DNA from: Deltaproteobacteria bacterium
GTDB taxonomy: Bacteria > Desulfobacterota > Syntrophia > Syntrophales > UBA5619
Direction of reading: 5' to 3'
Length of the DNA stretch: 41,184 nt
Assembly (NCBI GenBank): GCA_021372415.1
Contig: JAJFUM010000469.1
Coordinates: 1 to 41,184 of the forward strand
Shown here: one piece after another, positions 1 through 41,184 of the stretch
Position numbering within the stretch: position 1 is the stretch's first letter
Layout: every line of letters starts with the position of its first letter
The notes under the pieces: model-generated
What the model saw: the letters and a program-made list of their open reading frames with translations, nothing else
Databases searched by the model: none
Told to the model about the DNA's origin: nothing
Made by a program: the position numbers and the translations under genes

Positions 1-999
1 CTGGAACGGGAGGAGGCCCTCCTGGCCAAGCGGGTGGCCGAACACCGGATCCGCGACTGCCACGGCGATCTCCACCTGGAGCACATCTGCGTCGAGAACG
101 GGATCACGATCTTCGACTGCATCGAATTCAACGAACGGTTCCGCTTCGGGGACGTGGCCGCGGAGGTGGCCTTCCTGTCGATGGACCTGGACTACAACGG
201 CTACCCGGATTGCTCGGAGGCCTTCGTGGCGGCCTACATCCGCCATTCCGGTGACCCGGATGTCGCCCGGCTGCTCAACTTCTACCGCTGCTATTACGCC
301 TATGTCCGGGGGAAGGTCGTGGGTTTCAGGATCCAGGACCCGGCGATCGGAGAGGAGGGACGCCGGGAGGCGGCCAAAACGGCCGCCCGCTATTTCGATT
401 GGGCCTATGCCTACGCGGCCCGGCCGGAACGGCCGACCCTGATCCTCACGGCCGGGCTCATGGGAACCGGCAAGAGCGTCCTGGCCCAGTCCCTGGCCCC
501 GCTCATCGGCGCCAGGCTGATCCGCATGGACGTCCTCCGGAAGGAACTCCTGTCGATCGAACCCACCGAGCGCCGTCCGGAACCCTTCGGCCAGGGGATC
601 TACTCCAACGAGTTCTCCCGGAAGACCTACGACAAGGCCCTGGAGATGGCCTCGGAAGAGCTCGCCAAGGGCCGCCCGGTGATCATCGACGGATCATACA
701 AGAGCCGGGCCGAGCGGCTCAAGGCTGCCGCCGAGGCCCGGAGGCTCTGTGCGGACTTCTTCATCCTGGAATGCGTCTGTCCGGACCCGATCGTGAAGGA
801 ACGGCTGGACGCCAGGCAGGCCGACGGGCAGGACCCCTCCGACGGCCGGTGGGAGATCTTCCTTGCCCAGAAGGCGGATTTCGATCCCATCGGCGCGCAC
901 CCCGGGGCCTCCCACATCGTCATCGACACGTCCGTGCCCCCCGAAACCAGCCTTGCCGAGGCGCTCGGCCGGATCAGGGGCCTCCGGGAGGGACTGTAG
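1..999 (+). CDS. APH-like / P-loop kinase fusion protein (5' end missing)
   Basis: The reading frame is open to the first base of the window, so the true start lies upstream. The N-terminal part has a phosphotransferase catalytic loop of the aminoglycoside/choline kinase type (HGDLHLEH near residue 20) followed by the metal-binding segment FDCIEFNE. The second half has a P-loop (GLMGTGKS, near residue 150) and a zeta-toxin/gluconate-kinase-like fold with later Arg-rich segments. Proteins of this layout are usually annotated as bifunctional aminoglycoside phosphotransferase/ATP-binding proteins. Their substrate is unknown, and a resistance role should not be assumed. The gene converges on bamD with only 14 bases between the stop codons. 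The family call is sound; the function is open. Confidence 0.8.
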   Translation: MEREEALLAKRVAEHRIRDCHGDLHLEHICVENGITIFDCIEFNERFRFGDVAAEVAFLSMDLDYNGYPDCSEAFVAAYIRHSGDPDVARLLNFYRCYYAYVRGKVVGFRIQDPAIGEEGRREAAKTAARYFDWAYAYAARPERPTLILTAGLMGTGKSVLAQSLAPLIGARLIRMDVLRKELLSIEPTERRPEPFGQGIYSNEFSRKTYDKALEMASEELAKGRPVIIDGSYKSRAERLKAAAEARRLCADFFILECVCPDPIVKERLDARQADGQDPSDGRWEIFLAQKADFDPIGAHPGASHIVIDTSVPPETSLAEALGRIRGLREGL

Positions 1000-1013
1000 T
1001 GTAGAGAGGGGGA

Positions 1014-1739
1014 CTACTTGGTGGCCGTCTTGGCCTTCATCTCTTCGGCCTTCTTCTTGGCTTCCTCGTCGGCGATCAGGCGCTTCGTCTCGGCGATGTA
1101 GTAGCGGACTTTGTAATCGAGACCCACGTTCGCGTATTCCCGTGCGACCTTCTCAAAACGGCGCAGGGCGGCCTGGTACTGCTTGATGTTGAAGTAGAAT
1201 TCCCCGACGTAGAACTCCTGCTCGCCCAGGAGCTTGCGGCAGTCCCGGATCGTCTTCTCGGCGAGAAAGGAGAATTTGCTATCGGGGAAACGTGCCATCA
1301 GCCTTTCAAATTCCTTGAGGGCCTTGAAGGCCTCAGCCTGGTCCCGGTCGATGGTGTCGATCTGGTTGAAGTGGCACATCCCCAGCTGATACATGGCATA
1401 GGGGAGGTTCTCGTTCGTTGGATGAAGGTTGACGAATTCGCTGTAGGCCAGCTCGGCCTCGGTGTACTCCTTGGCACTGAAATAGGCGTCGCCGATCCCC
1501 AACTCCGCCATGAGGGCGAGTTGGCTGAGGGGATACTCCTCCTTGACCCTCTGGAAGATCTCAGCGGCCCGCTTGTAACTCTTGTCCTGGTAGTATTCGA
1601 CTCCCTGCTGGTAGAGGCCTTCCGGGGTCGAACGGGTCATGTCGATCTTCTTCACCCAGGGCAGGGGGATCTTGCATCCCCAGAGCATCAGGGACGCCAG
1701 GAGAACCAGCAGGAATCTTTTCGTAAACGTCTTCACCAT
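1014..1739 (-). CDS. bamD: Outer membrane assembly lipoprotein BamD
   Basis: BamD is the TPR lipoprotein of the BAM complex, which inserts beta-barrel proteins into the outer membrane; it sits on the periplasmic face. The 241-residue product starts with a basic, hydrophobic signal peptide and a lipobox ending in LMLWGC, which makes Cys22 the lipidated residue. Several TPR units follow (for example around EGLYQQGVEYY, AELAYSEF and KALKEFERL), and a Lys-rich tail ends the protein. Length and architecture are normal for the family. The frame is open further upstream through trxA, but I chose the ATG directly before the signal peptide. The gene lies 11 bases after trxA and is probably cotranscribed with it. 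The pairing with thioredoxin has no obvious mechanistic meaning. Confidence 0.9.
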   Translation of the reverse strand: MVKTFTKRFLLVLLASLMLWGCKIPLPWVKKIDMTRSTPEGLYQQGVEYYQDKSYKRAAEIFQRVKEEYPLSQLALMAELGIGDAYFSAKEYTEAELAYSEFVNLHPTNENLPYAMYQLGMCHFNQIDTIDRDQAEAFKALKEFERLMARFPDSKFSFLAEKTIRDCRKLLGEQEFYVGEFYFNIKQYQAALRRFEKVAREYANVGLDYKVRYYIAETKRLIADEEAKKKAEEMKAKTATK

Positions 1740-1750
1740 GAGTCGTCCTG

Positions 1751-2080
1751 TCACAGGGCCTTCTGGATAAAGGCCTCGAGACGTTCCTTCGGCACAAGCC
1801 CGACGAGGGTGTCGAGCACCTTCCCCTCCTTGAAAAGGATCAGCGTCGGGATGCTCATCACACCGTAATCCTGGGCCGTTTTCGCGTTGTCGTCGATATT
1901 GACCTTCGCCACCTTGAGCTGATCGCGATACTGGCCGGCCAGGGCCTCCACCGTCGGACCGATCGCCTTGCAGGGACCGCACCAGGGAGCCCAGAAATCC
2001 ACCAGAACCGGTTTGTTGGCCTTGAGGACCTCCGCGCCGAAATTTCCGTCACCGACGTGCACCACCGCTTCTTCTGCCAT
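1751..2080 (-). CDS. trxA: Thioredoxin
   Basis: This is a general protein disulfide reductase of the cytoplasm, fed by thioredoxin reductase. The 109-residue product has the classical active site WCGPC (Cys34 and Cys37), the conserved buried Asp in VDFWAPW, and the cis-Pro segment MSIPT. Its length is that of a single-domain TrxA, with no signal peptide or membrane anchor. The start was set at the ATG preceded by AAGGAGG at a good distance; an upstream in-frame start would add residues unlike the family. It is the first gene of a short unit with bamD. A TTGACA-type promoter lies just upstream on the same strand. Confidence 0.95.
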   Translation of the reverse strand: MAEEAVVHVGDGNFGAEVLKANKPVLVDFWAPWCGPCKAIGPTVEALAGQYRDQLKVAKVNIDDNAKTAQDYGVMSIPTLILFKEGKVLDTLVGLVPKERLEAFIQKAL

Positions 2081-2114
2081 GGACGAACCTCCTTGTTTCG
2101 ATAAACCGTATTGA

Positions 2115-2144
2115 TCTATGGCACATTCCAGCAAACATTGTCAA
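2115..2144 (-). promoter_or_regulatory. Candidate sigma-70 promoter of trxA-bamD
   Basis: On the minus strand a perfect TTGACA (2144-2139) is followed after 18 bases by CATAGA, a poor -10 hexamer. It sits about 35 bases upstream of the trxA start. The -35 match is strong and the -10 weak, so this is a candidate only. Confidence 0.4.
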
Positions 2145-2201
2145 GCGGGCCTTTTGACCGGCAGGGTTACAGTTTACCCTGTGTCGTGGGATGGATTCCG
2201 G

Positions 2202-2342
2202 GCGCTCATGAATCTTTTTCGACCCTGCAGCGTCTCGCTCCGCTGCACCGGCAAAACTCGCGCCTCAAGGCGCTCAAACAGTTGCCGCTGCGGCCGCTTC
2301 GCTTCGACCCCCAGGAGGCCCCGAAAAACCTTCAAATCGCGC
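2202..2342 (+). repeat. MITE-like intergenic repeat, copy 1 (long form)
   Basis: This 141-bp element is repeated in inverted orientation at 3900-3979. The two copies share a left block of about 50 bp (GCGCTCAT, AATCTTTTTCGACCCTGCAG, CGCTGC) and a right block of about 24 bp (CCCCGAAAAACCTT, AAATCGCGC). Copy 1 carries about 60 extra bases between the blocks, including GCTGCGGCCGCTTCGCTTCG, which resembles part of the left block. The two ends are imperfect inverted repeats of each other (GCGC, an AT-rich step, then TTTTTCG). Confidence 0.75.
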
Positions 2343-2509
2343 CCTAAAAATCCATCCTCCCACCCAGGGTGAACCAGGGGTCACGACGCCCCTGAAATCC
2401 ATCCCCGGACACAAAATGAGTCACTGCCTTTGACCGCCAGGGACCAAGTTTTCCCTGATCCATCCGGGCAGGAAGCCGGTCCAAACGGCCTCGACCGGGG
2501 CATCCCCTT

Positions 2510-2538
2510 TTGACAGCCCCGGCCGGATCTGCTATAAG
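2510..2538 (+). promoter_or_regulatory. Sigma-70 promoter of the phosphorylase gene
   Basis: TTGACA (2510-2515), a 17-base spacer and TATAAG (2533-2538) form a near-consensus promoter. It lies 87 bases before the ATG at 2626 and points toward it. The leader of about 80 nt has no evident hairpin. Confidence 0.7.
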
Positions 2539-2625
2539 TTTGACCGGTCCGGTGTCCCCAGGGACTGCACCTGGAGCCCGGGGCACCCGACCGCCTTTTT
2601 GACCTGTCAACCAGGAGAAACGTCT

Positions 2626-3354
2626 ATGAAACCCCTGGGCATCGTCTCGGGAACCATCTTTTTGCACGGAAAGGGCTGTTTCGAAGACCTCCGGGAGGAG
2701 TGGGTGGAGACCCCCTTCGGCCGGACGCAGGTCTTCTGCTCACAGGGGATCGCCCTGATCCCCCGGCACGGGAACGACCCGGAGCGCCACATCCTCCCGC
2801 ATCGGATCAACCACCCGGCGAACCTCGCGGCCCTCAAGGCACTTGGGGTCTCCGAGGTCCTCGGCGTCAACTCCACGGGCTCCCTGAAGCGGCGGCTCAA
2901 ACCCGGGATGGTCGTGGTTCCGGACGACTACCTCATGCCCACGCCGGGACCCACGGTGATCGGGGAGAGGGCCGTCCACATCGTCCCGGTCCTCGACGAG
3001 GGGGTCCGGAGCCGGTGCCTGGCGGCGTCGAGGGATTGCGGCGTCAAGGCCGTGGACGGCGGGACCTACTGGCAGACCACCGGCCCCCGGCTCGAAACCC
3101 GTGCGGAGATCACCATGATGTCCCGGTTCGCCGATCTGGTGGGGATGACGATGGCCAGCGAGGCGATCTGCGCCCAGGAACTGGACCTGCCCTACGCCTC
3201 CCTCTGCTCGGTCGACAACTATGCCCACGGCCTCGTGGACAAGCCGCTCACCCAGGAGGAGATCCTCGCGCACGCCCGGCGGAACACCGAGACGATCCTC
3301 GGGATCCTGGTCCGCTACCTGGAGAGGCGATCGGAAAAAGCAGGATCCGCCTGA
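2626..3354 (+). CDS. Purine nucleoside / methylthioadenosine phosphorylase family protein
   Basis: The 242-residue product belongs to the PNP/MTAP phosphorylase family, which cleaves a purine nucleoside with phosphate to give free base and ribose-1-phosphate. Visible marks are the N-terminal phosphate loop (SGTIFLHG), the RHG signature followed by PHRINHPANLAALK, the GPRLETRAEI segment and the nucleoside-binding GMTMASE stretch. AGGAGA precedes the chosen ATG. The length is slightly below typical MTAP (about 270-290 residues), and the usual N-terminal IGGSG motif is replaced by a shortened start. The substrate (methylthioadenosine, methylthioinosine or another purine nucleoside) cannot be read from sequence. 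The gene stands alone and converges on the next gene. Confidence 0.8.
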   Translation: MKPLGIVSGTIFLHGKGCFEDLREEWVETPFGRTQVFCSQGIALIPRHGNDPERHILPHRINHPANLAALKALGVSEVLGVNSTGSLKRRLKPGMVVVPDDYLMPTPGPTVIGERAVHIVPVLDEGVRSRCLAASRDCGVKAVDGGTYWQTTGPRLETRAEITMMSRFADLVGMTMASEAICAQELDLPYASLCSVDNYAHGLVDKPLTQEEILAHARRNTETILGILVRYLERRSEKAGSA

Positions 3355-3377
3355 TCGCGGCCGTCGGAAAGGCGGAT

Positions 3378-3818
3378 TCAGAAGGCGCCGAGCTGGCAGG
3401 GTTTGACTTTGATCTTGAGCGCCTCGCAGGCTGCCGAAACCGCCATTCTGGAGATCTCCTGCTTCCCTGCGATCTCCCAGGCCGCCGTGCAGGGGAGCCT
3501 GCCTTCGGCGAGCCGGCCTCGGATCGCCGCTTCCAGTTCCTGGGGCACCCGGTCGGCCGGCCGGACCCCCTTTCCCTTCTCTCCGGAGGGATAGCCGAAG
3601 AGGCCCATCTGACAGCGGTCGATGCGGACCTCCAAGAGGTCCAGCGTCCGTCCCACCTCGGCCATCGGTACGCCCAGATCGGCGCTGATCCGTTCCGCGT
3701 CGGCGCAGCCGAGCCTTCCATCCTGAACCTTCGGCCGGACGGCGGCGGCGATCCGCTCGTCCGGGGCCTGGCCTGTCCCGTGTTTGGCCGCGTAACGGCC
3801 CCTGTCGGCATGTGTCAT
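3378..3818 (-). CDS. Conserved hypothetical protein with two CQ-G-F repeats
   Basis: The 146-residue soluble protein has an internal duplication. Each half begins with a small-residue helix after DGRLGCADA or EGRLPCTAA, runs through a predicted helix-turn-helix-like segment, and ends in a near-identical signature: RCQMGLFGY in the first half and PCQLGAF at the very C-terminus. Each half therefore holds two cysteines at like positions. I recall similar uncharacterised proteins in Desulfobacterota but know no function. The ATG at 3818 follows GGAGGAGACG; the frame continues upstream only into the repeat at 3900-3979, which I exclude. Two possible readings are a duplicated DNA-binding fold or a metal or cofactor binder, and neither is established. 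Confidence 0.75.
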   Translation of the reverse strand: MTHADRGRYAAKHGTGQAPDERIAAAVRPKVQDGRLGCADAERISADLGVPMAEVGRTLDLLEVRIDRCQMGLFGYPSGEKGKGVRPADRVPQELEAAIRGRLAEGRLPCTAAWEIAGKQEISRMAVSAACEALKIKVKPCQLGAF

Positions 3819-3899
3819 CGTCTCCTCCGTAAAAATCAGGACCGATGGGCTTCCCGAGCGCAAACCCCTTAAGCCGCCCGGCAAAAAGGGTTTCATGCA

Positions 3900-3979
3900 G
3901 CGCGATTTAAAGGTTTTTCGGGGACCCTGCCGTCGCAGCGAAGCGAGACCCTGCAGGGTCGAAAAAGATTTATGAGCGC
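3900..3979 (-). repeat. MITE-like intergenic repeat, copy 2 (short form)
   Basis: This 80-bp element is the inverted, shorter copy of the repeat at 2202-2342. Read on the minus strand it starts GCGCTCATAAATCTTTTTCG and ends CCTTTAAATCGCGC. GCAGGGT and CGAAAAA pair with ACCCTGC and TTTTTCG, so the whole element can fold into one long hairpin with a 3-base bulge. It lies between the ACT protein gene and the duplicated hypothetical gene. Confidence 0.75.
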
Positions 3980-4009
3980 GAATGAACACCCTTGGCAGGG
4001 TGGAGTCTC

Positions 4010-4465
4010 TCAGTATTTCATGTAGTGGAACGGCTCAATGGCCGAGAGGGCCTCGGCGTCGAGCGTCTGGAACCCTTTCTTTTCGAGGAGCTCCTCGGCC
4101 TTCTCAACCTGGTCCACGCTGACCACGAAGACGGCCTTCTGGTGTCCCTCAAGGACGAACCCGTAGGCGTTGTTGATGTTGATCCCCTCGGCGAAGAGCA
4201 GCTGCGTCAACCTGTCCAGACCGCCCGGCTGGTCGGGAATGAGGACGGCCAGGACCGGGCTCAGGGAGACCGTCATCCCCGTCTTCTTGAGGGCCTCCTC
4301 GGCCCGCTTGGGGTCGTCGACGATCAGGTTGATCACCCCGAAGGTGTCGGAGGTGGCGATCGTCGTCGCCCGGATGTTGATCTTCTCCTTCGCCAGGACC
4401 TTCGTCACCGCCGCAAGCCTTCCCGGCTTGTTCTCCGCAAAGATGGACAGTTGGTAGGTAATCAT
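4010..4465 (-). CDS. Tandem ACT-domain protein
   Basis: The 151-residue protein consists of two ACT ligand-binding domains. The first covers about residues 1-70 (YQLSIFAENKPGRLAAVTKVL, then the beta strand IRATTIATS); the second covers about 72-145 (AVLIPDQPGGLDRLTQLL, then ININNAYGF). ACT domains bind amino acids or other small carboxylates as sensors. Stand-alone double-ACT proteins are commonly encoded beside phenylacetate-CoA ligase in anaerobes, as here, where it follows that gene by 91 bases on the same strand. A role as a ligand-responsive partner of the aryl-CoA ligase is inferred. The start was chosen at the ATG beginning MITYQLS; the frame upstream is not family-like. Confidence 0.88.
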   Translation of the reverse strand: MITYQLSIFAENKPGRLAAVTKVLAKEKINIRATTIATSDTFGVINLIVDDPKRAEEALKKTGMTVSLSPVLAVLIPDQPGGLDRLTQLLFAEGININNAYGFVLEGHQKAVFVVSVDQVEKAEELLEKKGFQTLDAEALSAIEPFHYMKY

Positions 4466-4556
4466 GCCCCCCCCTTGTTCGTCGGCCTGCCGAAGAAATC
4501 CGTCGGCAGGCGTCAAGATGCGCGGCCCGGCACTGCAAGCGGGCCTTTTCGGCACC

Positions 4557-5855
4557 TTAGTCCTTCCGGTTGTCAATCACCCGCTTCGCCTTCCCCTCGC
4601 TCTTGGGCAGGGAGTCCGGCTCCACCAGGTCGACCTTCGGCGAGATCAGGATGTCGCTCTTGAGCTCCTCGACGATCCTTCGCCGGAGGGTCTCGAGCTG
4701 GGAGAGGTCCCCGCCGAAATACTCCTTCCGGACCTCCACCTTGACGGTCATCTGGTCGTTGTACCCCTCCCGATCGAGGATGATCAGGAAATTGGTCCCG
4801 ACGCCGGGGACCTCCATGAGCTTCTTCTCGATCTGGATCGGGAAGATGTTCACCCCCTTGAGGATCATCATGTCGTCGGTCCGCCCCTTGATCCGCTCGA
4901 TCCGCCGATGGGTCCGGCCGCAGGGGCATGGCCCCGGGATGATCCGGGTGAGGTCCTTGGTCCGGTAGCGGAGGATCGGCATCCCCTCACGAAGAAGCGT
5001 GGTGGTGACCAGTTCCCCCTCCTCCCCATCGGGGAGGGGCTTGAGGGTCTCGGGATCGATGATCTCGACGATGAAGTTGTCCTCCCAGATGTGCATCCCG
5101 TTCTGCTCCGGACACTCGAAGGCCATGCCCGGGCCGTTCATCTCCGAGAGGCCGTAGGAATTGAACGCCTTGAAGCCGTAGAACGCCTCGATCTTGCGCC
5201 TCATCTTTTCCGAGTGGGGCTCGGCGCCCAAAAAGGCAAGCCGGAGCTTGGTGTCCCGCCGGGGGTCGCAGCCGGTCTCCTCGAAGACCGTCGAAAGATG
5301 CAGGGCATAGCTGGGGATGATGTGGACCGCCGTGGTCTCGAAATCCCGGATGAGCTGGATCTGGCGTTTGGAATTTCCCGCCCCTGCGGGGATCACCAGG
5401 GCTCCGATCTTCTCGGCGCCATAGTGGAAGCCCAGCCCCCCGGTGAACAGGCCGTAGGTCATCATGTTCTGGAAGACGTCGGAGCGGCGCATCCCGGTCA
5501 TGTACATGGAGCGTGCCAGGAGGTCGGTCCAGGCGGCGATGTCGGAGGCCGTGTGGAAGATCACCGTGGCCCGGCCCGTCGTCCCCGAGGAGGAGTGCAT
5601 CCGGACCAGCTCGTCGCGGGAGCAGGCCAGAAAACCGTAAGGCCAGAGCTCCCGGAGGTCGTCCTTGGTGGTCAGCGGGAGTTCCTGCACGTCCGCGAGG
5701 GTCCGGATCTTCTCCGTCGCGAGTTTCATCTGGCCGAAGAGCCGCCCGTAGTGCTCGGATTGCTTCGCCCGTTCCAGGGTCCGGCCGAGTCTGGCCAATT
5801 GCAGCTTTTCGAGCTCACCCCGCTCCATCGTCTCGATCTTCTGGTCCCAGTACAT
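4557..5855 (-). CDS. paaK: Phenylacetate-CoA ligase family protein
   Basis: The enzyme activates an aryl acid (phenylacetate or a relative) to its CoA thioester via an acyl-adenylate, using ATP. The 432-residue product shows the adenylate-forming loop SSSGTTGRATV (near residue 90), the A5-type stretch SYGLSEMNGPG, the CPCGRTHRRI segment, and the C-terminal hinge GRTDDMMILKGVNIFP, all typical of the PaaK branch. Length is normal. The start at ATG 5855 follows GGAGGCG; an alternative start 7 codons earlier lacks this support. It is the first gene of a unit with the double-ACT protein. Anaerobes use such ligases for aromatic acid breakdown or indole/aryl acid metabolism. No further pathway genes are present, so the substrate is open. 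Confidence 0.88.
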   Translation of the reverse strand: MYWDQKIETMERGELEKLQLARLGRTLERAKQSEHYGRLFGQMKLATEKIRTLADVQELPLTTKDDLRELWPYGFLACSRDELVRMHSSSGTTGRATVIFHTASDIAAWTDLLARSMYMTGMRRSDVFQNMMTYGLFTGGLGFHYGAEKIGALVIPAGAGNSKRQIQLIRDFETTAVHIIPSYALHLSTVFEETGCDPRRDTKLRLAFLGAEPHSEKMRRKIEAFYGFKAFNSYGLSEMNGPGMAFECPEQNGMHIWEDNFIVEIIDPETLKPLPDGEEGELVTTTLLREGMPILRYRTKDLTRIIPGPCPCGRTHRRIERIKGRTDDMMILKGVNIFPIQIEKKLMEVPGVGTNFLIILDREGYNDQMTVKVEVRKEYFGGDLSQLETLRRRIVEELKSDILISPKVDLVEPDSLPKSEGKAKRVIDNRKD

Positions 5856-6031
5856 GCTGCGCCTCCGCTTCGTCATGGATGGGAATTTCTACAACTGCCG
5901 GGGGATTTTGGCAAGCCAAACTTTTGCTGGTGCGGTGATGCATCGGAATGGGCCCGACGGCTGCCGCAACGCCCACCCCTGCAGGGGACGCGACCTGTGG
6001 GAGGATGGCAAGGCCGGAGGAGGGAGCCGGA

Positions 6032-6670
6032 TCAGTCCTTCGATATCTTCTCCTCCTTCTCCTCCGTCTTGTCCGTTTCCTTATCCCTCATGGCCTCTTT
6101 GCCCCGGTCGGGCACAGCAGGAGGCTCTTCTCTCATTTTGGGCTTGTCGTCCAGCAACCATCGGACCCTGTTCTGTCTCATGATCTCATGACACAGGGCA
6201 TCGGCCCTCTTCGCCCGCTCGGGTTCCTTCTTTGCGTAATACCCCAGGATCTTAATCCCGATCTCCGCGAGCGCAAAGGGCTTGATGATATAGCCCTCGA
6301 CCCCCAGCTCCATACAGGACCGGACATCCTCCATGCCGGACAGCTGGGTGGCCATGACAATGGCCGTCTTCCGGTCCTGGATGATCGTCCGAATCTCTTT
6401 CAGGATCTGATAACCTGTCATTTCAGGAAGATAGATATCCAGCACGATGATATCGGGATGCCATTCGTCATAGACCCGCATCGCCTCTTTTCCCGAAACG
6501 ACCAGCTTCTTGTCGAAGATCTGACTGAAGAGTCCCTTGTCGTACATCGTCCGGGTGGTCAGGTCGTCCTCCACCACCAGGATTTTGATCCTGTCCATCC
6601 CATCCTTCGGTTCCAGCAGATAACTCACCTCTTCCTTGGTCAATCTGGGGGCTTCATCATTGGTCGTCAT
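6032..6670 (-). CDS. Response regulator, receiver domain with charged tail
   Basis: The 212-residue protein has a single receiver domain at about residues 28-145. The acidic pair is in ILVVEDD, the phospho-acceptor Asp in IIVLDIYLPEM, the conserved Thr position is in VMATQ, and the conserved Lys in IIKPF. A linker of about 25 residues precedes it, and a tail of about 60 residues that becomes very rich in Lys, Glu and Asp follows. There is no DNA-binding or enzymatic output domain, so it probably works by protein contact or as a phosphate relay partner. It is the last gene of the operon led by the large hybrid kinase. GGAGGAAC precedes the start. Confidence 0.88.
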   Translation of the reverse strand: MTTNDEAPRLTKEEVSYLLEPKDGMDRIKILVVEDDLTTRTMYDKGLFSQIFDKKLVVSGKEAMRVYDEWHPDIIVLDIYLPEMTGYQILKEIRTIIQDRKTAIVMATQLSGMEDVRSCMELGVEGYIIKPFALAEIGIKILGYYAKKEPERAKRADALCHEIMRQNRVRWLLDDKPKMREEPPAVPDRGKEAMRDKETDKTEEKEEKISKD

Positions 6671-6800
6671 GGACTATGGTTCCTCCGTTCTCATAATCGC
6701 TTCATCGTGGCGGCGGCCGCCTTAACGCCCTGCCGCATAAGGCACAACGTTCGGGTGTTCCCAGCAGGCGCGACGGGGCATGCGGTCCGCCCGTCGCCAT

Positions 6801-7418
6801 TCATGGATTGCCTTCGGCCTTCTCCTTGGCGGAGCCGGGATACAGTTCCTTTCTGCATTCCGGGCAGATGCTGTGGCTGAACTCCACTTCGGTATGCTCA
6901 CGGACATAGACCTCCACCTGATTCCAGTAGCCCTGGTCGTCCCGGATCTTCTTACAGCAGGAGCAGATGGGCACGATGCCGCGCAGGGTTTTGATATGAT
7001 CCAGGGCCTGATGCAGTTCCTCGATCTTCCCGGCCAGCATGTCCTGCATCTCGATCAGGCGCAGACCGACATTGACCCGGGCGTGGAGTTCGCCGGGGTT
7101 GTAAGGTTTCGGCAGATAGTCGTCGGCTCCGCCCTCCAATCCGGCGATGATGTCCGATTTTTCGCCTTTTGTCGTCACCATGATGACGTAGGGCGGCCGG
7201 TCGGTTTTCCGGGCGCGGATCCTGCGGCACAGATCGAGGCCATCGATCTGCGGCATCATCCAGTCGAGAATGGCCAGGCGGGGCGCATCGGGCCGTTGCA
7301 TGGCCTCCCATGCCTCCGCGCCGTTCACCGTCGACACAACCTCATGGCCGCGCCTGGCCAGCAAGGTTTTCAGAAGGTTGCGCGACGTGAAGTCGTCTTC
7401 CGCGATGAGTATCCTCAT
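6801..7418 (-). CDS. Response regulator with C-terminal Cys-rich module
   Basis: The 205-residue protein has an N-terminal receiver domain (ILIAEDD; phospho-Asp in AILDWMMPQ; VTTKG; LPKPY), a helical linker of about 30 residues, and a compact C-terminal module with CSCCKKI and, about 35 residues later, CPEC. These Cys pairs are arranged as a likely zinc site. The module, with its KKIRDDQGYWNQVE and FSHSICPEC signatures, recurs in regulators and sensors of Deltaproteobacteria; its role is not known to me. The gene lies between the giant kinase and a second receiver protein, all on the minus strand, which suggests a phosphorelay. AAGGAGG precedes the start codon. Confidence 0.88.
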   Translation of the reverse strand: MRILIAEDDFTSRNLLKTLLARRGHEVVSTVNGAEAWEAMQRPDAPRLAILDWMMPQIDGLDLCRRIRARKTDRPPYVIMVTTKGEKSDIIAGLEGGADDYLPKPYNPGELHARVNVGLRLIEMQDMLAGKIEELHQALDHIKTLRGIVPICSCCKKIRDDQGYWNQVEVYVREHTEVEFSHSICPECRKELYPGSAKEKAEGNP

Positions 7419-7527
7419 GGCCGCTGCCTCCTTGTCACACCCCCGTTGCCTGGACAGGCGGTCTTCCGGACCGCTGTCCGATCCTCCCCACCCTCCCCGC
7501 TTCGGAAAGGTCGAGATTTGCCCGGTG

Positions 7528-10500
7528 CTACAGGCCTTTCAAGTAGCCGTCCATCGCCTCCTTCAAGCGGATGAACTGGGCCTCCAGGTCCGATTGGCGG
7601 GCCGTGGCTGATTCCAGGTTGCCGCCCTTGGCCGCCATCTCCATCTCGAAGGCCACGGCACTGAGGGCCTCGCCGCCCATGTTGGCGGACGCCCCCTTGA
7701 CGGTATGGGCCTGGCGCATGGCGCTCGGGGCATCGCCTGCCTCCAGGTAGCCCCGCAGTGCCGAAATCTGTTTGGGAAGATCCTCCAGAAATCCCCCGAT
7801 CAACTCGCGTGCCAGATCCTTATCGCCGCCCAGGCGGTCCATCATGGCCGGCATGTCGAACACCGCCCCCCCCGGCTTGTCCTTCCCGGTCAAAGTCTCC
7901 GGGATCACAGGGGCTGCAGGCGCACCGGACAACGGTTCCTTTCTTGCCGCGGGGTCCTTCGGCAGCCATCTGTCCAGGGCGTCGGCCAGGGCCTGGGATG
8001 AAACCGGCTTGGGAACATAGTCGTCCATCCCCGCGCTCAGGAACTTCTCCCGGTCGCCCTGCAGGGCATGGGCGGTCATGGCAATGATGGGAACACGGGG
8101 ATTGAGAACCGCAGACCGGGCATCGCGGACCCGCTGCGTGGCCTCTATCCCGTCCATAACGGGCATCTGGACGTCCATCAGGACCAGATCGTAGGGAATA
8201 GTCTGCAGGGCCTTGACGGCCTCGGCGCCATTGGCCACGGCGTCCGCCCGCAGTCCCATCCTCTTGAGCATGGCGATGGCCACCTGCTGGTTGGTGATGT
8301 TGTCCTCGGCCAGGAGGATGCGGACCACGCCCCGGCGCAGTTCGCGGACCCTGTGGCGCGTGATGATCGGTTGCGACGGTCGGGCCGCGGCCCGGTCGGC
8401 CAGCGCGATGGCCAGGCAGTCAAAGAGCTCCGACTGCCGCGCCGGCTTGGTCAGGTAAGCGGAAAAACCGATCCTCTCCATCTCCCTGGCGTCACCCCGC
8501 CGCCCCAGGGATGTCATCAACACCAGCCGGGTGTTGCTCAGGGCCTTGTCGCCCTTGACGGCCCGGCCCAGGGTGGCGCCGTCCATGCCCGGCATCTGCA
8601 TGTCGAGAATGGCCATCTGGAAAGGGTCGCCGGCGTCCCCGGCCCGACGGAGGGCCTGGAGCGCCGTTGGACCGTCCGCGGCCTCCTCCGAGCGGATCCC
8701 CCATGCCTGAAGCTGGCCCGAGAGCACCTGGCGGTTGGTCGCGTTGTCGTCCACCACCAGGACATGAGCCCCGCGGATGTCGGCCGGCGGTTCAAAACCG
8801 CGGTCCCGATCGGCCTGTTTGCCCAGGCGGACGGTGAACCAGTACTCCGAACCGCGCCCCTCTTCGCTGTTCACGCCGATCTGGCCGCCCATCCGCTCCA
8901 CGAGTTCCTTCGAAATGGCCAGGCCAAGGCCCGTCCCGCCGTATTTGCGCGTGATCGAGGCGTCAGCCTGCGTGAACTTCTGAAACAGATGTTCCCGCTT
9001 TTCCGCCGGAATGCCGATGCCCGTATCCTTGACGGAAAAGCGGATCACCACGTCGGCATCGGTCTCCGAGACGAGGCTGGCGCGGACGGCGATCTCGCCC
9101 CTGTCGGTGAACTTCACGGCATTCCCCGCCAGATTGGTGAGCACCTGGCGCAGGCGGCCGGGGTCGCCGCGGAGACCGCTCGGCACGTCCGGCGCCGCGG
9201 CACAGATGAATTCGAGCCCCTTGTCGTGGGCGCGCAGGGCCAGCATGGCGGCAAAGTCGTCAAGGAGGGCGCGCAGGTCAAAGTCCAGCGTCTCCATCTC
9301 GAGCCTGCCCGCCTCGATCTTGGAGAAGTCCAGGATGTCGTTGATGAGGGCCAGCAGCGATTCGCCGCTGTTGCGAATGGTCTCGGCGTACCGGCGCTGC
9401 ACCTCGTTCAACTCCGTATCCAGCAGAAGCCCGGTCATCCCGATCACGCCGTTCATGGGGGTTCGGATCTCGTGGCTCATGTTGGCCAGAAATTCGCTCT
9501 TGGCGGTGTTGGCCATCTCGGCCTGGACCGCCAGGTCCTTGGTCAGGGCCATGGCGGTTTCGAGCTGGCGGTTGGTTTCCAGGAGTTTCTCCTCCGCCGA
9601 CCTGCGCAGCAGCACCGTTCCGATGTGTGAGGCCATGGCCTCCAGGAGTTCGACCGTTTCGATGGTGAAACATCCCTTGCGCTTGTCGTTGAGCTGGATC
9701 AATCCCACAATGCCGTTCTTGTTCCGGATCGGCACCAGGGCCACAGAGGCGTAACCCTGAAGGATGCACCGGTTGCGCGGGTGATGCCGGGGATCCTTGT
9801 CGGGCGGGGTCTCCAGAAGCGGGGCGGCGTTGTTCGTCCAGAAGCTTCCCGCCGGCGTGAAAAGCGGGTCGGTCGGGTCGGTCCTGCCGGAGAGGACCAG
9901 ACCGCAGGTGCCCTCCAGAACGACGTTGCCGTTCTCGTCGCGGCATACGCCGCCGTCGACGGCCTGCTCGGCGAGCGTGTTTTCCGTCAGCAGGAAATCC
10001 TTGGGAAAGCCCTTCTGGGCCGCATAGGGGAAATCCTCACGGGATTTGAGTCGGATGCCTATGGCGTCGAAGCCGGTCCGCTCCTTCAGGACGGCGAGGG
10101 CGGCCTGAATGGAATGGTCCAGGTCTCCAGGCTCGTTGAGGATCTGCAGGACCTCCCGTCCCATCTCCCGGTACTCCTCCGCCCGCTTGCTCCTGGTGAT
10201 GTCCTGGTGAGTGCCCGACATCAGCAGGGGTTTGCCTTCTTCGCTCCATGTGGAAACGGAGCCTCGGTCCAGCACCCAGACCCACCGGCCGTCCTTGTGC
10301 CTCATCCGGTATTCGCACTCGTGGTAGTCCACTTCGCCCCTGAAGTGGCGCTCCATGAACCCCTGGCTGATCTTCAGGTCGTCGGGGTGGGTGTGGTCCG
10401 TCCAGGTGCGGATCGACAGGGGGGCCAGCTCTTCCAGCGTGTAGCCGATGATCTCGGCCCAGCGTTCGTTGAGGACGACCTCCCCGGTCTGGACGCTCCA

Positions 10501-13344
10501 TTCCCAGGTCCCCACATTGGTCCCCCGGATGATGCTGGTCAGGCGCCGGCGTTCCTCCTGCAGGGCTTTCTCCGCCTGCTTGCGCCGGGTGATGTTGATC
10601 ATGACCGAGAGCAGATATTCGTGCCCCCGGCTTCTGAACAGCTCTCCCGAGAAGAGTCCGGTGAGAATCCTCCCGTCCCTGCCCCGGACCTGCAGTTCGA
10701 TGACGCCGACGCGGCCCTCCGCCCGAAGCTTGTCCGCGATCTCGTCCATTTGCTCCGGCTGGGGGAAGAGACCGATCTCGGCGGCGGTCCTCCCGACGAT
10801 CTCCTCCCTGGCATAGCCGAGCCCCTTGAGGAAGGCATCGTTGACATCGGAGAACCGCCGTTCGGGAAAGGTGGAGAGGGCCAACAGGGCCGGGTTGTTC
10901 CTGAAGAGCCTCTCGAAGCGCTGCTGCGCCTCCTGTTCCTCGGTCAGGTCCTTGATGATATTAAAGAGGCAATCCCGGCCGCTCCACCGACCGAGCCAGG
11001 CGTGGATTTCCACCGGAACGAGGTCGCCATTCTGGCGGACGATGGGCACGGAAGAGCTCTCGCGCTCGCCCCGGCACATGGCGGCGAAGATCTCCTGGGC
11101 CTCCTGACGCCGATCCGACGGATGCAGATCCGCGAGGTGCATCCGGACGATCCGGTCGGGGCCGTAACCGAGCTTCTGCTCGAAGGCCTTGTTGGTGAAG
11201 AGGATCTGCCCCTGGGGGGTCGCCACGACGATCATGTCTTCGATGGTCTCGAAGAAGGTGCGGAAATTGACCTCGCTCTCGCGCAGGGCGTTCTCCGCCG
11301 TCAGCCGGTCCGTGATGTCGTAGTTGATGCCGATCATCCTGAGGGGCGCGCCGTCCTCGTCCCGGATAATGAGGCCGTCGGCCTTGATATGGCGGACCGC
11401 TCCCCCGGGCCGCCGTATCCTGAATTGGGTGTCGAAGGCCTTGACGCCGTCCAGGGCCATCCGGACCTCCCCATTGGCCCGGTCGACGTCGTCGGGGTGC
11501 AGGCTTCCGATCCAGGCGTCGTAGGCGCTGGCGAAGTTTTCCCTGCGGATCCCGTAAAGCCGGAACATCCCGTCATCCCAGACCAGGACGTTCGTCCTCA
11601 CCTCCCATTCCCAGACACCCACCCCGGCCGACTGGGCCGCCATGGTGAAACGCTCGTTCAGCCGGTGCAATTCCTCCGTCCGCTCGCGGACGCGGTCCTC
11701 CAGTTGAAGATTGACGGCCCGGTCGTCCATGATCTTCCGGCTCAAGGCCTCGCCCATCTGCCTGAAGTTCGCGATGAGTTGGGCCATCTCCTTGATGCGG
11801 GTCTCGGGCCAGGCGATGGACTGGCTCTGTTCGATCCGGTCGGGAAGGTCCTTGGAGATGCGGGCGAGTCCCGCCGGGGCGTTGGCCATCATCCGGCTGA
11901 TCGCCGTGGTGATGGCCAGGGTGAGGATAAAGAGCAGCGCCATGACCACCATGTTCCGGATCATCGCATCGAAGATCTCCTGCTGGACGGGGGCGACGGG
12001 GTACTCCACCAGCAGCGTCCATGAAGTCCCTTCGATGGGCATCCGCATGAAATAGTAGGCGTCCCTCCAGGCATCCATGACGCTGACGTTGATCCGGCGG
12101 CCGGGCACCTTGAGGAACACCCCGGGAATCGAGGTCTCCCTCTGATTCCAGGTGACATCCGGCAGGAAGTTGAGGACCCGTTTGTCCGGATCGGTGCTGA
12201 CGACGACGGCCCCCCGGCCGTCCAGGACAGTGAAATTCAACTCGCTGTGCCAGGAGATCTGGGCGAGCAGCAGGTCCAGTTGTTTCAGGTTGATGGCCCC
12301 CAGGCCGAACCCACGGAACCTTCCCTCCACGACGATCGGAGCAGCGATGGTAAAGATCGGCATGAAGACGCCGCCGCGCCCCATGAAGACATCGGACACG
12401 ACGGGCCGCAGCGTCGTTCTCATCCTCTCGTAGAAGGAGCGGTCGCTGAAATTCAGTCCGATGGTCGACTCCCCCTTCTCGTTGACGGGCGGATCGAATG
12501 CGACGGTGGTCCCTGACGCATCGAGCAGGGACATGTTGTGGAAGTCCGGCGCCAACCGCTTGATGCGCTGGAGCTCCCCCTGCAGCGACGCCGACGGCCG
12601 GAGCGGCCGCTTCTCGCCGAGGCGGGCCACGGCCTTCACCAGGGCCAGATCCTGGGAGAGGAACCGCACGATGATCCGTTCGATCTCCTTGGTCTCGGTG
12701 GCCAGCGTTTTTGAGGCCGTCCCGTGCCGGGACTTGATCTCCAGGTTGTTGACCAGGAAGAGCAGGCCGATCATCGGAACCATGAGGAAGGCCGTCGTGA
12801 CCTGCTGCAGGAGTATGGAGTAGGGAACCATCCGGGGGGCCGACTCGAGCCCCATCCAGCCCCGCAGGGGGACATAGGAGAGGATGATGCTGGCGATAAG
12901 GGCGTTGAAGACGCCGTTGAGGAACTGCTTCAGGAGGACGATCGAGGCGCTCTGGAGGCCCAGATGCATCACCCCGTCATAGAAGAAAAACACGAGCGGC
13001 GGGCCGATCAGGACCCAGAAGAGGGCATCGATCAGCAGGATGTTCTGTCTTCCCTGGCGGAGGGCCAGGCCGACCCATAGGGTTTCTGCGGTGAAGATGA
13101 CGATCGCATAGGGATGGCCCCAGATGAAATAGGTGTAGCCGGAGGCCAGAAGGGCGTTGGCCGCCCCCCACCAGACCCCGAAGAGCCCTACGGCAACGAG
13201 GTTGAAGATGCTTCCGAAGATGATGCTGACGCTGTAATAGGCGATCGGCAGGTCGACCCAGTTGCCGGCGAAACTGAGCAGCAGAAGCACGGCGGCCACC
13301 AGGACGATCCGTCCCCAACTTCGGTCTTTGCGTGGTTCAGACAT
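7528..13344 (-). CDS. Giant hybrid histidine kinase (Cache, PAS x4, GAF, HisKA, HATPase, REC x2, Hpt)
   Basis: This is a 1938-residue membrane sensor kinase. About residues 10-205 hold a multi-helix membrane block, followed by a dCache-like sensor (about 215-450) and another membrane helix (about 465-490). Four PAS domains begin near 566, 688, 808 and 933, and a GAF domain covers about 1065-1245. The HisKA box ([11 protein letters not shown]) places the phospho-His near 1289. HATPase motifs follow (GTGLGLAIS), then receivers with acidic clusters near 1529 and 1673 ([20 protein letters not shown]), and an Hpt domain ([13 protein letters not shown]) near 1881. All relay residues are present, so a full His-Asp-His relay to the two downstream receiver proteins is expected. 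The signal is unknown. The start is ATG after a weak purine-rich stretch. Confidence 0.92.
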
Positions 13345-13868
13345 GCCTGTGTTTCCCTGACCGTCCAGTGCCCGGTCGTTCGAACGGTCCCGGGTCTTTC
13401 GCCTGTCCAGCAGGGAGGGTTCCCTCCTGGTGAACGATTGGCGGTCCCTGTGACCGGCACCTTCCAGATATTTAGCAATTTTAGGCCATGAATCGGCGAG
13501 AAAACACTATGTCGTCGCCGCCACGACGGATTCGGGAGGGAAGATGGGAACCGGGTCAGCACCATGCAGTCGGTCGTCAGCTCCCGGCCATCCCGGATGG
13601 TGCCCTGGGATCGCCGGGCCTTTCCCGGATCTTAACGATCGCATATTGACATTATTTCCCGTTTCTCTCGCCAATACAACAACTTTCTTTTCGAGATTGT
13701 TCCTTGACACGGGAGAGGGCCTTTTGTAACATGACCCCATAGAAAGGCAAGTCGCAGGCGGCTTATTTCCCTTCTATCCGTATCCGTTGATCCGTTTAAG
13801 TCCAATCGTCAACCTGAAACCGTGAATCGTCTCCGGCCCGAAAACGCCGGATCAAAAAGGACATTCCC
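13345..13868. other. 524-bp divergent intergenic region
   Basis: The region lies between the hybrid kinase (minus) and the solute-synthesis genes (plus). It contains a strong plus-strand promoter at 13704-13732 and, at about 13585-13635, GC-rich imperfect palindromes (GGCCATCC against GGATGG). A second TTGACA occurs near 13650 without a good -10 box. I see no coding sequence or known RNA; the 5' leader of the solute operon is about 130 nt. Confidence 0.5.
13704..13732 (+). promoter_or_regulatory. Sigma-70 promoter of the compatible-solute genes
   Basis: TTGACA (13704-13709), a 17-base spacer and TAACAT (13727-13732) point toward the HAD phosphatase gene at 13869. The -35 is perfect, the -10 matches four of six bases and spacing is ideal. 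The leader would be about 130 nt long. Confidence 0.6.
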
Positions 13869-14696
13869 ATGCAGATGATCATTTTCACGGATCTTGATGG
13901 CAGCCTGCTCAACCATGGGGATTACGCCTTCGCCAATGCGATGCCTTCGCTCGATCGGATCAAGGCATGCGGCATCCCGCTGATCATGACGACCAGCAAG
14001 ACCCGGAGGGAGGTCGAATGTCTGCAGGGGGAAATGGGGATCCGGGAACCGTTCATCGTCGAAAACGGCGGAGGGGTCGTGTTCCCCGGGGGCTATCAAA
14101 ATCCGCTGCTCGTGCATTCAGAACAGCATCAGGGCGATACCGTCATCGCCATGGGAACGACCTACGAGAGGGTTCGCGATTTTATGCAACAGGTCGGAAA
14201 ACGGTTTAACCTCAGGGGATTCGGCGACATGACGCCTGAAGAAGTCGCCGAACTCACGGGGCTTCCGATTGAGAGGGCGTCCAGGGCCAAGGTAAGGGAG
14301 TTCACCGAGCCTTTCCTCATGGAACGGCCCGAGGAGATCGGCCTCTTGAATGACCGGGCCCGGCAGGAGGGTCTGAAGGTAACCCGCGGCGGCCGTTTTC
14401 ATCACCTGATGGGTATCGGGCAGGACAAGGGAAAGGCCGTCCGAATGGTCCGAGATCTTTTCCGGCCGGGCGCCGGGGAAACGTTGAAGGTCATCGGCCT
14501 CGGCGACAGCGAAAACGATCTGGCGATGTTCGAAGAGGTGGACATCCCCGTGCTGATCCCCCGCCCGGGGGAAGGCCATCTGGATGTCCAGTTTCCGGGA
14601 TTGGTTCGTGCCGCGGAGCCGGGGGCGAAGGGATGGAATGGCGCCGTTTGGAGGCTCCTGAATGAAACCATCGGGCCGGCAAGGGAGGATTCCTGA
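13869..14696 (+). CDS. HAD phosphatase, mannosyl-3-phosphoglycerate phosphatase family
   Basis: The 275-residue protein is a Cof-type HAD hydrolase close to MpgP/MggB, which removes the phosphate from sugar-3-phosphoglycerates to release the compatible solute. Motif I is FTDLDGSLL (Asp8, Asp10), motif II is in MTTSKTR with the adjacent PFIVENGGG signature typical of the MpgP branch, motif III Lys lies in GQDKGKAV, and motif IV is GLGDSENDL. Length fits the family. AAAAGGA precedes the start. It is followed 16 bases later by a glycosyltransferase and then by a GpgS-type synthase. This context makes glucosyl- or mannosylglucosyl-3-phosphoglycerate the likely substrate rather than mannosyl-3-phosphoglycerate. 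Confidence 0.85.
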   Translation: MQMIIFTDLDGSLLNHGDYAFANAMPSLDRIKACGIPLIMTTSKTRREVECLQGEMGIREPFIVENGGGVVFPGGYQNPLLVHSEQHQGDTVIAMGTTYERVRDFMQQVGKRFNLRGFGDMTPEEVAELTGLPIERASRAKVREFTEPFLMERPEEIGLLNDRARQEGLKVTRGGRFHHLMGIGQDKGKAVRMVRDLFRPGAGETLKVIGLGDSENDLAMFEEVDIPVLIPRPGEGHLDVQFPGLVRAAEPGAKGWNGAVWRLLNETIGPAREDS

Positions 14697-14712
14697 ACGA
14701 GAGGGGAATGAG

Positions 14713-15969
14713 ATGACGAAGGTGACAAGGTTTTCCACAGCGTTGAGGCCGCATGTTACGGCGAAGATCGAACAACTTGGCTATGCGGACATTGTCATTG
14801 GGATCCCCGCCTACCACAGCGCCGGGTCCATCGTCCATGTCATCAAGACCGTCGTCCGCGGGATCGAGCGGTACTATCCCACCCTCAAAGCGGTCATCAT
14901 GGTTTCCGACGGGGGATCGACCGACGATACCAGGGATTTGGCCCGCACGGTGGACCCAAAATCCTACAACATCGAACTGATCGTTACCATCTATCGGGGC
15001 ATCCCCGGCAAGGGATCGGGATTACGGGCCGTTTTCGAGGTGGCCGCCTTCCTCAAGGCCAGGGCCGTGACCGTTTTCGATTCGGACCTTCTGTCGATCA
15101 CCCCGGAATGGATCCAGAACTTTCTGGAACCCGTCTTCTCCGGTTACGACTATGTGGCACCTCATTACGACCGATACAAACTCGACGGAACCATCACGAA
15201 CACCATAGCCTACAACCTGACGCGGGCGCTTTACGGCATGAGGGTCCGGCAACCGATCGGGGGGGACTTCGGTCTCTCCCCTCCCCTGGTCAAACACTAC
15301 CTGGACCAGGATGTGTGGGCCACGGACATCGCCAAGTTTGGAATCGACATCTGGATGACCACGTCGGCCATTGTGGGAGGATTCCGGATCTGCCAGGCCA
15401 AGTTGGGCGCCAAGCTCCACGACCACAAAGACCCCTCCACCGACCTGGGGCCCATGTTTCGCCAGGTGGTCGGCACCACGTTCCTCCTGATGGACCAGTA
15501 CCACGACCACTGGGCGAAGATTCGGGGATCGGCGGAGCTCCCTGCCCTGGGAGAGTTCAGCGGCTCCGAGGCGGAGGCCTTCGACATCGACCAGGCCAAC
15601 CTCATCGAGTATTTCAAGGTCGGTCTGAACAATTTCCACGGCGTCTGGAAGAACATCATTGAAGGACGCGACCTGAAGATCGTCGAGGAACTCGCCCGGA
15701 GCGACAGGAATGATCAGTTCCTCATGCCGATCGACACTTGGGTCCGAATCGTCTACCGGTATGCCATCGCATTCCACCGAACGCCACGGCAACGCTTTAA
15801 AGTCCTCGACACCTTGACCCCGCTCTACTATGGGCGGGTCGGCTCGCTGGTCAACGAACTGAGGGACAAGACCCCGGAGGAAGCGGAGGAGCATTTTGAA
15901 CAAAACGCCCTGGTATTCGAAACCATGAAAGACTACCTGGTCGAGCTTTGGGAAGGAAAGGAGCAATAG
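14713..15969 (+). CDS. GT-A glycosyltransferase, candidate mannosylglucosyl-3-phosphoglycerate synthase
   Basis: The 418-residue protein has the GT-A fold signatures of a family 2/81-like transferase: IGIPAYHSAG at the start, VSDGGSTDDT (near residue 65) for nucleotide binding, GKGSGLR, and a DXD motif in FDSDLL (near residue 122). PIGGDFGLS resembles the GT81 acceptor region. There is no transmembrane segment, which fits synthesis of a soluble solute. It lies between a HAD sugar-phosphoglycerate phosphatase and a GpgS homologue, with tight spacing. In the two-step mannosylglucosylglycerate pathway known from Petrotoga, GpgS, MggA and MggB act in order; this protein would fill the MggA place. 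Donor and acceptor are inferred. AGAGGGGA precedes the chosen ATG. Confidence 0.75.
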   Translation: MTKVTRFSTALRPHVTAKIEQLGYADIVIGIPAYHSAGSIVHVIKTVVRGIERYYPTLKAVIMVSDGGSTDDTRDLARTVDPKSYNIELIVTIYRGIPGKGSGLRAVFEVAAFLKARAVTVFDSDLLSITPEWIQNFLEPVFSGYDYVAPHYDRYKLDGTITNTIAYNLTRALYGMRVRQPIGGDFGLSPPLVKHYLDQDVWATDIAKFGIDIWMTTSAIVGGFRICQAKLGAKLHDHKDPSTDLGPMFRQVVGTTFLLMDQYHDHWAKIRGSAELPALGEFSGSEAEAFDIDQANLIEYFKVGLNNFHGVWKNIIEGRDLKIVEELARSDRNDQFLMPIDTWVRIVYRYAIAFHRTPRQRFKVLDTLTPLYYGRVGSLVNELRDKTPEEAEEHFEQNALVFETMKDYLVELWEGKEQ

Positions 15970-15971
15970 CC

Positions 15972-17180
15972 ATGCCGGATTTTTGCCAGAATGGCGTCAT
16001 CACGACCCTTCAGAAGTTGAGGGAAAGACCGGTCGAAGAGATCGAAAGGGAGCTCAAGGCGATCGCGCGGAAACGCAAGATGGTCCTCCTGCTTCCCGCC
16101 CTGGTGACTGAATTCGACGGCACGGCGATGCCCAGGATCATTGAGGAACTCAAAGGGGTGGATTATCTTGACCGGATCGTCCTGTCCCTGGACCGAGCCG
16201 ATGAGAGGCAGTTCCGCAGGATCCGAAAGATCATGTCGGTGTTGCCGGCTGAGGTACGGGTGGTTTGGCATGATGGACCCAGGCTCCGGAAGCTCCTGAA
16301 AGAGCTGATGGCTGCGGAATTCAACCTGGAAAACGCGGGAAAGGGCCGCTCCGTCTGGATGTCTCTCGGATACATCCTTTCAGACCAGGATATCTACGCC
16401 GTCGCCCTGCACGACTGCGACATCGTCAACTACAAGCGGGAACTCGTGGCCCGCCTGATCTATCCGGTCGTCCATCCGGCGGTCAATTTCGAATTCAGCA
16501 AGGGGTACTATGCCAGGGTCACCGACAGGCTCTTCGGGCGTGTCACCCGCCTCTACTATACCCCCCTGGTCCGCACCCTTCAGAGGATCTTGGGTTACAA
16601 CGCCTTTATCGAATACCTCAACAATTTCCGTTATGCCCTCTCCGGTGAATTTGCCTTTGACGCCGGCCTGGCCAGGGGCATCCGCATATCCCCCACCTGG
16701 GGACTGGAGGTCTCGCTGCTCAGCGAGGTCTACCAGAAGACCTCGGTCAACCGGATCTGCCAGGTTGAAATCATCGAGACCTACGAACACAAGCACCAGA
16801 TCCTCGAGAAAAGCAAACCCACCGAAGGCCTGATCCGCATGGCGACCGAAATCGGCAAGGCCCTGTTCAGGGTCCTGAGCCAGGACGGCCTCGTGATGAG
16901 CGACGCCTTTTTCCGGACCCTGCTGACGACCTACATCCAAGAGTCCAGAACGGCCATCGAGAAGTATCACGCCCTGGCCCTGCTCAACGGCCTGATCTAC
17001 GACCGGCATGAGGAGATCGAGGCGGTTGAGGCCTTTGTGAGCGCGATGAAGCTGGCCATCGATGAATTCGTCGCCGATCCCGTCGGCATTCCCATGATGG
17101 CGGCCTGGGTCCGGGTCGAAGCAGCCATCCAGGATTTCTCCGAGAGGCTCAAGGAAGCCGTGGAGGAGGACAACCGATAG
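15972..17180 (+). CDS. gpgS: Glucosyl-3-phosphoglycerate synthase (GT81)
   Basis: GpgS transfers glucose from an NDP-glucose donor to 3-phosphoglycerate, the first step to glucosylglycerate-type compatible solutes in the cytoplasm. The 402-residue product resembles the cyanobacterial and Persephonella enzymes as I remember them: LLLPALVTEFDG, VDYLDRIVLSLDRAD, GKGRSVW, the metal site LHDCDIVNY (near residue 148), FEFSKGYYAR, and the late segment TYEHKHQ. AAGGAG precedes the ATG, which lies 2 bases after the stop of the preceding glycosyltransferase, indicating translational coupling. The comparison is from memory and not computed, but several motifs agree, so the call is firm at family level. 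Confidence 0.85.
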   Translation: MPDFCQNGVITTLQKLRERPVEEIERELKAIARKRKMVLLLPALVTEFDGTAMPRIIEELKGVDYLDRIVLSLDRADERQFRRIRKIMSVLPAEVRVVWHDGPRLRKLLKELMAAEFNLENAGKGRSVWMSLGYILSDQDIYAVALHDCDIVNYKRELVARLIYPVVHPAVNFEFSKGYYARVTDRLFGRVTRLYYTPLVRTLQRILGYNAFIEYLNNFRYALSGEFAFDAGLARGIRISPTWGLEVSLLSEVYQKTSVNRICQVEIIETYEHKHQILEKSKPTEGLIRMATEIGKALFRVLSQDGLVMSDAFFRTLLTTYIQESRTAIEKYHALALLNGLIYDRHEEIEAVEAFVSAMKLAIDEFVADPVGIPMMAAWVRVEAAIQDFSERLKEAVEEDNR

Positions 17181-17301
17181 CCCGGCCGAGGTCGCGACGC
17201 CCTCCCGCCTTTGGGATGGGCAGAGGTTCGGGACGGCAAGATAGGAACGCAGCCTCGCTTTCCCGGAGGCTTTCACAGTGATGAGCAGGGAATGTTCATA
17301 G

Positions 17302-19044
17302 ATGTTTCATATTAGACGGATCTTCGACGACATCCTGCCCAGAAACCGCCGGGCCATTGAACAGATCCAGGGGATTCTGGGATCCCAGCTCAAGGGCCTG
17401 AGCCAGTCCCATATCGCCAAGATACCGGACCTTCTAAGAAATCCTTTCAAGTACGACTTCCGCTCCACTCTCTACGTCGCCGAGACCCAGGGTACCGGAA
17501 AGGTCAGGGGGTTCGCCCTCCTGTCCCACGAACCGGCGATTCACTTCTGTTATCTGGACTACCTGGCCACGGACCGGGAGACCATCGGCAGGGGTATCGG
17601 CAGCGCCCTCTACGAAAGGGTCCGTGAAGAATCGGTCCTGCTGCAGGTCGATGGGCTGTTCTTCGAGTGTCTTCCCGACGATCCGGCCCTTAGCCGGAAC
17701 CCGCAGATCCTCAAACAGAACCGGGCTCGCCTGAAATTCTACGAATCCTTCGGCGCACGTCCCATCGAAGGCACGGCCTACGAAACGCCATTAAAACCCG
17801 AGGGTGACAATCCGCCGTACTTGGTCTTTGACGGCCTCGGGCGGACCGTCGTGCCCCGGAAGGCGTATCTGCGCGGGGTCGTCGAGACCATCCTCGAGAA
17901 AAAGTACCGCGGGGTGTGCAGCAAGGCGTACATCCAGATGGTCCTTGCATCCATCCGGGATGATCCCGCCCGGGTCCGGGAACCGCGTTATTTCAAAAAA
18001 CAGTCGGCGGCCGTCTTCCCGGTGTCGGGATTCTTCGGCAGGATCGCCCTCGTCGTCAACGACAACCATGCCATACACCATGTCCAGGAGAGGGGATACG
18101 TGGAGGCGCCGGTTCGAATCCCTTCGATCCTGGACGCCCTTGGGCAGACCAATCTCTTCTTGAGATTCCCGGCGAAAGAATTTTCGGAAAAGCCCCTTCT
18201 GGCCGTTCACGACTCGGAATATCTCCGCTATTTCAAACGCATCTGCGAGAAGATCCCGCCGACTTCCTCCGTGTACCCTTACGTATTCCCCATCCGGAAC
18301 CGGGCCCATCCCCCGCTGGAGTTGGCCGTCCGCGCCGGATACTACTGCATCGACACCTTTACGCCGCTGAGCAACAATGCCTTTATCGCCGCCAGAGAAG
18401 CGGTCAAGTGCGCCCTAACGGCCGCGGAGAAGATCATCGGCGGATTCCGTATTGCCTACGCCCTGGTTCGGCCGCCGGGGCACCATGCCGAACGGAACGT
18501 TTTCGGAGGATTTTGCTACTTCAACAATGCGGCCATTGCCGCGCATCACCTGAGCCAGTATGGTCCCGTGGCCATGCTGGATGTCGATTATCACCACGGG
18601 AACGGCCAACAGTTCATCTTCTACAGACGAAGCGACGTCCTGACGGTTTCCATCCATGGGCATCCTTCCGTGGCTTATCCCTACTTCAGCGGTTTTGCCA
18701 ATGAACGGGGCGAGGGACCCGGCAATGGATTCAACGTAAACCTCCCTCTGCCCGAGAGCACGGAGGCCAGTGTCTATCTGGAAACCCTGTCCAAGGCCCT
18801 GTCCCATATCCGCCATTTTCGTCCCCGCTATCTGGTTGTCTGTCTCGGCCTGGACACGGCCAAGGGGGATCCGACCGGATCATGGGGTCTGCAGGGCAAA
18901 GATTTTGCGGAAATGGGCCGTAGCATCGGGGCGGCAGGCCTCCCGACCCTCGTGGTTCAAGAGGGCGGCTATCGAACGCGCACGATCGGAAGCAACGCCC
19001 GATGCTTCTTTGAGGGCCTCTGGAACGGCATGTTTGCCCGATGA
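17302..19044 (+). CDS. GNAT acetyltransferase fused to histone-deacetylase-family amidohydrolase
   Basis: The 580-residue protein joins two opposing activities. About residues 1-160 form a GNAT domain with the acetyl-CoA loop GRGIGSALYERV (near 100) and a later FYESFGARPIEG strand. About residues 240-575 form a class II HDAC/acetylpolyamine amidohydrolase domain with RPPGHHAERN (His pair near 394-395), FCYFNNAAIA, the zinc ligands in DVDYHHGNGQQ (near 427), and GFANERGEGPGNGFN. All expected catalytic residues appear to be present in the second domain. One chain could therefore acetylate and deacetylate the same amine or Lys target. It follows the solute-synthesis genes after 121 bases. Substrate unknown; a polyamine, amino-acid osmolyte or protein Lys are possibilities. 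The ribosome binding site is weak. Confidence 0.85.
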   Translation: MFHIRRIFDDILPRNRRAIEQIQGILGSQLKGLSQSHIAKIPDLLRNPFKYDFRSTLYVAETQGTGKVRGFALLSHEPAIHFCYLDYLATDRETIGRGIGSALYERVREESVLLQVDGLFFECLPDDPALSRNPQILKQNRARLKFYESFGARPIEGTAYETPLKPEGDNPPYLVFDGLGRTVVPRKAYLRGVVETILEKKYRGVCSKAYIQMVLASIRDDPARVREPRYFKKQSAAVFPVSGFFGRIALVVNDNHAIHHVQERGYVEAPVRIPSILDALGQTNLFLRFPAKEFSEKPLLAVHDSEYLRYFKRICEKIPPTSSVYPYVFPIRNRAHPPLELAVRAGYYCIDTFTPLSNNAFIAAREAVKCALTAAEKIIGGFRIAYALVRPPGHHAERNVFGGFCYFNNAAIAAHHLSQYGPVAMLDVDYHHGNGQQFIFYRRSDVLTVSIHGHPSVAYPYFSGFANERGEGPGNGFNVNLPLPESTEASVYLETLSKALSHIRHFRPRYLVVCLGLDTAKGDPTGSWGLQGKDFAEMGRSIGAAGLPTLVVQEGGYRTRTIGSNARCFFEGLWNGMFAR

Positions 19045-19115
19045 TCCGTGGCCAGCAACGCCTGTGATCCAAGGTCATGTGGAAAATGGTGGACGAAACA
19101 CGACAGAGGGAATCG

Positions 19116-20162
19116 ATGGACACCAAATTGACACTCGGCGATGTGGAATGCGTACGCCTTATCCTGAGGGGGGGAACCGTGATCGACTGGAGGCGATTGA
19201 ATGTCTCCTCAATCAATGATTGTACTGAACTGCTCCGCGCCAATGAATTCGATCCGGAGGACGGGCGTGACGCCGCGCGCCTGTCTGACATCCACCGCAA
19301 AGCCGTCGATTACCTTGAACGCAACTTCGCGGTCACGTTTGCCAATGAAGTTGCCAACGCCCCAAGGACGAGTGACCTCATGCTCCTGGCTGCCGGCCGC
19401 GATCGGACGCTTCAACCTCAGGCATGCATGGTCCTGAAGCTCATGCATATCATCAATCATATCGAGGCACGAGAACTGCGCGCCAGCCTCCCCGTCTCCA
19501 ATCATGACCTCTTTCAACTGGCTGAGGAGAAAGCGGCACGTGTCGTCCAGGAAATGAAGGCACGGGGATTCCCCATATTGGAATTCCTGGTCAGCCAGAA
19601 AACACGGGACTCCCTGATCACAAAATTTCTTGGGAAAAGACAGACCATCCGGGCGCATATATACGATCGGGTCCGTCTGCGCATCGTGACGGCATCCGTT
19701 AATGACATCGTTCCTGTCGTCTTGTATATGAGCAAGCATCTCTTCCCTTTCAATTACACGGTGCCGGGTGAAAGCCACAACTCGATCTTCGACTTTTCGG
19801 CCTTTAGCAAACTTCACCCACGCATCAAAGAGATGGTGCCTGATTTCCAGATCGACCTGAAATTCGAGAATGAGATGCGTCCGCCGGCAAACGAGAATAC
19901 CCCGGATGTCTATCGAACGATCAACTTCGTCGTGGATCTGCCCGTCCGGCTCGACAAGCACCCCCTACGGTCCCTCGACCCATCGGCCTTTCCAGCCATC
20001 GTTCATGTCTCCACCGAGTTCCAGATCGTGGACCGGGTTTCTCATGCCAGAAACGAGTGCGGTGAAGCGAGCCATGCGAGGTACGAGGCCCGCCGCCTGG
20101 CGAAGGTCCGGGAACGCCTTCTCCATGGGAGGATGAAGTGGCGTGGCACAGACAGCACGTGA
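19116..20162 (+). CDS. Conserved protein with RelA/SpoT-synthetase-like motifs
   Basis: The 348-residue protein has no assigned function that I can state. Its C-terminal two thirds echo the RelA/SpoT nucleotidyltransferase fold in order: YDRVRLRIV (near residue 183), like the Rel strand that carries the catalytic Asp; FNYTVPGESHNSI, at the place of Rel's DYI...PK.NGY.S block; and EFQI followed by ECGEASHARYEA, at the place of EIQIRT...AE.G.AAHW.YK. The usual Lys and Tyr residues are not conserved, so activity is uncertain. I recall an uncharacterised family of this kind in Deltaproteobacteria (TIGR04552 is my best guess from memory, unverified). AGAGGGA precedes the chosen ATG; an in-frame start 13 codons earlier is possible. 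It lies between the GNAT-HDAC gene and a kinase-like gene. Confidence 0.65.
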   Translation: MDTKLTLGDVECVRLILRGGTVIDWRRLNVSSINDCTELLRANEFDPEDGRDAARLSDIHRKAVDYLERNFAVTFANEVANAPRTSDLMLLAAGRDRTLQPQACMVLKLMHIINHIEARELRASLPVSNHDLFQLAEEKAARVVQEMKARGFPILEFLVSQKTRDSLITKFLGKRQTIRAHIYDRVRLRIVTASVNDIVPVVLYMSKHLFPFNYTVPGESHNSIFDFSAFSKLHPRIKEMVPDFQIDLKFENEMRPPANENTPDVYRTINFVVDLPVRLDKHPLRSLDPSAFPAIVHVSTEFQIVDRVSHARNECGEASHARYEARRLAKVRERLLHGRMKWRGTDST

Positions 20163-20205
20163 TGCACGGCGCCTTGCGCTTTATTGAAGAAAGGGAGGTT
20201 TCTAT

Positions 20206-20859
20206 ATGCCAGTCATAACCATTCGCGGCCAATATGGCAGCGGGTCAAACGAGATCGCGGAACGGATCGCCCAGAAAATGAATATCGATTACGTGGACCG
20301 GGAGATCATCGCCGGAGTCGCTCAACGGCTGCATCAGCCGGACGCGAGCATCGCGGAAAAGGAGATGCCGCCCGGCACTTTCCTGGGGCGTATCGCAGAA
20401 TCCATGGCCCGGACGGCTTGCCTGGGAGACGGTATCTTTGCAGGGATATACTCGCCCCTCTGCGACATCCCGCTGAATGACACGCACTATCTGTCCGGCC
20501 TAGAATATGTGATTAAGGAACTCGCCAAGAGTCAGTCGATCGTCATTCGGGGACGGGGCAGTCAATTTATCTTGAAAGATTTTCCCGGAGTCTTTCATGT
20601 GTTGATCGTAGCGCCCATGGAGGAGCGATTGAAGCGCGTGATGGAAACGCATAAGATCAATGAAGAGGATGCCCGCAACCAGATCGTTCGCTTTGACGAA
20701 GGCAGCGGTGAGTTTGTCAAGAGATACTTCCGGGCGAACATTGCCGACCCCATTCACTATGACTTGGTCATCAATACCCACCATCTCAGCGTTGAAGATG
20801 CAGCTTCCCTTATCGTGGATGCTGTCCGTCTGGCCGCGCAACGACAGGGAAAGAAGTGA
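20206..20859 (+). CDS. Cytidylate kinase-like family protein
   Basis: The 217-residue protein belongs to the cytidylate-kinase-like group (Cytidylate_kin2), P-loop kinases distinct from essential Cmk. It has a degenerate Walker A (IRGQYGSGSNEIA at residues 5-17, lacking the classical Lys), the DREII segment, the IRGRGSQFIL strand and a lid-like region with Arg residues (ERLKRVMETH). Such proteins often occur in Deltaproteobacteria, and their phosphate acceptor is not known. GGGAGG precedes the start, 43 bases after the previous gene. The absence of Lys in the P-loop argues against ordinary CMP kinase activity. Confidence 0.8.
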   Translation: MPVITIRGQYGSGSNEIAERIAQKMNIDYVDREIIAGVAQRLHQPDASIAEKEMPPGTFLGRIAESMARTACLGDGIFAGIYSPLCDIPLNDTHYLSGLEYVIKELAKSQSIVIRGRGSQFILKDFPGVFHVLIVAPMEERLKRVMETHKINEEDARNQIVRFDEGSGEFVKRYFRANIADPIHYDLVINTHHLSVEDAASLIVDAVRLAAQRQGKK

Positions 20860-21269
20860 CGACAGGTGGAAACGAGCGGCCAGGATGAGGCTCACCGGCG
20901 CCGGAAAGCGGGCTTTTCAGGGCAAAGTGGCCCCGTTGACGCAACCGGGAACAGATGGGGCTTCCGGTCATTCTCCAGACCGGAGATGAACCTTGGAACG
21001 ACGGATCCGCACGCTGAGGGAAAATCGATGGTCGGACTGGGGAGCAAGACGTCGGGCACACCTTTGCCGATCGTGATGCCGGCCCGGGCTTCCAGGGAGA
21101 ATGGCATGACAATGGATCAGCGCCTATCCCTTAAAAGGGTTGATTTGACGAAAAGAGTCAGGGTATATAAAAACCCCTTTGACAAAGACACCCGTTCGTC
21201 GAGTTGCACGGTTATCCGTCGGCCGGATTCGAGAGGCTCGCATGGGTCATCACGAGATATTCAAGAGAC
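20860..21269. other. 410-bp intergenic region before the PgpH gene
   Basis: A promoter lies at 21140-21169. The short palindrome CCCTTAAAAGGG lies just before it at about 21128-21139. An open frame of about 135 codons crosses the region and runs into the next gene, but it has low-complexity, family-less content and I do not call it. No RNA gene was recognised. Confidence 0.45.
21140..21169 (+). promoter_or_regulatory. Candidate sigma-70 promoter of the PgpH gene
   Basis: TTGATT (21140-21145), an 18-base spacer and TATATA (21164-21169) lie about 100 bases before the ATG at 21270. The CCCTTAAAAGGG palindrome directly upstream could be a protein site or the end of the previous transcript. Confidence 0.5.
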
Positions 21270-23609
21270 ATGAATCTATTTAAACATGGACTCTCCGCTG
21301 CCGCTGGCGCGGTGTCAGAGGGAAAGGGCAGCCCCTCAGGTCGACTGAGGCTCGTTGCGTTGTCGATTCTGGTGATTTCCCTGTCGCTGCTCCTGAGCCT
21401 TCTTCTGACCCATCAAAACCGTTTCAACGTCCCCCTGTACCAGCCGGGCGATATCGCCCGCGCCGACATCATCATCCCGATGGATGCCCTGATCGAGGAT
21501 GAACCCGCCACGGAGGCCCGCCGGGCGGAGGCAAGGGTCAAGGCCCTGCCCGTTTATCGGTACAACCCCTCCTTGCAGGAAGACCAGGCACGCAGGCTGA
21601 AAACGGCTTTTGCCAAATCCAGGGCCCTCTTGGGGATGGACGCAACAGGCAAAGGGACATCCAGGGGGACCCGCAACCCCTCGTTCAAAACCTTGCCGGT
21701 CTCCGTGAAGGCAGAGCTTCGCTCGACCATGAAGGATCTGGGCGTAAAACCGCCCGTAGACGATCTGCTCGTTTTTCTGCTGAAGGGTGAATATTCGCCG
21801 GATCTGGAGAATTCGGTCATTCTGCTCCTGAAGGATCTCTTTCAGACCGCCCTCATTGCGGATGACCTTTCCCCGGCCAGGGGAAAGGAGCACATTCACA
21901 GGATGAACCTTGCCGCGGGAAAGACCGAAGATGTTCCCGCCGGCCTTCTCGAACCCCCCGTACAGATCCTCAACAAGCTGGACGGGCAGATCCGACGCGA
22001 CAATCGTTTCTCTGCAGCCAGTCGTCCATATGTCCATCGGCTCCTCGAGGCCCTGATCGTCCCCAACGCGACTTTCGACGAGGCTTTGACGAAGGCAAGG
22101 CAGGAGGAGGATGTCAAGAATATCGACCACGTGCTTCGAAAGCTGAAAAAAGGGAAGGTGGTTCTGCGGCAGGGCGATGAGGTCGGGAAGGATCACTTGG
22201 CACAGATTGAAGCCATCCGCAAATTGGTGCCGCCCCGCTCCTCATGGTCGCAGACCATCGGCATGGCGGCCTTGATCGCCGCCCTGTCGATGATCCTGAT
22301 CCTTTTCATCCGATTCCTGCCCGTGAACCAATGGAGTCACGCCAAACTCGCGGTTTTCCTGATCCTGACCCTGGCCTTGAACCTCCTGCTCCTGAAGGCA
22401 TCATGGTTCGTCTGCGAATCGGTCAGCCAGGGGCTTTCAGACTCGCCATTCAACGACAAGGCATATTTCTTTTATCTCTTGCCTTTTGCCTGCGGGTCCA
22501 TGCTGGTCACGCTTCTGGCGGGCGAACGGTGTGCCCAGATCTTCTCCCTTTTCTTTTGCATCCTGGCAGGCCAGTCCATCGGAACAGACGGTCACGGCTA
22601 TCTGTACATCCTGATGGCCAATCTGGTGGGCATCCTCTTCATCCGCAAGACCACGCAGCGGATTGGGATGATTGCGGCGGGATTCAAAGTCGGCCTGTCT
22701 GCGACCGTCTTGTTCCTCATCCTGAAGGTGATTGAACAGGCGCCGCTGGATTGGACGAGCGGAAGCTTCGGAGCATGTCTGGCCTTCCTTTCGGGGCCCG
22801 TCAACGCCATTTTCCTGGTCTTTACGCTTCCCCTGTGTGAGCGCCTCTTCATGGTCACCACGGAGATTCGGCTTTCCGAACTCGGCAATCTGAATCTTCC
22901 ACTCATCAGGGATCTCATCCTGAAGGCGCCGGGAACCTACAATCACAGCATGGCCGTGGGAACCCTCTGTGAGGGGGCCGCCAAGGCCATCGGTCTGAAT
23001 CCCCTCTTCCTGAGAATCGCCAGCCTGTATCACGATATCGGAAAGACGGTCCAACCGGAATATTTCGCGGAGAATCAGCAGGCCGACAATCCCCATGAAC
23101 GGATCAGCCCCGTGCAGAGCGCTCAAATCCTGGAAGACCACATCACCCACGGGGTCTCCCTCGCGCGGACGGCGAAGCTCCCCTCCTCCATCGCCGAGTT
23201 GATCCCCCAGCATCATGGCACCAAGCTGATGCGGTTCTTCTACGAGAAGGCCTTGAGGGAGACGACAGAATCAGAAAAGGAGGTGCAGGAAGCGCCGTTC
23301 CGCTATTTCGGACCCAAACCCCAGACGAAGGCGGCTGCCATTCTCATGTTGGCCGACGGGATCGAGGCCGCCGCACGGACGCTCAACGATCACTCCCAGG
23401 AGAAACTCCTCAACCTGATCCGAAGGATCATCACAGATACGATGGAAGACGGGCAGTTTTCGGAATGCGACCTCACACTGTCGGACATCGACCGTATCGC
23501 CTATAGCTTCCTGGAAACCCTTTCCAGTTACTATCATGGACGCATCGTCTACCCCGGGTTCGACTTCAACCAGCCCCTTCACGCCGACGCCGAAAAGCCC
23601 CCTGCCTGA
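21270..23609 (+). CDS. pgpH: 7TM-HD phosphodiesterase, PgpH type (c-di-AMP)
   Basis: PgpH/YqfF proteins are membrane phosphodiesterases that hydrolyse c-di-AMP to pApA. The 779-residue product has one N-terminal membrane helix (about 25-45), an extracytoplasmic 7TMR-HDED-like domain (about 50-320), a bundle of about seven membrane helices (about 325-530), and a cytoplasmic HD domain. The metal site is visible in YNHSMAVG (near 556), LYHDIGKT (His-Asp near 587) and the later PQHHGTKLM and ILMLADGIEAA. Length and order match the family. The start was set at the ATG before MNLFKHG. A promoter lies at 21140-21169. c-di-AMP commonly governs potassium and osmolyte balance, which suits the upstream solute genes. 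Confidence 0.88.
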   Translation: MNLFKHGLSAAAGAVSEGKGSPSGRLRLVALSILVISLSLLLSLLLTHQNRFNVPLYQPGDIARADIIIPMDALIEDEPATEARRAEARVKALPVYRYNPSLQEDQARRLKTAFAKSRALLGMDATGKGTSRGTRNPSFKTLPVSVKAELRSTMKDLGVKPPVDDLLVFLLKGEYSPDLENSVILLLKDLFQTALIADDLSPARGKEHIHRMNLAAGKTEDVPAGLLEPPVQILNKLDGQIRRDNRFSAASRPYVHRLLEALIVPNATFDEALTKARQEEDVKNIDHVLRKLKKGKVVLRQGDEVGKDHLAQIEAIRKLVPPRSSWSQTIGMAALIAALSMILILFIRFLPVNQWSHAKLAVFLILTLALNLLLLKASWFVCESVSQGLSDSPFNDKAYFFYLLPFACGSMLVTLLAGERCAQIFSLFFCILAGQSIGTDGHGYLYILMANLVGILFIRKTTQRIGMIAAGFKVGLSATVLFLILKVIEQAPLDWTSGSFGACLAFLSGPVNAIFLVFTLPLCERLFMVTTEIRLSELGNLNLPLIRDLILKAPGTYNHSMAVGTLCEGAAKAIGLNPLFLRIASLYHDIGKTVQPEYFAENQQADNPHERISPVQSAQILEDHITHGVSLARTAKLPSSIAELIPQHHGTKLMRFFYEKALRETTESEKEVQEAPFRYFGPKPQTKAAAILMLADGIEAAARTLNDHSQEKLLNLIRRIITDTMEDGQFSECDLTLSDIDRIAYSFLETLSSYYHGRIVYPGFDFNQPLHADAEKPPA

Positions 23610-23742
23610 CCTCACGCCAGGGCCTCCGCCGAGGCCTGAGGATCGAGACGACCACCCTCCCGTTGCCCTGTCTCCACCCCTTCGAAGGCCACCGATCCAG
23701 ACGTGGGGGATAGGACCGGCCAGTCCCGGGCAAACAGGGCCG

Positions 23743-24252
23743 TCAGCGCTCGAAGAAGAAGGTGTAGTCCCGGTAGCACTGCCCATCGGTGTGCATCATG
23801 CACCGGGTGACCTTGGGCTGCACGTCGTAGCGGATCCCCAGGGCGTCGAACCAGGCCTCAACGCGATCCATGATGCCGCACTCGTACTGATCGATCATCC
23901 CCAGCATCTTGATCCCCTCGTAGGCAAAGCACCGCTGCCAGGTGCCGCGGATATGGTTCGTCCCCTTGGATTCGAAGGCGTACGCCATGAAGTCGCCGGT
24001 TAGGCTGGCCATAACGAGCCTGAAGAAGTCCCAGAACTGACCGAACGTCTCGATGGCACCCACCCCGGCAGCCTTCTTCATCCTCTTGATTTCCACCGCG
24101 GCCATGGCCCTGACGGCCGCCCGGTTGATCCGGTTGGTCTTCTCGATGCCGCACTCCTGCAGGCAGTGGGCGAACCACATGGCGTCGTGCGTCATCCAGC
24201 ACTTGATGAGCAGTTCCTTCAGGTCCTTGGGCGCCAACTGTTTTGGTTCCAT
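23743..24252 (-). CDS. DUF6125-type conserved protein
   Basis: The 169-residue soluble protein starts with a helical segment containing THDAMWFAHCLQECGIE and goes on through AVEIKRMKKAAG, a Trp/Phe-rich WDFFRLVMA stretch, and a C-terminal half with CMMHTDGQCYRDYTFFF. Several cysteines are spaced through the C-terminal half (CFAYEG, YECGIMD, RCMMHTDGQC). I recall this as the DUF6125 family, distantly like L-2-amino-thiazoline-4-carboxylate hydrolase-type proteins; function unknown. GGGAGTG precedes the ATG. It converges on the PgpH gene and stands 75 bases after the DUF4337 gene on the same strand. The family name is from memory. Confidence 0.7.
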   Translation of the reverse strand: MEPKQLAPKDLKELLIKCWMTHDAMWFAHCLQECGIEKTNRINRAAVRAMAAVEIKRMKKAAGVGAIETFGQFWDFFRLVMASLTGDFMAYAFESKGTNHIRGTWQRCFAYEGIKMLGMIDQYECGIMDRVEAWFDALGIRYDVQPKVTRCMMHTDGQCYRDYTFFFER

Positions 24253-24327
24253 CGTTCACTCCCTGCCCGGTCTCACCCCTTAACGGGGTTCCCCGGCCGA
24301 CGCCCCCAATCCCGGAGGCCGGTCCGC

Positions 24328-24891
24328 CTAGAAGAGATGGACAGACATGGGGGCAAGATAACCGATGAGGCTGAAGGCCAGGCCAACGACGCCGAGCCCG
24401 CCCGCCAGCCAGGTGAGCGCCGCCACCCCCGTGATGATCTCGGCGGAGGCCAGGACAATCGCGATCTGGAGGGCCGCCGAGGCCAGTTCGTAGTGGTGAT
24501 AGGCCGCCATCGCATGGACCCGTTTGGCTTCGGCGGCTTTTGCCCGGGTCGCAAGCTCCTTTCGCCCCTCCTGGGTCTCTGGCTCCGAGTCGTAACGTGC
24601 GGCCGCCCTCTTCCAGAGGTCGATCTGTTCCCGGAGGAGTGCCTTTTTCGCCGGAACCGTCGTCTGTTCGAGTTCCGCCTCGGCAGCCTCGGCAGCGGTC
24701 CTGACGGTCGTCATCCGGATCGTTTTCGCCTGGAAGAAGGACCAGAGGTTCGACGCCTCGATGTTGTAACTCAGGGCCGAGGTCTGGGCGCTCTTCCCCA
24801 GCGTTTCGCTGAAGGCCAAAATCAATGCGAGAACCGAGATGAGCAGGGCAACTTTCTTGTTGGAAGGATCGAGGTGGCTGTGACCGGACAT
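24328..24891 (-). CDS. DUF4337 membrane protein
   Basis: The 187-residue protein has one membrane helix near the N-terminus (KKVALLISVLALILAF, about residues 11-28), a long central helical and probably coiled-coil region facing one compartment (about 30-130), and two closely spaced C-terminal membrane helices (about 135-180). The SYNIEASNLWSFFQAKTIR segment is the mark of the DUF4337 family, whose role is unknown. AGGAGATCC precedes the chosen ATG; an upstream in-frame start lacks family similarity. It probably forms a unit with the DUF6125 gene downstream. Confidence 0.8.
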   Translation of the reverse strand: MSGHSHLDPSNKKVALLISVLALILAFSETLGKSAQTSALSYNIEASNLWSFFQAKTIRMTTVRTAAEAAEAELEQTTVPAKKALLREQIDLWKRAAARYDSEPETQEGRKELATRAKAAEAKRVHAMAAYHHYELASAALQIAIVLASAEIITGVAALTWLAGGLGVVGLAFSLIGYLAPMSVHLF

Positions 24892-25270
24892 GAGGGATCT
24901 CCTGGGGGGAAAAATGGGCTCGCCCAAGGGCGCGATGGAGTATAGGCCCGCTTCCCCCACCGAGTCAAGGGCTTTGCCAGCGGCAGGGACTCATCTCGCG
25001 CCCCGAATCCATCCCCGGACACCGGGCCAACGGGCTCACTCCACTTCAGCCTTGGCAACGGATCTATAAAAAGGTTGCCAAAGGGACACCCGTCGGGGTA
25101 TGAAAAGTACCTGGCCCCCGTAAGGCGGGACACGGCCGGGACCTGTCCCGCAGGGGGACCCAAAGGGATCGTGCGGCGATCTGGCTGCAGCCTTCTCCGG
25201 CGGGGAGAGGAAAGTGGGCCAGGGCCGCCATGAGGGACCCTTGCCGACGGGTTTTGCAGGGAGACGAGCC
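24892..25270. other. 379-bp divergent intergenic region
   Basis: The region separates the DUF4337 gene (minus) from mobA (plus). It contains a copy of the short motif GAATCCATCCCCGGACAC (25005-25022), also seen near 2393, and a chain of hairpins at 25052-25157. No coding sequence is supported; the frames across it read through the hairpins. Confidence 0.5.
25052..25157 (+). promoter_or_regulatory. Structured leader or hairpin repeat upstream of mobA
   Basis: Three dyads follow each other. TTGGCAAC (25052-25059) pairs with GTTGCCAA (25074-25081). GGTA (25097-25100) pairs with TACC (25108-25111). CCCCC (25115-25119) with GGGGG (25153-25157) encloses GCGGGAC (25125-25131) with GTCCCGC (25145-25151). 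It may be a 5' leader RNA or a dispersed element; it does not fit a riboswitch class that I can recognise. Confidence 0.4.
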
Positions 25271-25852
25271 ATGACCGGCGTCATCCTCTCGGGGGGACGG
25301 AACAGGCGGATGGGGGAAAACAAGGCCTTTCTGCAGGTGGACGGCGAGAGGCTGATTGACCGGACTGTCCGCGTCTTCCGGGAGATCTTCGGCGAGGTGA
25401 TCATCGTCACCACAGCCCCCCTCGACTACCTCGACCAAGCGGCCACGGTCGTGACCGACATCTTCCCCGGCAAGAGGGCCCTCGGCGGGATCTACACCGG
25501 CCTTTTCTACGCCTCCTCCGAGAGGGCCTTCGTGGTCGCCTGCGATATGCCCTACCTGAACCCCGCCTTCATCCGTTACCTGGTGCAACAGGCGGACGGA
25601 TACGACATCGTCGTCCCTGAGGTCCCCGAAGGCTTCCAGCCCCTCCACGCTGTCTACGCCCGCCGGTGCCTCCCCGTAATCCGGGGACTCCTGGAGAGGA
25701 ACCGCCTGAAAATCATCGGTTTCTATCCGGGCCACCGGATCCTGAAGATCCAGCCAGCCGAATTCGGCCCCTTCGACCCCGATGGGCGGATGTTCCTGAA
25801 CGTCAACACCCCGGCCGATCTCACCAGCCTCAATCTTCGCCTGGAGTCCTGA
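25271..25852 (+). CDS. mobA: MobA-like molybdenum cofactor nucleotidyltransferase
   Basis: MobA attaches GMP to molybdopterin to form the guanine dinucleotide cofactor used by formate dehydrogenases and related enzymes. The 193-residue protein has the NTP-binding signature LSGGRNRRMGENKAFL at its start, FPGKRALGGIYTG, the metal site ACDMPYL (near residue 98), and a C-terminal NVNTPADL segment. Length and motifs fit MobA. GGGAGACG precedes the ATG. It stands alone after a structured leader. A CTP-using MocA-type activity cannot be excluded from sequence, but the short MobA form is more likely. Confidence 0.85.
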   Translation: MTGVILSGGRNRRMGENKAFLQVDGERLIDRTVRVFREIFGEVIIVTTAPLDYLDQAATVVTDIFPGKRALGGIYTGLFYASSERAFVVACDMPYLNPAFIRYLVQQADGYDIVVPEVPEGFQPLHAVYARRCLPVIRGLLERNRLKIIGFYPGHRILKIQPAEFGPFDPDGRMFLNVNTPADLTSLNLRLES

Positions 25853-25948
25853 AGGCGCTGCCGTCTCGATGGCGCCGAGGCCACCAAAACGATTAGACAA
25901 TTGTCGCCGAATGTGGTAAGGGGGCAGACAAAAAAAGGGGGAACGCTC

Positions 25949-27280
25949 ATGGAAGGCGGTAAAACGTTCAATCGCTGGCTCGTCGTCGTGGGCGCGCTGC
26001 TGATCCAGGTCAGCCTGGGCGCCATCTACATCTACAGTGTCTTCAAACCCGGCCTCAAGGCCCGCTTTCCCGACTGGAGCAACACGGATTTGGCCCTGCC
26101 GTCCATGCTGGTCCTGCTCTTCTTCGGCCTGGCGACCATCTTCGCCGGTCGGGTTCAGGACCGGATCGGGCCGCGCTACGTGGCCATGGCAGGGGCGGTT
26201 ATGCTGGGCCTCGGCCTCCTGATCGCATCGAGAGCAGGGAGCCTGCTCACCTTCACGCTGGGCTTCGGCGTCATCGGCGGCCTGGGGATCGGCACCGCCT
26301 ATGTCTGCCCCATCGCCACCTGCGTCAAATGGTTTCCCGACAAGAGGGGCCTTATCTCGGGGCTGGCCGTGGCGGGGTTTGGCGGCGGCGGCCTGGTCTT
26401 CGCCCCCGTGGCCAAGGCCCTGATCCTCTCCGTCGGCGTCATGAACACCTTCCTCTACCTTGGGACGATCTTCTTCATTGTTGTCATGGTCGGAGCGATG
26501 TTCATGGTCACCCCTCCGACCGGTTACTGCCCGCCGGGCTGGACGCCCCCTGCGGCCGCCAGCGGCACGGGATGTTCCCTCGGTGCCGACTACACCTGGC
26601 AGGAGATGGTCCGGACCTCCCGGTTCTGGCTCCTGTGGCTTGCCTATTTCGCCGGCTGCTCGGCAGGGTTCCTCATCATCATGAACACGGTCAACATCTG
26701 GCAGTCCTTCTCGATCCTGGCCCTGGTGCCCCAGTTTCCCACAATCCCCAAGGATGCCTACCTGGACATCCTGACGAAGGGGACCACGGCGGTCATGGCG
26801 ATCTCGGTCATGAACGCCCTGGGCAGGATCCTCTGGGGAAAGATCTCGGACAGCATCGGCCGGAAGAACACCCTCTACATCATGTTCCTCTACAGCGGGG
26901 CCGTGATGCTTGCCCTCAACTGGCTTACCTCTTTCCCCCTGTTTCTGATCGGGGTCATGTCGGTGGGATTCTGCTTTGGCGGCTTTCTGGGCGTCTTCCC
27001 GGCCGTGACGGCGGACTACTTCGGAACGAGGAACATGGGGGTCAACTACGGCTGCATGTTCATGGCCTACGGGACGGCGGGCCTCTTCGGCCCCTGGATC
27101 GCCCCGAAGCTGATGGAGGTCGTCAAGGAGGTCCCCTTTGAAAGCGTCACGGCGGGCGTCGTGGCGGTCAAGACCTACGCGGCCGGGAATTACATCGCCT
27201 CCTTCGTGATTGCCGGGGTGATGTGTCTGGTCTCGATCCTCCTGATCCGGATCGTCCCGGCGGCGGTCAGGAAGGGGTAG
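25949..27280 (+). CDS. OFA-family MFS transporter (oxalate/formate antiporter type)
   Basis: The 443-residue inner-membrane protein has about 12 membrane helices. The MFS loop motif appears as GRVQDRIGPR between helices 2 and 3, and repeats as GKISDSIGRK in the second half. The opening QVSLGAIYIYSVFKPGL and the segment GIGTAYVCPIATCVKWFPDKRG are typical of the oxalate/formate antiporter (OFA) branch, which carries small carboxylates such as formate, oxalate or lactate. A CPPGWTPP loop near the middle lies on the cytoplasmic linker. The start follows AAAAAGGGGGAAC. The gene ends at a strong terminator. The transported acid cannot be read from sequence. Confidence 0.88.
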   Translation: MEGGKTFNRWLVVVGALLIQVSLGAIYIYSVFKPGLKARFPDWSNTDLALPSMLVLLFFGLATIFAGRVQDRIGPRYVAMAGAVMLGLGLLIASRAGSLLTFTLGFGVIGGLGIGTAYVCPIATCVKWFPDKRGLISGLAVAGFGGGGLVFAPVAKALILSVGVMNTFLYLGTIFFIVVMVGAMFMVTPPTGYCPPGWTPPAAASGTGCSLGADYTWQEMVRTSRFWLLWLAYFAGCSAGFLIIMNTVNIWQSFSILALVPQFPTIPKDAYLDILTKGTTAVMAISVMNALGRILWGKISDSIGRKNTLYIMFLYSGAVMLALNWLTSFPLFLIGVMSVGFCFGGFLGVFPAVTADYFGTRNMGVNYGCMFMAYGTAGLFGPWIAPKLMEVVKEVPFESVTAGVVAVKTYAAGNYIASFVIAGVMCLVSILLIRIVPAAVRKG

Positions 27281-27317
27281 GCACGTCGCTCCCTCATCCT
27301 TTCCCAGGCACGAACCA

Positions 27318-27346
27318 AGGGGCCCCGTTCGGGGCCCCTTTTCTGT
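27318..27346 (+). terminator. Rho-independent terminator after the MFS gene
   Basis: A perfect 11-bp stem (AAGGGGCCCCG and CGGGGCCCCTT) with a minimal loop is followed by TTTTCT. It lies 38 bases after the MFS stop codon, between convergent genes. Confidence 0.88.
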
Positions 27347-27510
27347 TCGCCACTTGAAATCGGCTGGGTCCCTTATGAAAAAGCCATAGGCCTTGCAAGA
27401 ATGCCCGGCTGCGAGGTCCCTAACATCCCGGGTCTAAAGGCGTCTGGCTGGATCGTTGAACGGAGAAGGATAAGGGAAAGCAAGCAGAGGGAGGTTTTTC
27501 AACGGCCCGT

Positions 27511-28959
27511 TCAGAGCTTCTTGAGGCGACCCTCCAGAACCCGCCGCGAGATCCCCAGGTAGGCTGCCGTTCGGGTCCGGTTTTCCCCGTGCTTGGCCAG
27601 GGCCTTGGCGACGATCCGCCGGTTCAGTCCCTCGAGATCGAGCCCGTTCTCGGGAAGCTCGAATGCCCCTTCCGCCGAAAGGACACCGGCCCCTGAGACC
27701 ACCCCGCCGGGATCGGCCCCTTCCCGGGCGAAGGAAAGCGCCTCCGCGTCCACGGGCGCCCAGGAGTGCATCAGGACGAGCCGCTCGATCGCGTTTTTAA
27801 GCTGGCGGACGTTCCCCGGCCAGGGCAGCGAGGCGAGCAACCGCTCCGCATCGGGCGTGAACCCGCCGAACCGCTGGCCCCGGCGCCGCGAGGCCCGCTC
27901 GGCGAAACGGAGGGCCAGGGGGAGGATGTCCTCGGGCCTCTCGCGCAAAGGCGGGATCCGGATCCGCCCCATGTTGATCCGGTAGTAGAGATCGAGACGG
28001 AAGCGCTTGGCCTTCACCTCCCGCTCCAGTTCCTTGTTGGTCGCCGAGACGATCCGGATGTCCACGGGGATCTCCTTGATCCCCCCCAGGCGGTAGAGCC
28101 GTTTCTCCTCCAGGACGCGGAGCAGTTTGTCTTGGAACCCCTGGGGCATCTCGACGATCTCGTCCAGGATGAGCGTCCCGCCGGAGGCCGCCTCGATCTT
28201 CCCCATCTGCCCGCGTGCGGTGGCCCCCGTGTAGGCCCCCGGCTCGTGGCCGAAGAGCTCCCCCTCGAAGAGCTCCTGGCTGACGGCCCCACAGTTGATG
28301 GCCACGAAGGGCAGGAGCGCGCTGCCGGCCCCCGAGAAATGAATGTATCGGGCGATCAGTTCCTTGCCCGTTCCGCTTTCTCCCTCGATCAGGACGGGGA
28401 TCTGACGGTCCGTGCTGTACCGTTCGGCCTGGTTCACGATCCGATGCATCGCCTCGGAATAGACGCCCAGGCCGTCCAGGCCGATCTCTTCCAGATAGGC
28501 GGTCCGGAGCTTCTCCGCCTCGCCACGGACCGCCTGGGTCTCGAGGCTGACCCGCTCCTGGAATTGCTGCTTGAGCTCCCGGTAGTTCTCGCGCAGGGAA
28601 ATGTAGGCCTCTGATCGTTCGATCACGATGGCCAGTTCCCGAACGTCGATCGGCTTGGGGAGATAATCGAAGGCCCCGAACTTGAGGGCCTTGACGGCAC
28701 TCTCCGTGTCGCCGTGACCGGTCACGACGATGACGTCCACGGGAGACTTCTCGATGACTTTGATCCGCCTGAGGAGTTCCAGGCCGTCGATCTCGGGCAT
28801 GCGGATGTCGGTGATCACCAGGTGGAAGGGCTGGGAGTGGAACTCCCGGAGCCCTTCCATGCCGTCGGCGGCAGGGACAACGGTGTGCCCCAATTTCTGC
28901 AGGAACTGCGAGAGGCTGCGGCGGACGTCCGCCTCGTCGTCGATCAGAAGGATGTTCAA
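27511..28959 (-). CDS. Sigma-54-dependent response regulator (NtrC family)
   Basis: The 482-residue activator has a receiver domain (LIDDEAD; phospho-Asp in VITDIRMPE; VVTGHGD; LPKPID), a helical linker, an AAA+ domain with Walker A GESGTGKE, the sigma-54 contact loop as GAYTGA, Walker B GGTLILDEI and the Arg region RLDLYYRI, and a C-terminal Fis-type helix-turn-helix ending ISRRVLEGRLKKL. It should activate sigma-54 promoters when phosphorylated. The start codon is TTG within a TTGA overlap with the kinase stop, preceded by GGGGAGG, so translation is coupled. No sigma-54 promoter could be fixed nearby with confidence. The targets may be the TRAP/corrinoid genes, but this is inference. Confidence 0.92.
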   Translation of the reverse strand: MNILLIDDEADVRRSLSQFLQKLGHTVVPAADGMEGLREFHSQPFHLVITDIRMPEIDGLELLRRIKVIEKSPVDVIVVTGHGDTESAVKALKFGAFDYLPKPIDVRELAIVIERSEAYISLRENYRELKQQFQERVSLETQAVRGEAEKLRTAYLEEIGLDGLGVYSEAMHRIVNQAERYSTDRQIPVLIEGESGTGKELIARYIHFSGAGSALLPFVAINCGAVSQELFEGELFGHEPGAYTGATARGQMGKIEAASGGTLILDEIVEMPQGFQDKLLRVLEEKRLYRLGGIKEIPVDIRIVSATNKELEREVKAKRFRLDLYYRINMGRIRIPPLRERPEDILPLALRFAERASRRRGQRFGGFTPDAERLLASLPWPGNVRQLKNAIERLVLMHSWAPVDAEALSFAREGADPGGVVSGAGVLSAEGAFELPENGLDLEGLNRRIVAKALAKHGENRTRTAAYLGISRRVLEGRLKKL

Positions 28960-30089
28960 GTTTCCTCCCCGGCGGCAGGGACATGGATTACGAAGGTGGC
29001 GCCTCCGTTCCCGTTATTGGCCGCATCGATGCGTCCCCCGAGATTCCGGACGATGGACTGGCTGATGCTCAACCCCAGCCCGGTCCCCTGCCCCACCTCC
29101 TTGGTGGTGAAGAAGGGGTCAAAGATCCTCTCAAGAAGCGGCTCGGCGATGCCTGGACCGTTGTCGCTCACCTCGATGAAGACCGTCCCGTCCCGGCTTC
29201 CCGTCCGGATCCTCAGGATCTTCCGGGGGCGGGCGCATTCGTCCAGGGCCTGCCGGGCGTTGACGATCAGGTTCATGACGACCTGTTCCAGTTCGTTGAG
29301 GATCGCCCGGATCGGCGGCAGTTCCGGGTCCAGGTCCTTTTCCAGCCGGATCCCGTGGGCCTCGATCTGCCGGCCGATCATCGTCAGGACGTTTTCGACC
29401 GCCACATTGACGTGAACGGACTCATCGGCCCGGCCGCGCTCCCCCCGGGCGAAATTCCGGACGGTCTGGATGACCTTATCCATCCGGACCACCTGTCGGG
29501 AGATCATTTCCAGATCCTCGAAGAGTTCTTCCTGATCGAGCAACCAACCCTCGCTGCGGCCGAACAGCAAGCCGTCGGTGACGACGCGGATCGTGTTCAG
29601 GGGTTGGTTGAGTTCATGGGCAATTCCGGCGGCCATGCTGCCCAGGACCGCCAGTCGGTCGTCGTGGTGGACCTTCACCTGCGGGCCATCGTCTTCGGTG
29701 GACCGGGATTGCAGGACTGCCAAGCTTCCGAGGTCTTTCAGGGTCAGATGGACTGCGGGAAATCCTGCTGCAAACAGGATCCGTTGGGCGTCTCCCAGGA
29801 AGAGGCGGCCGGCACCGACCGGCCCTCCGCCAAGCTCAAAACCGACGCGCATCAGGTCCCCCTGCAGGAGCGCCTCCAGGTGAAGCAGGAAGGGCTCTCG
29901 GTATGCAGGGGCGATCCACTGTAGAAAGGGCTCCAGCCGCCCCTCTGCGCCATCGAAACCGGCGATCTCCTGAAAACGGGGATTGCAGGCCAGGATCTCG
30001 TCTCGGTTCAGAATGGCGATCCCCAAACAGGCCAGATCGACCGCCTGGTTGCGGGATGACGCTTCATGGGACGGATTGCGGTTGCTCAT
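28956..30089 (-). CDS. Soluble PAS-type sensor histidine kinase, partner of the NtrC regulator
   Basis: The 377-residue kinase has an N-terminal PAS-like domain (LGIAILNRDEILACNPRF, about residues 20-130) and no membrane helix, so it senses a cytoplasmic signal. The H box GIAHELNQPLNT puts the phospho-His near residue 159; the N box (NLIVNARQAL), DNGPGI and GTGLGLSIS motifs complete the ATPase. Its 4-base overlap with the following regulator gene marks them as a pair. The chosen ATG follows a purine-rich stretch with GTAGGG; an in-frame start 13 codons earlier is less likely. The gene is divergent from the iclR-type gene, with 172 bases between them that could hold shared control sites. Confidence 0.88.
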   Translation of the reverse strand: MSNRNPSHEASSRNQAVDLACLGIAILNRDEILACNPRFQEIAGFDGAEGRLEPFLQWIAPAYREPFLLHLEALLQGDLMRVGFELGGGPVGAGRLFLGDAQRILFAAGFPAVHLTLKDLGSLAVLQSRSTEDDGPQVKVHHDDRLAVLGSMAAGIAHELNQPLNTIRVVTDGLLFGRSEGWLLDQEELFEDLEMISRQVVRMDKVIQTVRNFARGERGRADESVHVNVAVENVLTMIGRQIEAHGIRLEKDLDPELPPIRAILNELEQVVMNLIVNARQALDECARPRKILRIRTGSRDGTVFIEVSDNGPGIAEPLLERIFDPFFTTKEVGQGTGLGLSISQSIVRNLGGRIDAANNGNGGATFVIHVPAAGEET

Positions 30090-30190
30090 CGACACCCTAC
30101 ACTCCCCGGCACGCGGGGAAACAGACATATCACATCCTGTCCGGCCAAATCAAGCTGGATGGTGTTTTGCCTCTGAGCATCAATATTCCC

Positions 30191-30219
30191 TTGACAACAT
30201 CTGCGGAAAGCCATATCAT
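30191..30219 (+). promoter_or_regulatory. Sigma-70 promoter of the IclR-type gene
   Basis: TTGACA (30191-30196), a 17-base spacer and TATCAT (30214-30219) form a strong promoter. Transcription would start near 30226, inside the operator-like repeats, about 35 bases before the ATG. Confidence 0.75.
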
Positions 30220-30220
30220 G

Positions 30221-30261
30221 ATCTTACATTGTGGCATTTAAATCTTACATAGTGAGATTAA
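30221..30261 (+). promoter_or_regulatory. Candidate IclR operator: 21-bp-period direct repeats plus inverted repeat
   Basis: ATCTTACAT occurs at 30221-30229 and 30242-30250, exactly 21 bp apart, two turns of the helix. The second copy is also part of an inverted repeat, AATCT (30241-30245) and AGATT (30255-30259), whose arms extend to near 9 bp with one bulge. The sites cover the transcription start and the ribosome binding region, as expected for autorepression. Confidence 0.55.
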
Positions 30262-31059
30262 ATGGGCTCAACGAAAACGGTCAATACGATCCTCCTTGGC
30301 GCCAAGATCCTGCAGGTCGTCGCCGGCGGGGTTTCCCGCCTGGAAGATGTCTACCAGCAGGTTGGCCTCAGCAAAAGCACGGCGCACCGTATTTTGAAGA
30401 GCCTCGCCCAGACCGGCTTCTCCTATCGGGACCCCATCACCCGCACTTACCATATCGGACCCCTGTTTCTGCAATTGTCGGTAAATCCCCTTGTCCTCCA
30501 TCGTCTGTTGATTGTCTGCGCGGCAGACGAACTGCGCCACCTGCAGGAAACAAGCCGTGAAACGTCCCTTCTCCTCATCCCCCTCGGCGACCAGCGGCTG
30601 GTCCTCAAAGAGTGTCCCAGCAGCGAGGGGATCTCCCTGTCCCACGGCGAGGGGTCCACGACGCACATTGCAGTGGGATCGGCCGGGCGCGTGCTTCTCT
30701 CCCAATACGACGACCAGACCCTGCAGCAGTTTTTTACCGTCCTGGATATGCCCCCGATCGCTCCGAAGTTCATGAGTGACCCGGATCTGCGCATGAAGGA
30801 AATCAACACCATCCGGCGTCGGGGATATGCGCTCACCACCGGCGAGAGGTTCCCCGACTCCGCAGGAATTTCGGTCCCTGTCAAGGGGTACGTCTGCCCG
30901 GTAGCGCTTTGCGTTTTCGGTCCTAAATTTCGTTACAACCCCCTTGATACCATGAATGACATCCAGGCATCCGCTGAGCGCATCTCGGCAAAACTCAGGT
31001 CCGTGATCACGGAAACCAGCCTCATATCGGATATGAAAACCATGAGAAGAGAAAATTGA
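30262..31059 (+). CDS. IclR-family transcriptional regulator
   Basis: The 265-residue regulator has an N-terminal winged helix-turn-helix (GVSRLEDVYQQVGLSKSTAHRIL, about residues 22-45) and a C-terminal effector domain with the family marks HIAVGSAGRVLL, RRRGYALTTGERFPDSAGISVPV and ALCVFGP. IclR proteins respond to small carboxylates and aromatic acids. The gene heads the plus-strand run of TRAP and methyl-transfer genes, which start 113 bases later without a clear promoter of their own, so it probably controls them and itself. The ATG has only a weak binding site, which overlaps the operator-like repeats. Confidence 0.9.
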   Translation: MGSTKTVNTILLGAKILQVVAGGVSRLEDVYQQVGLSKSTAHRILKSLAQTGFSYRDPITRTYHIGPLFLQLSVNPLVLHRLLIVCAADELRHLQETSRETSLLLIPLGDQRLVLKECPSSEGISLSHGEGSTTHIAVGSAGRVLLSQYDDQTLQQFFTVLDMPPIAPKFMSDPDLRMKEINTIRRRGYALTTGERFPDSAGISVPVKGYVCPVALCVFGPKFRYNPLDTMNDIQASAERISAKLRSVITETSLISDMKTMRREN

Positions 31060-31172
31060 AAATTCGCCGTCCGAAGTGACGAAAACGGTTCAGGACACTT
31101 TTATAGGACACCATCCGGCACATGCAGTCTGAAATGCGGCGACTTTCCGGTCGTCGGCAAGGAGGGAAAGAG

Positions 31173-31676
31173 ATGGCACTATTCAGATTTCTGGGGAAAA
31201 TATTTGAGGGGTTCATGGTGGCCATTATCGTCTTCCAGGCCATCCTGTTGGTCATCGGCGTTGTCTTCAGATATTTGCTGAATGCTCCCATCACCTGGGC
31301 GGACGAGATCGTTCGATATTCCCTGATCTGGACGACCTTTGCCGGGGCGGCCCTTGCAACAAAGGACAACAAACATATCCTCGTCGATGTCATTGACCTC
31401 ATGCTGCCGGAGTGGGCGAAAAGAATCACCAATTGGGTGGCCGATGCCGTGGTCATCGGATTCATGGTCTTTCTCATCTTTTACGGGATAAAAATGACCG
31501 ACTATGAACGGGGCATGTTCGGTGAAACATTGAGTTGGTTCAGTTACGCCTACGTGTACGTATCCATCCCCATCGGTGCGGCTCTGACCATCTTTTTTAC
31601 GGTCTCGAAATACATTGCAAACCCTGCCACCAGAATCCCTCATCAGGCGGGTGGAAGTGACGCAACGGCATCTTGA
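31173..31676 (+). CDS. dctQ: TRAP transporter small permease DctQ
   Basis: The 167-residue inner-membrane subunit has four membrane helices, the usual TRAP DctQ layout, with the conserved cytosolic-side signature FRYLLNAPITWADEIVRYSLIW at about residues 35-56 and the charged TKDNKHILVDV loop after helix 2. DctQ joins DctM and a periplasmic binding protein to import organic acids using the sodium gradient. The start follows AAGGAGGG. DctM normally follows directly or overlaps; here 133 bases with a hairpin separate them. Confidence 0.92.
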   Translation: MALFRFLGKIFEGFMVAIIVFQAILLVIGVVFRYLLNAPITWADEIVRYSLIWTTFAGAALATKDNKHILVDVIDLMLPEWAKRITNWVADAVVIGFMVFLIFYGIKMTDYERGMFGETLSWFSYAYVYVSIPIGAALTIFFTVSKYIANPATRIPHQAGGSDATAS

Positions 31677-31736
31677 TCGGCAGACCGAATGGGGCTTCTC
31701 GTATGCGGTTGAAAAAGCTGTCTTACGTTAAGGACC

Positions 31737-31774
31737 GCATAAAGGACGTCTCAAAATCCTGCGCGTCTTTATGC
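31737..31774 (+). promoter_or_regulatory. Hairpin between dctQ and dctM
   Basis: GCATAAAGGACG (31737-31748) pairs with CGCGTCTTTATGC (31762-31774) with one or two bulged bases. No T-run follows, so it is not a standard terminator. It may stabilise or process the mRNA, or set the ratio of the two permease subunits. Confidence 0.5.
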
Positions 31775-31809
31775 CTGATGAATGTATTCCATGACAAGGA
31801 GGATAGCCT

Positions 31810-33093
31810 TTGATTACAGCCGTCGTCATCATCTTGTTGCTGGTGTTCATTGCCCTGAAAATCCCCATCGCCGTCTCCATGGGCCTGACCACCATCGTTT
31901 ACTTCCTGACGCTCGGTATCCCGCTGGATACGATCATCCAAAAGGCCTTCGGTGGGGTCAACAGCTTTGAAATGACCGCAATTCCCCTGTTCATGCTGGC
32001 GGGGGAATTGATGAACAACGGGGGCATCAGCAACCGGCTGATCGGCTTTGCAAAGGCTTTTCTCGGACATATCCGCGGCGGGATGGGATTGGCCACCGTA
32101 CTGGCCTGCATGATCTTCGGGGGGGCAAGCGGCTCGACCCTGGCTGAGATCGCCGCGATCGGCCCCATCACGATCCCGGCCATGGTCAAGCAGGGCTATA
32201 AGCGGAATTTCGCTGCGGCGATCGTGGGGGTCAGCTCGGAGTTGGGACCGATCATCCCGCCGAGCATCGTGATGGTCATCACCGCCTCCCTCGCCCAGAT
32301 CTCAATCGGGAAGATGCTGCTGTCCGGTTTCGCCCCCGGCGTCCTGATCGGCCTCGGCCTGATGATCGTCGTTTACACCATATCGTCGATATACGGTTAT
32401 CCAAAGGATAAACAGGCGAAACTGAGCTGGAAGGTCAGATTGACCGAAACGAAAAACGGCATCTGGGCATTGCTGATGCCCGTGGTCCTGATCGGGGGAA
32501 TGGTTTCGGGGATCTTCACACCGACCGAAGCGGCGGCCGTCGCGGTCCTGTACGGCCTGGTGGTCGGCCTGTTCATTTACAAGGAGTTGAAGGTCAAGGA
32601 TCTGTACAGCATCTGCTACAGGACCCTGGTGTCCTCAGCCGGGATCCTCTTTGTCGTGGCCATGGCGAATCTTTACGGCTACATGCTGACCCGCCAGAGG
32701 ATCGGCAACTTTGTCGCCGATCTCCTGATGGGCTTCGCCCACTCGCCCTATCAGGTCTTCGCCATGCTGATCATCGCCCTGATCCCGCTGGGCATGCTGC
32801 TCTCCAGCACACCGGTCATCATGCTGGTGGTCCCCGTCCTGGTACCCCTTTCGAAACAGCTGGGCGTAGACCCCATCTATTTCTTTTCCATCGTGACCAT
32901 GGCGAGTCTGATTGGAACGCTCACCCCGCCGGTGGCCATCTCGCTCTACCTGACCAGTCAGATCGCCGAGACAAAACCGGAGCAGACTTTCTGGGCCATG
33001 ATCCCCCTGATAGCGGTGATCTATGCAGCGATCATCCTGTGCGTCATATTCCCAGGACTGACGACCTGGATTCCCAATATAGCCTACAAATAA
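31810..33093 (+). CDS. dctM: TRAP transporter large permease DctM
   Basis: The 427-residue protein is the sodium-coupled channel subunit of a TRAP importer, with about 12 membrane helices. Family marks are KIPIAVSMGLT at the start, the SGSTLAEIAAIGPITIPAM stretch, GVSSELGPIIPPSI (re-entrant substrate/sodium site), GIFTPTEAAAVAVLYGL, and the second-half repeat GTLTPPVAISLYL. The start codon is TTG, supported by AAGGAGG seven bases upstream and by the normal family N-terminus. A UroD-family methyltransferase gene follows after 22 bases, before the binding-protein gene, which ties transport to methyl transfer. Confidence 0.92.
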   Translation: MITAVVIILLLVFIALKIPIAVSMGLTTIVYFLTLGIPLDTIIQKAFGGVNSFEMTAIPLFMLAGELMNNGGISNRLIGFAKAFLGHIRGGMGLATVLACMIFGGASGSTLAEIAAIGPITIPAMVKQGYKRNFAAAIVGVSSELGPIIPPSIVMVITASLAQISIGKMLLSGFAPGVLIGLGLMIVVYTISSIYGYPKDKQAKLSWKVRLTETKNGIWALLMPVVLIGGMVSGIFTPTEAAAVAVLYGLVVGLFIYKELKVKDLYSICYRTLVSSAGILFVVAMANLYGYMLTRQRIGNFVADLLMGFAHSPYQVFAMLIIALIPLGMLLSSTPVIMLVVPVLVPLSKQLGVDPIYFFSIVTMASLIGTLTPPVAISLYLTSQIAETKPEQTFWAMIPLIAVIYAAIILCVIFPGLTTWIPNIAYK

Positions 33094-33115
33094 GATAAGG
33101 TTGGAGGAACACAAA

Positions 33116-34117
33116 ATGGAACAGATGAAACCCAGAGAAAGAGTGCTGACGGCCCTGAAGAGGGGCCAGGCGGACAGGGTCCCTTGGGTGGAGAACTACA
33201 TTCACCCCAGTCTCGTGAGCAAGATCATGGGAAGGGAAATTGTCCCCATCCCGGGAGCCCGTTTCATGCCGGTGATCCATGAGAAGCTCTGTATCGACAA
33301 CATCACCTATGATTTCAGGCCGCCGATCTATGCCCAGGTCGAAAAGCGGGGTGACCTGGAAATGATCAAGGAGCCTTGGTTGAAGGGCTGGGAGGACCTC
33401 GACAAGATCAAGAAATGGCTCCCCGACCCCGAGTCCGACGCCTTCTATGCCAACGCCAAGGAATACCTGAAGCTCAAGGGGGATTACGCGGCACTCGCGA
33501 GCCTTCGCCTCGGGATCAGCAACGTTTACAACAGCATGGGATACGAGAATTTCGTCTTCGCCCTGGCGGACGAGCCGGAGTTCGTGGAAGCGGCGTTCGA
33601 TGTGTTCGGGGAATGGTGCTCGAAGGTCATCGAACGGGTCAACAACATGAACTTCGATTTCTGTTGGCTCTCCGAGGACATTGCATTCCAGGACGGTCCG
33701 ATGGTGACCCCCGCTCAATACGAAAAGCATATCCTTCCGCACGCCAAGAAGGTGGCAGAGAAGATCGCCCTGCCCAAGGTTTACCACTCCGACGGCGACT
33801 ACCTGCCCGTCATGGACTATATCCTCCAGCTGAAGCCGGCGGCCATCGCCAACCTCGAGCCCCCCGTGATGGACATCTTCAAGCTCAAAGAGACGTACGG
33901 GGACAGGGTGTGCCTCCTGGGCAACATCGATTTACACCACACCTTGACGCGCGGGACCACGGAAGAAACCATCGCTGAGGTGAAGGAAAAACTGGAGCGG
34001 GTGGGCAAGGGCGGCGGGTACATCATCGCCAGCTCCAACGGCCTGGTCGCTTACTGCAAGCCGGAAAACGTCCTGGCCATGAACGAAACAATCCTCAAAT
34101 ACGGATGGTACAAATAA
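33116..34117 (+). CDS. UroD-family corrinoid methyltransferase (subclass without HxC motif)
   Basis: The 333-residue protein belongs to the uroporphyrinogen decarboxylase-like family, whose methyltransferase branch (MtaA, MtbA, CmuA) moves methyl groups between corrinoid proteins and a thiol or pterin. It opens with the family signature MKPRERVLTALKRGQADRVPW and has the later VYHSDGDYLPVMDYI and GGYIIASSNGL segments. The zinc motif HxC of MtaA-like enzymes reads His-Ser-Asp here, so the metal site differs or is absent. It lies between TRAP dctM and dctP, with a corrinoid protein gene one further downstream. Decarboxylase activity is improbable in this setting. GGAGG precedes the chosen ATG. 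Whether it takes methyl from the imported substrate or passes it on is inferred. Confidence 0.82.
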   Translation: MEQMKPRERVLTALKRGQADRVPWVENYIHPSLVSKIMGREIVPIPGARFMPVIHEKLCIDNITYDFRPPIYAQVEKRGDLEMIKEPWLKGWEDLDKIKKWLPDPESDAFYANAKEYLKLKGDYAALASLRLGISNVYNSMGYENFVFALADEPEFVEAAFDVFGEWCSKVIERVNNMNFDFCWLSEDIAFQDGPMVTPAQYEKHILPHAKKVAEKIALPKVYHSDGDYLPVMDYILQLKPAAIANLEPPVMDIFKLKETYGDRVCLLGNIDLHHTLTRGTTEETIAEVKEKLERVGKGGGYIIASSNGLVAYCKPENVLAMNETILKYGWYK

Positions 34118-34215
34118 AAGGGGATTGCCGCTTGACCTTCCATCCCTCAGAGCAGGGACGGTCGTCCGAAGGCTCAATCGGTAACATAACAACTTCTTTT
34201 GAAAGGGGAGAACAA

Positions 34216-35232
34216 ATGAGAATGCATTCTTCACTGAGGTTTCTCGTAGCCTTGATGCTGGTATTGGCCGGCACCGGTTATTTCACCCATGGCGCCTTCG
34301 CTGCCGCCGCGGAGGGCAAGCAGATCACCCTGCAGCTGGGCCACAACTCCCATGCGGAATCTTTCACCGGAAAGGCGCTGACCAACTGGGCCAAGAAGCT
34401 CTCCGACCAAACCGGAGGGAAACTCAAGGTCGATATTTTTCCACAGAACCAGTTGGGCTCCAACAAGGAACTCTCGGAACAGACGTCCCTGGGATCTCTG
34501 GATCTCAACGTCCAGGGCATGAACGCCCTGGTGGATTACAAGGTTGAGCAGGGCTACCTGACCAAGGTGCCGTTCCTGTTCAGGAGCACGGAACATGCCT
34601 ACAAGTGGTGGACCAGCCCTGAAGGTATGGCGATCGTCAAGAAGGCCGAATCCCAAAACGTCAAGATCCTGGGGATCGGGCTCAATCGAATGCCGCGTCA
34701 GTTCGCGTCCAAAGCCAAAGCGATCAAAAGCCCGGAAGATATCAAGAACCTGAAGGTGCGGGCAGGCGACACGGCGACCAATTCCGCCCTGAAGATCCTC
34801 GAAGCCGTACCGACCAACGTCGCCCTGAACGAAATGTACACGGCCATCAGCCAAGGGGTGGTCGATGTGGTGGAACTGCCCCTCGACTACATCTTTGACT
34901 ATTCCATGTTCGAAGTGACCAAGTATCTGACCCTGTCCAACCACAGTTTCGACGTGCAGTGGGTCGTGATCAATGCCAAGAAGTTCGAGTCTCTCCCCGC
35001 CAGTTACCAGAAGCTCCTGGTCAGCTCCATGCCCGACCTGGCCAAGGACAACAATACCCGGGAAGAGGCCAATTTCAACGATACCCTGAAGAAGCTCAAG
35101 GACAAGGGGATGACCATCATCAACACCGAACGCTCCCAGTGGGAGGCCATTGTCCCCAAAGTCGTTCCCACCCTTGAAAAGACGTGGCCTTCTACCAAGG
35201 GCTACTACGAAAAAATCATGAAGATGAAATAA
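34216..35232 (+). CDS. dctP: TRAP transporter periplasmic substrate-binding protein DctP
   Basis: The 338-residue protein starts with a signal peptide (basic start, hydrophobic core FLVALMLVLAG, likely cleavage after AFA near residue 28). The mature part has the DctP marks LQLGHNSHAESF, FPQNQLGSNKELSEQ, the carboxylate-binding Arg region NRMPRQFASK, and VRAGDTATNSALKILEAVPTNV. The Arg is the site that usually holds a substrate carboxylate, so the ligand is probably an organic acid. GGGGAG precedes the start. A 98-base gap with a small hairpin (TCCCT and AGGGA near 34143-34158) separates it from the methyltransferase gene. It completes the QMP set of this importer. Confidence 0.92.
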   Translation: MRMHSSLRFLVALMLVLAGTGYFTHGAFAAAAEGKQITLQLGHNSHAESFTGKALTNWAKKLSDQTGGKLKVDIFPQNQLGSNKELSEQTSLGSLDLNVQGMNALVDYKVEQGYLTKVPFLFRSTEHAYKWWTSPEGMAIVKKAESQNVKILGIGLNRMPRQFASKAKAIKSPEDIKNLKVRAGDTATNSALKILEAVPTNVALNEMYTAISQGVVDVVELPLDYIFDYSMFEVTKYLTLSNHSFDVQWVVINAKKFESLPASYQKLLVSSMPDLAKDNNTREEANFNDTLKKLKDKGMTIINTERSQWEAIVPKVVPTLEKTWPSTKGYYEKIMKMK

Positions 35233-35248
35233 CCCGAGGAGTCTGAAC

Positions 35249-35878
35249 ATGTCCACCCTGGAACGAATCAAAGACAGTGTCATCGGCGGAAGCGCAAAAA
35301 AGGTTAAAGAATATACGGATGTTGCCATTTCCGAAGGCTTGGATCCTTCAACCATCCTCAACGACGGATTGATCGCGGGCATGAACTTCATCGGTGCCCG
35401 CTTCAAAAAGAATGAGGTCTATGTCCCGGAAGTGCTCATGGCCGCACGTGCCATGCACACAGGCCTTTCCATCATCAAACCCCTGATCGTCAAAGCGGGG
35501 GTCAAGGAAAAGGGTTCTGTCGCCATCGGTACGGTCAAGGGCGATATGCATGATATCGGGAAGAATCTGGTCATCATGATGCTGGAGGGAGCCGGCTACA
35601 AAGTGATCGATCTGGGCGTGGATGTCCCGACGGAGAAATTCATCCAGGTCGTCGAGGAACATAAGCCCGATGTGGTCGGGGTATCGGCGCTGCTGACGAC
35701 CACCATGACTCAGATGCAGGACACCGTTGAAAAGTTGCATGCTCACAACGGCAAAACCAAAGTGATCGTGGGTGGGGCTCCGGTGAGTGAGAAATTTGCC
35801 CGGGAGATTGGCGCGAACGGCTATGCCGCCGATGCGGCCAGTGCCGTTGACACGGTGGCTGGATTAACGGCCTCATGA
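35249..35878 (+). CDS. Corrinoid (B12-binding) protein of the methyltransferase class
   Basis: The 209-residue protein is a methyl carrier like MtaC/MttC/MtbC. An N-terminal helical cap domain (about residues 1-90; ILNDGLIAGMNFIGARFK) is followed by a Rossmann B12-binding domain with the cobalt-ligand signature GDMHDIGKNLV (His near 101), the SALLTTTM loop and GGAPV for the nucleotide tail. Length is normal. It follows dctP by 16 bases with GAGGAG before its ATG and ends the operon at a strong terminator. It should receive a methyl group from the imported compound and pass it on. The second corrinoid protein at 39446 has the same architecture, implying two parallel or sequential carriers. Confidence 0.92.
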   Translation: MSTLERIKDSVIGGSAKKVKEYTDVAISEGLDPSTILNDGLIAGMNFIGARFKKNEVYVPEVLMAARAMHTGLSIIKPLIVKAGVKEKGSVAIGTVKGDMHDIGKNLVIMMLEGAGYKVIDLGVDVPTEKFIQVVEEHKPDVVGVSALLTTTMTQMQDTVEKLHAHNGKTKVIVGGAPVSEKFAREIGANGYAADAASAVDTVAGLTAS

Positions 35879-35929
35879 GCCTCATTGGCAGACCATGAAT
35901 AAGAACGGAGAGCTCCAGAGCCCTCCATG

Positions 35930-35970
35930 CGGCGCCCCTGGATGACAAAATCCAGGGGCGCCGTCTTTTC
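35930..35970 (+). terminator. Rho-independent terminator after the corrinoid protein gene
   Basis: A perfect 14-bp stem (CGGCGCCCCTGGAT and its complement) with a 6-base loop is followed by GTCTTTTCTT. It lies 52 bases after the stop codon and separates the TRAP/corrinoid operon from the RamA-like gene. Confidence 0.92.
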
Positions 35971-36096
35971 TTGCACGCGATGGACCCCAACCGTTCGGGC
36001 CGTTATCTGGCGCCGATGCCACAGCCTCATCTGTCTGCTGATGGAGAGCAATAAAGGGTGGACGGATGATAACCCCAAAAAGATGTCATCAAACCT

Positions 36097-36125
36097 TTGA
36101 CAGGAAGCCCCTGCCTATGGTTAAT
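36097..36125 (+). promoter_or_regulatory. Candidate sigma-70 promoter of the RamA-like gene
   Basis: TTGACA (36097-36102), a 17-base spacer and GTTAAT (36120-36125) lie about 65 bases before the ATG at 36189. The -35 is perfect and the -10 matches four of six. Confidence 0.5.
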
Positions 36126-36188
36126 GTTGGTCCTTGACTGCAGGAACAGGCTGCGCGCCTGACCTTGGGGAAAGGACATTTGAGATCG

Positions 36189-38195
36189 ATGAAGACGCAT
36201 CAGGTGATTTTTCAGCCCTCCGGCAGGCGGGGAAAGGTCCCGGAGGGTACAACCGTTCTGGAGGCCTCGCGTCTGCTTGGCGTGGGGATCGAATCCGTCT
36301 GTGGCGGAAAGAAATCCTGCGGAAAGTGCCTCATCCGCGTCGAGACGGGGACCTTCGAGCGCCACGGCATCGCCTCGGGTCCCGACCACCTCTCCCCCTT
36401 GACGGAAGAAGAGGCGAGGTTCACCGGGGAAAGAGAACGGGCGGAAGGTTACCGTCTGGCCTGCGCGGCCGTCATCCTCGGCGACCTGGTCATCTTTGTT
36501 CCGGAAAAGAGCCGGACCGGCACCCAGATCGTCCGGAAGGAGGCGGCCAAGAAGGCCATCTCCCTGAACCCTGCCGTCCGCCTCTTCCCGGTAACCCCCG
36601 CTCCCCCCACGCTGGATCGCCCGCTGGGAGACTACGAACGCTTGGCCGCGGCCCTTGGGGAACGGTTCGGCCTTCAGCGCCCCGAGATCGACCGTTCCGC
36701 CTTGATCGGCCTCTCCGGTGCCCTCCGCGAAGGCAAGGGGACCGTCACCGCGGCGGTTTGGATGGAACGAGAGATCCTGGCCATCTTTCCGGGAGAGGTG
36801 GAAGAGACCTATGGGCTCGCGGTCGACATAGGCTCGACCACCGTGGCCGGATACCTGTGCAGCCTGAAGACCGGAAGGCTCGTGGCCACCCAATCGCTCA
36901 TGAACCCCCAGGTCGCCTATGGCGACGACGTGATCGCGCGGATCACCTATGTGATGGACCACCCCGACGGCATGGAAAAGATGCGGGGGGCCATCATCGA
37001 ATGCCTGAACGAGCTCATCCGAAACGTCACTGCGGACGCCGGCCTTTCCCCGATGGACATCCTCGAAATCACGGTCGTTGGAAACACGGCCATGCATCAC
37101 TTCTTTCTCGGCATCGACCCCCGTTCGCTCGGGGTCGCCCCCTTCGCTCCGGTCATCCACCGCAGCCTTGACGTCAAGGCGCGGGATCTGGGCCTTGCGG
37201 CCCACCCCGCGGCCAACGTCCACATCCTGCCGATCGAAGCGGGCTTTGTCGGGGCTGACAACGTCGGCGTCCTGATTGCGGAGGAACCCTACCGCCGGGA
37301 CGAGACGGTCCTCATCATCGACGTGGGGACCAACGGGGAGATGATCCTGGGCAACCGGGAGAAACTCCTCTGCGCCTCCTGCGCCACCGGCCCGGCCCTG
37401 GAGGGGGCGCACATCCGCTTCGGCATGCGGGCGGCTCCCGGGGCCATCGAAAGGATCCGAATCGATCCGGAAACGCGGGAGGTCTCCTTCAAGGTCATCG
37501 GCGAGGAGCGTTGGCATCCCGAGTCCAGACTCGCCAGTGCCCGGGGGATCTGCGGCTCGGGAATCATCGACGCCGTGGCGGAACTCTACAGGGCAGGCAT
37601 CCTTGATGAAAGCGGCCGCTTCCGTTCCGATCTCGCGACGCCGCGGCTCCGTTCGACCGACAGGAAAGCGGAGTTCGTCATTGCATGGCCGGATGAAACC
37701 ACCCTGTCTGAGGCGATCACGATCACCCAGCAGGACGTCCGGAACGTTCAGTTGGCCAAGGGCGCCCTTTACGCCGGTGCGAAACTGCTGATGAAAAAAA
37801 TGGGGATCGAAACCATCGAGAGAGTGACCCTCGCGGGAGCCTTCGGGAGTTACATCGACAAGGGGTCGGCGATGCTCCTGGGAATGTTTCCAGACTGCGA
37901 TCCCGACCGGATCTCTTCGGTGGGCAATGCCGCCGGTGACGGGGCAAGGATCGCCCTGCTCGACCGTGACAAGCGTCAAGAGGCCGAGCAGATGGCCCGG
38001 CGGGTCGAATACCTCGAACTGACCCTGTCCGAGGACTTCCAGGAGGAGTTCATGGCGGCCATGTTCATCCCCCACATGGAGGATGCCTTCCCCCACCTCC
38101 AGATTCCGGAAGGGAAGACCGAGACGAACGGAGAAAACGGGGAAGATGCCGGCGGGTCGTTCCGGTCCCACCGGCATTCTTCCTGTCCTTCCTGA
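36189..38195 (+). CDS. RamA-like corrinoid activation protein (ferredoxin + ASKHA)
   Basis: The 668-residue protein is a reductive activator of corrinoid enzymes: it uses ATP and a low-potential electron to return inactive Co(II) corrinoid to Co(I). About residues 1-95 form a [2Fe-2S] ferredoxin-like domain with CGGKKSCGKC and a fourth Cys in RLACAAV. The rest is the DUF4445/RamA-type ASKHA ATPase: phosphate motifs VDIGSTTVAGYL and IIDVGTNGEMIL, GNTAMHHFFLG, ASCATGPALEGAHI, and the closing LAGAFGSYID and VGNAAGDGA. Length fits plant-type ferredoxin activators rather than [4Fe-4S] RamA. The Shine-Dalgarno is weak. It lies between the two corrinoid clusters and probably serves both. Confidence 0.9.
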   Translation: MKTHQVIFQPSGRRGKVPEGTTVLEASRLLGVGIESVCGGKKSCGKCLIRVETGTFERHGIASGPDHLSPLTEEEARFTGERERAEGYRLACAAVILGDLVIFVPEKSRTGTQIVRKEAAKKAISLNPAVRLFPVTPAPPTLDRPLGDYERLAAALGERFGLQRPEIDRSALIGLSGALREGKGTVTAAVWMEREILAIFPGEVEETYGLAVDIGSTTVAGYLCSLKTGRLVATQSLMNPQVAYGDDVIARITYVMDHPDGMEKMRGAIIECLNELIRNVTADAGLSPMDILEITVVGNTAMHHFFLGIDPRSLGVAPFAPVIHRSLDVKARDLGLAAHPAANVHILPIEAGFVGADNVGVLIAEEPYRRDETVLIIDVGTNGEMILGNREKLLCASCATGPALEGAHIRFGMRAAPGAIERIRIDPETREVSFKVIGEERWHPESRLASARGICGSGIIDAVAELYRAGILDESGRFRSDLATPRLRSTDRKAEFVIAWPDETTLSEAITITQQDVRNVQLAKGALYAGAKLLMKKMGIETIERVTLAGAFGSYIDKGSAMLLGMFPDCDPDRISSVGNAAGDGARIALLDRDKRQEAEQMARRVEYLELTLSEDFQEEFMAAMFIPHMEDAFPHLQIPEGKTETNGENGEDAGGSFRSHRHSSCPS

Positions 38196-38225
38196 CCATC
38201 CTCGTTTTCAGGCCGTTAGACAGAC

Positions 38226-38260
38226 GGGCCGAAGCCTCCCCGCTGGCGAGGCTTCGGCCC
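38226..38260. terminator. Probable bidirectional terminator hairpin
   Basis: A perfect 13-bp stem (GGGCCGAAGCCTC and GAGGCTTCGGCCC) with a 9-base loop lies between the convergent RamA-like and second UroD genes. T-runs on either side are short, so efficiency is uncertain. Confidence 0.6.
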
Positions 38261-38285
38261 GCAATTTCCCGACAGTGGGCACTGG

Positions 38286-39434
38286 TCAGTATTTGCAGTT
38301 GTCCTGGAAGGTCTCCCACATCGCGATGAAGTTCTCCACGGGCACGTCGTCCTGGACGTTGTGGACGGTGGAGAAGACGAACCCGCCGCCCGGGGCGAAG
38401 GTGTCGATGAGCCGCTTGGTCTCGTCCCGGACCTGCTGGGGCGTGCCGTTGGGCAGGGTCGCCTGGGTGTTGATCCCGCCGCCCCAGAAGACGATGTCCT
38501 TGCCGAACTCTTTCTTGAGCCGCTCGGGTTCCATGTTCGTCGCCGTGATCTGGACGGGGTTGAGGATGTCGTAGCCCGCATCGATGATGTCCGGCAAGAT
38601 GTCGTAGACCGACCCGCAGGTATGGAGCATGATCTTGACGTCCTGCTTGGATTTGATGTGGGCGTTGAGCTTCTTGTGGCAGGGCATCATCATCTCCCGG
38701 ATCAGCTTCGGAGAGACGAAGGTGCCGCGCTGGGTGCCGAAATCGTCGGGCTCGGCTGTGGTGTCGACCAGGCCGCCATAGACCTCGAAGATGTTGTCGT
38801 AGTACTCCATCTTCTTCTCAAGCAGCTTTTCCATGAAGGGGATGCACCGCTCCGGTTCGGCCAAGAGCATGGCCAGCCAGTTCTCGAACCCCCAGACGAG
38901 GGGGCCGGTCTGCAGGAAACCGTTACCGAAGACCTCGGTGATCATGGTGGCATAACCGGCCTTGCGGTAGTCCTCGAGCTCCTTGCGGTCCTCCTTGGCA
39001 AACTTCTCCGGCACGGGCCAAACGAACTGCTGGTCCTCTTCGGCGCTCTCCGAGTTCTTAAGGACCGTGTCGTAGAGATCGAAGTAAAGGGCCTTCTTTT
39101 TGGGCATCCGGTAGAGGGTGCCCCATTCGTTCCGCGCGTAGTAGCTCTCGTCGTCTTCCCATTTCTTGGAATAGGGGTTCGGGGGCTTGATGGGTTTGAG
39201 CCTGGGGTTGCGCACGTCACACTTCAGCAGATCCAACACCCGGTCCGAGGCATAGACGACCTGGTAGGGCAGGCTGCAGATTTCCAGCTTGTCCTCCTTG
39301 ATGCCGAAGTAATCCAGCAGTTTCACGTAGAAATACTTGGTGAACTTGCAGCAGTGTCCGGACCCGAGGTCCAGGGGGATGCGGTCGGGTTCCCTGTGGT
39401 TCAGGGTGCACAACACTCTTTCACGTGAATTCAT
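38286..39434 (-). CDS. UroD-family corrinoid methyltransferase (HxC-containing subclass)
   Basis: The 382-residue protein starts with the family signature MNSRERVLCTLNHREPDRIPLDLGS and keeps a zinc-type motif LHTCGSVYDILPDIIDAGYDILNPVQ, where His and Cys match the HxC ligands of MtaA/MtbA methyltransferases. A third ligand could be in FSTVHN near the C-terminus, where these enzymes normally have Cys. The sequence is longer than the other UroD-like protein of this window by about 50 residues, with an insertion around residues 75-150. TTAGGAGG precedes the ATG. It follows the corrinoid protein gene by 11 bases. It may be the substrate methyltransferase or the one that hands the methyl on; I cannot tell which. 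Confidence 0.85.
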   Translation of the reverse strand: MNSRERVLCTLNHREPDRIPLDLGSGHCCKFTKYFYVKLLDYFGIKEDKLEICSLPYQVVYASDRVLDLLKCDVRNPRLKPIKPPNPYSKKWEDDESYYARNEWGTLYRMPKKKALYFDLYDTVLKNSESAEEDQQFVWPVPEKFAKEDRKELEDYRKAGYATMITEVFGNGFLQTGPLVWGFENWLAMLLAEPERCIPFMEKLLEKKMEYYDNIFEVYGGLVDTTAEPDDFGTQRGTFVSPKLIREMMMPCHKKLNAHIKSKQDVKIMLHTCGSVYDILPDIIDAGYDILNPVQITATNMEPERLKKEFGKDIVFWGGGINTQATLPNGTPQQVRDETKRLIDTFAPGGGFVFSTVHNVQDDVPVENFIAMWETFQDNCKY

Positions 39435-39445
39435 GAACGGTCCTC

Positions 39446-40087
39446 CTAATTGAGACGTTTATTCAGTTCTTTGGCCTTGCTCGCGGCCGTGGCCGCATCC
39501 GCCGCAAATCCATCGGCGCCGATGGAATCGACAAAGCCCTGGGTGACGGGGGCCCCGCCCACCATGACCTTCACCTGGTTCCTCACCCCTGCGGCCACGA
39601 AGGCATTGAGCGTCTCCTTCACGGCCGGCATGGTCGTGGTCAGGAGCGCCGAAATTCCCAAGACCTTGCAATCGGGATTGGCCTTGATCGCCTCGATGAA
39701 CTTTTCGGCCTTCACGTCGACGCCCAGGTCGATCACCTCGAACCCCTGGCTCTCGACCATCATGGCCACGAGATTCTTGCCGATGTCATGCAGGTCGCCC
39801 GCCACGGTTCCAATGATGAATTTGCCGATCGTGGCACCGGTTTCGCCAACCAGATGCGGCTTCAATGTCTCCAGGCCCTTCTTCATGGCCCGGGCTGCGA
39901 TGAGCATTTCCGGCACATAAATCTGACCGTCCTTGAATTTTTCGCCGACGGCCCCCATGGTGTCGATCATCCCCTGCAAAACCTCCATGGGCTTCAAGCC
40001 GCCGCCGATGGCCGCCCCAATAAGGTCCTGAACATTCTTCCCCTTGCCAGATTCAATGGCTGCACCAATCTCCTGAATTTTAGACAT
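39446..40087 (-). CDS. Corrinoid (B12-binding) protein, second copy
   Basis: The 213-residue methyl carrier has the helical cap (EVLQGMIDTMGAVGEKFKDG) and the B12 domain with GDLHDIGKNLV (His near residue 101), SALLTTTMPAV and GGAPVTQGF. It shares layout and many residues with the carrier at 35249 but is clearly diverged, for instance in the cap start and the C-terminal tail of charged helices. AGGGAGAAG precedes the start. It lies between a DUF1638 gene and a UroD-family methyltransferase on the minus strand. Cognate pairing with the adjacent methyltransferase is likely. Confidence 0.92.
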   Translation of the reverse strand: MSKIQEIGAAIESGKGKNVQDLIGAAIGGGLKPMEVLQGMIDTMGAVGEKFKDGQIYVPEMLIAARAMKKGLETLKPHLVGETGATIGKFIIGTVAGDLHDIGKNLVAMMVESQGFEVIDLGVDVKAEKFIEAIKANPDCKVLGISALLTTTMPAVKETLNAFVAAGVRNQVKVMVGGAPVTQGFVDSIGADGFAADAATAASKAKELNKRLN

Positions 40088-40189
40088 CTGTCTCTTCTCC
40101 CTTTCTCCGTTGAGTGGTTATGGGTGGCTATCATCGAGATCCCCCGGCCCTGGCATGAACGGGCAACATCCCGAGGATGCCGCACATCT

Positions 40190-40870
40190 TTAGAAAAACA
40201 TTTCCTGTTTGAAGGCCTCGCCCGACTTGAGGCAGATGAATTTATCCTCCTCATAGGGTCCCCGCACAATCTCGCGGAAGTATTCGAGGCTGCCCTGGAT
40301 TTCTTCGTACTGCTTCTTCAGGACCTCGGCGTTCTGAATCGCCCGCGCCCTCAGCGGCGCCATATTTTCCACTCCCGTATCGATCAGAGCGATATGGGTG
40401 TAATGTTTGAGCTCCTCCTCCATCACCCACTCCGCCGTCTCACGATCGAACTTGGCGGTATTCTCTTCGAGAATGCCCAGAGGATCCTTCTTCTCCGCGA
40501 TCCAGCCGGGAGTCAGGTAATAGGTCCCCGGCTTCTGACGGAATACTTCCTGGTAGCGGGAGGGCGACCCCAGAAACAGGGCGATGCAGTCGTGGCAGCG
40601 GGGGATGATGAGCCCCTGCTGACGCGCCGTGACGCCGACCACCCCGTTGGAACACAAGCCATACCCCAGGATGATCCGGGAAGCCCTCTGCGCCGCCTGG
40701 TCGATCTTCTCCTGAAGCTGTCCCAGGAGCCGCGTCGGCGTCCGGTGGAGGGCCTGGTCGAGATAAACGATTTCCACCTCTTCCTCAGTCTCCGCCCGAA
40801 CCCGCTCCAGCTCCGGTTCCATGACTCGGCATGCGATGACGACCCGTCTGCCGATATTCACATCCTTCAT
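40190..40870 (-). CDS. DUF1638 protein
   Basis: The 226-residue soluble protein shows the family marks: an early Cys in VIACRVMEPEL, the loop GYGLCSNGVVGV, the metal-site-like PRCHDCIALFLGS and PGTYYLTPGW. Cys and His are thus clustered around a probable metal site. Families of this type recur beside corrinoid methyltransferase genes in anaerobes, as here; its reaction is unknown to me. It precedes the corrinoid gene by 102 bases and follows the TRAP permease gene by 77 bases that hold a hairpin. AGGGAGAAGG precedes the start. A role in methyl transfer or cofactor handling is inferred only from position. Confidence 0.85.
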   Translation of the reverse strand: MKDVNIGRRVVIACRVMEPELERVRAETEEEVEIVYLDQALHRTPTRLLGQLQEKIDQAAQRASRIILGYGLCSNGVVGVTARQQGLIIPRCHDCIALFLGSPSRYQEVFRQKPGTYYLTPGWIAEKKDPLGILEENTAKFDRETAEWVMEEELKHYTHIALIDTGVENMAPLRARAIQNAEVLKKQYEEIQGSLEYFREIVRGPYEEDKFICLKSGEAFKQEMFF

Positions 40871-40901
40871 TGCCCTTCTCCCTATCCAGACTCCCAGGCC
40901 T

Positions 40902-40937
40902 TTCCATCCCCCGGGTCATGAACGCCAGGGGATGGAA
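40902..40937 (-). promoter_or_regulatory. Intercistronic hairpin between TRAP dctM and the DUF1638 gene
   Basis: TTCCATCCCC (40902-40911) and GGGGATGGAA (40928-40937) form a perfect 10-bp stem with a 16-base loop. On the minus strand it follows the permease gene and is not followed by a T-run, so it probably stabilises or processes the message rather than ending it. Confidence 0.55.
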
Positions 40938-40947
40938 TCCCCGGGCA

Positions 40948-41184
40948 TCAGAACACATGATTCGGTATCCACAGAACAATATCGGGGAAGAGACACATGA
41001 GGACCACCCCGATGATCTGCATCACCATGAAGGGGATGGTGGCCCAATAAAGATCGCTGATGGGGATCGGGATCTTCTGCTGCGATGCCACCCCCTTCAC
41101 GTAGAAGGCCGCATAGGCGAAGGGCGGCGACAGGTAGGAGATCTGGATCATCACGGCGAACATGACCCCGAACCAGAGGGGATC
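40948..41184 (-). CDS. dctM: TRAP transporter large permease DctM, C-terminal part (cut by window end)
   Basis: The frame is open through the last base of the window, so only the final 78 or so codons are present. DPLWFGV and QISYLSPPFAYAAFYVKGV are the marks of the last third of a DctM-type permease of the mannitol/chloroaromatic (TAXI-like or DctM) branch, followed by ISDLYWATIPFMVMQIIGVVLMCLFPDIVLWIP, the closing membrane helix. It differs from the permease at 31810, so it belongs to a second TRAP importer. Downstream on the same strand are DUF1638, a corrinoid protein and a UroD-family methyltransferase, mirroring the layout of the other cluster. Confidence 0.85.
   Translation of the reverse strand, partial: DPLWFGVMFAVMIQISYLSPPFAYAAFYVKGVASQQKIPIPISDLYWATIPFMVMQIIGVVLMCLFPDIVLWIPNHVF

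Follow-up and report, generated by a model that had tools for sequence, protein, structure and literature searches.

A GNAT-deacetylase fusion protein and its association with a lysine 2,3-aminomutase-like, ATP-grasp and GNAT operon in bacteria

Why should a single polypeptide carry both an acetyltransferase and a deacetylase, and what do the two halves act on? The question is raised by a gene (17302..19044, + strand) in a deltaproteobacterial window, that is, the whole stretch of 41,184 nucleotides analysed here. The open reading frame starts with ATG and encodes 580 amino acids. The Pfam analysis revealed Acetyltransf_7 at residues 55-151 (E 1e-6) and Hist_deacetyl (PF00850) at residues 267-571 (E 1.2e-72). 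The AlphaFold2 model of the full chain, based on 81 sequences, has a pLDDT of 87.5 and a pTM of 0.85; residues 1-235 modelled alone reached a pLDDT of 92.6. On the + strand, the gene encodes a GNAT domain (residues 1-183, 17302..17850), a linker with two predicted helices (residues 184-245, 17851..18036; pLDDT below 50 at residues 236-242), and a deacetylase domain similar to the acetylpolyamine amidohydrolases (ApaH; residues 246-580, 18037..19041). The sequence-only reading had placed a GNAT and a complete HDAC-type domain on one chain, and this was borne out by the Pfam matches, the confident models and the fold comparison.

The C-terminal half has the arginase/deacetylase fold with the Asp-His-Asp zinc ligands, the double His and the Tyr, as in the PF00850 deacylases. 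The zinc ligands D429 (18586-18588), H431 (18592-18594) and D518 (18853-18855), the H394/H395 pair (18481-18486) and Y557 (18970-18972), all on the + strand, are invariant in 81/81 sequences; we take these residue roles from the ApaH alignment and from general knowledge of the family. Further invariant residues of this half are D351, F353, E397 and W528. The N-terminal half superposes on GNAT enzymes over about residues 1-183 with Z 14-16 (Foldseek, VIA-align), which corresponds to a complete GNAT fold, and a PDB sequence search with this half (189 aa) gave no match at E 1 or less. The two halves are equally conserved, with a mean column conservation of 0.723 (residues 51-165) and 0.724 (residues 246-580), and both domains are complete. 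To judge from their residues, both halves look active.

The usual motif A of the GNAT enzymes is Q/R-x-x-G-x-G/A. The Q/R position is not kept in the fusion (column 95 is T in 45/81), which is a weak point for activity. This loss might suggest that the GNAT half is a regulator only, namely an acetyl-CoA-binding sensor steering the deacetylase; however, the motif-A glycines G98 and G100 (17593-17601, + strand), the F146-Y147 pair and the strand F-E-C-L-P-D-D are invariant in 81/81 sequences, and a sensor role is considered very unlikely.

A scan of genome contigs confirmed 241 relatives of the fusion, of which the best 80 were kept; this set was ranked by score and is therefore biased towards close relatives. 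All of these 80 aligned from residue 1 (one from residue 7) to at least residue 573, with 55-84% identity. The search for the same fusion in other genomes, proposed in the sequence-only reading, thus recovered it near full-length in the best 80 of 241 relatives, in many bacterial groups. Deltaproteobacteria-type record titles were the commonest; the others include Chloroflexi, Calditrichaeota, Omnitrophota, Acidobacteria, Planctomycetota, Spirochaetes, Bacteroidetes, Bacillota, Lentisphaerae and Myxococcales, among others. Individual taxon labels may be wrong, because most of these genomes are metagenome-assembled. Two named strains were found among the 80, Desulfoferrobacter suflitae DRH4 (L028) and Desulfacinum infernum DSM 9756 (L044).

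In the phylum sample (297 genomes), the full fusion was present in 28. An independent profile of the GNAT half matched the same 28 genomes and no others, each time in an open frame of at least 577 aa, and a GNAT half separate from the HDAC half was not seen in this sample (28/28 fused). A further genome (G324) has an HDAC match only, which starts from residue 251 and shows 40% identity. Among relatives of the window's genome, the fusion was found in only 3/41 genomes (own genome counted). The fusion is old and not a one-off.

The genes upstream of the fusion in the window suggest solute synthesis. They encode an MPGP-family HAD phosphatase (13869..14696, TIGR01486), which is a lineage-specific neighbour; a GT2 glycosyltransferase (14662..15969) with weak similarity to glucosyl-3-phosphoglycerate synthase, whose listed start overlaps the preceding gene; and a GpgS_Meth-like protein (15948..17180; 318 bits, model cut-off 700), all on the + strand. 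The fusion gene starts 121 bp behind the GpgS-like gene, and a TIGR04552 family protein (19077..20162, + strand) is encoded 32 bp downstream of the fusion. Relatives of the three upstream genes were found at 4/80 loci (L006, L007, L027, L072), and the solute-synthesis genes were rejected as the main context. At E 1e-8, none of the other 80 loci had a relative of the TIGR04552 protein. A Pfam survey of the nearest neighbours, covering 121 of 122 proteins (the 1576-aa ORF of L076 was left out), gave raw counts of four matches each to MscS, MarC and CitMHS, and an osmotic-stress neighbourhood is only weakly indicated. One further protein cluster lies near the fusion at 8/80 loci (L011, L027, L029, L041, L045, L047, L072 and L073), likewise a raw count; its L027 member is an MscS-type channel according to Pfam.

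Neighbour clustering and HMM searches showed a different recurrent partner, an operon of a lysine 2,3-aminomutase-like enzyme (KamA), two tandem Ddl-like ATP-grasp ligases and a GNAT of about 165 aa. The comparison of neighbours suggested earlier therefore led to this core operon and not to the solute genes. One or more core genes lie close to the fusion at 34/80 loci, and KamA, ATP-grasp and GNAT occur together at 27/80; both counts are lower bounds, because many loci stop at a contig edge. The core genes and the fusion overlap or are separated by gaps of a few bases at many loci. With K for KamA, g for ATP-grasp and T for the operon GNAT, at least five gene orders were found: K-g-g-fusion-T, K-fusion-g-g-T, K-g-g-T-fusion, fusion-g-g-T-K and g-g-T-K-fusion. 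Moreover, the operon GNAT is joined to the C-terminus of the fusion at 6/80 loci (L062, L063, L070, L071, L083 and L084), giving a triple fusion GNAT-HDAC-GNAT. Fusions of the types g-T and g-g also occur within the core operon (L106, L107, L116). At L055 (9661-11151), next to a GNAT-HDAC fusion, the operon GNAT shares its chain with a domain of the arginase family (PF00491, E 2.6e-67). The N-terminal GNAT and the operon GNAT are only distantly related (hhalign 94.7%), so neither arose from the other by recent copying.

The distribution across genomes agrees with this linkage. The ATP-grasp profile A1, at a cut-off of E 1e-62 or less, matched 119/297 genomes of the phylum sample: 28/28 genomes with the fusion versus 91/269 without it (Fisher p 9e-13, inflated by shared ancestry). 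The figure of 91 may be too high, because some single matches near 260 bits may represent a further ATP-grasp subfamily. For example, G001:C14, G006:C59 and G008:C38 hold single ATP-grasps located away from the tandem pair; these score about 255-280 bits with A1 and perhaps belong to another subfamily. Two or more A1 matches were present in 27 of the fusion genomes, and one in G117. The profile of the operon GNAT (A3) matched 96/297 genomes, including 27/28 fusion genomes (absent in G176).

A second sample comprised 46 fusion genomes, which represent 45 of the 80 loci plus the window's own genome; the two samples overlap, as G078 and G117 of the phylum sample share coordinates with G026 and G016 of the second. 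Two ATP-grasps within about 2 kb were found in 40 of the 46 (the second one of G001 is split in two), and at least one match of at least 230 bits in 44. The exceptions are G004 and G015 with no ATP-grasp of at least 230 bits, G005, G010 and G016 with one, and G040 with two on different contigs. Among the 41 relatives of the window's genome (own genome counted), 32 have the ATP-grasps and 3 have the fusion, and all 3 are nested among the 32. In addition, 13 of 17 stretches from fusion-less genomes hold KamA with ATP-grasps (one fragmented, one cut by a contig end). The fusion follows the core operon, and many genomes with the core lack it. In a Mantel test at 28 loci, fusion and KamA distances correlated with r 0.59, reached by 0/2000 permutations, which fits shared genome descent and is not proof.

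The window's own genome (G000) also has the core operon, on a contig other than that of the fusion; the assembly consists of 477 contigs with 6.4% contamination, which weakens the placing of both loci in one genome. It encodes KamA (G000:C110:425-1738), ATP-grasp 1 (G000:C110:1922-2953), ATP-grasp 2 (G000:C110:3104-4093) and the operon GNAT (G000:C110:4499-5011). A lost fusion copy between the ATP-grasp and the GNAT was considered and rejected, as the gap encodes a small DUF486/DMT_6-like membrane protein. In the window's genome and order, such a protein separates ATP-grasp 2 from the GNAT (L094:4093-4499, L098, L100 and L101), and it could be a transporter of the product. Only for the L100 copy was the assignment made by Pfam; comparable frames were recognized by eye in L094, L098 and L101, and not in L114.

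The enzymes of the core operon point to a lysine-derived product. The best PDB match of KamA is the lysine 2,3-aminomutase 2a5h (E 1.9e-177). The positions of Asp293, Asp330 and Arg134 of 2a5h, which we take to bind lysine, are invariant in 18/18 KamA sequences. Two KamA proteins scored 492.5 and 489.1 bits against the AblA model, just under its cut-off of 525.4. The NCBIfam matches of two operon GNATs included no AblB model, which is presumably part of the library. The operon GNAT family includes 2r7h of Desulfovibrio desulfuricans (E 3e-56), named by its depositors a putative D-alanine N-acetyltransferase, which is not fused, unlike some of the operon GNATs. The ATP-grasps have Ddl matches in the PDB and 14 invariant columns, including K148, E188, R269, D271, E284 and N286, which presumably agree with the catalytic residues of Ddl. 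Ddl is an ATP-grasp relative by profile; whereas the operon ATP-grasps occur in tandem with KamA and GNAT, and mostly score about 235-420 bits with A1, versus about 108-204 bits for the remaining matches.

Two known pathways are somewhat similar. The synthesis of N-acetylglutaminylglutamine amide (NAGGN) uses an amidotransferase and a GNAT-ATP-grasp protein, and the ATP-grasp-GNAT fusions of the core operon at L106 and L107 resemble it by analogy only. According to the available parts of PMC1224877 and PMC3543383, an aminomutase and a GNAT make N-epsilon-acetyl-beta-lysine, a known solute of methanogens that has also been proposed to occur in Pelobacter carbinolicus. The AblA/AblB pathway described there (PMC1224877) shares a lysine 2,3-aminomutase-like enzyme and a GNAT with the core operon; however, the core has two ATP-grasp ligases, a different GNAT (near 2r7h) and the deacetylase fusion. 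The KamA likeness, the ATP-grasps, the GNAT and this known solute together suggest an acetyl-bearing beta-lysine amide or peptide as the likeliest class of product.

What, then, might the deacetylase half remove acetyl groups from? In both sequence and fold, this half is nearest to the acetylpolyamine amidohydrolases, which gave the best fold matches (TM on target 0.85-0.91). The fusion could thus be a polyamine switch, with the GNAT acetylating and the ApaH-like domain deacetylating putrescine, cadaverine or spermidine. According to the available part of PMC11532494, the features of polyamine deacetylases include Arg95 in the L2 dimer loop, residue 106 where this loop ends (Glu106 in the M. 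ramosa enzyme, His106 in that of Pseudomonas), and a gate with a PIS motif. The equivalent residues were counted by hand from an alignment to 3q9b and 9gkz. Arg95 corresponds to R332, which is kept in 81/81 sequences. In contrast, the Glu106 position is A342, in a column with P, A or S in 72/81 (P 38, A 23, S 11, L 4, T 2, V 1; 79 of the 81 shown), and the PIS position is P524-T525-G526, invariant in 81/81. Glu117 of 3q9b, which we take to be a polyamine-gate residue of ApaH, is replaced by F353, with Phe in 81/81. The cluster 4 ApaH enzymes (9gkz, 6phr, 3men and 3q9b) therefore share with the fusion the fold, the zinc site, the His pair, the Tyr and the L2-loop Arg95; whereas the fusion adds an N-terminal GNAT and does not keep E106, E117 and the PIS motif. 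An ApaH fold without the polyamine-specific residues disfavours polyamines as substrates, and the protein should not be classified among the polyamine deacetylases. The arginase-family domain fused to the operon GNAT at L055 speaks for a polyamine switch; however, the fusion accompanies a lysine aminomutase operon, and the polyamine switch is regarded as quite unlikely. The sequence-only reading had hinted at an osmolyte or polyamine target from the upstream solute genes. A lysine-derived small molecule is plausible as the target; the solute genes recur too rarely to support the hint, and the lost polyamine residues disfavour a polyamine.

The target might also be a lysine on a protein, for example on a pathway enzyme, acetylated by the GNAT and deacetylated by the HDAC domain. 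The fold of the GNAT half is near RimI, Ard1 and GCN5, among others, and an example of the cluster 4 ApaH deacetylates some peptides and acetylated BsAcsA as well (PMC11532494, available part). However, the peptide-restricting dimer loop of the ApaH enzymes, as far as described in that part, seems to be kept in the fusion (R332), and a protein switch is thought to be decidedly unlikely.

As the fusion travels with genes of a beta-lysine type pathway, its probable role is to tune the acetylation of a small molecule that this pathway produces. The explanation tentatively preferred here is that the fusion is a bifunctional, optional accessory of the core operon, which would reset the acetylation of a beta-lysine-derived small molecule. 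KamA would convert lysine to beta-lysine, the ATP-grasp ligases would couple beta-lysine through amide bonds, and the operon GNAT would acetylate the coupled product. The HDAC domain might then strip the acetyl group, placed by either the operon GNAT or the GNAT half of the fusion, from an amine of the product or of an intermediate; whereas the N-terminal GNAT could put the acetyl back or move it, on the same or another amine. In this way the cell might alter the charge of the compound or recover it. It is possible, though somewhat unlikely, that the single chain adds and removes the acetyl of one beta-lysine-containing compound, made by a core operon found across many phyla, as a writer-eraser, for reversible control of a solute or signal.

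A protect-deprotect cycle was also considered, in which the N-terminal GNAT would mask one amine of beta-lysine, the ligases would couple the other, and the HDAC domain would unmask the first at the end. Such a cycle accounts for a writer and an eraser on one chain without a futile cycle, and is consistent with the shared operon and the triple fusions. However, the core is also found in genomes without the fusion, as counted above for A1 and for KamA with ATP-grasps, so unmasking by the fusion cannot be obligatory, and the cycle is judged unlikely. For the same reason the fusion is dispensable for making the product, which favours tailoring or turnover by the optional accessory proposed above.

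Neither type of domain is remarkable in itself; what is unusual is their constant union as writer and eraser, and its tie to an operon of beta-lysine type that has no name. To our knowledge, the partners and substrates of bacterial HDAC-type enzymes are mostly unknown. Here the deacetylase is joined to a GNAT, and operon structure, fusions and phylogenetic profile link it to defined enzymes, so that a small number of purified proteins would allow its substrate to be tested. Should the product of the core operon be a beta-lysine compound, this would reveal a metabolite that is widespread and has no name, together with its reversible acetylation. A keyword search of titles and abstracts found no published account of the fusion or the core operon; an earlier description of the core operon may exist in Iyer et al. 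2009 (amidoligases). In PMC11532494, on bacterial deacylases, 'fused' occurs 0 times and 'GNAT' 3 times, and its available part mentions no GNAT fusion. As far as their available parts go, PMC10227436 concerns separate red-algal proteins, and PMC4685198 a different acetyl-lysine solute, with no link to the fusion.

Some minor observations concern the window and its genome. PADLOC gave no anti-phage defence match for the fusion or the four core proteins. Further HDAC-like genes of the window's own genome are located at G000:C311:9353-10048, C325:5789-6361 and C180:17803-18297, and match the HDAC half of the fusion only. On the minus strand of the window, a 1938-aa ORF (7528-13344) reads by eye as a multi-PAS hybrid sensor histidine kinase.

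Follow-up and report, generated by a model that had tools for sequence, protein, structure and literature searches.

Putative importer-coupled corrinoid demethylase modules with a common activase in a deltaproteobacterial genome

The window analysed here is a contig of 41,184 nucleotides from a deltaproteobacterium of the order Syntrophales. Between 31.1 and 41.2 kb, all named genes are intact open frames with Pfam matches above cut-off (Table 1). They include a full TRAP importer set (DctPQM, cluster A), two UroD-type genes, each with an adjoining corrinoid protein gene, a RACo/RamA-type reductive activase and a DUF1638 gene. The operon of TRAP Q-M, UroD, TRAP P and corrinoid protein that an earlier note had read from the DNA is thus real, and so is its RamA-like activator, in which Pfam finds three RACo domains and Fer2. 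The IclR gene lies just 5' of DctQ, and a sigma-70-like site (30191-30219, 11/12 consensus match) lies just 5' of the IclR gene. Cluster A and the activase gene run in the same direction, with a strong terminator-like hairpin between them. The VRAG arginine of DctP1 aligns with the binding arginine of solved DctPs, and DctP1 is only a distant relative of those with bound ligand.

Table 1. Genes and features at the locus, with positions on the whole window.
Feature	Position	Strand	Evidence and remarks
IclR-family protein, probably regulating cluster A	30262..31059	+	Pfam IclR_C 3e-11, HTH_IclR 5.4e-8; target inferred from position
DctQ, TRAP small permease, cluster A	31122..31676	+	Pfam DctQ 1.8e-28; gene caller gives alternative start 31215
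DctM, TRAP large permease, cluster A	31810..33093	+	Pfam DctM 3.6e-107; NCBIfam dctM above cut-off
UroD1, UroD-fold methyltransferase, candidate MTI of cluster A	33116..34117	+	Pfam URO-D 1.2e-19; HSDG...N motif
DctP, TRAP solute-binding protein, cluster A	34216..35232	+	Pfam DctP 5e-59; start ATG 34216 behind AAAGGGGAG
Corr1, corrinoid protein (DMHDIG), MtgC/MtbC type	35249..35878	+	Pfam B12-binding 1.2e-29, B12-binding_2 4.6e-20; below NCBIfam cut-offs
Terminator-like hairpin between Corr1 and activase; stem of 15 bp, 11 of them GC	35929..35964	+	consensus match only
RACo/RamA-type reductive activase	36189..38195 (start may be 36165)	+	Pfam RACo_C_ter 3.6e-101, Raco_middle, RACo_linker, Fer2
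UroD2, UroD-fold methyltransferase, candidate MTI of cluster B	38286..39434	-	Pfam URO-D 2.2e-21; HTCG and VHN motifs
Corr2, corrinoid protein (DLHDIG), cluster B	39446..40087	-	Pfam B12-binding 4.8e-27, B12-binding_2 4e-15
DUF1638 protein, probable activase partner	40190..40870	-	Pfam DUF1638 2.5e-44
Second DctM, last 78 codons	40948..41184	-	DctM match at 40981-41184; contig end at 41184

Facing cluster A, the earlier note had placed a second TRAP permease, DUF1638, a second corrinoid protein and a second UroD. The last three are there, but the permease is represented by the end of DctM only, because the contig stops within it. A genome of the same genus (G126) carries the full cluster B, DctP-DctQ-DctM-DUF1638-Corr2-UroD2 (L050), with orthologs 92% (UroD2), 86% (Corr2) and 85% (DUF1638) identical to those of the window. 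There cluster B and the activase are apart, and two clusters facing each other around RamA are therefore not a conserved unit.

The earlier note saw no MtvB-like substrate enzyme at the locus. That premise was mistaken, as MtvB, OdmB, VdmB, MtoB and CdmB are all UroD-superfamily methyltransferases I (MTIs) (PMC13222342), and UroD1 and UroD2 are therefore candidate first enzymes. As for a separate substrate methyltransferase, which would have spoken against this role, the genome has no match to the MTTB family (PF06253), to which the MttB-type trimethylamine and betaine demethylases belong. UroD1 has an HSDG...N motif and lacks both cysteines of the HxC...C zinc triad of MtaA, MtbA and Mlp; UroD2, with HTCG...H, keeps only the HxC. 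The MtaA/CmuA models are the best NCBIfam matches, yet the scores are 56 and 51 bits where TIGR01463 asks for 235, and UroD1 scores far under every curated MtaA/CmuA cut-off. The AlphaFold2 model of UroD1 (pLDDT 93.7) has as its closest PDB fold 4ay8, the methylcobalamin:CoM methyltransferase of M. mazei, and the best PDB sequence match is CdmB. In our tree, where CdmB alone stands for the characterised MTIs, a 139-residue C-terminal fragment of it falls with UroD1 and UroD2 inside a 63-member clade (SH 0.949) away from the MtaA/MtbA types, as sister to neither of them. A tblastn search of plasmids for UroD references returned only HemE-like, distant or unannotated proteins. The clades of UroD1 and UroD2 are probably new UroD clades.

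UroD1 and UroD2 could alternatively be the enzymes of the methyl acceptor, as MtaA and Mlp are; they would then methylate an imported thiol or selenol from the corrinoid protein, or take part in methyl-sulfur salvage. The M. mazei fold and the MtaA/CmuA models fit this idea, and in relatives the array also contains a genuine Mlp-type UroD with HxC..C. Type 1 mlp clusters likewise unite UroD-superfamily proteins with a corrinoid protein and Ram, and have been assigned to methyl-sulfur and selenium salvage (Kountz and Balskus, PMC10418091). However, Mlp proteins resemble MtaA, possess a zinc site and have sulfur or selenium genes as neighbours, not TRAP, whereas the triad is incomplete in both proteins of the window and neither groups with the Mlp/MtaA clade. 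By definition, moreover, a type 1 cluster has at least two Mlps together with Ram and a corrinoid protein, all transcribed the same way, and no THF methylase within 20 kb (PMC10418091); in the window transcription is opposed and the UroDs are non-Mlp, and the arrays of relatives hold just such an enzyme, a methyltransferase II (MTII). We consider a role in methyl transfer to thiols or selenols quite unlikely.

The genome as a whole holds five modules of a UroD and a corrinoid protein, and all five stand beside a tripartite importer: TRAP genes lie within about 2 kb of four, and a TTT importer at the fifth. The genome is TRAP-rich (36 DctM matches in 3.95 Mb). Assuming roughly 7% per locus, by our own arithmetic the chance of finding four of five modules near TRAP genes is about 1e-4. 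The pairing of TRAP, UroD and corrinoid protein is more than chance. On one contig (C104) a UroD-corrinoid fusion lies with DctP-DctQ, and on another (C184) D-threonate-kinase-like and PdxA genes are found near the module.

Importer, UroD and corrinoid protein recur together in relatives, in line with the functional unit that had been proposed. A more distant MAG (L085) has DctP-DctQ-DctM-UroD-Corr-MTII-RACo in one co-directional run, with near versions in L082, L086, L185, L186 and L190. Gene content is kept among relatives, while the exact order, which had been expected to be conserved as well, varies. In the fetched neighbourhoods, which were gathered by similarity to the window proteins so that counts are not independent, 19/32 UroD1-type and 10/12 HCDGE-type UroD genes have an importer within 4 kb, but 0/28 other HxC..C-type ones do. 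The gene caller was retrained per locus, as the lower-GC loci needed; the genes of L035 come from the first caller.

The UroD-type proteins might also do another reaction, for example one that resembles decarboxylation of the imported acid, the corrinoid genes being independent neighbours. Their fold is that of uroporphyrinogen decarboxylase, and the closest UroD1 homologs (family f40, 46-49%) stand beside TTT genes and lyases without an adjacent corrinoid gene. Against this, a corrinoid gene is nearby or fused at 24/32 UroD1-type and 9/10 UroD2-type genes of the same neighbourhoods, and members of the same clade are covalently fused to corrinoid proteins (L023, of 607 aa and beside TRAP, L184 and L034). 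We hold a reaction other than methyl transfer to be very improbable.

The activase and DUF1638 are each present once in the genome, and both copies lie in the window. Corrinoid demethylases need an activase, and in four relatives (L055, L085, L086, L119) it is embedded in runs of UroD, corrinoid protein and MTII genes. Both observations weigh against the suggestion that activase and DUF1638 chiefly serve B12-dependent methionine synthase and stand beside the transport modules incidentally. In favour of that suggestion, Pfam matches no activation domain in MetH (C5, 805 aa), the genome has one activase, and in one relative (L071, helicase-MobA-MFS-RACo) no TRAP-UroD block precedes RACo. In Phaeobacter, RamA-like and DUF1638 genes are required for methionine synthesis (PMC5764234). 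On balance we find a chief role in methionine synthesis doubtful; it touches the activase only and is compatible with demethylation by the modules. The split MetH, MtgC, RamA and DUF1638 system of P. inhibens and R. pomeroyi, in which a RamA-like activase and DUF1638 serve B12 methyltransferases, acts in methionine synthesis and glycine betaine use, and neither UroD-type MTI nor TRAP coupling has been described there (PMC5764234, PMC12478193). Separately, a reading of MobA and the 643-920 aa neighbour of RACo as a formate dehydrogenase unit was rejected, as the neighbour is a helicase.

The earlier note had considered DUF1638 for the first step of demethylation. Against this speak its single copy beside five modules, its position in relatives, where it adjoins RACo or MTII, and the Phaeobacter genetics. 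The DUF1638 model is confident (pLDDT 92.4), but it has no PDB fold match at E<=0.001 and no PDB sequence match, and therefore no function can be taken from the fold. A role as partner of the activase is probably the better reading for DUF1638.

The window has no methyl-THF transferase, but MTII genes lie elsewhere in the genome. A canonical remnant (78% over 50 aa) is located 5' of the C104 fusion and is known only from the contig end. A diverged copy, in which the Asn of the GLTNVS motif is lost, belongs to an operon of MTII-variant-Fhs-FolD-MetF (C52); PRK07535 is matched above cut-off. In relatives, MTII, MetF, FolD and Fhs directly adjoin the TRAP-UroD array. No acetyl-CoA synthase subunit of the CdhC/AcsB type was found in the genome.

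We propose, with a probability of roughly 0.7, that the locus encodes two importer-coupled corrinoid demethylase modules, each of an MTI and a corrinoid protein, which would take methyl groups off imported carboxylates for transfer to tetrahydrofolate and depend on one activase shared by every module of this kind in the cell. A methylated carboxylate would enter through the tripartite importer, and the UroD-fold protein, as substrate-specific methyltransferase I, would transfer its methyl group to Co(I) of the partner corrinoid protein. The AcsE-like methyltransferase II encoded on C104 would pass it on to tetrahydrofolate. Since acetyl-CoA synthase was not found, oxidation of methyl-THF towards formate is proposed, via MetF, FolD and Fhs of C52. 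The single activase, probably aided by DUF1638, would re-reduce Co(II) for MetH as well as for all five modules. We infer these reactions, and the imported solute as methyl donor, from gene content, gene orders, fusions, copy numbers, motifs and folds.

As to the substrate, the modules could be O-demethylases for lignin-derived methoxylated aromatic acids, vanillate- or syringate-like, imported by TRAP. MtvB, OdmB, VdmB and MtoB act on methoxyaromatics (PMC13222342, PMC8359953), and the set of UroD, corrinoid protein, MTII and activase is the same as in those systems. However, no aromatic-ring genes were seen beside the modules, and the catabolic neighbours, where present, are hydroxy- or sugar-acid genes: those on C184, a methylisocitrate-lyase-like gene (L180) and an HpcH/HpaI aldolase gene (L181). 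We give aromatic substrates a minor share of the odds, and favour over them, as a leading guess, a hydroxy or sugar acid with a methyl ether. It is tempting to speculate that the HSDG and HTCG clades are new MTI families acting on aliphatic carboxylates with O-methyl groups (hydroxy or sugar acids that bear a methyl ether, such as 4-O-methylglucuronate products), served by dedicated TRAP, TTT or ABC importers and arranged as interchangeable cassettes around one common activase. Our literature search found no paper on sugar-acid demethylation by corrinoid enzymes, nor a published link of TRAP to UroD and corrinoid genes.

Acetogen OdmABCD, VdmB and MtvABC and archaeal MtoABCD have the same four parts: a UroD-superfamily MTI, a corrinoid protein, an MTII to pterin and an activase (PMC13222342, PMC8359953). 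UroD1 and UroD2 probably belong to other clades, TRAP/TTT importers take the place of MFS, and one activase serves five modules of MTI and corrinoid protein, only one of which has an MTII. In Desulfitobacterium hafniense, corrinoid protein, UroD-like and MeTr-like genes (rdhUVW) are clustered too, but are tied to reductive dehalogenase genes and have no importer (PMC9888536). CdmB, of the chloromethane dehalogenase CdmBCA of Acetobacterium dehalogenans, resembles UroD1 in lacking the cysteine zinc triad, but has FQGE in place of HSDG, and TRAP genes have not been described for Cdm. Chloromethane needs no importer.

In summary, the logic is the known one of corrinoid demethylases, and what appears new is the UroD clades and the recurrent coupling to importers. 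The substrates of described corrinoid demethylases are methanol, methylamines, betaines, methoxyaromatics and halomethanes. The fivefold repetition in one genome, and the recurrence in a range of related MAGs, point to the use of further methylated organic acids by uncultured anaerobes. As the DctP encoded within a module would report its substrate, the question can be tested directly through ligand binding, and the one activase with the one DUF1638 of this genome provides a clean test bed for the role of DUF1638.

A search of the organism's own genome with the PF02607 and PF01208 profiles found five UroD plus corrinoid modules, MetH not counted, and all five include a tripartite importer (TRAP or TTT). 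The activase and DUF1638 are each present as a single copy, both in the window. Neither an MTTB protein nor a CdhC/AcsB-type subunit was found in the genome. In MetH, on contig C5, Pfam detects no activation domain, so this activase may act on MetH too. With 36 DctM matches in 3.95 Mb, the genome is that of an unusually TRAP-rich anaerobe. The genes named in the earlier note are each an intact frame with Pfam matches above cut-offs. Its second TRAP permease is represented by DctM, but as a fragment and not as a whole permease, because the contig ends at 41184. A same-genus relative holds the complete cluster B operon, DctP-DctQ-DctM-DUF1638-Corr-UroD, with a UroD2 92% identical.

Features of the window, of other contigs of its genome and of loci in relatives
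Feature	Location	Position	Strand	Content
Module 1 (cluster A) and activase	window		+	IclR, DctQ, DctM, UroD1, DctP, Corr1, terminator-like hairpin, RACo-type activase
Terminator-like hairpin	window	35929-35964	+	15-bp, between Corr1 and activase
Module 2 (cluster B)	window		-	from contig end: 78-codon DctM remnant, DUF1638, Corr2, UroD2
DUF1638	window	40190-40870	-
MobA, MFS	window	25271-27280		MobA 25271, MFS 25949
Module 3	C184 (L037)	359-7588		UroD-DctP-DctQ-DctM-Corr, then DUF1537 gene; PdxA on other strand
Module 4	C104			UroD-corrinoid fusion, then DctP and DctQ
Module 5	C150			UroD-TctA-TctB-TctC-Corr-GntR
Variant MTII	C52 (L061)	611-1402		CLSTVS
Variant MTII	L031	16243
Variant MTII	L038	15414
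MobA, MFS	L071	3403-5378		adjoin RACo
TAXI-type TRAP set	L119	2025-9526
UroD-corrinoid fusion	L023	10137-11960		adjoins TRAP genes
UroD-corrinoid fusion	L034	1706-3481		adjoins TRAP genes
UroD-corrinoid fusion	L184	9219-10979
Mixed run	L199	2461-9968		TRAP, class III aminotransferase, beta-keto acid cleavage enzyme, corrinoid protein, UroD

A tree built from 112 UroD sequences places UroD1 in a clade whose members share an invariant HSDG and, further downstream, an Asn; UroD2 groups with sequences that carry HTCG and, downstream of it, VHN. Both lack the HxC...C triad seen in MtaA-type enzymes, and their scores are far under the MtaA/CmuA cut-offs. Among PDB sequences, the one most similar to UroD1 is CdmB (2.8e-6), a proven chloromethane methyltransferase I without zinc (PMC13222342), whose C-terminal fragment was placed within a 63-member clade that contains both window UroD types (SH 0.949, 137 columns). 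The AlphaFold2 model of UroD1 (pLDDT 93.7) best matches the M. mazei methylcobalamin:CoM methyltransferase (TM 0.78). MtvB, OdmB, VdmB and MtoB all belong to the UroD superfamily (PMC13222342); thus the premise that the sequence shows no MtvB-like enzyme falls.

DUF1638, the other candidate proposed for the first step, more likely acts with the activase. It is single copy and adjoins RACo or MTII in most relatives, and in Phaeobacter inhibens DUF1638 and a RamA-like protein are needed for methionine synthesis (PMC5764234; also PMC12478193). The AlphaFold2 model of DUF1638 is confident but resembles no PDB structure closely; it is possibly an unsolved fold arrangement in which Cys and His residues are conserved.

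An arginine allows the binding proteins of TRAP systems to select carboxylates (PMC4646407). The binding arginine aligns in DctP1, which is too distant from solved proteins for naming a ligand. The C184 module runs on into a DUF1537 gene resembling D-threonate kinase, and PdxA is encoded on the other strand, which hints at methylated sugar acids. The nearest structure to its DctP is 4pc9 (7e-59), which we take to be a sugar-acid binder, and both a methylisocitrate-lyase-like protein and an HpcH/HpaI aldolase are encoded near the closest homologs of UroD1. From these neighbours and this match we favour, with low confidence, hydroxy or sugar acids over aromatics as substrate.

On C52, an AcsE-like MTII above the PRK07535 cut-off opens an operon with Fhs, FolD and MetF; its GLTNVS motif has become CLSTVS, with loss of the Asn. 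A canonical MTII remnant (50 residues, 78% identical) lies at the C104 edge, directly upstream of the UroD-corrinoid fusion. In two Syntrophaceae relatives (L031, L038), canonical MTII, variant MTII, MetF, FolD and Fhs adjoin an array of UroD-Corr fusion, TRAP, second fusion, UroD, Corr and DUF1638, with RACo convergent. The variant there also lacks the motif Asn, and the canonical second copy is kept. As MTII stands with MetF, FolD and Fhs at these loci, methyl-THF would likely be oxidised toward formate, judging from the families of these enzymes.

The activase scan yielded 80 named loci. In a Deltaproteobacteria MAG (L085, VGSS01000032.1), DctP-DctQ-DctM-UroD-Corr-MTII-RACo make up a single co-directional run, with DctP, UroD, Corr, MTII and RACo Pfam-confirmed; L082, L086, L185, L186, L187 and L190 are near variants. 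A Desulfobacteraceae MAG (L119) joins a TAXI-type TRAP to UroD-Corr-UroD-RACo, maybe for a different methylated substrate; there two UroDs flank the corrinoid protein, the set as a whole adjoins RACo, and an M24 peptidase-family protein is also present. Fusions of UroD with the corrinoid protein into a single polypeptide occur at L023, L034 and L184. In the fetched loci an importer lies within 4 kb of 19/32 UroD1-type, 5/10 UroD2-type and 10/12 HCDGE-type UroD genes and of none of the 28 remaining HxC..C UroDs, counts that are descriptive and not independent, several loci having been retrieved by similarity to the window. Some other modules have MFS or branched-chain-type ABC importers instead.

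In a library of open-access papers we came across none that connects TRAP importers with UroD/corrinoid demethylases. The chemistry and the four-part logic are already known; what appears new is the set of UroD clades, their coupling to importers and the layout of cassettes around one common activase. Relatives share the gene content but not the face-to-face layout around the activase. L071 reads helicase-MobA-MFS-RACo and cluster A is absent, while in the window the block at 27.5-35.9 kb splits MobA and MFS from RACo (9-11 kb away), as though an insertion of cluster A had parted them. We infer that the modules look like cassettes that are gained and lost.
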